In this document: in pieces, positions 1-43,934 of the stretch
Layout of the letters: each line of letters opens with the position of its first letter
Numbering within the stretch: position 1 is the stretch's first letter
DNA from: a virus
Virus record (IMG/VR): IMGVR_UViG_3300021347_000007
Location: 1-43,934 of that record
Length of the DNA stretch: 43,934 nucleotides
Strand: one strand, 5' to 3'
Notes under the pieces: model-generated
The model's input: the letters and a program-made list of their open reading frames with translations, nothing else
What the model was told of the DNA's origin: nothing
The model's database searches: none
Translations under genes and position numbers: made by a program

Positions 1-1
1 T

Positions 2-46
2 GATTTGATTGATAAGAGTCTTTCTATACAAGAAAATTTGAAGTAA
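2..46 (+). CDS. C-terminal end of an upstream gene (partial)
   Basis: Reading frame 2 is open from the window edge and ends at TAA 44-46, giving the C-terminal peptide DLIDKSLSIQENLK. Codon use looks like that of its neighbours, and the next gene follows after a short AT-rich leader, so this is probably the tail of a real gene on the same strand. Fourteen residues are too few to name it. By position, upstream of structural genes and the terminase, a virion protein is likely, but that is inference only. Confidence 0.4.
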   Translation, partial: DLIDKSLSIQENLK

Positions 47-81
47 TCGATTGTAAATATTAGAAAATACTGAATTTAAAC

Positions 82-90
82 ATATTTATT
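82..90 (+). promoter_or_regulatory. putative late promoter element, RTATTTATH motif
   Basis: The sequence ATATTTATT lies 14 bases upstream of the ATG at 105. It is the first of 13 copies of the same 9-base motif found in sense orientation just upstream of start codons in this window. It is the reverse complement of the T4 late promoter core TATAAATA, extended by one base. Confidence 0.5.
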
Positions 91-104
91 GAAAAAATAT
101 AATC

Positions 105-284
105 ATGGCAGGTTTTACAGCATGTACAGACGAGAACTCTTATAACATATATACAGGTGACACAGAAACGGTACATCCCGTTGCAACTGTAGTTGTTTAT
201 GATGACGCAACTAGTGGTTTCACATTACAAAATAGAATCCAATGTGGAAGTGTAAAACTTGGTGGTGATGGTGTGTTTATGTAA
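105..284 (+). CDS. small hypothetical protein, 59 residues
   Basis: An ATG at 105 opens a 59-codon frame ending in TAA at 282-284. The protein begins MAGFTACTDENSYNIYTGD and ends GGDGVFM. It is rich in Thr, Val, Gly and Asp with two Cys, and looks like a small beta-rich protein with no signal peptide or membrane segment. The start is supported by a putative promoter motif 14 bases upstream and an A-rich leader, the usual initiation context here. The next gene follows after 25 bases. The setting suggests a small virion protein. I do not recognise the family. Confidence 0.6.
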   Translation: MAGFTACTDENSYNIYTGDTETVHPVATVVVYDDATSGFTLQNRIQCGSVKLGGDGVFM

Positions 285-309
285 TTAACGAATTTTAAAA
301 AACAAAAAT

Positions 310-1521
310 ATGGCAGATTTAAATCCTTTAGGAAGTGAAAAATTACAAGGTATGGACAAGATTAACCGTATCCTTGAAATTGCTCGTTATAACGAGTCTT
401 CACAAAATGTAAATGAGAGTAAAGCCGACTATACAATACAATTAGCTGACGGTAAGTTTTACGGCATCGTAAATGAAAAGAACGGATATATCGTAAAATC
501 AGGTATTAACGAATCAGAAATGGAATACCGTGAACCAATGCAAAACAGAAAGTATCACAAGTCGTATTCTCAAGCTATGAAGCAAATTAATTTATTAGCT
601 GGTGAATTAAACAGGATTCATGAACACACCGAGAATATCAATATGATTGGTGAACAAAAGAAATTTGTTTTAAAGACTCCTGAGTCTAAAATGAGTGATA
701 TGGGTGACGCACCTGAAGCTTTACCATCACCTGAACCAGCACCTGAGGAAGGTGGTGAAGATTTAGATTTGGGTTTAGATTTGGACACACCTGAAGGTGA
801 GGAAGAGTTAGATTTAGATATGGATTTAGGTGATGATGACTTAGGTGACGATTTACCTGAACCTAAAGGTGACGACGATGAAGACGTTTCATTTAAAATG
901 ATTCAAAAACTAACAGGTAAGTTAGGTCAAAAGTTAAGAACATTAGATTCTCAAGATGGTCTTTCATCTGAAGATATTAAGTACGTTTTAAATTCAGTTA
1001 TATCTGCCGTGAATTTAGAAAACTTATCAGAAGAAGACTTAGAGGATGTTTTAGCTAATTTTGAAGATGAGGAGATTGATTACGGTGTTGAGGGAGAACT
1101 TGATATCGAAGCGGGTGATGACGAAGGTGATGAGTTAGATTTAGACTTAGATATGGGAGAAGAACCTGTTGGTGATGAGGAATTAGGTGAAGGATACGGA
1201 ATCGAAGAAGTTGTAGATGAAGTTTTCACTGAGTCTAAAATCGATAAAGTATTATCAAAATATTTCATTATTTCTGAAGAAGAAAAGAAAGATACTGATA
1301 ATAAGAACGTAATGAGATTTATCACAGAAAAAGTGAACAAGGTTAAAGTAAAGTCTGAACTTAAAGAAATGTCAGAGACTTTAGAGCAAGAATTAACCTC
1401 AGAGTTTATCATGAAAGAAAATAAAGGTTCTAAGTTCTTAGGTAAAACAAATAAGAACAACTTAGTATTCGAAGTAAATGGTAAGCAATTGAAAGTATCA
1501 CCTAATGGAGAATTACTATGA
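310..1521 (+). CDS. acidic probable virion protein, 403 residues
   Basis: The frame starts at ATG 310 behind an A-rich leader and overlaps the next gene by 4 bases (ATGA). Residues 1-120 form a mixed alpha/beta region beginning MADLNPLGSEKLQGMDKINR. Residues about 135-195 are a highly acidic low-complexity stretch of Pro, Glu, Gly, Asp and Leu. About 195-255 is helical, about 255-300 is a second acidic Asp/Leu/Gly stretch, and the C-terminus is a small basic domain ending in LKVSPNGELL. The long acidic linkers and the position in the head gene block are consistent with a virion or prohead component. I cannot place it in a named family, so the structural role is inference from context. Confidence 0.75.
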   Translation: MADLNPLGSEKLQGMDKINRILEIARYNESSQNVNESKADYTIQLADGKFYGIVNEKNGYIVKSGINESEMEYREPMQNRKYHKSYSQAMKQINLLAGELNRIHEHTENINMIGEQKKFVLKTPESKMSDMGDAPEALPSPEPAPEEGGEDLDLGLDLDTPEGEEELDLDMDLGDDDLGDDLPEPKGDDDEDVSFKMIQKLTGKLGQKLRTLDSQDGLSSEDIKYVLNSVISAVNLENLSEEDLEDVLANFEDEEIDYGVEGELDIEAGDDEGDELDLDLDMGEEPVGDEELGEGYGIEEVVDEVFTESKIDKVLSKYFIISEEEKKDTDNKNVMRFITEKVNKVKVKSELKEMSETLEQELTSEFIMKENKGSKFLGKTNKNNLVFEVNGKQLKVSPNGELL

Positions 1522-1928
1522 GGTTAGTCTACGTCAACGAACTTGGTCCCAACTATAAAGGGGACAATATCTATGAGTTTATATTCTCTGACGTAGACGA
1601 AGTATGGGGTGAAGATTGGGATTCTGAACCAGCGTCAGGAAAACCTTTACCTCCAAACGTTGAATATATTAAGAAAGTTGGTGTTTTGAGAAACTCAGAT
1701 GTTGAGTTGGAACTCGTTCAGAACTCTGACTTTTTTTCTGTTTATGATGCAGTAGAAGATGTTATAGCCTTAGGATGGGAGAAATCTGATTCTGAGTTTG
1801 TAGTTGATAGTAATTATAAAAGATTAGTCTTCAGATACGGAGAAACTGTAAAATCCGTAGAAGATAAACTATATGAAAGAGACATTGTCCTTTCGTATGA
1901 GAAAAGTTTTGTAAACCATGAAGGATAA
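1518..1928 (+). CDS. conserved phage hypothetical protein, 136 residues
   Basis: The start ATG at 1518 overlaps the previous stop (ATGA), and the end overlaps the next gene by 11 bases, so translation is probably coupled. The protein begins MRLVYVNELGPNYKGDNIYE and has an acidic Trp-rich segment (VDEVWGEDWDSEP, about residues 27-39) followed by EYIKKVGVLRNSDVELELVQ. It is soluble, with no signal peptide or membrane helix. The sequence resembles, from memory, conserved uncharacterised proteins found near terminase genes of marine T4-like phages. Its function is unknown. The tight coupling to neighbours suggests a role in head or neck assembly, which is inference. Confidence 0.75.
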   Translation: MRLVYVNELGPNYKGDNIYEFIFSDVDEVWGEDWDSEPASGKPLPPNVEYIKKVGVLRNSDVELELVQNSDFFSVYDAVEDVIALGWEKSDSEFVVDSNYKRLVFRYGETVKSVEDKLYERDIVLSYEKSFVNHEG

Positions 1929-2766
1929 AGAACAAAAAATAGTAAGACTTCTTGAGGAGGGTTTCTCGTATGAGACTATTAAAAAGATGTCTAATTTACA
2001 TATTAATAAAATCTATGAAAGTTTGGATGAGGTTGAGACATATAGTTCCAAAACACAGGTTTTTGACCCAAAAAATGAAACCGATAGAAAACAACTGGAT
2101 ACGGTAGTAAATTCATCAGATAAAAAACAAGTTACTACTACGGACCAAGGTAAGATTGCGGTTACGACAAATAGTGGTGAAGTATCTGAGGATGATGTTG
2201 ACAACATTCACCCATTTAAAGGACAACAAACACAAGAGCCAAAACAGGTCGGTCCCTCAACTGACGATGGAGATGATAACTACCAAGATGGTATGGACTT
2301 ATTTGAAGACATTGACGAGGACGCTGTTATTGAAGAATTATTCGGCAGTTCAAAGAAAAAAATGAAAACACCTATTACAACATTAGGTATGTTTGAAGAA
2401 ACTAAGGAAGAAAAAGTTAGACAGATTGAAGAAAGTATTGTATCTTTGATTAAGAAATCACAAGGTACGATGTTGACTAAAAAAGATGTATTGTCGGAAC
2501 AACCTAAAATTGCACCTGCGGAACCCACGGTAAAACCAGGTGTAAAACCAAAAAGAGGGACTCCTTACAAACCAAAACACAGTCCAAAACCTAAAGCAGG
2601 TACTGAGGTTAAACCGGCGAGACCGACAGTTATGCCGGGGGTTAAACCTGAAAGAGGGACTCCTTACAAACCAAAACACAGTCCAAAACCTAAAGCAGGT
2701 GAGGAACAAGGTTTACCTGAATTCCTTAAGTTTAATAATCTAAATATTAAATTCAGAGATGAGTAA
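1918..2766 (+). CDS. hypothetical protein with Pro/Lys-rich tandem repeat, 282 residues
   Basis: The ATG at 1918 overlaps the preceding gene by 11 bases and the end overlaps the next by 8. The N-terminal 35 residues (MKDKEQKIVRLLEEGFSYET and following) look like a small helical, possibly helix-turn-helix-like, segment. A Thr/Gln/Asp-rich linker and an acidic stretch (about 110-145) follow. From about residue 200 there are two copies of a basic unit containing RGTPYKPKHSPKPKAG, 33 codons apart. The basic Pro-Lys tail contrasts with the acidic middle and could bind nucleic acid or act as an extended tether. No family is recognised. A virion role is inferred from position between structural genes. 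Confidence 0.7.
   Translation: MKDKEQKIVRLLEEGFSYETIKKMSNLHINKIYESLDEVETYSSKTQVFDPKNETDRKQLDTVVNSSDKKQVTTTDQGKIAVTTNSGEVSEDDVDNIHPFKGQQTQEPKQVGPSTDDGDDNYQDGMDLFEDIDEDAVIEELFGSSKKKMKTPITTLGMFEETKEEKVRQIEESIVSLIKKSQGTMLTKKDVLSEQPKIAPAEPTVKPGVKPKRGTPYKPKHSPKPKAGTEVKPARPTVMPGVKPERGTPYKPKHSPKPKAGEEQGLPEFLKFNNLNIKFRDE
2552..2700 (+). repeat. 50-base exact direct repeat, period 99
   Basis: Bases 2552-2601 and 2651-2700 are identical over 50 bases and lie 99 bases (33 codons) apart, inside the coding region. They encode RGTPYKPKHSPKPKAG. The segment between the copies is similar but diverged (KPGVKP against MPGVKP). Perfect identity at all codon positions points to a recent duplication or gene conversion. 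Confidence 0.9.
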
Positions 2767-4033
2767 GTTGAAAGAACAAATTGAATACGATGGTCCCGAA
2801 AGAATGGACCGTGAAATAGAGAGAAAAATTTCAAGTGGTGAGACACCTCTATCTGATAATCCCGGTTTACCTGGTAAGGAAGAGGATGAGTTTGATAACT
2901 CATTTGCTGAATTAATTGCTTCTGAAAGATTTAAAGAAGTAGTTGAAAAGGTTAAGCGTTACACAGGTATGAATGACGTATCAGGTCAAAACGCTTTTAT
3001 GCAACTTCAGATGATGTTGATGCAGGCAGTACAGGAGGTTAAATCAATTGAATCAAATAATGAAGGTATTTTAGAACAACTAGCCGTTGATTTGGTTAAA
3101 CAAGAATTGTCTTTACCTGATGATGCCTTTCAGTATGATGTTGAATTGACATCTATGCCGGGTCAGATAGACACATCTCAGATGATTTCAGAACCTGAAG
3201 AAGTTGATGACGAAGAAGTTCAACAACAATTCGGTGTAAGTTCGGATGAAGCCGAAGATGACTTAGAAAACTTCATGGCAGCCTTTGAAAAGTTCGACTT
3301 AGAAAAAGCGAAGAGAAGATTCATTAACTCATTAATTCAGGGAGCATCTAAGAAAGGTCACTATATGTTCCACTTGGTTGAGGAACAACTTAATAATCTT
3401 GACCCACGTCTACTTAATCTTTATGGTGTGTTGATGTCTATTAACGATTTGTTGTATTGGATTATGCCCGACCAAATGATTATGTCAGCGGCAGGGGAAG
3501 GTGAAGGAGTTCAAGGTTCTGAAGAAATAGACGATACTACAGACCCACCAACAATTAAAGCTAAAGGGTTGTTTTTCCCCGTTCTTATACACGAACTCAT
3601 TAAAGGAGTGTACGAAGTGTTAGGTACACAAGGTCTACCTGATGACCCTAAAGCTGCAGATATGGTTATGGGTCAGACAGATACACTTCCTTACGAAGTG
3701 TGGGACTTGAGATTAGGACCCGTTATTTGGAGGAAGTTTACAGAGGCATATCCTGAAAGACTATATCAAGATGATATGAGAGAAATTCAGAATTACCTCT
3801 TTTCAAGATTTTCAACATTGTCTACTGACGAATTTTTCGAAGTTGCAAGGATGATTCTATCAGGTTCAGATGAAGGTAAACAATTAGTTTCCAAGATGGT
3901 TGATGAGATTGTTGACGAACTAAAAGGTTATGAATATGAGGATGCAATGTCACAGTATAGTGATGACGACGATGACGACGATGATGGCGGACTTTCAGAC
4001 TTGTTAGGTGATTTAGGTATTTCTTTAACATAA
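2759..4033 (+). CDS. probable virion protein upstream of terminase, 424 residues
   Basis: The ATG at 2759 lies inside the end of the previous gene (8-base overlap). The protein is acidic and mostly helical: charged N-terminus (MSKLKEQIEYDGPERMDREI), Met/Gln-rich helix around 80-110, acidic linker about 145-170, then a conserved-looking core with GLFFPVLIHELIKGVYEVLG near residues 275-295. It ends with a run of eight Asp followed by GGLSDLLGDLGISLT. There is no signal peptide and no clear transmembrane helix. In T4 the position before gp17 belongs to the small terminase gp16, but this protein is far longer than gp16 and I see no match. A head, neck or packaging role is inference. Confidence 0.75.
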   Translation: MSKLKEQIEYDGPERMDREIERKISSGETPLSDNPGLPGKEEDEFDNSFAELIASERFKEVVEKVKRYTGMNDVSGQNAFMQLQMMLMQAVQEVKSIESNNEGILEQLAVDLVKQELSLPDDAFQYDVELTSMPGQIDTSQMISEPEEVDDEEVQQQFGVSSDEAEDDLENFMAAFEKFDLEKAKRRFINSLIQGASKKGHYMFHLVEEQLNNLDPRLLNLYGVLMSINDLLYWIMPDQMIMSAAGEGEGVQGSEEIDDTTDPPTIKAKGLFFPVLIHELIKGVYEVLGTQGLPDDPKAADMVMGQTDTLPYEVWDLRLGPVIWRKFTEAYPERLYQDDMREIQNYLFSRFSTLSTDEFFEVARMILSGSDEGKQLVSKMVDEIVDELKGYEYEDAMSQYSDDDDDDDDGGLSDLLGDLGISLT

Positions 4034-4053
4034 ATTCTTACTAAAATGTCTAT

Positions 4054-5826
4054 ATGGCGTTAACAAAAGAAAAAGTATTATTAGAGTATGCGAGGTGTGT
4101 GAAAGACACCTCGTATGCGTTAAGGACGTATCTACAAACTTACGACAATACACAATCAAAGTATGTCCCACTAAGGTTATTTCCTGACCAAGAAAGTTTA
4201 ATAAAGGACTACGACACTTATGAGGAAAACATTGCACTTAAATACAGACAAGCGGGTGTATCTACAGTAACCTCAGCATGGGTATCAAAAAAGTTAATTA
4301 CAGCTTCTAAAACAAAACCTGAAAAGATTCTAATAATTGCAAATAAACTTGACACCTCTGTTGAGATGGCAAGTAAGATACGGGCATTTATTGAACAATG
4401 GCCAAGTTGGTTTGGAGTGAAGTTTTCAAATGAAAAAAATTCACAAAGACATTACAAACTTACAAATGGATGTGAGGTAAAGTCAGTTGCGACCTCTAAA
4501 GACGCACTTAGAGGTTACACACCTACAATACTTGTATTCGATGAGGCGGCGTTTATTGAAGCGGATAATGATTTCTGGTCCGCGTGTATGGCCTCGTTGT
4601 CTACAGGGGGTAAAGTAATTGTAATCTCAACACCTAACGGTTTTGATAGAATCTATTACTCTATATACGACCAGTCATTAAGAGGTATGAACGATTTCAA
4701 AATTACTGAAATGTATTGGTATCGTGACCCCCGATATGCAAAAGACTTAAAATTAATTAAGTGTAATGATATCGTACATTATATGTTGAATAGGGAGGAT
4801 TATAACGATGATGAAATAATTATCGATTACACGTCCATAGACCCTATGGAACGAAACTTCGAAGAAATAAAAGAGAAGTTTTTAGAGGGGTACAAACCAT
4901 ATTCTAGCTGGTTTGAGGGTATGGCTAAAAAACTTAAGTTTGATAGACGTAAGATTGCACAGGAATTGGAATGTAATTTCTTGGGTTCAGGTGATAATGT
5001 AATACCTAATGATACTATCGAGAAAATTAAGGAGAATTTTATACGTGACCCTGAGAATAAATTTATGGGTGGTGCACTATGGCAATGGAAAGAGCCTGTG
5101 GTAGGTCACAAGTACATTATGGGTATAGATGTTTCTCGTGGTGATAGTGAGGACTTCACAACATTCTGTATTATAGACTTTGATGAAAGAGAACAAGTAT
5201 TAGAGTATTTAGGTAAAATACCTCCTGATGTCGCTGCAGAAGTTGCTTACAAATGGGCTACTATGTATTCCGCGTTTATAGTGATTGATATTACAGGGGG
5301 TATGGGGGTATCTACTGCACGTAAACTTCAGGAGATGAATTATAAAGATTTATATGTTGAAGGAACTAACGCTGCTGATAAGTGGAAGTACAACCCTAAA
5401 ACAGTTGAGAAGATACCAGGACTAAACTTTAACTCAAAAAGGGTGCAGATTGTTGCCGCTTTTGAAGAGTCGTTAAGACATAATTTTATAGTAAGGTCTT
5501 CTCGATTAATAAACGAGTTAAATACATTTGTATATATAAACGGAAGACCTGACCACATCAAAGGTCAACACGATGATTTAATTATGGCTATGGCGATGGC
5601 GATATATGTCGGGGAGAGTTCATTTACTAAACTTGAAAAGGTTACCGAACAAACAAAAGCAATGATGGAAAGTTGGATGGTTAATGAGACTCCTGTTAAG
5701 AACTCATCTAAAGACTTTAATCCCGGTTTACCTGTAATGCCCAACACAGGTCATCACAGACCTAATGGTGTAACGAGAGAGGATTATAACGAATATAGTT
5801 GGTTATTTGGTGGTAGGAGAAGATAA
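4054..5826 (+). CDS. terL: terminase large subunit (gp17-like packaging ATPase/nuclease)
   Basis: This is the DNA-packaging motor: an N-terminal ATPase pumps DNA into the prohead and a C-terminal RNase H-fold nuclease cuts the concatemer. Visible motifs are a deviant Walker A KYRQAGVST (residues 63-71), Walker B ILVFDEAAF (159-167), the coupling motif ISTPNG (191-196), and nuclease acids at GIDVSRGD (D359), VIDITGG (D412) and GQHDDLIMA (D507/D508). The length, 590 residues, is close to T4 gp17 (610). The Walker A Lys of the GKT type is absent. The basic residues at its start (K63, R65) fit the deviant P-loop known in many large terminases. It sits 43 bases upstream of the portal gene, as expected. 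Start ATG 4054 follows a short gap with no Shine-Dalgarno. Confidence 0.96.
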   Translation: MALTKEKVLLEYARCVKDTSYALRTYLQTYDNTQSKYVPLRLFPDQESLIKDYDTYEENIALKYRQAGVSTVTSAWVSKKLITASKTKPEKILIIANKLDTSVEMASKIRAFIEQWPSWFGVKFSNEKNSQRHYKLTNGCEVKSVATSKDALRGYTPTILVFDEAAFIEADNDFWSACMASLSTGGKVIVISTPNGFDRIYYSIYDQSLRGMNDFKITEMYWYRDPRYAKDLKLIKCNDIVHYMLNREDYNDDEIIIDYTSIDPMERNFEEIKEKFLEGYKPYSSWFEGMAKKLKFDRRKIAQELECNFLGSGDNVIPNDTIEKIKENFIRDPENKFMGGALWQWKEPVVGHKYIMGIDVSRGDSEDFTTFCIIDFDEREQVLEYLGKIPPDVAAEVAYKWATMYSAFIVIDITGGMGVSTARKLQEMNYKDLYVEGTNAADKWKYNPKTVEKIPGLNFNSKRVQIVAAFEESLRHNFIVRSSRLINELNTFVYINGRPDHIKGQHDDLIMAMAMAIYVGESSFTKLEKVTEQTKAMMESWMVNETPVKNSSKDFNPGLPVMPNTGHHRPNGVTREDYNEYSWLFGGRRR

Positions 5827-5851
5827 CCTTTAATTAATTCGGGTAAAGTTT

Positions 5852-5860
5852 ATATTTATC
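5852..5860 (+). promoter_or_regulatory. putative late promoter element, RTATTTATH motif
   Basis: ATATTTATC lies in the 43-base gap between the terminase and portal genes, 9 bases before the portal ATG. Same motif and orientation as the other copies in the window. Confidence 0.55.
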
Positions 5861-5869
5861 TAAAAAACT

Positions 5870-7753
5870 ATGGCGGAAAACAATAACTTTACGATTTGGC
5901 AAAGACTAACCAAAGTTTTTGGTCCTGATTCAACTCTTGACCAACAAGCCCCAGTATATAACTTCGATAGACAACAAATACTCAAAACAACTGATAAAAA
6001 AGAGTATGAGAGAGAGAAGTTACAAGCACAACAAACACTTTATTTAGGACAACAATGGCAAAAGATTGAGAACAATCTTTATACTCAAGCCGTTTACTAT
6101 GAACCGACTCGTTTAGCCTCTTTCTATGATTATGAAAGTATGGAATACACTCCTGAGATTTCTGCCGCCTTAGATATATACTCAGAAGAATCTACCACAC
6201 CTGATGAAGATGGTTATATGTTACAAATTTACTCTGAGAGTAAAAGAATTAAGTCTGTGTTAGGTGATTTATTTAATAACAGATTAGATATTAATACCAA
6301 CCTTCCTATGTGGACAAGAAACACATGTAAGTATGGTGATAACTTTGTTTACTTAAAGTTAGACCCTGAAAAAGGTATTATGGGTGCACAACAGCTTCCA
6401 AACATCGAAATTACGAGACAGGAGAGGGGTATGAAGATGAAGCCTGAACGTAATTCTACAGACACAGAGAATGATGCGTTGAAGTTCATATGGCAAAACA
6501 AAGATATGGAGTTCAATACGTGGGAGATTGCTCACTTTAGATTATTAGGTGACGATAGAAAACTACCATACGGAACTTCTATGTTGGAAAAGGGTAGGAG
6601 AATTTGGAAACAGTTGATACTATCAGAAGATGCTATGTTAATCTACAGAACGTCGAGAGCACCTGAAAGAAGGGTCTTTAAAGTTTTTGTTGGGAATATG
6701 GACGACAAGGATGTTGAACCATATGTAAATAGAGTCGCGAATAAGTTTAAGAGAGACCAAGTGGTCGATTCAAACAACGGTAATGTTGATTTGAGATATA
6801 ATCAGATGGCAGTCGACCAAGACTATTTTATTCCTGTTAGAGACCCTAACGCACCTAATCCGATTGATACATTGCCAGGTGCTCAAAACCTATCTGAAAT
6901 TGCAGATATAGAGTATATTCAGAAAAAACTATTAACATCCCTAAGAGTACCTAAGGCATTCTTAGGTTTTGAAGAAGTTGTTGGTGACGGTAAAAATCTT
7001 TCTTTACAAGACATTCGTTTTGCAAGAACCATTAATAGAATACAAAAGTCTATGATTCAGGAATTGAATAAGATTGCTATCATACACTTATATCTCTTAG
7101 GTTTTGAGGATGAATTAGGTAACTTTACTTTAGGTCTAAGTAATCCATCTACACAAGCAGACTTACTTAAGGTTGAACAGTGGCAACAAAAGATACAATT
7201 ATATAGAGATGCCGTCAGTGACCCTGGTAATGGTATACTACCTGTTTCATCATCATGGGCTAAGAAACATATCTTAGGGTTTAGTGATGAGGAAATAAAG
7301 TTAGATTTACAACAACAGCGAATTGAAAAGGCGGTTGCAGGTGAGTTAGAAAAAACTGCGGAAGTAATCAGTAAGACTGGTGTATTTGCGAATATTGACA
7401 AATTATATGGTAACAAACCCGGTGAGGGTGGAGACGCCGAAGGTGGTGAAACTACAGATTCAGGAACAGGTGATTTAGGTGGTGACTTTGGTGGTGGTGG
7501 TCTCGGAGGTGACCTCGGTGGAGACTTAGGTGGTGACCTCGGTGGTGATGTCGGTGGTGATGTCGGTGGAGATGAAGGGGGTGGTGAAGCACCTGCAGAT
7601 GAAGCGCCAGTTGAAAGATTAGTGAGAAACAAAGACTTAGACCTATTAGTGGAAGACGACCTAATTAAAGGTAAAAGTATATTAGATTTATCTAAAGGAA
7701 GAACATCTTTAGGTGAGATTGAAAAAGAGTTGAACACACTTTTAGGAGATTAA
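5870..7753 (+). CDS. portal protein (gp20-like)
   Basis: The portal forms the dodecameric ring at one head vertex through which DNA passes and on which the prohead is nucleated. The 627-residue protein has the T4-type portal character: N-terminal region, a segment EYTPEISAALDIYSEESTTP (about 107-126), PYGTSMLEKGRRIWKQL and YRTSRAPERRVFKVFVGNM (about 255-290), then IQKKLLTSLRVPKAFLGFEE, all in the family order. After about residue 525 comes an unusual tail of Gly/Asp repeats (GGDLGGDLGGD type, about 525-570), then a short charged C-terminal helix. T4 gp20 is about 524 residues, so this tail is the extra length. It lies directly downstream of terminase and upstream of the protease-scaffold-capsid set. 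Confidence 0.95.
   Translation: MAENNNFTIWQRLTKVFGPDSTLDQQAPVYNFDRQQILKTTDKKEYEREKLQAQQTLYLGQQWQKIENNLYTQAVYYEPTRLASFYDYESMEYTPEISAALDIYSEESTTPDEDGYMLQIYSESKRIKSVLGDLFNNRLDINTNLPMWTRNTCKYGDNFVYLKLDPEKGIMGAQQLPNIEITRQERGMKMKPERNSTDTENDALKFIWQNKDMEFNTWEIAHFRLLGDDRKLPYGTSMLEKGRRIWKQLILSEDAMLIYRTSRAPERRVFKVFVGNMDDKDVEPYVNRVANKFKRDQVVDSNNGNVDLRYNQMAVDQDYFIPVRDPNAPNPIDTLPGAQNLSEIADIEYIQKKLLTSLRVPKAFLGFEEVVGDGKNLSLQDIRFARTINRIQKSMIQELNKIAIIHLYLLGFEDELGNFTLGLSNPSTQADLLKVEQWQQKIQLYRDAVSDPGNGILPVSSSWAKKHILGFSDEEIKLDLQQQRIEKAVAGELEKTAEVISKTGVFANIDKLYGNKPGEGGDAEGGETTDSGTGDLGGDFGGGGLGGDLGGDLGGDLGGDVGGDVGGDEGGGEAPADEAPVERLVRNKDLDLLVEDDLIKGKSILDLSKGRTSLGEIEKELNTLLGD
7479..7590 (+). repeat. Gly/Asp-coding low-complexity repeat in the portal gene
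   Basis: Imperfect tandem GGTGGTGAC-type units encode repeated GGDLGGD and GGDVGGD. They form a flexible acidic linker between the portal core and its last 50 or so residues. Confidence 0.8.
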
Positions 7754-7772
7754 AGGTAGAATAATACCTTTT
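7752..7772 (+). terminator. weak hairpin after the portal gene, possible terminator
   Basis: AAAGGTA at 7752-7758 pairs with TACCTTT at 7765-7771 around a 6-base loop, immediately after the portal stop, but only a short T run follows. It could be a weak terminator or processing site. The next putative promoter starts at 7778. Confidence 0.3.
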
Positions 7773-7777
7773 ACATG

Positions 7778-7786
7778 ATATTTATT
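7778..7786 (+). promoter_or_regulatory. putative late promoter element, RTATTTATH motif
   Basis: ATATTTATT lies 12 bases upstream of the ATG at 7799, in the 45-base gap after the portal gene. Confidence 0.5.
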
Positions 7787-7798
7787 TAAAAAAATATC

Positions 7799-8533
7799 AT
7801 GACATCATTCGGTACAATCAAAACTAAGATAGAAAGGTTATTTGAATCCACTTACGGGAAACCTGAATTTAAGAATCATATGAAGTCATTCAAAAAAATG
7901 GTTCTTGAAAATAATAACATAGGTGAAATATACTACATCTACGATGAATTATCATCTAAAAAAGGATTAAGTGAGGATATTGTCGATGAATACATTTCAG
8001 AAAGTTTTGAGCAATTAAGGAACCTAATAGATACTAATCAGAATAAAATTGAGTCGTTAAAAAATTGGATTGATGAGTTAGTTTTAGAAACTACTAATGA
8101 TTATGAAGATATTGATTTACAAGTCTATACAAAAAATGTAACTAAAAATTTAGAGTCATTACTTGAGTCAAAAAATAGAATTAAAAAAAATCTACTTAGT
8201 TCTGAGGTTGTGGAGGTAAATGAATCGACACTTAACATACCGATATCATCGATGTTACAAATCGCAACAAAAACATTTAATAGTGAGTTTTCTAATCTTA
8301 ATGAGGAAGAAAAAAAAGAGTTTAAATTCTTCACTTCATTGAGTGAAACAGATTTAAAGACAGAGATTGAAAAGTCGAAGAGTCTTGTAACCGAAAAACT
8401 AAACGTTACCTTGACTGAGTCTAACGATAGTGAACTAAAAGAAAAGATTCAAAAGACTTTGAATAAAATAAACGAAACCAACTATACCCTTACTTCGCTT
8501 TACAGACTTAAGCAATTAGAGAGGGGGTTATGA
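7799..8533 (+). CDS. conserved coiled-coil phage protein, 244 residues
   Basis: ATG 7799 is supported by a promoter-like motif 12 bases upstream. The product (MTSFGTIKTKIERLFESTYG at the start) is almost wholly helical and rich in Lys, Glu, Ser and Asn, with long heptad-like stretches around residues 70-130 and 180-240. It has no membrane segment and no signal peptide. The stop overlaps the start of the next gene (ATGA). It sits between the portal and the prohead protease, where T4 has the small core proteins gp67 and gp68, so an internal prohead or structural role is plausible. I see no direct similarity to those proteins and the function is unknown. Confidence 0.7.
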   Translation: MTSFGTIKTKIERLFESTYGKPEFKNHMKSFKKMVLENNNIGEIYYIYDELSSKKGLSEDIVDEYISESFEQLRNLIDTNQNKIESLKNWIDELVLETTNDYEDIDLQVYTKNVTKNLESLLESKNRIKKNLLSSEVVEVNESTLNIPISSMLQIATKTFNSEFSNLNEEEKKEFKFFTSLSETDLKTEIEKSKSLVTEKLNVTLTESNDSELKEKIQKTLNKINETNYTLTSLYRLKQLERGL

Positions 8534-8763
8534 TGAGAAGATTCTTTACCTCATTATTAGGTGACGTTGATGGTCAAAAATCATCAAAAAGGTTTGTTAC
8601 CATAATCGCATTTTTCATGATGTGTATTGCCTTCGTCGCTAACATTTTTATGGATATACCGTTACAAAAATACGTATGGGACGGTATGATGTATATTGTA
8701 GGAGCGGGTTTAGGATTCACCACACTTGAAAAATTTTCAAGAAGTAAAGGAGTCGAAGAATAA
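8530..8763 (+). CDS. two-helix small membrane protein, possible holin
   Basis: The 77-residue protein has two hydrophobic segments, about residues 23-42 (FVTIIAFFMMCIAFVANIFM) and 50-68 (including MMYIVGAGLGFTTLEKF), joined by a short charged loop. The N-terminus is basic (MMRRFF) and the C-terminus charged. Size and topology fit small phage holins or other phage inner-membrane proteins. Against a confident holin call, no endolysin gene is adjacent and the neighbours are structural. The start overlaps the upstream stop and its own stop overlaps the next ATG (TAATG), so the three genes are translationally coupled. ATG codons at 8530 and 8533 could both serve as start. Confidence 0.6.
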   Translation: MMRRFFTSLLGDVDGQKSSKRFVTIIAFFMMCIAFVANIFMDIPLQKYVWDGMMYIVGAGLGFTTLEKFSRSKGVEE

Positions 8764-9833
8764 TGTCAGACAGAAAATATCTTAAGTGGTCAAACACAAC
8801 GTTAAATGACGCTGACCAGTATGGTAATGTTTGGACCGCCAATAATATCGGTAACGTACCGTATGGTGATTTAGGAGGATGGTACATAGGTATCAACCCT
8901 CCAGTAGGTGGATATACATGGTATAGATATGATACGTCAGGAAATGGTCCGTGGATAAATTGTCCTTCAGGAGACACACAATTAGTAAATTTTTATAATG
9001 CAACCATGGGTACATCGTTTTCAAACGTACCTCAAGTTGCTGACGCAATTGCAGAGAACAACAATCAATTATTAGATGGTGACGTAGTAAGAGACGGATT
9101 ACTTCTGTATATGGACCCAAACAAAACTTCATCTTATCCTGGTACCGGTACTGCAGTAACAAACATTGCACCATCAGGTAGTACTAACAATATTGATGGA
9201 ACTTTAACTAACGCATCAATGTGGGTTAATCCCGGTGGAGGTTCACCTGCTTACTTTAGAGTTGAGACTGACGATTCATCCAACATAAGGGTATTAACCT
9301 TTGATAGTCAAATATCGAGAGCGGGAAATGGGGACTCAACAATTCTATTTTATTGGTGGAGTGACTATAACGGAGGGAGTCAGTATTCTAACTCTCAAGC
9401 ATTTTTCGGAGGGGCATATGTCGACTATATGGCGTTAAGGTCTTTAAATGGTAGTACTACAAAGTACTGGCCCGAGGCGGAAACGAACGGTATAGGTGAA
9501 CCTGAGGGTAACCATGATTACTTTGCGAAGGACGGGGATGGTGCAGTATTTGATGTAGGTGAATGGAACAGCTGGGTTTCTATATTTGACAGTGGAACCG
9601 CAAGTAACTGGTATAACGGAGTTGAAAATTCGAACACCTACAGTCTAGGTTCAGCAACATCTCATAATATTAGTAGATTAGGGTCCACATCTACAGGAAA
9701 TTGTTCCCCACCTTCAGTTTGTAGAGGTGGTGATATAAGAATGGGAGCTCTACTAATTTACAACAGAGTTTTAAGTGATGCTGAAATAAGAAAAAACTTG
9801 GACATCTTCGACCAGTGGTATTCTAACTCTTAA
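8763..9833 (+). CDS. ConA/LamG-fold virion or adhesion protein, 356 residues
   Basis: Residues 1-85 are an aromatic, Gly-rich beta segment (WSNTTLNDADQYGNVWTANN and following). From about residue 115 there is a concanavalin/LamG-type jelly roll: GLLLYMDPNKTSSYPGTGT at its start, NWYNGVENSNTYSLGSA in the middle and MGALLIYNRVLSDAEIRKNL at its end. That ending is typical of LamG-like domains that bind carbohydrate or decorate virions. It is not part of the core T4 head cluster, so it looks like an added decoration or adhesion gene between the portal and the protease. The ATG at 8763 overlaps the upstream TAA. It ends convergently with the ribosomal protein gene, with a 4-base overlap. The exact ligand cannot be read from sequence. 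Confidence 0.75.
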   Translation: MSDRKYLKWSNTTLNDADQYGNVWTANNIGNVPYGDLGGWYIGINPPVGGYTWYRYDTSGNGPWINCPSGDTQLVNFYNATMGTSFSNVPQVADAIAENNNQLLDGDVVRDGLLLYMDPNKTSSYPGTGTAVTNIAPSGSTNNIDGTLTNASMWVNPGGGSPAYFRVETDDSSNIRVLTFDSQISRAGNGDSTILFYWWSDYNGGSQYSNSQAFFGGAYVDYMALRSLNGSTTKYWPEAETNGIGEPEGNHDYFAKDGDGAVFDVGEWNSWVSIFDSGTASNWYNGVENSNTYSLGSATSHNISRLGSTSTGNCSPPSVCRGGDIRMGALLIYNRVLSDAEIRKNLDIFDQWYSNS

Positions 9834-10015
9834 AGGTCGTTCCTTTTCTTGTTCACGTAAATTGCTTTCTTCTTTTCCTCTCTCTTTTTCACTGAATCTT
9901 TGGTGTACTCCTTATTTTCATTAAGATTTTGAATCTGCTTAGTCTTATAAACCTTGTATTTATAATTCTTCAAAGCGGCTTCGATATTTTTATTTTTTAC
10001 CTTAATAATTAACAT
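9830..10015 (-). CDS. rpsU: phage-encoded ribosomal protein bS21, Bacteroidota type
   Basis: The 61-residue product begins MLIIKVKNKNIEAALKNYKY and contains ENKEYTKDSVKKREEKKKAI followed by YVNKKRNDL. This matches the bS21 pattern: MxxIxVK at the start, an xALKxxK helix, YxKPS-like KR-rich middle and a KAIYVxK end as in Bacteroidota S21. The length is normal for that phylum. bS21 is a small-subunit protein near the mRNA exit path, and in Bacteroidota it helps cover the 16S anti-Shine-Dalgarno. The gene is alone on the minus strand, overlaps the upstream + gene by 4 bases and has its own promoter-like motif 18 bases before the ATG. The leader has no AGGAG-like site. It should let the phage alter host ribosomes late in infection, which is inference. 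Confidence 0.85.
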   Translation of the reverse strand: MLIIKVKNKNIEAALKNYKYKVYKTKQIQNLNENKEYTKDSVKKREEKKKAIYVNKKRNDL

Positions 10016-10033
10016 TCAGAGTATTTATCTATC

Positions 10034-10042
10034 AATAAATAT
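10034..10042 (-). promoter_or_regulatory. putative late promoter element for rpsU
   Basis: On the minus strand this reads ATATTTATT, 18 bases upstream of the rpsU ATG at 10015. A second copy, GTATTTATC at 10021-10029, points the other way, toward the + gene starting 84 bases downstream. The 98-base gap is therefore a possible divergent control region. Confidence 0.5.
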
Positions 10043-10113
10043 ACGTTTTGACATATAACAACAAATATACTATATTTTATTTAAATCAATAAACTTTAGA
10101 AGTATGGATTTAT

Positions 10114-10557
10114 ATGAAAAAAGGAAAAACATCACAATTAAAATTATTCAGTGATGCTAAGTGCCATTACGGTACAGTAGATGCTAAAAATTTAAAAACT
10201 GTATACGTAGTTTTACAGTCATGGGTAGAACCCATAAGGGAGTTTGAAAATTGGGATAGAGCGACAGGAACAATGGAACGTAATATAAAACACGTACTAT
10301 TAGAGGTATTGAACCCCGAAATATTTGAAAAACACAATATAGTGGATTTGGATTTGAGGAGTAGTGGAATACAGAAAGGTAAGAGAAGTTTTATGAATCT
10401 TGAAATTACGTTATACCTCAAAAATCATCTCGAATTTAAGTCCCCAACATTAAGAGATAATGTCAAAAAAGTAATACAAGCGGTTTATACTGATTGTTTA
10501 CGAGGTATGAGATATTTCGAAATACACAAGAGTAAAACGACAAAAGAAGTGGTCTGA
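10114..10557 (+). CDS. conserved T4-like phage hypothetical protein, 147 residues
   Basis: The protein reads MKKGKTSQLKLFSDAKCHYG, then VDAKNLKTVYVVLQSWVEPI, NWDRATGTMERNIKHVLLEV and LDLRSSGIQKGKRSFMNLEI, and is alpha/beta with a basic C-terminus. It is soluble and has no recognisable catalytic motif. From memory it resembles an uncharacterised family that sits upstream of the prohead protease in marine T4-like phages. A competing ATG at 10104 is in another frame and not used. The position suggests head assembly or transcription timing, but the function is unknown. The gap to the next gene is 21 bases and holds a promoter-like motif. Confidence 0.7.
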   Translation: MKKGKTSQLKLFSDAKCHYGTVDAKNLKTVYVVLQSWVEPIREFENWDRATGTMERNIKHVLLEVLNPEIFEKHNIVDLDLRSSGIQKGKRSFMNLEITLYLKNHLEFKSPTLRDNVKKVIQAVYTDCLRGMRYFEIHKSKTTKEVV

Positions 10558-10558
10558 C

Positions 10559-10567
10559 ATATTTATA
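10559..10567 (+). promoter_or_regulatory. putative late promoter element, RTATTTATH motif
   Basis: ATATTTATA lies 11 bases upstream of the prohead protease ATG at 10579, right after the previous stop codon. Confidence 0.55.
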
Positions 10568-10578
10568 AAGAAAAAAAC

Positions 10579-11301
10579 ATGAAGATTTTAGGACCAAACG
10601 ATTCAGGTAAAGGGATTTTAGTAGAGTGGGATGCGGGGTTTGTAAATCCTAACGACAGTCGTAATGCACAAGTTATAAAAGAATCTTATGGTCAATTAGA
10701 CCATTCAAAACCTTTTGAGTTTTATGCAACGTTACAGAAATACGATACACCGAATAGAAACGGTAGAGTATACCCTGAAAAGATTTTACGTAGAGAAGCT
10801 GACGTATATAAGAAAGCCATCGAAAAAGGTTTATCAATCTCTGAACTTAATCACCCCGAATCTTCATTAATTGATTTGGACCGTGTATCACATTTGATAA
10901 CTGATATATGGTGGGAAGGTAATACTCTTATGGGTAAGATTAAATTATTGACCTCACCAGGGTTTCATGAAAAAGGTGTGGTATCTTGTCCTGGTGACCA
11001 AGCAGCTAATCTAATGAGACAAGGAGTAACTATGGGTGTTTCTTCTCGTGGTGTTGGTTCACTTGTAAAGAAGGGGGAAAGAAACGAAGTACAGGATGAC
11101 TTTGAATTAATTTGTTTTGACTTAGTTTCATCTCCGTCTACACCAGGTGCGTATCTATTCTTAGATAAAAATGATAAGGGTAAATATGAAGAAAGTTTAG
11201 AAGAAGAGACTCAGTTAAGGGCTCAAGAACCAAAGATTGATGGTGGTTTAGGTAAAAGTGTTGACTTAATGAAAAGACTTTCCGATTATTTAGGGTATTA
11301 A
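10579..11301 (+). CDS. prohead maturation protease (gp21-like)
   Basis: This serine protease sits in the prohead core and cleaves the scaffold and capsid proteins during maturation. The 240-residue product shows the herpesvirus-assemblin-like phage protease features: FYATLQKYDTPNRNGRVYPE (about 48-67), the catalytic His in ELNHPESS (H92), the Ser region MGVSSRGVGS (S155/S156), and the conserved FDLVSSPSTPGAYL (D181 on). The length is close to T4 gp21 (212). It is followed by a small protein, the scaffold and the capsid gene, as in the T4 order. Which of S155 and S156 is catalytic is not certain from sequence alone; by family pattern the first is more likely. Confidence 0.93.
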   Translation: MKILGPNDSGKGILVEWDAGFVNPNDSRNAQVIKESYGQLDHSKPFEFYATLQKYDTPNRNGRVYPEKILRREADVYKKAIEKGLSISELNHPESSLIDLDRVSHLITDIWWEGNTLMGKIKLLTSPGFHEKGVVSCPGDQAANLMRQGVTMGVSSRGVGSLVKKGERNEVQDDFELICFDLVSSPSTPGAYLFLDKNDKGKYEESLEEETQLRAQEPKIDGGLGKSVDLMKRLSDYLGY

Positions 11302-11319
11302 AACTTTAAATTAAAAATT

Positions 11320-11529
11320 ATGGACGAAAAGTATTTTGTGGCAAAAGTTCAGTATGACCTCCCTGATGAGAACTCAGGTAAAATAAAAAAGGTACGTGAG
11401 GAGAAACTTGTTAAAGGTTATAATGTAACAGATGTGGAATCTAAAGTTACTCAAAACTTTAAAGACTTTGTTTACGATTGGAGAATCACCGCGTGTGTTG
11501 AAAGTAAGATTGACGAGGTCTACGAATAA
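11320..11529 (+). CDS. small DUF4494-like protein, 69 residues
   Basis: The product reads MDEKYFVAKVQYDLPDENSG and then KVREEKLVKGYNVTDVESKV, ending ITACVESKIDEVYE. The pattern of an aromatic KVxYD strand, a KVxEExLV strand and a helix starting TxxEAE-like fits DUF4494, a short family found mainly in Bacteroidota and their phages. The identification is from pattern memory. Function is unknown. It lies 18 bases after the protease gene and directly before a strong terminator, so it closes this short transcription unit. No signal peptide or membrane helix. Confidence 0.6.
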   Translation: MDEKYFVAKVQYDLPDENSGKIKKVREEKLVKGYNVTDVESKVTQNFKDFVYDWRITACVESKIDEVYE

Positions 11530-11557
11530 TATCGTATGTAGAGACGAAAAAAATTAA

Positions 11558-11584
11558 AATCGGGTTAATACCCGATTTTTTTTT
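11558..11584 (+). terminator. Rho-independent terminator
   Basis: The stem AATCGGGT (11558-11565) pairs with ACCCGATT (11570-11577) around loop TAAT, followed by an uninterrupted T run to 11584. It separates the protease unit from the scaffold-capsid unit. Confidence 0.85.
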
Positions 11585-11623
11585 GCTTAAAGTTACAAAA
11601 AAAACACTTTTTTCATGTTTAAC

Positions 11624-11632
11624 ATATTTATA
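11624..11632 (+). promoter_or_regulatory. putative late promoter element for scaffold and capsid genes
   Basis: ATATTTATA lies between the terminator and the scaffold gene, 36 bases upstream of the ATG at 11669. This is the longest leader among the copies and sits before the genes expected to need the highest expression. Confidence 0.55.
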
Positions 11633-11668
11633 TGATAACTATAATAAACTTTTTTGCAAAAAAATAAA

Positions 11669-12976
11669 ATGGCAGACAAAAAAAACTTAGTTGAAGAAGC
11701 TTTATTGCAGATGGAAAATCTACAAGAAGCCATTACTAATAATGCAAAAGGAATACTTGCTTCTACTATGAAGGAAGAAATCAGTGAACTAGTAAAAGAA
11801 TCTCTCGAAGAAGAAGAGGTTGAAATGTCTGAAACAGAAACTGAAGAAGAAAACGTTGAAATGTCCGAACAGGAAGAGGTCGACGTTGATATGGAAGTTG
11901 ATGTTGAAGACGAAGAAGGTGACATGGAAGACACCCTTGAAGACTTAGGTCTTGATATGGGTGGTGACATGGAATCTGATAACGACGAAGAGTTGGAAAT
12001 GGGTGATGAAGAAATGTTAATGACTGACTTACCTGGTGACGACTTAGAAGTCGATGATGAAGAAGAAGTTCTTTTACCTCTCGATTTAACTGCAGCTTCT
12101 GACGACGAAATCTTAAAGGTATTCAAAGCTATGGGTGAAGATGACGGAATTATCGTAAAACAAGACGGTGACGATGTTCATTTATCTGATGCTGAAACCG
12201 ACGCTGAATATGTTATTCAGTTGGGTGAGTCTGAAGAAACTGACGAAGCTATGGGTGACCACTTAGGTGAGGAAGACCACATGGAAGAAGGTGAATACAA
12301 AGAAGAAGACCACATGGAAGGTGAATACAAAGAAGAAGACCACTTGGAAGAAGAAGTAGTATACGAAATCGAGATTGGTGAGGAAGAAGAAGCTCACGAA
12401 GAAGAAACTCATGAAGAAATGGGTGAAGGTGAAGAAGCACACGAAGGTGAAACCGAAGAAGGTGAAACTAAGGAGGCTAGAACTCACGGTGAGTTAAGAA
12501 AGGCTCCACCAAAGCATGAATCAGAAACTACTAAAAAGTATGCTTCTGATAGATTCAGACCTGCGGTGAGAGAGAATAAAGAATTAAAAGTTGAAGTTCA
12601 ACAACTAAGAGAAAAGAACGAAGAGTACCGTAAGGCACTTAACGTTTTCAAAACTAAGTTGAATGAAGTTGCAGTTTTCAATTCTAATTTAGCTTACGCT
12701 ACTCGTTTGTTTACTGAGCATTCTACTACGAAGCAAGAGAAAATAAATATTTTAAGACGTTTCGATGGTGTCGAGACTCTTAAAGAATCAAAGTCTCTTT
12801 ATAAGACAATCAAAGAAGACTTAGGTGGAAAAGAAACTAACGTTGTTACTGAATCAGTACAATCTAAGGTTACTAAAACTCCAACTAAGGGTTCTGCGAA
12901 CAATCTTATCGAGAGTAAAACTTATGAAAATCCTCAGTTCTTAAGAATGAGAGATTTAATGAGTAAATTAAAATAA
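11669..12976 (+). CDS. prohead core scaffold protein (gp22-like)
   Basis: This scaffold fills the prohead and is degraded by the gp21 protease. The start is ATG 11669 (MADKKNLVEEALLQMENLQE) after an A-rich leader; an upstream in-frame TTG at 11654 is less likely. Residues about 45-270 are extremely rich in Glu and Asp, including repeated EEDHMEEGEYKEEDHMEGEY-type units near 205-225. The C-terminal 150 residues are a helical core with KYASDRFRPAVRENKELKVE and FNSNLAYATRLFTEHSTTKQ, the recognisable gp22 signature. At 435 residues it is much longer than T4 gp22 (269), and the extra length is the acidic insert. Position between protease and major capsid gene is as in T4. Confidence 0.9.
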   Translation: MADKKNLVEEALLQMENLQEAITNNAKGILASTMKEEISELVKESLEEEEVEMSETETEEENVEMSEQEEVDVDMEVDVEDEEGDMEDTLEDLGLDMGGDMESDNDEELEMGDEEMLMTDLPGDDLEVDDEEEVLLPLDLTAASDDEILKVFKAMGEDDGIIVKQDGDDVHLSDAETDAEYVIQLGESEETDEAMGDHLGEEDHMEEGEYKEEDHMEGEYKEEDHLEEEVVYEIEIGEEEEAHEEETHEEMGEGEEAHEGETEEGETKEARTHGELRKAPPKHESETTKKYASDRFRPAVRENKELKVEVQQLREKNEEYRKALNVFKTKLNEVAVFNSNLAYATRLFTEHSTTKQEKINILRRFDGVETLKESKSLYKTIKEDLGGKETNVVTESVQSKVTKTPTKGSANNLIESKTYENPQFLRMRDLMSKLK

Positions 12977-13003
12977 AAATAAAATTCCTTAAAAAATATT
13001 AAA

Positions 13004-14752
13004 ATGGGAGCATTATTAGAATCAGGTCTAGTTGGTAACATCGGTCTTAAGCACCTCAAGGTTATCAAGGAGGACACAATCAACAAGTGGGACAAGTTAG
13101 GGTTCCTCGACGGTCTTAAGGGACACGTTAAAGAAAATATGGCTCAGTTATATGAGAACCAAGCATCATATTTGATAAACGAAGCTGCTGCATCTGACAG
13201 TTCAGGTTCTTTCGAAACAGTTGTTTTCCCAATCGTAAGAAGAGTTTTCTCTAAGTTGTTGGCTAACGATATCGTTTCAGTACAGGCTATGAACCTACCA
13301 ATCGGTAAGTTGTTCTACTTTGTACCAAAGATTCAGAACAGAAACACTGATGGTACTCACGTAAAACCATTCGGAGCACCTAACGGTCCTACGACTGCAG
13401 ATTCAAACTACGACACAGGTAAGAACTTGTATGACCGTTTCTACGAGGGTGATACACCAAACTCTGACCCAGCTGGATTGTTTGACTACTCAAAAGGTGC
13501 TTTCACTGCTTTAACAGCTGAATGTGCATTAAAAGTATGGGGTAGTGATGGTACATTAAGTGCCGCTACTTCTGGTGATTACACAGGTGAGACAAGGTCA
13601 ATCATTGTCGCACTTTCAGGATTCTCTTCAGCAGGTGCTGGTAAGTTAATCGGTCCTGACGGTCAAGAAATGGACACTGAAGACTTCTTAGCTTCATTGG
13701 AGTTAGAAACTGAGCTACCTACAGACCCAACATACTGGAACTTTAGAGTTGTTACTCAGGTTTACGGTAAGGGTATTGTTCAGTACGGTCAGAAGGCTAC
13801 TGCATCATTCCCAGGTTCAGGTCCTGGTGGTAAGTATGACGATATCTGTGACGAAACAGGTGTTATCTACTTACAATTAGACACAACAACAACAGTTGGT
13901 ATTGGAACTAACGATTCAATCGACGGTTACTCAGGTACTACATTTAGTTCTCAACCTACTGTTACTGCACACTGGAAAAGATACGAGACATTAGAATTTG
14001 AAGACGCTATCGGTGAAGTTTCATTCGACCTAGACGCTGTTACTGTTTCTGTTACAGAAAGAAAGTTAAGAGCTCAGTGGTCACCAGAACTCGCACAAGA
14101 CGTCTCTGCATTCCACAACATCGACGCGGAAGCTGAATTGACAGCATTGTTGTCAGAGCAGGTTGCGGCAGAGATTGACCGTGAGATTTTAAGAGACTTA
14201 AGAAAAGGTGCGGCTTGGTCATTAAGATGGGACTACAACGGTTGGAAGAGAGTGAACAACGGTTCTGTCAACTACAACCAAAAGGATTGGAATCAGACGT
14301 TGATTACTGCAATCAATCAGATTTCTGCACAAATCCATAAATCAACTCTAAGAGGTGGTGCTAACTGGATTGTTGTATCTTCAGAGATTTCAGCAATCTT
14401 CGATGACCTTGAGTACTTCCACGTTTCAAACGCGGCTCCTGACCAGGACAACTACAACATGGGTATCGAAAGAGTTGGTACATTATCAGGTAGATATCAA
14501 GTTTACCGTGACCCATACTTCCCACCAAACACAGTATTGTTGGGACACAAGGGTTCATCATTACTTGACACAGGATATGTATATGCTCCATACGTACCTC
14601 TACAGTTGACACCAACAATGTACAACCCATTCAACTTTACACCAATCAAGGGTATCATGACAAGATACGCTAAGAAGATGGTGAACAACCGTTTCTACGG
14701 TAAGATTACAGTTGATGGTGTTAGAACATTCGACCTAAGAGAGTTAAGATAA
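13004..14752 (+). CDS. major capsid protein (gp23-like)
   Basis: The 582-residue HK97-fold shell protein starts at ATG 13004 behind an A-rich leader. It has the gp23 signature: KWDKLGFLDGLKGHVKENMA and QLYENQASYLINEAAASDSS at the N-terminus, FETVVFPIVRRVFSKLLAND, and AMNLPIGKLFYFVPKI. The C-terminal half includes VSVTERKLRAQWSPELAQD and EIDREILRDLRK, and the end is FYGKITVDGVRTFDLRELR. Residues 58-60 (INE followed by A61) match the I/L-x-E cleavage rule of the gp21 protease and lie where T4 gp23 is cut after residue 65, so the mature protein probably starts at A61. The middle region (about 180-320) holds a Gly/Thr-rich variable insertion, as expected for this family. A strong terminator follows. 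Confidence 0.96.
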   Translation: MGALLESGLVGNIGLKHLKVIKEDTINKWDKLGFLDGLKGHVKENMAQLYENQASYLINEAAASDSSGSFETVVFPIVRRVFSKLLANDIVSVQAMNLPIGKLFYFVPKIQNRNTDGTHVKPFGAPNGPTTADSNYDTGKNLYDRFYEGDTPNSDPAGLFDYSKGAFTALTAECALKVWGSDGTLSAATSGDYTGETRSIIVALSGFSSAGAGKLIGPDGQEMDTEDFLASLELETELPTDPTYWNFRVVTQVYGKGIVQYGQKATASFPGSGPGGKYDDICDETGVIYLQLDTTTTVGIGTNDSIDGYSGTTFSSQPTVTAHWKRYETLEFEDAIGEVSFDLDAVTVSVTERKLRAQWSPELAQDVSAFHNIDAEAELTALLSEQVAAEIDREILRDLRKGAAWSLRWDYNGWKRVNNGSVNYNQKDWNQTLITAINQISAQIHKSTLRGGANWIVVSSEISAIFDDLEYFHVSNAAPDQDNYNMGIERVGTLSGRYQVYRDPYFPPNTVLLGHKGSSLLDTGYVYAPYVPLQLTPTMYNPFNFTPIKGIMTRYAKKMVNNRFYGKITVDGVRTFDLRELR

Positions 14753-14773
14753 TAGTTATCTTAAACATACAAG

Positions 14774-14800
14774 AAAGGGAGACTTCGGTCTCCCTTTTTT
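14774..14800 (+). terminator. Rho-independent terminator with UUCG loop after the capsid gene
   Basis: AAAGGGAGAC (14774-14783) pairs with GTCTCCCTTT (14788-14797) around the very stable TTCG tetraloop, followed by a T run. It closes the scaffold-capsid unit. The minus-strand genes end at 14799, so its reverse complement may also stop transcription arriving from the right, though the T tract on that side is poor. Confidence 0.9.
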
Positions 14801-15002
14801 ATTTCTTACATTTTCTACAATTAGCCCTTTCAGATTTACATATCTTAGAATTCTCACCGTATAACATACATCTTAAAATTGTAAGTTCTATTCTATGTCC
14901 TTTAAATTGGTCATCATCATGAGCCTTGTGACCATTTAATATGGCCGATGTTATTTCGGATTGTAGAAGAATGATTCTACTCGAAATTTCACTCTTGGTC
15001 AT
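14799..15002 (-). CDS. small Cys-rich hypothetical protein, 67 residues
   Basis: The product begins MTKSEISSRIILLQSEITSA and ends CKSERANCRKCKK. It is helical at the N-terminus and carries four Cys near the C-terminus (CMLYGENSKICKSERANCRKC), a spacing that could bind a metal ion, though it fits no named zinc-finger I know. The start ATG 15002 lies inside the upstream gene (14-base overlap), so the two are coupled. It ends at the capsid terminator. Not recognised; probably a small early or accessory protein. Confidence 0.6.
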   Translation of the reverse strand: MTKSEISSRIILLQSEITSAILNGHKAHDDDQFKGHRIELTILRCMLYGENSKICKSERANCRKCKK

Positions 15003-15240
15003 CTCCCGTTTCTTCCTTTGGTAGTGGTTGAGGTGTGGTTAAGACTCTTATCGCTTTTGATACGACTTCAGACTCTTCAATACCATATAGACCTCTATTG
15101 TGTGCGTGGCGAGTTGCATGAACCAAACAGAAAAGGGCTTGGTCAATATTCATATCATCGATGAATTTATTCAACTCGTGAGGTTCTTTGTAATTAATTG
15201 TATTAAATAGTGTATTTACGTTTTCGTTTTGTTCTTCCAT
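14989..15240 (-). CDS. small hypothetical protein, 83 residues
   Basis: The product MEEQNENVNTLFNTINYKEP and following is acidic, with a central helical segment DMNIDQALFCLVHATRHAHN and a Pro/Glu-rich C-terminus. It has no signal peptide or membrane segment. It overlaps the following minus gene by 14 bases. The upstream region is shared with the divergent gene at 15290, and the promoter-like motif at 15260 reads TATAAATAT on this strand, so it might serve both directions. No family is recognised. Confidence 0.6.
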   Translation of the reverse strand: MEEQNENVNTLFNTINYKEPHELNKFIDDMNIDQALFCLVHATRHAHNRGLYGIEESEVVSKAIRVLTTPQPLPKEETGDDQE

Positions 15241-15259
15241 AATAAATGATATTTACCTA

Positions 15260-15268
15260 ATATTTATA
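15260..15268 (+). promoter_or_regulatory. putative late promoter element in a divergent gap
   Basis: ATATTTATA lies 21 bases upstream of the + gene at 15290. The gap between divergent genes (15241-15289) is 49 bases and very AT-rich. Confidence 0.5.
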
Positions 15269-15289
15269 AAATAACTAATAGAAAGTCAA

Positions 15290-16207
15290 ATGGATAATTA
15301 CATTTTATCAGAAGATTTAGCAGTATGGTTCGGTAAAAAGAAGAAAAAGAAGGGTTCTAAACAACCTAAGGGACCATGGGTTAATATTTGTAGAAAAAAG
15401 AAAGGTGGTGGACATCCATCTTGTGGTAGAAAAGACGCAGATAAAGGTGCTTATCCAGTATGTAGGGCTGCTGGAGTTGCTTCTAAAATGTCACAATCAG
15501 CTAAAGATTCCGCTTGTAGGAGAAAGAGAGAAAAAGAAAAGAAAGACCCTCAGTCAGGAAAGGGTCAAAAACCAACAAGAATTAAAATTAAGAACTATAA
15601 AAAGAAAAAGTCTAAAAAGAACGAATCTATGTATATTAAAAACATTATTAGAGAAAGTATTAATAAGTCGATATTAAATGAAATACAAATCTCTGAAGAA
15701 CTACAATATCACTTTGATAATAATTTATCTATTACAGATAATGCGTTTAGGCACGGAAGTGAAAAATATTTTGACATTATAAACGAAGCTAGAGAACTTT
15801 ATAATAACGGGTACAGATTTAATAATTTCGACCAAGAAATTTTAGAGTCTGAAGCAGGAACTTTCGTAACATTAAAAAGTGGTAAAACCGTAGCTTTAGA
15901 CTTCCCTTTTGAATATGAATCATTAAATGAGGCTGAGTATAAAGGTAAAAAGGTTTCTCTAAACAAACCTAAGTCAGGAGGTTCGAAAAAATGGTATGTG
16001 TACGTAAGAAACCCAAAAACGGGTAAAATTAAAAAAGTCAGTTATGGCTCTCCAACTATGACTGCTAAGTGGAATGACCCTAAAGCAAGGAAATCATTTG
16101 CTGCTAGACATCAGTGTGCTAAGAAAAAAGATAAAACAAAGGCTGGATATTGGGCGTGTAGAGCACATAAAGATTTTGGTAAGAATGTATCAGGTAGATT
16201 TTGGTAA
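15290..16207 (+). CDS. cationic Cys-containing phage protein, DUF5872/DUF6321-like segments
   Basis: This 305-residue protein is very basic. Residues 1-110 carry KKKKKKG, then PWVNICRKKKGGGHPSCGRK and AYPVCRAAGVASKMSQSAKD, resembling DUF5872-type segments seen in phages and large DNA viruses. The middle (about 115-215) is an ordinary helical region. The C-terminus has KKWYVYVRNPKTGKIKKVSY, then ARKSFAARHQCAKKKDKTKA and GYWACRAHK, a second recurrent phage motif with paired Cys. The high charge and Cys/His pairs suggest nucleic acid or metal binding, possibly packaged with DNA, but this is inference. The stop overlaps the next ATG (TAATG). Domain names are from pattern memory. Confidence 0.7.
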   Translation: MDNYILSEDLAVWFGKKKKKKGSKQPKGPWVNICRKKKGGGHPSCGRKDADKGAYPVCRAAGVASKMSQSAKDSACRRKREKEKKDPQSGKGQKPTRIKIKNYKKKKSKKNESMYIKNIIRESINKSILNEIQISEELQYHFDNNLSITDNAFRHGSEKYFDIINEARELYNNGYRFNNFDQEILESEAGTFVTLKSGKTVALDFPFEYESLNEAEYKGKKVSLNKPKSGGSKKWYVYVRNPKTGKIKKVSYGSPTMTAKWNDPKARKSFAARHQCAKKKDKTKAGYWACRAHKDFGKNVSGRFW

Positions 16208-16470
16208 TGATATACTCACAAGAAAACATTACTGTTAATAAATTCAAACGAGTTTTTTCTCAAGATATACCTGAGAAAGAACTCGTTTGGCATAGAGATA
16301 AAGAGAACCGTTTAGTTGAAGTTCTCGAAGATACCGATTGGTACTTTCAGATGGATAATAAATTACCCATTCCCTTGAAAAAAGGGGTCACATTTGATAT
16401 ACCGAAAGAGACCTTTCACAGAGTTATAAAAGGTACTACGGACTTGATAATACTTATAGAAGAGTATTAA
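16207..16470 (+). CDS. small cupin-like protein, 87 residues
   Basis: The chosen start is ATG 16207, which overlaps the upstream TAA as TAATG; a TTG six bases earlier is less likely. The sequence includes KELVWHRDKENRLVEVLEDT, WYFQMDNKLPIPLKKGVTFD and IPKETFHRVIKGTTDLIILI. The HxD-like, then PKxxxHRxIKG arrangement on predicted beta strands fits the small cupin-like proteins common in T4-like phages. A metal-binding role for H25, D27 and H70 is possible. The end overlaps a small minus-strand gene by 4 bases. Its substrate is unknown. Confidence 0.7.
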   Translation: MIYSQENITVNKFKRVFSQDIPEKELVWHRDKENRLVEVLEDTDWYFQMDNKLPIPLKKGVTFDIPKETFHRVIKGTTDLIILIEEY

Positions 16471-16640
16471 CGTTCGTGAGGCATTTTAACTTTTTTAAAA
16501 GAGTAAGTTGAGTCACTGTAAGCTTTAGGGTGAGTCTCTAAAAAATAATCGATTGCTCTATCGAATGTTGCTGCTTCAGTTTCCGCAATTAGACTGTCTT
16601 CTTTAAAAAGTTGATACGTATTGTAGTTAACTCGAATCAT
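16467..16640 (-). CDS. short hypothetical protein, 57 residues
   Basis: A minus-strand frame from ATG 16640 to TAA 16467-16469 encodes MIRVNYNTYQLFKEDSLIAE, then TEAATFDRAIDYFLETHPKA and a basic end YSFKKVKMPHER. Composition and codon use resemble the neighbouring genes. It fills the gap that would otherwise be 200 bases without a gene and meets the convergent upstream gene with a 4-base overlap, typical of this genome. It is probably the last gene of the minus-strand structural unit. No family is recognised. Confidence 0.6.
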   Translation of the reverse strand: MIRVNYNTYQLFKEDSLIAETEAATFDRAIDYFLETHPKAYSDSTYSFKKVKMPHER

Positions 16641-16669
16641 TTTCAGGAAGTTTGTTACAAAGATAAGGT

Positions 16670-16933
16670 TTATTTCTTACCCGAACAATATTTTCCTGAA
16701 CATCTTTTTTTACCGTCTAATCCTGGCATAGTCCCCTTACATACTTGTACTGCGTAACCGTTAGCGTATGCTGATGGATAAACCTCGAATTTAGACTGAG
16801 CAGCTTTTTTACCACGAGAGCAAAGTTTAGTGTCTTTTTTCTTAGACTTTTTCTTCTTTTTCTTTTTCTTCTCTAGGATAACCTGTTGTATCATTTCAAC
16901 AAGTTGTTCTTCTGTTAGTCTTAATATACTCAT
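16670..16933 (-). CDS. small Lys/Cys-rich protein with VYPSAYANGYAVQVCKG motif
   Basis: The 87-residue product starts with an amphipathic helix (MSILRLTEEQLVEMIQQVIL), then a poly-Lys run (EKKKKKKKKSKKKD), then CSRGKKAAQSKFEVYPSAYA, NGYAVQVCKGTMPGLDGKKR and CSGKYCSGKK. The K-x-x-VxPSAYAxGxxVxxCK pattern is a recurrent short phage family whose function is unknown. The charge suggests DNA binding or packing. It shares the polylysine plus Cys style with the protein at 15290-16207. The start overlaps the stop of the upstream gene as ATGA, so translation is coupled to a virion protein gene. Confidence 0.7.
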   Translation of the reverse strand: MSILRLTEEQLVEMIQQVILEKKKKKKKKSKKKDTKLCSRGKKAAQSKFEVYPSAYANGYAVQVCKGTMPGLDGKKRCSGKYCSGKK

Positions 16934-18438
16934 TTTTTATTAACTATTTGAAACTTTAGTTCTCGTTTATAGGTATTAACCTCTCTGTCTGTGACGACTT
17001 TGATATCAACGAAATATTCATTCGGGATTTTATCTTTTGTATCAAAAATGAAGTAGTAACCATTAGGGGTTCTATTAATTGAAGTCCAATCTTCAACTTG
17101 AACTTCGGTATTACCCTCTCTCACATATATTCTGTAATATGCGTCTACTTGTGTTAATACTTCATTGGTGGTGTATGCCTTTTTAAGGACTACATTAACT
17201 TTTCTTGTATCTGTGTTGAGAATTTTTTCGTCTCGTTTGATTCCATAGAAATCAAATCCGTAGATACTTGGCTCATTATCCTCCATTCCGATTTGATATA
17301 AATCAGAGAGAGGATTCATGACGAATTGGTTCTCTACTGTGTTAAGGGAAACACCGTCTATTTCAATACCTTTCCAGTTATCATAAAAGATACAAGGTAC
17401 TGAGTCAGATGTTAATCCACTTACAGTTACTTCATACACACCTTTTTGAATCTCACATGTCGTTAGACCTGTAAATCCATCTACGGGGTCACCATTTGAA
17501 TCTAAAATATCTACGGTTGGGTTTGAATCAAATCTTTGGGGGACTCCGTATTTGAATGAATATAAATAAAGTTTATTATTTCTCTTTTCGAAGAAAGTAT
17601 TTCTATCATCTTGTATTAAGTCATTGAATGACGTTTCCAAGAATGGCTCATAAAATGTTTGTGTGTGACGAGAGAAGAATCCCACTGAGTAGTTTTCCGT
17701 GAGTCCTGTTATATTTTCAACATCGGGTACAAATGCAATACCCCATCCGGTATAACCTGTTGTTGAACCTGTGAGAATATCATTTATTTCATTAGTCATA
17801 TCGAATTCGATATCCTCATTTCCAAATTCAAAGTGTTGAGTATCTACTATAGTCAGTGCACTGTAATTAAGACCCGTTAAACCACTTAATGAGTTTGTGT
17901 TGTCGTAGATACCATCTTCACTCCAATCGTGTATTGTTGACCTTTCAAACCAGTTTACAGGTCTATCTGAGAACGAATTGTCAGTTTCTAAAGCGTCTCT
18001 GACCGACACAGTACCTGAAGAACCCAACGCATTACCTTTGTAATAATCTTGACCAACACCTTCATCCCATGTTTGAAGGTCGCCAGTTGAACCTGACACT
18101 TTTGGTATTCTAAATAATATTAAATCAAATGAGGTTGCTCTTCTTCTACCGTTTGACCATTTTGTATTAAGTAGTTCTTTATCAAAAGATGATGTGTTAG
18201 TCATCTTTAGAGTGTGTTTTAAGTTATAACTACACCCCGTCGCAATTTCTCCATCAGTTACTTTATTTTTTAAATCGTCGATATCTAAATCAAATATAAA
18301 ACGAGTAAATCCTTTATTAGAAATTACGTTGTCTACATTACCATAAAATAATTCTACAACAGGGTTTCTCGCGGTGTTTGTATACGAATTATATATTAAA
18401 GTATCATTTTTACTAAAATAAGACCTGTGGAGAGACAT
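16930..18438 (-). CDS. beta-rich virion structural protein, 502 residues
   Basis: Starting MSLHRSYFSKNDTLIYNSYT, the first 280 residues contain NPVVELFYGN, FTRFIFDLDIDDLKNKV, and WGIAFVPDVENITGLTENYS with FFSRHTQTFYEPFLETSF. That order resembles the DNRLRE/CBM96-type beta sandwich found in phage virion proteins, though this is pattern memory. The C-terminal 200 residues look like one or two Ig-like domains (NPTVDILDSNGDPVDGFTGL; FVDIKVVTDREVNTYKRELK). It has no signal peptide or membrane helix. A promoter-like motif lies 13 bases upstream of the ATG, overlapping the end of the previous gene. A tail, neck or baseplate-fibre role is inferred. Confidence 0.7.
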   Translation of the reverse strand: MSLHRSYFSKNDTLIYNSYTNTARNPVVELFYGNVDNVISNKGFTRFIFDLDIDDLKNKVTDGEIATGCSYNLKHTLKMTNTSSFDKELLNTKWSNGRRRATSFDLILFRIPKVSGSTGDLQTWDEGVGQDYYKGNALGSSGTVSVRDALETDNSFSDRPVNWFERSTIHDWSEDGIYDNTNSLSGLTGLNYSALTIVDTQHFEFGNEDIEFDMTNEINDILTGSTTGYTGWGIAFVPDVENITGLTENYSVGFFSRHTQTFYEPFLETSFNDLIQDDRNTFFEKRNNKLYLYSFKYGVPQRFDSNPTVDILDSNGDPVDGFTGLTTCEIQKGVYEVTVSGLTSDSVPCIFYDNWKGIEIDGVSLNTVENQFVMNPLSDLYQIGMEDNEPSIYGFDFYGIKRDEKILNTDTRKVNVVLKKAYTTNEVLTQVDAYYRIYVREGNTEVQVEDWTSINRTPNGYYFIFDTKDKIPNEYFVDIKVVTDREVNTYKRELKFQIVNKK

Positions 18439-18451
18439 AGTTACTTTTTAT

Positions 18452-18460
18452 AATAAATAT
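18452..18460 (-). promoter_or_regulatory. putative late promoter element, RTATTTATH motif
   Basis: On the minus strand this reads ATATTTATT, 13 bases upstream of the ATG at 18438, in the 22-base gap after the stop of the gp5-like gene at 18461. Confidence 0.5.
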
Positions 18461-20044
18461 TCAGTTAATCCGAATATTCTTATTAAGTAATTTATCTTGA
18501 GCGTCTAACAATTCTTTTAGTAAGTCATCAACTTTAACCCCATCCACACTCTGTGGTACAGGAGGTAATCCAGGATATGCATGAACGTGACCAACTAAGA
18601 ATCTTATTATTAAATTAATTAATTCCAATAACTCCTCCCCTCTTACTAACGATGAGGTTTTTGGTTCTATTTCATCGGCAAACGTATTCTCACTAATACC
18701 ATAAAGTGTATTTGTTAAGTCAATTTTACCCGAACTCTTTTTTTGTGAAAGATGGGACAATAAATAAATTTCATCACCACCTACAACCCCGACAGATTTA
18801 TCAAACCTCTTAGTTGTTTTAGGAATTATATTTTGTTTAGTCGGTTTAAATGGTACGTTACTTGTCTTTTCTTTATCATATACCAAACCATAACCCGGAC
18901 TTAAGTCTATTGTTGTTATTTTTACACCCGAAAATAATAGACCTAAGTTATATTGTTCTTGCATATTTGTACTTGGTGTTACACCACCGTACTTGTCAAA
19001 AATATTTTTTTGTGGTCTAAAATAAAACGGGAATGTACTTCCTTGGTCAAATCTTTGTGGCTCACTTATGGTAACACCTTCAATATCTTCATTAACAACA
19101 CCACTAATACTACCTTTAACTAAACCTTCTAAAACATCGTTAATGAGTTTTATAGTTTGTAACATTGACTTATTAGTAAATGAGACTGTGGTTTGTAATA
19201 ACTTGGAAGTTTGTGGTATTACTGTGTCTACGTTCATAGATGCGGTAGTAATCTCTAATCCCTCTTTTTGTGCAATATTGTAGATGTAGATATTTCCTGT
19301 AAATAAATCATTACTATTTTCAGGATTTATTATATTGTATTCCACAACCTTTTTAATGTTTTGATGCTGAAAATTAAAAATATACTTTTTTTGTGGTTGA
19401 CCATATACTGTCCTACTATCAAATTTAGATAACTGTATAAAGGCTCTTTTTTCGTTTTTTCTAGGTACTTGACCCCTATTATACTTTTTATTTTTTCCGG
19501 CTCTGAGTAAAACAGTATTATCTTTTATTACAATATCACAACTACCCCTACCGTATAACCCGATATCTTCAGGTTCTGTGTATACACCTTTTACATCTTC
19601 ATAAAAATATTCACCCTCTTCATTTAGTAGATTGGGGTATTGCTTATTTCGAGTTCCCTCGTCAAAATTGGCCACCGCAGATTCATACCTTTCATAATCG
19701 GCGGTTGTCGGAGAACTATAGACTCCACCTATATAAAACTTGTCTCTGTCACCCTTTCTTGTAATATTGTTATAAAACAAATGTACAAACTCATCTTCTT
19801 TAGGTGGTGTATTAATAAAAAAAGGAAGTAAGGGTTTGAATAAGAAAGGGTCACGGTCGTCCCATTCTTTATAAGTTTGTTTTCCATTATTCTCATTTGC
19901 AATTTCACGGTCTCTTTGATTTTCCGTTTTTAAAATTGCACGAATACGGCCAAGACGTAAAGGGTCGTTACTATCTATACATTGACCTTTATAGATAATT
20001 TGAGACCTCCTCTGTTCTCTACTGTTATCTTCAGTTCCAATCAT
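18461..20044 (-). CDS. baseplate hub/spike OB-fold protein (gp5-like)
   Basis: The N-terminus has YKGQCIDSNDPLRLGRIRAI (about 18-37) followed by DPFLFKPLLPFFINTPPKED (about 65-84) and EFVHLFYNN. This is the layout of the gp5/VgrG OB-fold that caps the tail tube in contractile systems. A later segment, LGHVHAYPGLPPVP-like (read as LVGHVHAYPGLPPVPQ near residue 488), also recalls gp5-type proteins. At 527 residues it is near T4 gp5 (575), but I see no lysozyme catalytic motif, so the spike may lack its own peptidoglycan-cutting activity. The gene is followed by a small coiled-coil gene with no gap. Assignment rests on the N-terminal pattern and context. Confidence 0.65.
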   Translation of the reverse strand: MIGTEDNSREQRRSQIIYKGQCIDSNDPLRLGRIRAILKTENQRDREIANENNGKQTYKEWDDRDPFLFKPLLPFFINTPPKEDEFVHLFYNNITRKGDRDKFYIGGVYSSPTTADYERYESAVANFDEGTRNKQYPNLLNEEGEYFYEDVKGVYTEPEDIGLYGRGSCDIVIKDNTVLLRAGKNKKYNRGQVPRKNEKRAFIQLSKFDSRTVYGQPQKKYIFNFQHQNIKKVVEYNIINPENSNDLFTGNIYIYNIAQKEGLEITTASMNVDTVIPQTSKLLQTTVSFTNKSMLQTIKLINDVLEGLVKGSISGVVNEDIEGVTISEPQRFDQGSTFPFYFRPQKNIFDKYGGVTPSTNMQEQYNLGLLFSGVKITTIDLSPGYGLVYDKEKTSNVPFKPTKQNIIPKTTKRFDKSVGVVGGDEIYLLSHLSQKKSSGKIDLTNTLYGISENTFADEIEPKTSSLVRGEELLELINLIIRFLVGHVHAYPGLPPVPQSVDGVKVDDLLKELLDAQDKLLNKNIRIN

Positions 20045-20236
20045 TTATTTTCTTGATTTGTATTCCTTTAATATTTTATTATAACTGTCTTCTAAAGAAT
20101 CTAAATGACGAGTAAGTTTAACAAGTAATTTTTTAGTCTCTTCAAAATCTTCACTGATTTTTTGTAAACCAAATTCTAAATCTTTATTAGGTAAAGATTT
20201 GTAGTCATTAATTATTGTTTTAATCTTTTCTTCCAT
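20045..20236 (-). CDS. small coiled-coil protein, 63 residues
   Basis: The product MEEKIKTIINDYKSLPNKDL and following is one long charged helix with heptad spacing of hydrophobics (LVKLTRHLDSLEDSYNKILK) and a basic end. It lies immediately upstream of the gp5-like gene (adjacent, no gap) and 2 bases after the large upstream virion gene. A small structural or assembly-chaperone role is plausible. No family is recognised. Confidence 0.65.
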   Translation of the reverse strand: MEEKIKTIINDYKSLPNKDLEFGLQKISEDFEETKKLLVKLTRHLDSLEDSYNKILKEYKSRK

Positions 20237-20238
20237 AA

Positions 20239-22188
20239 TTACATATTTTTACCTGTACATCTTATTGGTCCTGTGGCCACTAATCCGACAGCAACAGGAG
20301 CACACCATGTGTGTACTGAACCATTTTCTAATTCTTCATCTTTAACACCTTTAATTTGTTGAAATATTGACGGTAATACCAAATTAGGTGAACCGTCAGG
20401 CATTCCACCGGTCGGTAACCCTAAACCCTGTAAATTTTCTGTTATTTTAGCCATTGACCTTGTAGGTGAACTACCTGGTAATAGCCCAGAAGACGCCAAA
20501 GCGAATGTAGGAGGTCTACTACCGCCTGGTATTGCCAAATTTAATAGATTTAATATTTCATCAACAACACTTTTGCATTGTCTCCAATCAATAACGGCAG
20601 ATGCTAACTGTAATAATACATATAAAATTCCTGTAATTACCTTAAGCTGCGCATTTTTTGACTCCTTTATTATCTCGACCATTAAAGTTTCCACAAGTAA
20701 TCTAATATTTTTCTTGAGTAACTTGAATAGTTCTTCAATAAAGACGGATGATATTCTACTAACTAAATTTATTAAATAAGTTTTAAAATTTTCTATAAAT
20801 GTTGCGAAATCCTCAACAGCGTCCGCGATTGTATTACCCACTGAGGTGCCCAAAGATTTTAACACAATCATTAATCCTAATAATACCTTAGGTGATAAAA
20901 TTGTAGCTACCACCGACATAGGTATTATCTTTAATAGACCATCTTTTATTGCTATATCAATATTTATACCATCAGGTAGTTGTAATTTCCAATTTTCATT
21001 CTTAGCGGTTTTTTCGATTTTTTGAATAAAGGCATCAACTTTCTGATTGTCTGGTAACTCTCTTATTTGTGTTATATCCTCAAATATTGACTTTGTATCG
21101 ACAGGTAATTTTATGTTACCACAATCCTCAAACTCGGTCACACCTAAAACCATATTATTAACACGATTTTCAATATTTCTTAAATCTGACGGAGTCATTT
21201 CAAAAAACGACTGGTCTATTGTATCCAACGCGGATAGTTTAGCAGTACCTGAAACATCGATTTCTTTATTACTATCAAAACACAAACCTAAAATTCTCTG
21301 GATTATCTTTTCAAATTTTGTTTGTTCCTCTTTATCTGACGTTGATAGACCTCCTGAGATATCAATAAAATCAGTTAGTGAATTCATTATTTTTGGCATT
21401 AATCCATCAAAATTTAACATATCGATAGATTTATAATAATCTACCAAAAAATCAGATATTCTATTTAAGTTAGGTCTATTTCTAAGAGTTATTTCATAAT
21501 AATCACCAAAGTCACCGTTACCGTTTTGAGTGACGTATTTAATGTCCATTATTTGTCTTCCTGATGCACCTATATAATCACTATTAAACTCGTCGTTTAA
21601 TGAAGTACCCTCATTTTGTAAACGATTGTACAATTCCTTATCCATCGGAAAAGGAATCATACCTGTAACGGGATTTTCTTTTTCGTATAAAATACTGTTG
21701 AATCCCTCCGTAGGGTCCTTTTTAAGTAATTTAAAAAGGTCAATCTGATTCACCCTGACATATATTTTATTAGAACCTGAACTACTTTCGTTCCCTTCAA
21801 ACGTTTGTTCTTGGGAACATCCCGCAACTTTTAAACTTTCATCTACAACTATTTCTGAAATTCTACTTTTAGTATTTTGAGATGCGGTAAGAACCTGTTT
21901 TATCAAAAAATCTATAGTTTTTGAATTACTCGTTGGTTTACTTGGCATAGAAGACTTAATTAAGTCTATTAATTCTTCATATTGATTCTTTATTTCAGTT
22001 TGTAATCTTTGTTTAGCGTCCCCTAATTCGTTAAGTTGTTTCATGGACTCACTTTTAGATAACTCAAAATTGTTACCTAAAGATAGTTTTCCTAAAACTT
22101 TTTCAGTTGCCTGTGTCTCAATAGTAGTCTTATAAGAATTAATCTTATTTGCTGCGTCACTATACCCCTTATTCTTATCTATAGACAT
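20239..22188 (-). CDS. large probable virion protein with hydrophobic helices, 649 residues
   Basis: Residues 1-110 are coiled-coil-like (MSIDKNKGYSDAANKINSYK start). About 130-260 is mixed, with YVRVNQIDLFKLLKKDP and GDYYEITLRNRPNLNRISDF. From about 425 to 545 there is a run of hydrophobic helices (MSVVATILSPKVLLGLMIVL; LKVITGILYVLLQLASAVID). The C-terminal 100 residues are Gly/Pro-rich, ending TWCAPVAVGLVATGPIRCTG. The hydrophobic central part with amphipathic helices could be a membrane-interacting or tape-like baseplate component delivered with the tail. It is cotranscribed with the gp5-like gene, so a baseplate or tail role is likely. I cannot name the family. Confidence 0.65.
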   Translation of the reverse strand: MSIDKNKGYSDAANKINSYKTTIETQATEKVLGKLSLGNNFELSKSESMKQLNELGDAKQRLQTEIKNQYEELIDLIKSSMPSKPTSNSKTIDFLIKQVLTASQNTKSRISEIVVDESLKVAGCSQEQTFEGNESSSGSNKIYVRVNQIDLFKLLKKDPTEGFNSILYEKENPVTGMIPFPMDKELYNRLQNEGTSLNDEFNSDYIGASGRQIMDIKYVTQNGNGDFGDYYEITLRNRPNLNRISDFLVDYYKSIDMLNFDGLMPKIMNSLTDFIDISGGLSTSDKEEQTKFEKIIQRILGLCFDSNKEIDVSGTAKLSALDTIDQSFFEMTPSDLRNIENRVNNMVLGVTEFEDCGNIKLPVDTKSIFEDITQIRELPDNQKVDAFIQKIEKTAKNENWKLQLPDGINIDIAIKDGLLKIIPMSVVATILSPKVLLGLMIVLKSLGTSVGNTIADAVEDFATFIENFKTYLINLVSRISSVFIEELFKLLKKNIRLLVETLMVEIIKESKNAQLKVITGILYVLLQLASAVIDWRQCKSVVDEILNLLNLAIPGGSRPPTFALASSGLLPGSSPTRSMAKITENLQGLGLPTGGMPDGSPNLVLPSIFQQIKGVKDEELENGSVHTWCAPVAVGLVATGPIRCTGKNM

Positions 22189-22190
22189 AG

Positions 22191-22565
22191 TTAACCCATT
22201 TTATAACCATCGTCTTTTTTTTCGTTGTCTAAATCTTTCTGTATTAGGGATTGTAAAACATCATCATCCATTTCCGCTAAATTAAACTCCTCATCTGACG
22301 TATTTGAGGATTTCTCCCATATAGATGATTGTAATTTAGAAAGAGATAACTTTTTTTCGATAGTGTCGTTTATTATCTTTTGTTGTTCTTTTATTACAGG
22401 ACCGATAACCGCCATATCTTCGGCACCTTTTAACAAACTCAACATCTTATTTTGAATCCTTATTGCAGTTGCTCTTTGTTCCACAAGTTCATTGTAAATT
22501 TCCTGCATTAAACTCAGTACTGAATCCTTACTTAAAACGATTTCTTTTTTCTTAGGCCTTCCCAT
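22191..22565 (-). CDS. helical hypothetical protein, 124 residues
   Basis: The product starts MGRPKKKEIVLSKDSVLSLM, has a helical body (IYNELVEQRATAIRIQNKML) and an acidic C-terminus (DEEFNLAEMDDDVLQSLIQK). The GRPKKK start resembles an AT-hook core but is single and may be chance. It is the first gene of the minus-strand structural unit and has a perfect promoter-like motif 5 bases before its ATG, the shortest leader seen. It ends 2 bases before the large virion gene. A structural or assembly role is inferred from that coupling. Confidence 0.65.
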   Translation of the reverse strand: MGRPKKKEIVLSKDSVLSLMQEIYNELVEQRATAIRIQNKMLSLLKGAEDMAVIGPVIKEQQKIINDTIEKKLSLSKLQSSIWEKSSNTSDEEFNLAEMDDDVLQSLIQKDLDNEKKDDGYKMG

Positions 22566-22570
22566 AATAC

Positions 22571-22579
22571 TATAAATAT
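22571..22579 (-). promoter_or_regulatory. putative late promoter element at the head of the baseplate unit
   Basis: On the minus strand this reads ATATTTATA, 5 bases upstream of the ATG at 22565. It sits in the 27-base gap directly downstream of the sigma factor gene, so the sigma may drive the next unit. Confidence 0.55.
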
Positions 22580-22592
22580 TTAAGAATGGATT

Positions 22593-23339
22593 TTATAGAT
22601 TATTCAACTTTACTGTTAAATCAAAATAAAGATTTTTGAACTTTTTCATAGAAGTTCTTATTTCCTTGGTACTCATATTGGTCATTTCCCTAAGGGATAA
22701 TAAAATTATGTTTTTATTAAATTTGTTATTGTCCGTTCCTATAAAAATTTCTTCATAGTTTTCAAATAACTCTAAAAGTGCGTATCCTAATTTTATCTCG
22801 TTATTATTTAAATTAGTTTCCTCTATAAACTTCTCTAATTCTTTTAAAAATTCTTTTATTATTTGTTCCGCAGTAACTTTTTCATACTCTAAATAATAAA
22901 TCATGTCGGGACGACTCTCAATTTTAGAGCTTATATCCTCGTAAGATATTTTTCTATTTTGTTCCTTTTGGTCTTTTATTATTTGACCCATTAAGTAATT
23001 TTTACAAATAGTGCCAAAATAAGAATACGCTTTTTTATTCTTATCCGGTTTAAATTTATCAACTTTGGTCATTAAAAACGAATGTGTGTCGTTATGTATA
23101 TCGATAAAATCCATATTTTTACGATATAGTTTATATCGTCTAATAATAGACTCAATCATTTTATCCAAAGGAGCCCTTAAAAACTCATTGTAAATCTCAT
23201 TTTTTTCCGTCCAAGTTGAAGCGGTTAAAAACATCCTAACCGCTTTTTCTTCTCTAACATCAAAATAATTTTGAGACTTCGCCTTTCTACCTCGTTTTTT
23301 TTTGACCTCGGAGTTACTACTTTCTCCTGTAAGATTCAT
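22593..23339 (-). CDS. late-transcription sigma factor (gp55-like)
   Basis: The 248-residue product has a sigma-70 region 2-like segment at about residues 50-130: FLRAPLDKMIESIIRRYKLY, then HSFLMTKVDKFKPDKNKKAY and SYFGTICKNYLMGQIIKDQK. This closely parallels T4 gp55 (FDETKYKNPHAYITQACFN, then a basic segment), which directs RNA polymerase to late promoters. The N-terminus is basic (KKKRGRKAK). The C-terminal third is helical with EMTNMSTKEIRTSMKKFKNL, which could be a region 4-like or clamp-binding segment. Its stop is 27 bases upstream of the next gene, a gap that holds the candidate late promoter motif. The start ATG overlaps the end of the glycosyltransferase gene by one base. Confidence 0.82.
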   Translation of the reverse strand: MNLTGESSNSEVKKKRGRKAKSQNYFDVREEKAVRMFLTASTWTEKNEIYNEFLRAPLDKMIESIIRRYKLYRKNMDFIDIHNDTHSFLMTKVDKFKPDKNKKAYSYFGTICKNYLMGQIIKDQKEQNRKISYEDISSKIESRPDMIYYLEYEKVTAEQIIKEFLKELEKFIEETNLNNNEIKLGYALLELFENYEEIFIGTDNNKFNKNIILLSLREMTNMSTKEIRTSMKKFKNLYFDLTVKLNNL

Positions 23340-24169
23340 TAAACTTCACCTAATTCATATTTTATGTTCCTATCTTCCTTGAAGAAATGTTCTTTTTTCG
23401 CAGAGTCTAACCAAAAAGTAACCTCATCCTGAGTTAACGGATTCTCCCCAAAACGATATTTCCAAAAAACTGACCCTTCCCTCATATTTGAATGCTTATA
23501 CCCAATTCTCGGTATTGTCATAATACTAACCGAGTTATATGTCAACCTAAGTAATAGTTCATACACGAATGTCAACTTCATTGACTTCTTAAAACCTCCA
23601 AAGTCGTTAAAAATTGATTTTTTAAATACCATACCACTTGTTTGAAAGTTTTGATAGTTTAATAAAACCTCGTTTGTTAAGTATCCAATTTCGCTATTCA
23701 TATTTGCCGCAAATGTGGCTTCATTTGTGAATCCGGCGAAAACACCTTTTTCATCAGTATCGATAACTAATGGTAAGAATCCTTTAACTTCAGGGTACGC
23801 ATTTGAATATCTTTGTACATTCTTAAACCATATACTGGAGTACTCATCGTCAAACTCAAATAAACTAACCCATTCATTCGTAGACTTTTCCACGCCTAAA
23901 TTTACTTGACTACAGAAGTCCGTATCTCCTTCGTTATGAACAATATTAGTGGTAATACCACTAAAATCGAAATTATTAATATATGTTAATAGTGATTCTT
24001 CACCTGAATGTACTAAAACTAATTCTATTTCATCAATTACTTCTTCATCATCATTGTTCTTTAAATCTTGATTTTTAATTGATGTTATACATGACGTAAA
24101 TAATGTGTCGAAATTCTTATGTTTTGACGACTCGACTGGTAAAACGATAGATATATTTAATTTTTCCAT
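23339..24169 (-). CDS. family 2 (GT-A) glycosyltransferase
   Basis: The product begins MEKLNISIVLPVESSKHKNF, a GT2 nucleotide-binding start. The segment NEGDTDFCSQVNLGVEKSTN followed by EWVSLFEFDDEYSSIWFKNV carries the acidic metal-binding motif (D107/D108). Later FQTSGMVFKKSIFNDFGGFK and FVYELLLRLTYN match the acceptor-side G-G-F and E-L-R pattern of GT2 enzymes. It has no transmembrane helix, so it acts in the cytosol on a soluble or phage acceptor. It overlaps the sigma factor start by one base and lies 5 bases after another glycosyltransferase gene. The donor sugar cannot be read from sequence. Confidence 0.8.
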   Translation of the reverse strand: MEKLNISIVLPVESSKHKNFDTLFTSCITSIKNQDLKNNDDEEVIDEIELVLVHSGEESLLTYINNFDFSGITTNIVHNEGDTDFCSQVNLGVEKSTNEWVSLFEFDDEYSSIWFKNVQRYSNAYPEVKGFLPLVIDTDEKGVFAGFTNEATFAANMNSEIGYLTNEVLLNYQNFQTSGMVFKKSIFNDFGGFKKSMKLTFVYELLLRLTYNSVSIMTIPRIGYKHSNMREGSVFWKYRFGENPLTQDEVTFWLDSAKKEHFFKEDRNIKYELGEV

Positions 24170-24174
24170 TTTAA

Positions 24175-25239
24175 TTAACCTTCTTCTTCAACTTTTATTT
24201 TTTCTAATTGACTTTCAAATACTTCTTTTCTTCCTGTAGAATAGGATGAAAACAATTCAATTATTTTATTATCAAACTTTTCTTTATCACTATATTGAGT
24301 TGCGGTATTATAACCTTTTTGGTGTAAATTATCACTTATATTATCTTCTAACCAGTTCTGTATAAATTCTGCTAGAATGTCATGAATATTATTTAATTCA
24401 TAAGTCCATATTCCATTTTCATCAGACATCCACTCAGGTTTCATATGTGGGACTTTACCAATAACAGGTGTTTTAGTTATCATTGACTCAATAGGAAATG
24501 TTCCAAAAGCTGAAGTATCATCAACCCACACAGAAACGAAGGAGTCTTTGAGGTATTCCGCAAATTCGTCTTGAGATAGCCCCCTCATATCTCTAAATGT
24601 TATCCAACGATATTGAGGGTATTTTAGATAAAATGTCTTAATAATTTTCATACTATCCCTTTGGTCTCTTGTATGGATAGAAACAATAGGTTTAGATGGT
24701 AATTCCTTAGGGTTGAACCTTTCATTAATGAATGGTTCAACTACGTCAAAACTAACACCTTTCATAATTTCAGAAATATACTCTTTTTGTGTATCGCTTG
24801 TAGTAATACATTTCATAAATCCGTGTGTTGTCCATGACTCTCCGGGTTTTATAGTTTCTAACATGTGGTCATATGCTTGACATAACACAATCTTAGCACA
24901 TGATAATTTAGATACTTGCTCCATAACGTGACCATAAATTTCAGGAATAACAATAAAATCCTCAGGTGAGACCTTTAAGTCTTGACCCTCAATAGATACG
25001 TGAGGTATATCCATATATTCACTACCCATCCAAGACTCGACTCCTGAATAATCGTTCTTTTCGTGCATAATCATGGAATTAAATCCATTATTCTTTAGCG
25101 TTAATGCCATGTCATAAATAAATCTAACACCCGCTTTAGCATTACCTTTAGTGTCTTGTACTAAAAAGTAAATTCTATGATTTTTTTCAGTCAAGTTTTT
25201 TACTGACTGTTCTACTTTCAAAATAGTTTCTTCATTCAT
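24175..25239 (-). CDS. GT-B fold glycosyltransferase-like protein, 354 residues
   Basis: The product has an N-terminal Rossmann half (RIYFLVQDTKGNAKAGVRFI) and a C-terminal half with KPIVSIHTRDQRDSMKIIKT, then LKDSFVSVWVDDTSAFGTFP followed by IESMITKTPVIGKVPHMKPE. The FGTFPIESM segment corresponds to the E-x-x-A/M nucleotide-sugar-binding loop of GT4-like enzymes. A short acidic tail follows. No membrane helix is seen. It belongs to the glycan cassette and sits 2 bases after a small unknown gene. The substrate is unknown. Confidence 0.7.
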   Translation of the reverse strand: MNEETILKVEQSVKNLTEKNHRIYFLVQDTKGNAKAGVRFIYDMALTLKNNGFNSMIMHEKNDYSGVESWMGSEYMDIPHVSIEGQDLKVSPEDFIVIPEIYGHVMEQVSKLSCAKIVLCQAYDHMLETIKPGESWTTHGFMKCITTSDTQKEYISEIMKGVSFDVVEPFINERFNPKELPSKPIVSIHTRDQRDSMKIIKTFYLKYPQYRWITFRDMRGLSQDEFAEYLKDSFVSVWVDDTSAFGTFPIESMITKTPVIGKVPHMKPEWMSDENGIWTYELNNIHDILAEFIQNWLEDNISDNLHQKGYNTATQYSDKEKFDNKIIELFSSYSTGRKEVFESQLEKIKVEEEG

Positions 25240-25241
25240 TT

Positions 25242-25514
25242 TTATAAATGTTTTAATATTTGATGTTTTAATAATGTATTAAATGCAATTTTAAAGGGTA
25301 TACTTAAGTCTCTTGTACTATGTACACCTAAGTTATTATCGACCTCTTCTTTTTCTATCATGATGATTTCTAACATCATTTTTACGACTTCAAAAGAGAC
25401 TAAATTAATTGTTTGTTCTGTATCACCACTTAAGTTACCATCAACAGACATATTAACAGCATCTGTTATACTATCTAAGTCTACGTAATACATTTCACCT
25501 AAAACTTCTATCAT
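25242..25514 (-). CDS. small hypothetical protein, 90 residues
   Basis: The product MIEVLGEMYYVDLDSITDAV and following is acidic with a hydrophobic helix (SFEVVKMMLEIIMIEKEEVD) and a C-terminal segment DLSIPFKIAFNTLLKHQILK. It overlaps the upstream HAD-like gene by one base and precedes the GT-B gene by 2 bases. The spacing indicates one operon. No family is recognised, and its place in the glycan cassette does not by itself give a function. Confidence 0.65.
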   Translation of the reverse strand: MIEVLGEMYYVDLDSITDAVNMSVDGNLSGDTEQTINLVSFEVVKMMLEIIMIEKEEVDNNLGVHSTRDLSIPFKIAFNTLLKHQILKHL

Positions 25515-26158
25515 TAGATTAATGTTTTAATTGTATCTTCGAGTTCCGATATACACTTAATAGTATAATCGGACTCATATTCTTTATTGTATGTTGTTTC
25601 GTATTTAATCAATATTTTATCTTCAGATTTTAAAGATAAAATATCAGGATTCGATGTAATAATAACATCAAATCGATTAAAAGTATGCTCTAAAGTAATT
25701 TTAGAGTAAAATTTAATATTTTCAATTAAACACCCGTACTTTGAGAGGAAAAATAAGGTCGCCGGTTTTGATTTACCTATTTCGTCAGATATTATAGTTA
25801 TTTCATTTTCGTCTCTATAATTTATATAAAAATCATTTAAAATGTTAAATGTATTACCACTTACAGAGGGACTATGTCCAAATATATTCATGGGGAAATC
25901 AACATAAAAAAAATCATATAACTCATCATTATCCTTAAACTTAAAATGATTGATTAAATCTAAAGAAGTGACAGGTAAATTTAATCCGTACTCAAAGTCA
26001 TTTTCTTCTTCAGTATCTACCCATTCTTCCTCATCCTCATTATACTCTTTTGTTTCTTCAACCTCATTTTCATTTTCTAAATAAAATTTAGTGTATACCT
26101 GTTCAGTTTTGGTAAACACATCTCGTACAACTCCATTTAAATCTATCGCAATCTTCAT
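25514..26158 (-). CDS. HAD-like protein with altered catalytic motif (DLNGV)
   Basis: The product starts MKIAIDLNGVVRDVFTKTEQ, the HAD motif I position, with nucleophile D5. The usual second Asp (DxD) is N7, which supplies the general acid/base in phosphatases. A motif II-like ITIISDEIGKSKPATLFFLS follows near residue 120, with a K in the expected region, then a motif IV-like FDVIITSNPDILS. An insertion of about 40 acidic residues (EVEETKEYNEDEEEWVDTEE) sits between motif I and the cap. The N7 change suggests weakened or altered hydrolysis, or a binding role. It overlaps neighbours by one base on each side. Confidence 0.65.
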   Translation of the reverse strand: MKIAIDLNGVVRDVFTKTEQVYTKFYLENENEVEETKEYNEDEEEWVDTEEENDFEYGLNLPVTSLDLINHFKFKDNDELYDFFYVDFPMNIFGHSPSVSGNTFNILNDFYINYRDENEITIISDEIGKSKPATLFFLSKYGCLIENIKFYSKITLEHTFNRFDVIITSNPDILSLKSEDKILIKYETTYNKEYESDYTIKCISELEDTIKTLI

Positions 26159-26841
26159 TAGTCGTACTTATCTAATATTTTAGTGATAAGAGGATTTCTT
26201 ATTACATCTTCATTTTCAAATTCAAATACTCCTATTTTTTCTATTTCACGAAAACGATTTAATGCGTCGTATAATCCTGATTGTCTTTTATCTTTATATC
26301 TATCTGTTTGGTCAACATCACCCGAAATAAAAAACTTAGAATTAAACCCAATTCTTGTAAGTAATAGTTTCATTTGAGACGGTGTGGAATTTTGAGACTC
26401 TTCGAAAATCAGTATAGAATTATCTATATTCATACCTCTCATATAAGCTAAGGCGAATACTTCAATAACATCGTTATTTTTTAATTTTTCTCTCGACTCT
26501 TTACCTATTATTTTATTTAATAGATAGTAAGAAGGGAAAATGTACGGGTCTAGTTTCTCTTCTAGATTACCTGGTAAGGAACCTAATTTTTCTTCTGCTT
26601 CAACTGCGGGTCTTACTATGATAATCTTCTCATAAGAGTTATCACTATCCAATAACAAGTCAATCGCGGCTCTCATAGCAACGTAGGATTTACCAACACC
26701 TGCGGGTCCAGAACATATAGTTATCTCATTATCTATTAATGTATTATAATAGTGTTTTTGATTTTCAGATAAAAACTTTTTACGTGATACCTTACCTATT
26801 ATACTTTTGATTTCTTCTTTCTTTATAACTTTATATGGCAT
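26158..26841 (-). CDS. phoH: PhoH-like ATPase
   Basis: PhoH-family P-loop ATPases are common in marine phages; their exact role is uncertain. The 227-residue product shows Walker A GPAGVGKS (45-52), the family segment VRPAVEAEEKLGSLPGNLEE (76-95), Walker B ILIFEESQ (143-150) and FISGDVDQTD (171-180). The length is normal for the short phage form. It overlaps the HAD-like gene by one base. Upstream, the 65-base gap to the next gene is A/T tract-rich and holds no copy of the late motif, so an early or middle promoter may be used. Confidence 0.95.
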   Translation of the reverse strand: MPYKVIKKEEIKSIIGKVSRKKFLSENQKHYYNTLIDNEITICSGPAGVGKSYVAMRAAIDLLLDSDNSYEKIIIVRPAVEAEEKLGSLPGNLEEKLDPYIFPSYYLLNKIIGKESREKLKNNDVIEVFALAYMRGMNIDNSILIFEESQNSTPSQMKLLLTRIGFNSKFFISGDVDQTDRYKDKRQSGLYDALNRFREIEKIGVFEFENEDVIRNPLITKILDKYD

Positions 26842-26906
26842 AAATTTTTTTTTTAAAAATAACAGGTTTTGTGTAAAACTAAATGTTTGATGATTAACTC
26901 ACTAAT

Positions 26907-27662
26907 TTAAATGAGTAGATGGTCTTGTATACTACCTTTCCTAAACCACGGTCTACTAATTATTCCTGACCATGCGTCCATAGTGGCACCCATATCAATA
27001 CATATTTTACCATACTCATCTCTTAATATAACTCCATAATCTTTTTGTAAACCGACCCCTAAAAAAACAATATCTTCTTTTATGTCTTTAAATTTTTTTA
27101 TAAAGTCTGACCGATTTTCGAAATTTACATTCTTAGAGTGTTCAGTATAACCGATATTAACTCCAAAAACCTCATTTAACTTATTTCGTTTCATTATTGA
27201 AACATTAGTACTAATAATGTGAAAATCATTACCTTGTATAAGGTTCTTTACTCCTTCAACCGAACCCAAATCCTTAGACCTACTTACTAAATGATTACAT
27301 ATTTTTAATGTGTCACAGTTGTATCCTACAGAACTAAAAAAATCTTTAGGTATCATCCAGTCTGAAAAATTTAAACCTGGTATATTATGATTTTTATTCA
27401 TTACTCCAACGACATCTGATTTAGTAAACGCATTTTTTAATACCTCACCCCAAGAGTCATAGAAATAATTTATCTCATTCGGATATTTAAATCCCCAGTT
27501 GCTCATACCGCGAGATAAAAAACTATTACTTCCATTTCTTTTTAATATAAAAATTTCACCATCACCAAATCTAGTAAGTGAAAACGGAGTTTTTGTACTA
27601 ATTTTATCTTTTAATAACATAACGACTTCAGAATCGCTCATATTCGGTTGAAGATATGTCAT
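26907..27662 (-). CDS. GT-D fold glycosyltransferase (DUF1792-like)
   Basis: GT-D enzymes use a DxE metal motif rather than DxD. The product has FSLTRFGDGEIFILKRNGSN with D34-G-E36, and an end CIDMGATMDAWSGIISRPWF that fits the family's C-terminal IDxGxxxD pattern. I choose ATG 27662 (MTYLQPNMSDSEVVMLLKDK) because it overlaps the stop of the upstream gene as ATGA; an in-frame ATG at 27677 would add five residues. The tight coupling to the multi-domain glycosyltransferase points to a shared glycan pathway. It is soluble, and the donor sugar is unknown. Confidence 0.78.
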   Translation of the reverse strand: MTYLQPNMSDSEVVMLLKDKISTKTPFSLTRFGDGEIFILKRNGSNSFLSRGMSNWGFKYPNEINYFYDSWGEVLKNAFTKSDVVGVMNKNHNIPGLNFSDWMIPKDFFSSVGYNCDTLKICNHLVSRSKDLGSVEGVKNLIQGNDFHIISTNVSIMKRNKLNEVFGVNIGYTEHSKNVNFENRSDFIKKFKDIKEDIVFLGVGLQKDYGVILRDEYGKICIDMGATMDAWSGIISRPWFRKGSIQDHLLI

Positions 27663-29830
27663 TGTTTTACTGACCATGGTGACGAACTAATTAATAAATT
27701 CAAATCAATATTAATGTCTTTATTAAGATATAGTGATTCAACTTCTTCTATTGTCGTTTCTTTAGTTAATTGTAACCCTAAATCTTCTTTTCTATTAACT
27801 GATAAATAATAATCTTTAAATTTAAAATCTCCACCTATTAACTTATTTGATATTCTAATTCTGGCATTTGGTATCCCGTAAGCATCCGCCATAATTAAAC
27901 CATGTAAACTTGAGGATAGTACATTCTCAACTTCAAGAATCTCATTAATGAACTCTTTCTCTCCTGAGCATATGTCAATTACTTTAAATCCTTTTTTCTC
28001 CAAATTTCTTATTGACTCCCTATCTCTTGCGGATTCAAACTCAATATAGTGAGGAATAATACCCCATTTATATTTTTTTTCAATTTTAGGATTATATATC
28101 TTTGGATAAAGTAAAGCGGGGTCTCCATATACTTCGGGACAATCAATACCTTTTTTTAATAGTTCTTGTCTAGTTAGCGGTCCTCTAACCGCGTATACTC
28201 TTTTAGGTGTTTGACCTATCATACCTCGGTCTATACATCCAGTACCCCACACAATACTATTAGGTTTAGTAAATAGCATTACACTACCGGTGGAGTATAC
28301 TGAATAGTTTCCGTTAGGTTGTTTTACGTTGAATACATCTTTTTCTGATATATCGGTATCAAATAATTCATCTATAATTTTATAAGGAACTAAATCACCC
28401 CAATTATGAGTGTTGTCGGGAGTTATTGTTCGGTCATTAAATACATAAGAAGGCTTAGACATAAAGTTTTTTTTCATTATTGTTTGATACAATTGTTGTT
28501 GGTTTTTATTAGCTTCTGTAGAAACCGAACCGTCTTTTTCGTGGTGAAAATAAACAAATAACCCTTTCGGTATTCTTTTACCTATGTAACCTTCTTTAGA
28601 CATTCTTATCCAAAAATCGTAATCTTCCCATCCCTGTAAATTCTCATCATATCCACCAACATAGTTATATGACTCTCGACTGTATAGTGAACTATTAACA
28701 ATAAAAGGACCCTTCATCAGTTGGTCTTTAGACCATTTAGGTCTTTTTTCCAAACCCTGAGTTTCACCTATGTGATGTGTATCACAATAAACTGGGCTTA
28801 CATTAGGGTTGTTTTTTATGATATTTACCGCAGTTTTAAGGTACTCAGGTAATATCATATCATCAGCATCTAATGGTAGGATATAATCTCCTGTACCTTC
28901 CATAACCGCTCTATTACGTGTTGAGGATACTCCACTATTTTCTTTATGTATGACTTTAATACCGTCCTGTTCCTCTAGTGTATCTAACTTCATTAAACAA
29001 TAATCATCTGTAGAACCATCATTAACTATTATTATCTCAAAATTAGTATATTCTTGATTATATACTGATAAAAGTGTGGGGTTAAGTCTTTTAGCGTAAT
29101 TATAAATTGGCATCGCAATCGTAACCAGGGGCTCATTACTTTTAATGGGTTTTCTTTTAAATTCTGTAGGTATCAGAACAGGTAAATTGTCCTTGTATCT
29201 CTCCACGAACTCGCTTCTATTTATATTCCACTGTTCGTTAGTTTGACCAACCGATAAATGAGTTATCCTAATATCATAAAATACACCTATCTTAACTCCC
29301 TCTATAAAGTTTCTAAACGAAAAATCAACATCGTAAAAGTGAAACCCTTTCACATCTTCATTAAAGGTCTTCTTTATATTTTTTTTATTTAACGCGATAA
29401 ATAAACCATCAACAATTATAGTATCGTCTATCTTTGTCCCTTTGGACTCACTGTATTTTGATGTCCATTTTTTACCGTCCTTTTCGTGATTTACAATACC
29501 GAACATTTCAGTATTTATCTCCCACCACATTCCCGATTTTGGTAAATATTTACTTCCGGCAGCTCCTAATATACCATAATCTGGATTTCTTTTAAAATGT
29601 TTTAATAATTTACTACCCCAATTTTTCTTTTCAAAATAAATGTCATCATGACATAATACTACAATATCATTAGTCGATTGTTCTAATATAATATTATACG
29701 CCTCAGTTAAAGAATGTGTTCCAGGATTCTCAAAAGGTATTATTTCAACCTTATGTAGACCGCATGACTTCTCTAAGTAATCACGATATTTCGGGTCAAT
29801 CTCTTTAGTACAATATCCGATAGTAATCAT
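27659..29830 (-). CDS. three-domain glycosyltransferase/GT2/polysaccharide pyruvyltransferase fusion
   Basis: The 723-residue protein has three parts. Residues 1-220 are a GT-A-like domain (MITIGYCTKEIDPKYRDYLE; NDIVVLCHDDIYF with DD at 62-63; GFHFYDVDFSFRNF). Residues about 232-450 are a classical GT2 (VTIAMPIYNYAKRLNPTLLS; IIIVNDGSTDD at 267-276; PLDADDMILPEYL at 319-331; GWEDYDFWIRM). Residues about 465-700 match polysaccharide pyruvyltransferase: NWGDLVPYKII (476-486), GTGCIDRG (529-536), VYAVRGPLTR (545-554), GDPALLYP (569-576), IPHY (592-595), SSSLHGLIMADAYGIPN (639-655). The fusion could extend a glycan and add a ketal pyruvate. It overlaps both neighbours (ATGA and 1 base). No membrane helix is seen. 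Confidence 0.85.
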   Translation of the reverse strand: MITIGYCTKEIDPKYRDYLEKSCGLHKVEIIPFENPGTHSLTEAYNIILEQSTNDIVVLCHDDIYFEKKNWGSKLLKHFKRNPDYGILGAAGSKYLPKSGMWWEINTEMFGIVNHEKDGKKWTSKYSESKGTKIDDTIIVDGLFIALNKKNIKKTFNEDVKGFHFYDVDFSFRNFIEGVKIGVFYDIRITHLSVGQTNEQWNINRSEFVERYKDNLPVLIPTEFKRKPIKSNEPLVTIAMPIYNYAKRLNPTLLSVYNQEYTNFEIIIVNDGSTDDYCLMKLDTLEEQDGIKVIHKENSGVSSTRNRAVMEGTGDYILPLDADDMILPEYLKTAVNIIKNNPNVSPVYCDTHHIGETQGLEKRPKWSKDQLMKGPFIVNSSLYSRESYNYVGGYDENLQGWEDYDFWIRMSKEGYIGKRIPKGLFVYFHHEKDGSVSTEANKNQQQLYQTIMKKNFMSKPSYVFNDRTITPDNTHNWGDLVPYKIIDELFDTDISEKDVFNVKQPNGNYSVYSTGSVMLFTKPNSIVWGTGCIDRGMIGQTPKRVYAVRGPLTRQELLKKGIDCPEVYGDPALLYPKIYNPKIEKKYKWGIIPHYIEFESARDRESIRNLEKKGFKVIDICSGEKEFINEILEVENVLSSSLHGLIMADAYGIPNARIRISNKLIGGDFKFKDYYLSVNRKEDLGLQLTKETTIEEVESLYLNKDINIDLNLLISSSPWSVKQ

Positions 29831-30258
29831 TAGTCGTCAAATACTTCTATCTCTAATGTCTTTTTTACCAATTCAGTCCACTGTCCGTTGTACCGAGTAC
29901 CCTTTACTATATGATTATCTATCCAATGGTAGTTACCACCACGAGGTTTACCCATAAGTAAATTACTATACTTAAATCCCCACTTATCTAACCACTCTTC
30001 AGTAATTTCCCTTACTTCTTCAGTTCTAGACGTGAAAAAAGTTATAATATTACCTTCATCATACCATTTATTTAAAATATCAACCGCTCCATCATATGGA
30101 ATAACCTGTTTCATTCTATCAGGCTCCTCGTTTGGAACATCGTCTGTAATAGTTCCGTCAATATCTATGAGATAATTTTTTATTCCATTAGGTAGTGTGG
30201 GACTTGTATTATATCCCTCATCGTCTATTTTACTATTTAATGTTATTTCTTTTTTCAT
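29830..30258 (-). CDS. HAD phosphatase, capsule-biosynthesis (EcbF/BcbF)-like
   Basis: The 142-residue product has HAD motif I LIDIDGTITDD (D32, D34), motif II FFTSRTEEVREITEEWLDKW (T76/S77 region), motif III K104 in LLMGKPRGGNYHWIDNH and motif IV D114. It has no cap insertion, so it would act on accessible phosphates. The GKP-(R)GG-xYHWID ending resembles small HAD phosphatases of capsule clusters, and T4 Pnkp 3'-phosphatase shares the fold. Context in a sugar-transfer operon favours a role in sugar-phosphate processing. It overlaps the fusion gene by one base and lies 6 bases after dUTPase. Confidence 0.72.
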   Translation of the reverse strand: MKKEITLNSKIDDEGYNTSPTLPNGIKNYLIDIDGTITDDVPNEEPDRMKQVIPYDGAVDILNKWYDEGNIITFFTSRTEEVREITEEWLDKWGFKYSNLLMGKPRGGNYHWIDNHIVKGTRYNGQWTELVKKTLEIEVFDD

Positions 30259-30264
30259 GACTTT

Positions 30265-30867
30265 TTAATTTCCTGTAGAACCAAATCCATTGTTGTTTCT
30301 ATCTTTTGTTTTTATTTCGTTCACCTTAACTAAATCAATTTGATTACCTTGTGCTACTGGACAAACAACTGCTTGTGCAATTTTATCACCGACATTAATT
30401 GTCTGAGATTCATTATTAAAGTTAAAGACTATTACTTTAATTTCTCCCGTATATCCATAATCAACTGTACCAGGTGTGTTAAGAACTGAAAGTCCCCTTT
30501 TAATTGCTAAACCACTTTTAGGTCTGACTTGAATTTCACATCTTTCGGGTACATCCAGGTATAGACCTGTTGGAATTAAAGCCCGACCAAAAGGTTCTAA
30601 AGTAACCGATTCATTCGCTCTCAAATCAAATCCTGAGTCCGTAGAATATGCGTACTCAGGTTCAGGATTGTCAGACTTATATACATAATTCAAAGTTATT
30701 TTAGGGTTTTCATATTGTTCGTTAAAGTTAGATTCTAACTCTTCCATATTTACACCTAAATTTTTTAATAACTCATCCGGGTTGGACATGTCTATATTAG
30801 TTAGTTTAGACTCAAGGTCTTTTAGTGTTTTTAAACTGTCTTTAAATTCGTTAATTTTTCCTATCAT
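30265..30867 (-). CDS. dut: dUTPase (trimeric) with N-terminal extension
   Basis: dUTPase hydrolyses dUTP to dUMP, keeping uracil out of phage DNA and feeding dTMP synthesis. The five family motifs are visible: STDSGFDLR (75-83), RPKSG (115-119), LNTPGTVDYGYTGEIKV (129-145, with D136 and Y139), GDKIAQAVVCPV (160-171) and the C-terminal NNNGFGSTGN (191-200). Phage dUTPases are usually about 140-150 residues. This one has about 60 extra helical residues at the N-terminus (MIGKINEFKDSLKTLKDLES), of unknown role. It overlaps the upstream exonuclease gene by 4 bases. Confidence 0.95.
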   Translation of the reverse strand: MIGKINEFKDSLKTLKDLESKLTNIDMSNPDELLKNLGVNMEELESNFNEQYENPKITLNYVYKSDNPEPEYAYSTDSGFDLRANESVTLEPFGRALIPTGLYLDVPERCEIQVRPKSGLAIKRGLSVLNTPGTVDYGYTGEIKVIVFNFNNESQTINVGDKIAQAVVCPVAQGNQIDLVKVNEIKTKDRNNNGFGSTGN

Positions 30868-31565
30868 TTTAATTCGTATATTTTTTTCATTACATCGACT
30901 AATACCTTTACGTCTCTTTCACAATAATCTGCAATAGGGGTTAGTCCATTTGCATTCCAATAAGTGTCGTGAACCATATTACCTGAAACTTCACCCGTTT
31001 TAGGACTGTCAACATTTAAAGCAACACACATGAGGTCCAATGATGCAGGTGAGTTAAATGAACCAAATTGCCACAGTTCCTTAGTGTCTACCGCTTTTAA
31101 ATCCCATGGTTTGGTACCTAATGAAGGTAATATCTTTGGTGGTTTAATACCGTTGACCACAAATCTCTTTGATAACATTGGCATATCAAATCCTTTTATA
31201 TTGTGACCACAAAGATAAAAGTCTAGTTTTAAAACTTTATTAAGTAAGTCTTTCACTCCGAGGAGTAATTTTTTTTCGTCATCCTCAGCGAATGTTGTGG
31301 TATGTATTTCACCCTTAGGTGTAATAAACGAGAATGACGCAACAATTATTTTTGAGAAGTCTGAAACTAGTGCCGCATGATTAGTGAAAATCTCATCTAA
31401 GTCTTTACCAACATCTTCAGGATACCTCTTCTCGAACCAATTACGGTAGCTCTCAAAAAGTCTACCCATTTCAGGATTTTTGTTATTTAGAGTAGTATAA
31501 TCTTTTTCAACTCCGACAGTCTCTAAATCGAAAAACAGTAATTTATTTAATGGTACGTCAATCAT
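30864..31565 (-). CDS. DnaQ-like 3'-5' exonuclease (DEDDy)
   Basis: Exo I is FFDLETVG (D13, E15), Exo II is CGHNIKGFDMPMLSKRF (D127) and Exo III is YCERDVKVLVDVM (Y214, D218), the DEDDy arrangement of proofreading-type exonucleases. The 233-residue protein has no polymerase domain, so it is a stand-alone nuclease, perhaps for replication proofreading, repair or host DNA turnover. It overlaps dUTPase by 4 bases and the upstream glycosyltransferase by 4 bases, so nucleotide metabolism and glycan genes share one operon. Confidence 0.88.
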   Translation of the reverse strand: MIDVPLNKLLFFDLETVGVEKDYTTLNNKNPEMGRLFESYRNWFEKRYPEDVGKDLDEIFTNHAALVSDFSKIIVASFSFITPKGEIHTTTFAEDDEKKLLLGVKDLLNKVLKLDFYLCGHNIKGFDMPMLSKRFVVNGIKPPKILPSLGTKPWDLKAVDTKELWQFGSFNSPASLDLMCVALNVDSPKTGEVSGNMVHDTYWNANGLTPIADYCERDVKVLVDVMKKIYELK

Positions 31566-32776
31566 CTTACAACTTCTTTATAAATTTCTGACCTTTTTTT
31601 AGTGACCGTATCCATATCATATGTTCCATTAACAGTTTCATACAGTCTTTCACCTAAATCTTCAGCAAAAGTCGGGTTTTTAATTAATTTTTTAATATGC
31701 TTCGCCCAATCAGACTTATTTCTGTGCTTGTCAACCAAAAGCGCATTACCGTCAGTAAATTCACCTTTATTTAGTGCGTGTTTTAAGTCTATCGTGTACG
31801 GTCCAACATCTGAAGCAATTAACGCTTTTTTATAAAAACCTGCTTCAATTACTTTAAGTTGTGATTTCATTCTGTTGAACATGGTATCTTTAATCGGAGC
31901 CAATGAAACGTCAAATTTTGAGTAGTTTTTTGCATATGATGTAACTGGCTGAGTCCACACCCTATGGTAAAAGGCGTTTTTATCTGTGTAATCTCCATCA
32001 ACTTCAAACTTCATTAGATAATTAAAATGGTCTTCACTGATAGTCTTGTAATTATCTGTGAATATTTCTTCATATTTTTTCCAAACAGTTTCCTCAGGTT
32101 TAATTGGTCTTTGTTTACGTTCACCTGTTTGAGGGTTTATTTCAGTCACATTACCTCGAATATCAAATCCACACACGTACATCTGATATTCGTCCTTAAA
32201 CTCTGTCAATTTACTAACAGTTCCATTAATTAACATCAAATCGTGTAAATGTGAAGAACCTCCTAACCAACCAAAACGAAGTTTTTCGGAGTTTTCAGTC
32301 ACCTCGTTAAATTGCTCTTCATTTGGGTCAACCGCATTTGGTAATACAAATACGTTTTTATTAGTCTTTTTAATTTCCTGTGCAAATAATTCAGTAGTTG
32401 TTGTCACAAATCTAGCAGCCTTAAGATTTTCTTGTATGTGAAAACTTAAGTTATTTGATTTTACTAACTCATATGCAGGATGCTCTTTTCCTGGCAGCCA
32501 GTAATCGTCAATATCACAGATGGTAACAATTCCCCAATCGTTAAGTTGTTTAATTATTTTAGGTGAAGTGTTGTAATCCTTACCAATAACACGGTGAAAG
32601 TGGACTATCTGATATTTTTTCCAGTATTGTTCATCGTTGATTTTAGGTTCATAGTCAATATCTACATGAAACTCTTCTGAATAATTATTTTGTAGATATA
32701 CATGAGGGTCTACAGACCTAAATTTACCAACTCCTGTACGGTCAGACGGTAAGACTAAGACATTAATTTTTGACAT
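31562..32776 (-). CDS. GT-B (GT4-like) glycosyltransferase
   Basis: The 404-residue product begins MSKINVLVLPSDRTGVGKFR, a GT-B start, with YQIVHFHRVIGKDYNTSPKI and VTICDIDDYWLPGKEHPAYE. The mid part, VTTTTELFAQEIKKTNKNVF then VLPNAVDPNEEQF, is the GT4-type N-V-D-P link. The C-terminal half has FGWLGGSSHLHDL and FDVSLAPIKDTMFNRMKSQL, then KVIEAGFYKKALIASDVGPY, where the E-A motif binds the nucleotide sugar. It is the first gene of this operon. The 49-base gap upstream has no late-motif copy. It is probably cytosolic; the substrate is unknown. Confidence 0.85.
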   Translation of the reverse strand: MSKINVLVLPSDRTGVGKFRSVDPHVYLQNNYSEEFHVDIDYEPKINDEQYWKKYQIVHFHRVIGKDYNTSPKIIKQLNDWGIVTICDIDDYWLPGKEHPAYELVKSNNLSFHIQENLKAARFVTTTTELFAQEIKKTNKNVFVLPNAVDPNEEQFNEVTENSEKLRFGWLGGSSHLHDLMLINGTVSKLTEFKDEYQMYVCGFDIRGNVTEINPQTGERKQRPIKPEETVWKKYEEIFTDNYKTISEDHFNYLMKFEVDGDYTDKNAFYHRVWTQPVTSYAKNYSKFDVSLAPIKDTMFNRMKSQLKVIEAGFYKKALIASDVGPYTIDLKHALNKGEFTDGNALLVDKHRNKSDWAKHIKKLIKNPTFAEDLGERLYETVNGTYDMDTVTKKRSEIYKEVVR

Positions 32777-32825
32777 ACTTTTTCAGTTTAGAAAAAATAT
32801 ACGAAAAAATACCTATTAAGAAAAG

Positions 32826-33401
32826 TTATTGTTTTACTTTTTTGATTTTGGTAACCCTACCCTCAAAAATATGTTTTCCTACTCTAAGTGACAATGTTTC
32901 ATTTGTCTTTTGGTTACCTTCACTAATTAAACCCGCTTTACCTAATTCTTCTTTAACCACATCTCTTACAGTATCTCTAACAACGTCCCTAATCATTTGT
33001 TTTAAATCACTATTGTAAGGTACACTATCAGGGTTTTCGTTAACCACTTGTTTTTGATTTGTATTCATTAATCTAGCAGCGCCTTCTACAATTTCATTAG
33101 AAAGTGTGGGGCCTGACATTTGTGGTTGAACGATGGGGTTTTCAAGCATTAATTTTTTAATCTCGTCAGGTAACTTAGAGTTTAATACCGCATCATTTGT
33201 TATGGGTTTAGTAGAAATTGTTTCTTGAATATTTGGCCGTTGTTGTACCGGTGGTTGTTGCGCCATCTCTGAAGGTATATTATACGTTGCATTAGTATTT
33301 TCATTAACCATAGATAGTCCTTCACTCTGACCTCTTGGTACTTCATTATGTTTGTCCATAATTTTTTTGGACATTGCTAATTTTTGCATTAAATCACTCA
33401 T
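32826..33401 (-). CDS. probable virion-associated protein, 191 residues
   Basis: The product begins MSDLMQKLAMSKKIMDKHNE, has a Gln/Pro/Asn-rich disordered middle (SEMAQQPPVQQRPNIQETIS), a charged helix (DLKQMIRDVVRDTVRDVVKE) and a short basic C-terminal beta segment (LSLRVGKHIFEGRVTKIKKV). It resembles, from memory, uncharacterised T4-like phage proteins with the same C-terminal strand. It overlaps the upstream gene by 8 bases. The helix suggests oligomerisation. The function is unknown. Confidence 0.65.
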   Translation of the reverse strand: MSDLMQKLAMSKKIMDKHNEVPRGQSEGLSMVNENTNATYNIPSEMAQQPPVQQRPNIQETISTKPITNDAVLNSKLPDEIKKLMLENPIVQPQMSGPTLSNEIVEGAARLMNTNQKQVVNENPDSVPYNSDLKQMIRDVVRDTVRDVVKEELGKAGLISEGNQKTNETLSLRVGKHIFEGRVTKIKKVKQ

Positions 33402-33792
33402 CTGTTTCTGTATTAAATTGTGCGTTTAATATAACCCTATCCATGCTGTTATCACCGTTAGGATTATACCCTGGTCTCACCTCTGTAAAATTATCTGTAG
33501 TTGGTTGATAAGTAAATATTTTATCTGCTCTGAACATTCTCCATCCTGGTAATGGTTTTTCCCCTATTGATGCGGTGTGAGACGCACCATCTAAATCCCA
33601 CGCCCTTATAACTAAATTACCCGCCTTACTATAACCCACACAAACAGGTTCGATTCTTCTATAACCTTTACCACCCGGTTCATCACCATCATAATAAACA
33701 GTAACGACAATTTTTTTCCTTATCGCGTCTTGAATGTCATTCAAAGACGCAACTTCATTTAATAAGGATTTAAATGCCGTCAGTAGTTTCAT
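33394..33792 (-). CDS. WYL-like domain protein, 132 residues
   Basis: Residues about 18-95 read DIQDAIRKKIVVTVYYDGDE, GYRRIEPVCVGYSKAGNLVI, RAWDLDGASHTAS and GWRMFRADKIFTY. That sequence (helix, Y-x-G, RxIEPVxxGYSKxGNxVIRAW, then a terminal FRxDKI) matches WYL-type domains, which bind nucleic acid or other ligands in bacterial regulators. Here there is no helix-turn-helix, so a stand-alone accessory or virion role is possible. It overlaps neighbours by 8 and 4 bases. The C-terminal 35 residues are a polar tail. Identification is by pattern. Confidence 0.68.
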   Translation of the reverse strand: MKLLTAFKSLLNEVASLNDIQDAIRKKIVVTVYYDGDEPGGKGYRRIEPVCVGYSKAGNLVIRAWDLDGASHTASIGEKPLPGWRMFRADKIFTYQPTTDNFTEVRPGYNPNGDNSMDRVILNAQFNTETDE

Positions 33793-34085
33793 TGTTCTAC
33801 GGTATATGGTTGACTTGAGTTATACTTATTGATTTTTATTTCATCTTTTCTTTCAAACACATCTGTTGACGTACCTACGTTTTCATTATATACGTCTAAG
33901 AATGTACCTGTACCCCTACCTATTTCATCACCATCTGCTAACGCGTCTGGATGTACTGTAGAATATTTATCTGATTTAGGTGAAAAGTCATTTTTAGGGA
34001 ACAACTTCGCTCTTTCAGCTTCAGCAATCGAAGATAACTGATTATTAGGTTGTACAAAATCTAATTTATCGTTTTGAGTAGCCAT
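33789..34085 (-). CDS. hypothetical protein, 98 residues
   Basis: The product starts MATQNDKLDFVQPNNQLSSI, and its conserved-looking part is VHPDALADGDEIGRGTGTFL then DVYNENVGTSTDVFERKDEI. It is mostly polar and probably extended, with no membrane helix or signal peptide. It overlaps the WYL-like gene by 4 bases and the upstream gene by one base, so the whole set is translationally coupled. A structural, peptide-like linker role is possible. I do not recognise the family. Confidence 0.65.
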   Translation of the reverse strand: MATQNDKLDFVQPNNQLSSIAEAERAKLFPKNDFSPKSDKYSTVHPDALADGDEIGRGTGTFLDVYNENVGTSTDVFERKDEIKINKYNSSQPYTVEQ

Positions 34086-34549
34086 TATTTTATTGTTTTA
34101 AATAATTGATTTATTTTTTTTATTTCTTCTGTTATTGCGGTATCGAATTTATTTGACCCTTTTTCATGCTTATCATGTGGGTTCACTACAATACCTTCTT
34201 TCTCGTGATTCTTAATGTATTGGTTTTCCATTCCTGTATTAGACTTAACATTTTTACCCTGTTCTAATCCCTTTCTCCACCCATCTAAAACATGGTCACA
34301 CCATTTACTCATTCTATCACCACCATTTAAGATATACGGACTATCCTTTCCATCACCATTATAAGAATCAAACCAATTCTTAATCCTTTTAATCACCGGA
34401 TAAGATACAATTCCTGTTTCACGTAATTCTTTATTACGATTATATCCTTCAGTATTACTATCCCCCTCAACCATCTCAAAAGATTTTTGTAAGTGATTCT
34501 TGAGTGATTCAGGTAATTTGGCTTTTCTATGATATAAATCCTTATTCAT
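34085..34549 (-). CDS. hypothetical protein, 154 residues
   Basis: The product MNKDLYHRKAKLPESLKNHL and following is basic and helical, with GIVSYPVIKRIKNWFDSYNG, SPYILNGGDRMSKWCDHVLD and GWRKGLEQGKNVK as its most conserved-looking segments. It has no signal peptide or membrane segment. It overlaps the next upstream gene by 8 bases. Together with its four neighbours it forms a coupled unit that starts at 35282. The family is unknown to me; a virion role is inferred from neighbours. Confidence 0.65.
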   Translation of the reverse strand: MNKDLYHRKAKLPESLKNHLQKSFEMVEGDSNTEGYNRNKELRETGIVSYPVIKRIKNWFDSYNGDGKDSPYILNGGDRMSKWCDHVLDGWRKGLEQGKNVKSNTGMENQYIKNHEKEGIVVNPHDKHEKGSNKFDTAITEEIKKINQLFKTIK

Positions 34550-35282
34550 CTTTAAACATTTTTAATAACTTAGGTATTGATATACCTTCAGCATCTGCCA
34601 TGTTTTTAAGGGCTTTAATATTTCTCTTAATAATTGGTGGCACTTCGTCATCTTTTGATGAAATTGTTCTATCGTCTGATTTTTGTAATAGTATCTCTTC
34701 CGCCATTTTTTGAACATCTTCCTTAGTGAAAGATTTTTCTACTAAACGTAAGGTATCGATAAACCCTTTTTTCTTTTTTAATTTTTTATTATCAGGTAAT
34801 TTAGAGTCCGGTTCTTTACCTTGTTCTTTAGCTCTTTCCTCCGCTTCAGTTTTATCAAAACCAAATTCTTCGATGTATGCGTTAACAGTCTCATCAAAAT
34901 TCATGTCTTCAGTTTCTTCACGACCAAAAGCTCCTGACATGTCTTCTTCCCTAACTATTGACTCACCATAATAAACTCTGTAACCTCTAGTTAGTGGGTC
35001 CTGTGTTTGGTGACCCGCGGCTACTCTCTTGTCCATTGTTGATAACCCAGGTGCTGTAGTCATAGGGTCAAGAATAGGTATTTTAGAGTTATTCATGGTC
35101 CCATCGTAGTCAACTAACTCATCAATCTCACTCTTTTCTACATTTTTTTCTAATTCATTTAATTCGTCCTGTGAATTACAAGGCTTGAATGACTTTCTCT
35201 TGGTTTTGTGGTATCCCTCACAACCAAGTTCTTTTGCAGCTTCTAAAGCTTCTTCTTTTGTTCTGAAAAGATGTGACTTCAT
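34542..35282 (-). CDS. hypothetical protein with N-terminal GCEGYHK motif, 246 residues
   Basis: The N-terminus MKSHLFRTKEEALEAAKELG followed by CEGYHKTKRKSFKPCNSQDE has a helix then a Cys/His motif (C-x-G-x-H, 15 residues, C) that recurs in T4-like phage proteins. The middle is acidic (MTTAPGLSTMDKRVAAGHQT; GYRVYYGESIVREEDMSGAF), and the C-terminus is helical and Lys-rich. It is the first gene of the minus-strand unit and has a perfect promoter-like motif 14 bases upstream. Paired Cys and His suggest a metal-binding or structural knuckle. Function unknown. Confidence 0.68.
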   Translation of the reverse strand: MKSHLFRTKEEALEAAKELGCEGYHKTKRKSFKPCNSQDELNELEKNVEKSEIDELVDYDGTMNNSKIPILDPMTTAPGLSTMDKRVAAGHQTQDPLTRGYRVYYGESIVREEDMSGAFGREETEDMNFDETVNAYIEEFGFDKTEAEERAKEQGKEPDSKLPDNKKLKKKKGFIDTLRLVEKSFTKEDVQKMAEEILLQKSDDRTISSKDDEVPPIIKRNIKALKNMADAEGISIPKLLKMFKDE

Positions 35283-35296
35283 ATTTACTTTTTTTC

Positions 35297-35305
35297 TATA
35301 AATAC
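35297..35305 (-). promoter_or_regulatory. putative late promoter element, divergent pair (minus)
   Basis: On the minus strand this reads GTATTTATA, 14 bases before the ATG at 35282. With the copy at 35316 it makes a back-to-back pair in the 54-base gap between divergent genes. Confidence 0.6.
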
Positions 35306-35315
35306 ATCGTTTGAA

Positions 35316-35324
35316 GTATTTATC
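35316..35324 (+). promoter_or_regulatory. putative late promoter element, divergent pair (plus)
   Basis: GTATTTATC lies 12 bases before the ATG of the giant adhesin gene at 35337, partner of the minus copy at 35297-35305. Confidence 0.6.
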
Positions 35325-35336
35325 ATAAAAAAGAGT

Positions 35337-38300
35337 ATGCCTGGTCAGAATATAAACAATTATAACTTTAATAAGTTAGACGCCAGACTTTCTGAACAAA
35401 AATATTTTGACATAACTTTATCCTCCGATAAGGAAGGTTATGACTCAGAGGTCGTATTCTCAAAAAAACTAATAGGTGAGGATAATAGCACTCTATTACC
35501 TATTAATATCGATTTAAATTCTGCCTTATCTAATAAAAAAGATACTTTAGTATGGGGTAATTTTTATTCAGGTAATACTCTTATTTCTAAAACGTATTAT
35601 AACCCTAACAATGAAGATTTAAGTTGTAAAACCGCAACTACACTATGTGATATTGGTTTAACCGCCACAGATAATGGACTTTATGATAAAATGTCAGGTG
35701 AAAGTATAACTTTTACTATGGGTATTAACGACTTTGAGCAGTTTAACCCACATTATTATGATAGACGTTTTAAGTTACACCCTGTAACAGGTTATACGAA
35801 TTCTCCCAACCAAAGATTCTCAGGTAATTCAAAAGACACTCTTTACAACATAGTATCTAAAAGTGGTAATACAGTAGGGTATTATAATGAATTGTATGGT
35901 GGATTTTACCAAGGGTTTTATAAGTTATTTGGTTATGATTATGAAGTATTCCCTGAAAGGGTTAATAAAGGGTGGACATCAGAATTACTACTAAAGCCAA
36001 GATTAAAAGAAATTTATTTTCCATCTTCAGGTCAAACTTACCTAAATGATGTTTATTCAGGTAATTCAGGTACTTTCTTTTTTATGGGTACAAGAGCTGA
36101 AAACAAGTACTATCACCCCGCTTCAGGTTCACCTGTAAGTGATACTGGTTATACTAGAGTGACTTCAGGACTTACTGAATGTATTAAAACATGTGCATGT
36201 GCCGATACTGGTGTAACTAACTCAGATTGCTTTAAAGTTTATCCTCAGACCGCAACAACTCAAGTACATAGAACAGGTAGTTGTGGTAGTTACACTGAAT
36301 CAGTCCCGACAAAACTACAAGACCCCGACGAAGATTTATTTTCAAATGCTTTGTCCATACGTTTTTCGGGTGACCCCCAAAATCCAAGAATTTGTGTAAA
36401 ATATATTAAATTTACAGGAGACTGTATTACAACAGGTACTTGTGAAAGTACAGGTGTCACATATTCTTCGGGATACACAATAGTAGAAACATGTTCAACT
36501 AACGGAATTTATGATGATTGTTTATATAGTGGTTGTACATTAACAAAAGACGAGTCTTGGGTTATGGTTAGTACTGTTTTCGAAAGGTATGTCACCTTAG
36601 AAGATTGCGACTTATTGAATTGGGGTGGGTTAGGTGATGTTAGGGAACTGTTCTACCCATCTGAGATTAATGGTGCGTCATATAATATGATTATGCCTCC
36701 ACAAACACACAGTGGTGACACTAAAGAAGAGTTACGTTCATATATTGAACTAAATAGAAAATGGTTTGAGGATAAAATTAAAAGATTAGGTGTTCTAAAA
36801 ATTTACGTTAATGGGTATCTATTCATGGAAATTGCGGATTTCGAAGAAATAATACCTCATGAATTAAACACCGAAAAAGAAAAACAGTTAGGAGTACCGT
36901 TCAATATCTCGATTGGAGGTGGTACACAAGGGTTAAGGGAAAGTTTGGTCTTTAGTGGGTGTACAAATCGTGAGGGTCCATACATTCAAGACCCTGAACT
37001 TATGCCAAATCAAACCTTATCAGGCACTAGTTTATCAGGATTAACTACGGACATTATTATGGAACCCACATTTGGTGGTACATTTATGGGGGGTATATCA
37101 CAATTTAGAATGTACACTGAACCTTTGTCCTCACCACAAATACAACATAATTTTAGAATTTTAAAAGATAAATTTAACTTATATGATTTTTGGTGTGATA
37201 ACTGTAAGGATTGTACTGTCGAAGAAATCGATATTAGTGGGTCTTTTAATCCTGGTTCTATAGTTTATTCATTTGATGCGTCTGCAACTACGATTTGTAA
37301 CGAAGATTATAATATTAGTTTTACTTGTTTACTCGATACTGTAACGGGTGGGACAATTACTTTTGATGAGAACATAACAATATTAAAGGGAAATACAACA
37401 GGTTCTACGGGCATAAAAACTTTAAATGATTATGAATTTAGTGCGTTAACTGAAACAGGTAATTATGTGTTGTCGGCCACTACAGTATCGGCAACAACAA
37501 CACCGTTTAACTGTAACTTTAAAACTAATTTTAGTTATGAATTAAGTTTTAATGATTTACCAGTTAGTCCGACACCTACACAAACAATAACACCAACACT
37601 TACACCAACTAATTCTGTTACTCCTACAAATACTATTACACCGACGAATTCAGTAACTCCGACGAATTCAGTAACTCCGACGAATTCAGTAACTCCAACT
37701 AACTCAGTTACACCGACGAATTCAGTAACTCCGACGAATTCAGTAACTCCAACTAACTCAGTTACACCTACAACATCAATTACTCCTACAAATACTATTA
37801 CACCGACGAATTCAGTAACTCCAACTAACTCAGTTACACCTACAACATCAATTACTCCTACAAATACTATTACACCGACGAATTCAGTAACTCCGACAAA
37901 CTCTATTACGCCTACAAATTCTGTTACACCTACTAACTCAGTCACACCGACGAATTCAGTCACACCGACGAACTCTATTACGCCTACAAATTCTGTTACA
38001 CCTACTAACACATTAACACCTACTAACTCAGTCACACCGACGAACTCAATAACTCCGACGAACTCTATTACACCTACTAACACATTAACACCTACTAACT
38101 CAGTCACACCGACGAATTCAGTAACTCCATCGATATCTGTAACACAGACCCCATCTACAACTACGACACCATCCACAACCCCAACTCCATCATTAACTCC
38201 GTGTTTCGAATACTTAGTCGACGATAATGGAGATTATATAACTGACGATGATGGTAATCTAATTGTACTAAAAGATTTATGTGTAAGCCCTACACCAACA

Positions 38301-41300
38301 CCAACTCAATCATCCACTCCAACAGTAACACCAACAATAAGTCCAACAAATACCATTACACCTACAAATACAGTAACACCAACTAATTCAATAACACCAA
38401 CAAATACTATTACTCCGACTAATAGTGTTACACCAACAAGTACAACAACTCCAACAAATAGTATTACACCATCAACAAGTAATGTAGTACCATCAAGTAG
38501 GATACTATACTTCGATTTTAATGATGTTAACTCATATAATGGAGGTGCAACAGTCACAGACTTAGAAGGTAATTCTAACGCCACGGTAGTTAACTCACTA
38601 CCATTTAACGATTGTTATCAATCGATAGAATTCAACGGAACTAATTCATATGTAATAACAAATACAGACCTTAATCCAAGATTATCACCCGCAAATACAT
38701 CTACAGTAATATCACTATTTACTTGGGTGTACCCAACCGCGGACGGTGTGATTGTATCAGAACAAGGTTCAACATCACCTGATACAAATTGGTTTGATAG
38801 TCAAATTCAAATGTTAAATAATAAATTTATGTTTGGTGTATGGCAATATACTATAGGTGCCCCAACTTCAACTGAAGTTATAACAACGACTAGTACCTAT
38901 CCATTTAATAAGTGGTATTATGTCGGATTTACGTATGATGGTACAACACTTAAGGGTTATGTAGATTCAACTAATGTAGGTAACTTAGTAAAGAGTAGAC
39001 TTACACCATATAATAACGGAACTAATTCCCCATTACATTATGCATTAGCGTATGGTACTCTGACTAACTTTACAAGTGGTCAGCCATATGGTGTTGGTAG
39101 AATGGGTACGTTTGAAGTCTACAACACAGCATTATCTCAGTTGCAGATAACAAACTTATATAACAACTCATCTTCACAATGGATATGTCCTACCCCAACA
39201 CCCACCCCAAGCGGTTCTATCACACCAACTAACTCAGTTACACCTACTAATTCGGTAACTCCAACTAATTCAGTCACTCCTACCAATTCAGTTACACCAA
39301 CCAACTCAGTAACGCCAACCAATTCAGTTACACCAACTAACTCAGTTACACCAACTAATTCAGTCACTCCTACCAATTCAGTAACACCAACTAACTCAGT
39401 TACACCTACTAATTCGGTAACCCCAACCAATACAATAACACCCACTAACTCTGTGACACCTACTAATTCGGTAACTCCAACTAATTCAGTTACACCTACT
39501 AATTCGGTAACTCCAACTAATTCAGTAACTCCAACTAATTCAGTAACCCCAACCAATACAATAACACCTACTAACTCTGTGACACCTACTCCATCAATCA
39601 ACTCATTACTTAGTTGTTATGTTGCCGGTCCATTAACTGCCGACACATCTAACGGAGCGGTATTCGATAGAAGTATTAACGTTAGTGGAGTATTAGAGGT
39701 TATTGCGGGCGCTGTTGGAGGACAGGCAGCGGTACCTGATGAATTTTCTAAAAAAGTCGCTCGTTCATTCCAATTAATAATGGACCCATTAGCCACAGGA
39801 ATTACCTTATCATATCAAAATAATTTAGTAGCAACTTTAAGAGGTGATGAGGGTACTATACATGCAGGGTTACCAACGGCACAAAGAGTCGGGTACGGTA
39901 GTGGGGATGACTATGACCCTAATTGGTTAACAGATGAGGGTATATCAGGATACACAGGATATCAAGAATTCTTAGATACTCATGCAGTTAATGACATGGT
40001 ATGGTACCAAAGCGGTTCCACAAGTGGTGATACGGTAATAACTGAGGTATTTGAACATATTTTACATACCGTACATCTATTTGGGATAATGGGTGCGGTT
40101 CCCGGCTCATCGACCGCGGTAAATTGGATGGCAGAAGAAAATCCAGATTGGCAAACAACAGACCTACACTTATCCATGAAACAAGCCATCGAGAATGGTA
40201 TGTATGACCCAACTGACTACGCCCCTAATTGGAGTGGGGATACAGGTCAAGCTCAAGTGGCATATAAAGAGTATATGTACTTATTAAACTTCGGTATGTG
40301 GGAAATGTCCGAGTTTTGGGATGGTGGGTCGTTATCTCCAGAATGGAATGATAGTATGAGAACTCCATCAGGAATTCAAACTAATAACATTTCAGGATAT
40401 ACATTGTTTAATAATTACTTTGCACCAGTACTGACTAAACCTAGTTTTACAACACTAAGAAATATTTTCCAAAATAATGGAGGGGGTAGTTCAGGATATG
40501 TCGCCGATGATTGTGTAACACCAACACCAACACCAACCAGTTCAGTAACTCCAACAATAACTCCATCAACATCCCCACCCGTAGATTGGTCACCTACAGA
40601 TGTAAATATAGTTGCATGGGTTGACGCTTCAGACACCACTTCATACAGCCCGTCTACCGGTACATTATCCTCAGTAAATGATAAAACAGGAACGTATGGT
40701 ACCTTAAATGTTAATGGTACACCAACAATAGTTACAAATGGATTAAATGGTTTAAGTGTATTTGATTTTGATGGTAATAATGAGTTTATACAAAGTTCAT
40801 CTTTTGAAACACAGGTATCGTCAGGTAATCATTGGTCTATTGGAGTATTCCAATACCATACAACAAATAACACTAAAAATTCTTTTTGGAGTTATGAAAC
40901 AGACCAGACACCAAAAAGAGATTATGCAATAAGTGCGGGCGCATCTAATAATACATGGCCAGGTGAATTAGATTTAGATGGTTTATCTTCTAACCGAATT
41001 AGTTCTACAATCGGTAATCTACAAATTTGGGACTCTCAGAGTATTTCTCAAAATACATGGGCGATTGTTTCTTGTTGGTTTAACAAATCGGGTAATCAAA
41101 TAGGTACAAGAGTTAATGGTAATAACGCATTTACACCTGTTAATGATTATGACAATAGTATACAGACATCTCAGGAATTAAGATTAATGAGAAATAGGGC
41201 ATCAGTAGAACTGGATGGTCGTATGGCCGAGTTCTTTGCGGTTGCAGATATACCAGGAGTTAGTGGTACCGACTTAACTGATTTAGAAAAGGCGGAAGGT

Positions 41301-41378
41301 TACCTAGCTTGTAAGTGGGGACTACAGTCATTATTACCTTCAGGTCACCCATATAAAACAAGTTGTCCAACACAATAA
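35337..41378 (+). CDS. giant mosaic adhesin/tail fibre with PT-repeat linkers and ConA-like domains, 2013 residues
   Basis: Residues 1-640 form a large Cys-containing beta region; its later part (LGVLKIYVNGYLFMEIADFE; GTFMGGISQFRMYTEPLSSP) looks ConA/LamG-like. About 645-740 is Ig-like. PT repeats occupy about 743-955, 983-1051, 1284-1421 and a short stretch 1728-1746. Between them are a small Asp-rich insert (DDNGDYITDDDGNLIVLKD), a clear LamG-like domain (1052-1280; KWYYVGFTYDGTTLKGYVDS), a unique domain (1422-1725) with EHILHTVH at 1573-1580, and a final ConA-like domain (1748-2013; LNGLSVFDFDGNNEF). It is a virion surface protein that probably binds host or particle glycans. Promoter motif 12 bases upstream; no signal peptide. 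It heads the adhesion module. Confidence 0.8.
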   Translation: MPGQNINNYNFNKLDARLSEQKYFDITLSSDKEGYDSEVVFSKKLIGEDNSTLLPINIDLNSALSNKKDTLVWGNFYSGNTLISKTYYNPNNEDLSCKTATTLCDIGLTATDNGLYDKMSGESITFTMGINDFEQFNPHYYDRRFKLHPVTGYTNSPNQRFSGNSKDTLYNIVSKSGNTVGYYNELYGGFYQGFYKLFGYDYEVFPERVNKGWTSELLLKPRLKEIYFPSSGQTYLNDVYSGNSGTFFFMGTRAENKYYHPASGSPVSDTGYTRVTSGLTECIKTCACADTGVTNSDCFKVYPQTATTQVHRTGSCGSYTESVPTKLQDPDEDLFSNALSIRFSGDPQNPRICVKYIKFTGDCITTGTCESTGVTYSSGYTIVETCSTNGIYDDCLYSGCTLTKDESWVMVSTVFERYVTLEDCDLLNWGGLGDVRELFYPSEINGASYNMIMPPQTHSGDTKEELRSYIELNRKWFEDKIKRLGVLKIYVNGYLFMEIADFEEIIPHELNTEKEKQLGVPFNISIGGGTQGLRESLVFSGCTNREGPYIQDPELMPNQTLSGTSLSGLTTDIIMEPTFGGTFMGGISQFRMYTEPLSSPQIQHNFRILKDKFNLYDFWCDNCKDCTVEEIDISGSFNPGSIVYSFDASATTICNEDYNISFTCLLDTVTGGTITFDENITILKGNTTGSTGIKTLNDYEFSALTETGNYVLSATTVSATTTPFNCNFKTNFSYELSFNDLPVSPTPTQTITPTLTPTNSVTPTNTITPTNSVTPTNSVTPTNSVTPTNSVTPTNSVTPTNSVTPTNSVTPTTSITPTNTITPTNSVTPTNSVTPTTSITPTNTITPTNSVTPTNSITPTNSVTPTNSVTPTNSVTPTNSITPTNSVTPTNTLTPTNSVTPTNSITPTNSITPTNTLTPTNSVTPTNSVTPSISVTQTPSTTTTPSTTPTPSLTPCFEYLVDDNGDYITDDDGNLIVLKDLCVSPTPTPTQSSTPTVTPTISPTNTITPTNTVTPTNSITPTNTITPTNSVTPTSTTTPTNSITPSTSNVVPSSRILYFDFNDVNSYNGGATVTDLEGNSNATVVNSLPFNDCYQSIEFNGTNSYVITNTDLNPRLSPANTSTVISLFTWVYPTADGVIVSEQGSTSPDTNWFDSQIQMLNNKFMFGVWQYTIGAPTSTEVITTTSTYPFNKWYYVGFTYDGTTLKGYVDSTNVGNLVKSRLTPYNNGTNSPLHYALAYGTLTNFTSGQPYGVGRMGTFEVYNTALSQLQITNLYNNSSSQWICPTPTPTPSGSITPTNSVTPTNSVTPTNSVTPTNSVTPTNSVTPTNSVTPTNSVTPTNSVTPTNSVTPTNSVTPTNSVTPTNTITPTNSVTPTNSVTPTNSVTPTNSVTPTNSVTPTNSVTPTNTITPTNSVTPTPSINSLLSCYVAGPLTADTSNGAVFDRSINVSGVLEVIAGAVGGQAAVPDEFSKKVARSFQLIMDPLATGITLSYQNNLVATLRGDEGTIHAGLPTAQRVGYGSGDDYDPNWLTDEGISGYTGYQEFLDTHAVNDMVWYQSGSTSGDTVITEVFEHILHTVHLFGIMGAVPGSSTAVNWMAEENPDWQTTDLHLSMKQAIENGMYDPTDYAPNWSGDTGQAQVAYKEYMYLLNFGMWEMSEFWDGGSLSPEWNDSMRTPSGIQTNNISGYTLFNNYFAPVLTKPSFTTLRNIFQNNGGGSSGYVADDCVTPTPTPTSSVTPTITPSTSPPVDWSPTDVNIVAWVDASDTTSYSPSTGTLSSVNDKTGTYGTLNVNGTPTIVTNGLNGLSVFDFDGNNEFIQSSSFETQVSSGNHWSIGVFQYHTTNNTKNSFWSYETDQTPKRDYAISAGASNNTWPGELDLDGLSSNRISSTIGNLQIWDSQSISQNTWAIVSCWFNKSGNQIGTRVNGNNAFTPVNDYDNSIQTSQELRLMRNRASVELDGRMAEFFAVADIPGVSGTDLTDLEKAEGYLACKWGLQSLLPSGHPYKTSCPTQ
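37562..38200 (+). repeat. PT-rich 18-base tandem repeat array 1
   Basis: Units of 18 bases such as CCGACGAATTCAGTAACT encode PTNSVT and variants PTNSIT, PTNTIT and PTTSIT. About 30 units are present. Some adjacent units are identical, and higher-order blocks recur (for example PTTSITPTNTITPTNSVTPT twice). Confidence 0.9.
38287..38482 (+). repeat. PT-rich tandem repeat array 2
   Basis: A shorter array of PTNTIT, PTNTVT, PTNSIT and PTSTTT units, more diverged at the DNA level than arrays 1 and 3, links the Asp-rich insert to the LamG-like domain. Confidence 0.85.
39187..39597 (+). repeat. PT-rich 18-base tandem repeat array 3
   Basis: About 20 units of the type CCAACTAATTCAGTTACA encode PTNSVT almost without change. 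The favoured codons differ from array 1 (CCAACTAAT against CCGACGAAT), so the two arrays expanded or were homogenised separately. Confidence 0.9.
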
Positions 41379-41382
41379 ACTA

Positions 41383-41391
41383 ATATTTATA
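41383..41391 (+). promoter_or_regulatory. putative late promoter element, RTATTTATH motif
   Basis: ATATTTATA lies in the 20-base gap after the giant gene, 7 bases upstream of the ATG at 41399. Confidence 0.5.
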
Positions 41392-41398
41392 AAATAAA

Positions 41399-41851
41399 AT
41401 GTCACAAGTAACAATTCCAAATTTGAGCGGGTTCACAGGTGTACCAAGTAATAGTGATTTATTTATTATTCACGATGGTTCAAACGCTAAAAAAATTACA
41501 TACTCAGATTTATCTACAAAAATATTTTCGGGTTCTACAAGTATACAGTCAGATGGCACACAACATAATTTAACAGGAAGTATTATTCCAACACAAAACT
41601 CTCAATATGATTTAGGGTCGGCAGAGTATAAAATAAGACATTTATATTTGAGTAGTAATAGTCTATTTCTTGGGGACACAACAATTAGTGAGTCAGATTA
41701 TTTAAGTAGGTCTTATCTGAGTGATTCAGCAGTACCAACAACACCAAATGACCCAGGAGTTAAGGGTGAAATTAGATATGATAATACACATGTTTATATA
41801 TGTGTTTTAGAAAATACTTGGAAAAGATTTACGGTAGAGTCCGCGTGGTAA
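41399..41851 (+). CDS. tail fibre-like protein, 150 residues
   Basis: The product begins MSQVTIPNLSGFTGVPSNSD, followed by LFIIHDGSNAKKITYSDLST. A later segment, SIIPTQNSQYDLGSAEYKIR and HLYLSSNSLFLGDTTISESD, is the phage fibre repeat xIxPxxxxxYDLGSxxxxxxxLYL common in T4-like and cyanophage fibres. The end KGEIRYDNTHVYICVLENTW looks like a small beta tip. The short length suggests a fibre tip or accessory subunit rather than a full fibre. It is followed by the next gene one base later, so both are in one unit with the adhesin. Confidence 0.72.
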   Translation: MSQVTIPNLSGFTGVPSNSDLFIIHDGSNAKKITYSDLSTKIFSGSTSIQSDGTQHNLTGSIIPTQNSQYDLGSAEYKIRHLYLSSNSLFLGDTTISESDYLSRSYLSDSAVPTTPNDPGVKGEIRYDNTHVYICVLENTWKRFTVESAW

Positions 41852-41852
41852 T

Positions 41853-42248
41853 ATGAATTTTTATATAAAGAAAAATAGTACTTTACCTGTATTAACCGTA
41901 GAAGTTGTGGTTGATAGTAGAAACACATTTGGTAATACAAACGAAAGTTTTTCGTCTTCTACAATAACTTTTAATATGAAAGACGTCGAAACCGATATAT
42001 ATAGAATTGTTGGTAAAAGTGTCTCAATTAAAGAGAAATATTCTACAGGTGACAGTCCATTAAAAAGTTACTATTTAGAAACACAATTCACATCAAAAGA
42101 AACCAAAAACATTGGTAGTTTTTTAGGTGAATTTAAAATTACAAACTCTAATGGTACAGAAATTTTACCGATAGAAAATGAAATTATTATTAACATAATT
42201 GACTCGTTTGCTAACCCTGATTTGTGTTGTCGACCTAATAGAAGTTAA
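41853..42248 (+). CDS. small beta-rich protein, 131 residues
   Basis: The product starts MNFYIKKNSTLPVLTVEVVV and has alternating hydrophobic strands (TITFNMKDVETDIYRIVGKS; KSYYLETQFTSKETKNIGSF) and a Cys pair near the end (DLCCRPNRS). It resembles the N-terminal Ig-like domains of phage baseplate/fibre proteins (BppU-like), but this is a weak pattern match. It lies one base after the fibre-like gene and 10 bases before the protease gene, so it probably works with them on the tail. Unknown family. Confidence 0.65.
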   Translation: MNFYIKKNSTLPVLTVEVVVDSRNTFGNTNESFSSSTITFNMKDVETDIYRIVGKSVSIKEKYSTGDSPLKSYYLETQFTSKETKNIGSFLGEFKITNSNGTEILPIENEIIINIIDSFANPDLCCRPNRS

Positions 42249-42258
42249 AGTATTAAAA

Positions 42259-43515
42259 ATGTTGTATACTAAAGAAATAAAAGATAAAATAAGTGAATTA
42301 GCCGATAATAGTTCTGATAACTGTACTTCTATCGGTTATGGATTTAAAGAAGTCAACGGAAAATTAACTAGAGAAAAAGCCATAATTTTCACGTTTAAAG
42401 AAAAAAAACCAATAGAAGACTTAGAACCGAACGAAATAATTCCAACATCAATTACGATAGGTGATGAAACATTTAAGACTGACGTAAGTCAAGGTGAAGA
42501 CGAATTTGTGGTATATGAAGCCTGTCCATCAAGTTTTTACTCATGGAGTTCAAATTCAACCTTAAATCCTACGGGAGCAACTACACCGTCACAACAATCT
42601 CAAATAAGACCTATTAAAGGCGGTCTACAGGTTAGAAATCAAACGAAAGGTTGGGTCGGTACTATGGGATTTGTCGCAGTGGATAATGAGAACGATTCTT
42701 TAGTGGGTGTCACTAACGCACACGTAATGACTGAAATATTTTTTAGAGCGAATGAGTCAGGAAGAGGAGTTGAAAACGTTTACTCCGATAATATCGGTCA
42801 ACCAAGTGATACGGTAGTTCAAAGAGTCGGAGTAACAAAAAGGTATGTTCCTGTACAAGGAGATTCATCAGGTGGAATAAACTATGTTGATGGTGCATTA
42901 TTCACTTTAGATTCGTCGGTAGTTGACGAAGATGAGTCTTTTAAGTATTATGGGCTTTCTTTTACAGGGGCACCTGAATTCGCAACAACTGCAGAAATAG
43001 ATGACTTAATAAATAATGATTATAATCTTTATAGTGTTGGGAGAACAACAGGTGCAAAAGGTGAAGGCTTAACAAAGTTAAAATTTTTAAGTTATAATAC
43101 TGTTTACGTAAACAACAATTTAACATCTTCCAATGATAGAATTTGTAGATACGATGATGTTATTTCATACGTCGCAAGTGCGTCAACAACTACCGACGGT
43201 GACGCATGTTTTTACCCAATTAATAGTGGTGACTCAGGCTCTGCTTTACTCGCGGATTTTAATGGTACTCTTAAAATAATTGGTCTTAGTTTTGCTGGTT
43301 CAACATCAGGAAGTCCTGATGGTTATTTTACAGTTGCAAGGGCTTGTAGGATAGATAGAGTTTCACAACAATTAAATATAAGTGCTTTTACCGGTCAAAC
43401 AGTTAACTATAGTGATACTTTAAATGTAGATGTTCACTACGAACCTGGATTTTCATCATTATCGGCAGTGACTATTAACGGTAATAAATACTATCAGTTA
43501 GGCACTGTCAATTAA
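42259..43515 (+). CDS. trypsin-like (chymotrypsin-fold) serine protease
   Basis: The chosen start is ATG 42259 (MLYTKEIKDKISELADNSSD) after an A-rich leader and 10 bases past the previous stop; an upstream in-frame ATG at 42199 would overlap that gene by 50 bases. Of 418 residues, about 115-365 form the protease: GWVGTMGFVAV, then VTNAHV with H155, INYVDGALF with D211, and NSGDSGSALLADFNG with S326, in the H-D-S order of the trypsin clan. The N-terminal 110 residues are a separate alpha/beta part with a KAIIFTFKEKKP strand. The C-terminal 60 residues are a beta tail. There is no signal peptide, so it probably acts on the virion or in the cytosol. It lies in the fibre module. Confidence 0.85.
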   Translation: MLYTKEIKDKISELADNSSDNCTSIGYGFKEVNGKLTREKAIIFTFKEKKPIEDLEPNEIIPTSITIGDETFKTDVSQGEDEFVVYEACPSSFYSWSSNSTLNPTGATTPSQQSQIRPIKGGLQVRNQTKGWVGTMGFVAVDNENDSLVGVTNAHVMTEIFFRANESGRGVENVYSDNIGQPSDTVVQRVGVTKRYVPVQGDSSGGINYVDGALFTLDSSVVDEDESFKYYGLSFTGAPEFATTAEIDDLINNDYNLYSVGRTTGAKGEGLTKLKFLSYNTVYVNNNLTSSNDRICRYDDVISYVASASTTTDGDACFYPINSGDSGSALLADFNGTLKIIGLSFAGSTSGSPDGYFTVARACRIDRVSQQLNISAFTGQTVNYSDTLNVDVHYEPGFSSLSAVTINGNKYYQLGTVN

Positions 43516-43525
43516 TAAAATTGAT

Positions 43526-43534
43526 GTATTTATA
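43526..43534 (+). promoter_or_regulatory. putative late promoter element, RTATTTATH motif
   Basis: GTATTTATA lies in the 35-base gap after the protease gene, 16 bases upstream of the ATG at 43551. Confidence 0.5.
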
Positions 43535-43550
43535 AAATAAAGTTATATAA

Positions 43551-43934
43551 ATGGCCCAATTCGCGGAAATATCACTTACAAATACCAACCTAACTGGTTC
43601 TACTAATTTTTTTAGTGTAAATATAAAAGATTGTGCCGATTCAAACTATACTACAATTGCAACAGGTCTAACTTATTCTGATTTTCCGTATTTAGTAAAT
43701 TTAGACGAAATATTCGGTTCTATTAATTGTTACGACTATCAAGTATCTGAAAGTGTGTCAAGACTAAGTTGTCAAGGACAAGAGTATACTGGAGTAACCC
43801 CATCTGTTACAGTTACTCCTTCAGTTACAACAACACCTACAGTTACTCCTTCAGTTACAACAACACCTACAGTTACTCCTTCAGTTACAACAACACCTAC
43901 AGTTACTCCTTCAGTTACAACAACACCTACAGTT
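43551..43934 (+). CDS. second PT-repeat virion protein (partial, runs off the window)
   Basis: ATG 43551 opens a frame that is still open at the window end. The first 80 residues (MAQFAEISLTNTNLTGSTNF; YSDFPYLVNLDEIFGSINCY; SRLSCQGQEYTGV) look like a small beta domain with three Cys. The rest is a repeated SVTTTPTVTP sequence encoded by perfect 30-base units. It shares the mucin-like Thr/Pro/Ser style with the giant adhesin but uses a different repeat. A promoter motif lies 16 bases upstream. It is probably another long fibre or adhesin; the C-terminal domains are outside the window. Confidence 0.75.
   Translation, partial: MAQFAEISLTNTNLTGSTNFFSVNIKDCADSNYTTIATGLTYSDFPYLVNLDEIFGSINCYDYQVSESVSRLSCQGQEYTGVTPSVTVTPSVTTTPTVTPSVTTTPTVTPSVTTTPTVTPSVTTTPTV
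43811..43934 (+). repeat. perfect 30-base tandem repeat array (truncated by the window edge)
   Basis: Four identical 30-base units (43811-43840, 43841-43870, 43871-43900, 43901-43930) and the first 4 bases of a fifth encode a 10-residue Thr/Ser/Pro/Val repeat. There are no substitutions between the units. Confidence 0.95.

Follow-up and report, generated by a model that had tools for sequence, protein, structure and literature searches.

A phage-encoded bS21 gene of Bacteroidota type with a Shine-Dalgarno-free leader and a putative late-promoter element

Introduction

bS21 is the ribosomal protein that phages carry most often, and in Bacteroidia it controls whether the ribosome reads Shine-Dalgarno (SD) sequences. 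A phage-borne copy of the Bacteroidia type raises the question of what the protein does in the infected cell, and of whether the leader from which it is translated places its synthesis inside or outside the circuit that governs the host gene. We address this question for a 43,934-nucleotide viral sequence (IMG/VR record IMGVR_UViG_3300021347_000007, hereafter the window), in which a short reverse-strand bS21 gene lies among head genes.

The gene system itself is already described. Chen et al. 2022 (PMC9723584) reported 47 genomes of Bacteroidetes phages, large myophages among them, with bS21 on the reverse strand in the terminase/portal/protease/capsid region, next to an opposite-strand neighbour, bS21_CN, whose transcript level was similar to that of bS21; the window adds another such phage. 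Mizuno et al. 2019 (PMC6375957) found that bS21 of pelagiphage HTVC008M enters Escherichia coli ribosomes and proposed that it replaces host bS21, so the idea of late supply or replacement, raised again in the initial annotation of the window, is already in these two papers. McNutt et al. 2023 (PMC9976891) showed that rpsU of Flavobacterium johnsoniae is autoregulated in an SD-dependent manner, and speculated on the bearing of this circuit for phages that encode bS21. New here are a sequence element, ATATTTAT, the SD states of the phage leaders, and the absence of the element from three loci that lack bS21. The main text of Chen et al. (PMC9723584), in which "promoter", "intergenic" and "autoregul" do not occur, reports neither this element nor the SD states of the leaders nor the losses of bS21.

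Results

A divergent bS21 homologue under purifying selection

The window protein scores 36.3 bits (E 4.7e-9) against Pfam model PF01165 (S21), for which the gathering cut-off is 27 bits, but only 19.9 bits against the stricter NCBIfam equivalog TIGR00030, under its cut-off of 28.95 bits. Because it passes the first model but not the second, we classify it as a divergent bS21 homologue and not as a certified functional equivalent. Among solved structures it is closest to bS21 chains, namely 9i5v (E 1.5e-7; residues 1-56 aligned) and 7jil of F. johnsoniae (E 1.1e-6; residues 1-59 aligned), so that nearly all of its 61 residues are covered. An AlphaFold model (pLDDT 84, pTM 0.45) predicts two helices, residues 11-34 and 40-60, as expected for bS21. 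The whole 43.9-kb virus record has one S21 match.

The same ORF occurs in 43 viral loci at 69-100% identity; in a collection of isolates a close relative was not found, the best match having 55% identity. The window gene differs from that of L004 by 22 synonymous and 4 non-synonymous changes, from L005 by 14 and 4, and from L037 by 19.5 and 5.5; unsaturated comparisons with the window give a dN/dS of about 0.01-0.04. Given this recurrence and these ratios, the window bS21 is a real gene under strong purifying selection and not a chance ORF.

To compare residues, 76 distinct phage and 78 host bS21 sequences were aligned. Tyr53 of the window protein aligns with Tyr54 of F. johnsoniae, a position that is Tyr in 98% of the phage and 93% of the host sequences. 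In Bacteroidia-type bS21 the aromatic residue at 54 stacks on A1534 of 16S rRNA. Residues K17, K20, K22, K40, R46 and A52 are likewise kept in both sets. The initial annotation had called the protein a bS21 of Bacteroidota type from end to end, and this holds: the profile search finds the family, the match to 7jil runs through almost the entire chain, and the residue that holds the anti-SD tail is in place.

The N-terminal half is another matter. At positions 8, 21, 23, 24, 27, 28 and 30 the phage and host residues are almost disjoint, and in helix 1 the hosts have approximately KKFEKTG where the phages have [FY]K[VI]YKTKQ (YKVYKTKQ in the window). Besides these host helix-1 residues, the window copy lacks R33 and R35 (F. 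johnsoniae numbering), which 98-100% of hosts keep and which are both Asn here; it has two arginines in all, against a host mean of 6.8. Since R33 and R35 are near-universal in hosts, their loss may alter binding. The disjoint positions match, and add slightly to, those at which Chen et al. 2022 (PMC9723584) saw divergence; these authors also noted the aromatic residue at position 54 of phage bS21.

A conserved divergent gene pair in the head cassette

The bS21 gene lies on the reverse strand within a terminase/portal/protease/capsid cassette (Table 1), and PhoH and dUTPase genes are also in the window. With clades a-e of Chen et al. (PMC9723584) the window has in common the reverse-strand bS21, flanking conserved hypotheticals, a neighbour gene in divergent position, Tyr54, an N-terminal helix that departs from the host type, PhoH and dUTPase. 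For this 43.9-kb fragment the likeness is read from gene arrangement and residues.

Table 1. Coordinates of the bS21 locus and surrounding head genes in the window
Feature	Position	Strand	Basis or remark
Terminase large subunit	4054..5826	+	context
T4-type portal protein	5870..7753	+	context; ATATTTAT before start
bS21 gene, 61 aa	9830..10015	-	ATG start; MLIIKVKNKN...AIYVNKKRNDL; PF01165, 7jil/9i5v, dN/dS, host alignment
SD-free bS21 leader, motif to ATG	10016..10034	-	longest SD match 4 bases
Divergent intergenic region, 98 bp	10016..10113	.	88-118 bp in 76 relatives
TATATTTAT, putative phage late-promoter element of bS21	10035..10043	-	sequence, conservation, co-loss with bS21
TTGACA-N17-TATATT, promoter-like, toward divergent neighbour	10048..10076	+	read from sequence
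Divergent neighbour, 147 aa	10114..10557	+	positional equivalent of bS21_CN
Prohead protease, peptidase S77	10579..11301	+	context; ATATTTAT before start
Major capsid protein	13004..14752	+	context

A divergent bS21 stands beside the neighbour gene in 122 of the 125 neighbour loci with enough flank. The initial annotation had taken the minus-strand location as the sign of an acquired gene. This is not supported, as the reverse-strand placement recurs in those 122 loci and was already reported by Chen et al. 2022. The conserved arrangement in relatives rules out a recent acquisition read from strand and position; judged from this comparison, bS21 is a long-resident gene of the window's phage and not a recent gain. 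In Flavobacterium phage immuto (MW353176) the terminase, portal, protease, scaffold-position and capsid genes follow one another as they do in the window, and all of their products except the terminase show detectable homology to the window proteins, but immuto lacks bS21 and its neighbour, neither of which lies between portal and protease. An ancestor of the bS21 phages may have gained the pair in this cassette in a single event, or immuto may have lost it.

The neighbour protein is highly conserved (mean column identity 70% over 44 sequences). For the window protein, searches of Pfam and PHROGs gave no match, and a sequence search of the PDB gave nothing convincing. Its AlphaFold2 model is alpha/beta (pLDDT 86.8); a comparison with PDB folds gave none with E<0.001, and the structural match obtained is to an uncharacterised phage protein, A0A8S5L9A5 (TM 0.83). 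Close relatives of this gene, too, are absent from the isolate collection. We liken it to bS21_CN (fam498 of Chen et al.) by position and co-occurrence.

A motif tied to bS21 in the intergenic region

The initial annotation gave bS21 its own promoter with a late-type motif, and the motif is real. Copies of ATATTTAT that read in gene sense and lie 8-28 bases upstream of a start number six in the window, where 0.1 are expected, and 19 in a 270-kb relative, where the expectation is 0.9. The genes that it precedes in the window include those for portal and protease, the gene next to the portal gene and the head-region gene after the protease. Of 76 distinct bS21 loci, 68 have an exact copy ahead of bS21 and all 76 have one with at most one mismatch (shuffled mean, 1.35 rows), these loci being related and not 76 independent cases. 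On the other side of the intergenic region, a relaxed form of TTGACA-N17-TATATT occurs in 53 of the 76 relatives. Three loci (L132, L142 and L520) have the neighbour gene and keep TTGACA, but both bS21 and ATATTTAT are missing; this co-loss ties ATATTTAT to bS21 and not to the neighbour.

Because ATATTTAT precedes head genes, and because relatives express bS21 late, in metatranscriptomes together with structural genes (PMC9723584), we infer that it is a putative late promoter, an assignment made by position. The T4-type late promoter TATAAATA was considered and rejected: in gene sense it occurs 11 times in the window against 7.3 expected, which is no enrichment, and it is the opposite orientation, ATATTTAT, that is enriched. 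A search of the window against Rfam gave no match to an RNA family. Further copies of ATATTTAT, forming a second group in contigs such as G001 (L289-L302), lie only 3-7 bases before called starts, a spacing that could give very short leaders or none.

Shine-Dalgarno states of phage leaders

The initial annotation had also described the bS21 leader as SD-free and almost all leaders in the window as A-rich and without SD; both descriptions are confirmed. The longest SD match in the bS21 leader (scored as the row L003, whose leader is identical to that of the window) is four bases, TGAT, with no GGAG core, and the extended SD of the SD-autoregulated rpsU of McNutt et al. 2023 is absent from it. 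Across six phage contigs, AGGAG or GGAGG is suitably placed in only 6 of 687 genes; starts in this and the following gene counts come from a simple longest-ORF caller rather than a trained gene finder. The leaders are rich in A, which reaches 0.5-0.68 at several positions against a background of 0.33, and poor in G. Since genes of these phages normally lack an SD, its absence before the window bS21 does not on its own amount to a means of escape.

The absence of an SD is nevertheless no general rule for bS21 leaders of phages: the SD core is present in 10 of the 76 distinct ones. Elsewhere in the same loci the core is found in 0 of 76 neighbour leaders and in 2 of 332 other genes (Fisher p 1e-6 for SD at bS21, a value that overstates independence because the rows are related). 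Two loci in which the neighbour gene was not found, L386 and L407, are outside these counts of 76 and outside the tree described below. An SD at bS21, from AGGAG to AAAGGAGG, is seen in L097, L314, L315, L320, L036, L038, L041, L042, L044, L127 and L129. One lineage, around L097 and L314, has AAAGGAGG, and in its 166-kb contig the SD at bS21 is the strongest among 163 genes. The other, around L038, L041, L042, L044, L127 and L129, has AGGAG to AAAGGAG and is close to the SD-free clade of the window. In a tree of the neighbour and bS21 proteins the ten SD leaders fall in two parts, and SD state changes four times, at least three of the changes being forced by well-supported branches. The statistical weight of the enrichment at bS21 is modest, because independent events are few and the SD lineages had been noticed before testing. 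In L386, both bS21 and its leader are host-like (cf. L450).

Host rpsU leaders

Whether an SD-free leader would free the phage gene from host control depends on the host. That the host rpsU carries a strong SD is true of Flavobacterium, in which 80 of 80 rpsU leaders are SD-like, and fails for the class as a whole: of 69 leaders sampled evenly across the class, 21 (about a third) have an SD run of at least 6 bases. With so few SD-strong leaders across the class, escape from autoregulation would be meaningful only where the host is of the SD type. The window gene and F. johnsoniae rpsU (PMC9976891) have in common the family, the C-terminal helix and the Tyr54 position, whereas the window leader lacks the SD that the Flavobacterium leaders have.

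Discussion

The window bS21 is most likely a late-made ribosome component. We consider it probable that the phage protein, made late, enters the host 30S subunit in place of or besides host bS21, its SD-free synthesis lying outside the host SD circuit. The gene would be transcribed with late genes from the putative ATATTTAT promoter, and its message would be translated like any SD-free phage message. The product would then join host 30S subunits, replacing or adding to the host protein; Tyr53 and the conserved C-terminal helix would keep hold of the anti-SD tail, and its phage-specific N-terminal helix ([FY]K[VI]YKTKQ for KKFEKTG) would shift the preference of the mRNA exit channel. As its message has no SD, the SD-dependent bS21 circuit of the host, where the host has one, would not hold back its production.

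The consistently unlike N-terminal helix, together with the loss of R33 and R35 from the window copy, would also fit a decoy or inhibitor that lowers host translation or competes with host bS21, phage messages receiving no special service. So would the near inactivity in E. coli extracts of ribosomes with pelagiphage bS21 (about 5% active; PMC6375957), the sole in vitro test; this result and the lost arginines also weigh against the preferred reading. However, E. coli was a mismatched host for that test; HTVC008M bS21, although phage-encoded like that of the window, is of alphaproteobacterial and not Bacteroidota type. The phage protein retains the C-terminal residue by which the anti-SD tail is held, and relatives express bS21 with capsid genes (PMC9723584), when the phage most needs translation. 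We judge a decoy unlikely. We give very little credence to a function off the ribosome, for example as a protein packaged in the virion, a possibility raised by Chen et al. (PMC9723584), or as a partner of the neighbour protein. The tight pairing in 122 of 125 loci and the position inside the head cluster speak for it, but the conserved residues are those in common with ribosomal bS21, and three loci keep the neighbour without an adjacent bS21, so that the neighbour does not need bS21 there.

A separate doubt concerns only the regulatory part of the preferred reading, a late-made ribosome component. The SD-free leader may have no meaning, bS21 simply lacking an SD as nearly all phage genes do (core in 6 of 687 genes and in none of 76 neighbour leaders); we put this at about an even chance. 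Against it, two related lineages carry an SD specifically at bS21, and SD state may therefore be under selection. We suggest, tentatively and with doubt outweighing belief, that the phages differ in whether they copy the SD-gated bS21 circuit of the host: at least two lineages, with an SD almost only at bS21, would preferentially feed ribosomes that lack bS21, and the lineage of the window, having dropped the SD or never had it, would make the protein ungated. The interest of the locus lies in why sister phages differ in the SD of bS21 alone. These related phages are natural SD-bearing and SD-free pairs, with the same gene behind the same motif, which makes phage tuning of its own bS21 supply testable with simple reporters.

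Two other regions of the window may be recorded. A minus-strand block (22593-32776) encodes several glycosyltransferase-like proteins, PhoH and dUTPase. On the plus strand, 35337-41378 is a 2013-aa ORF whose matches to virion proteins are weak; after it come genes that resemble those for tail fibres and proteases.
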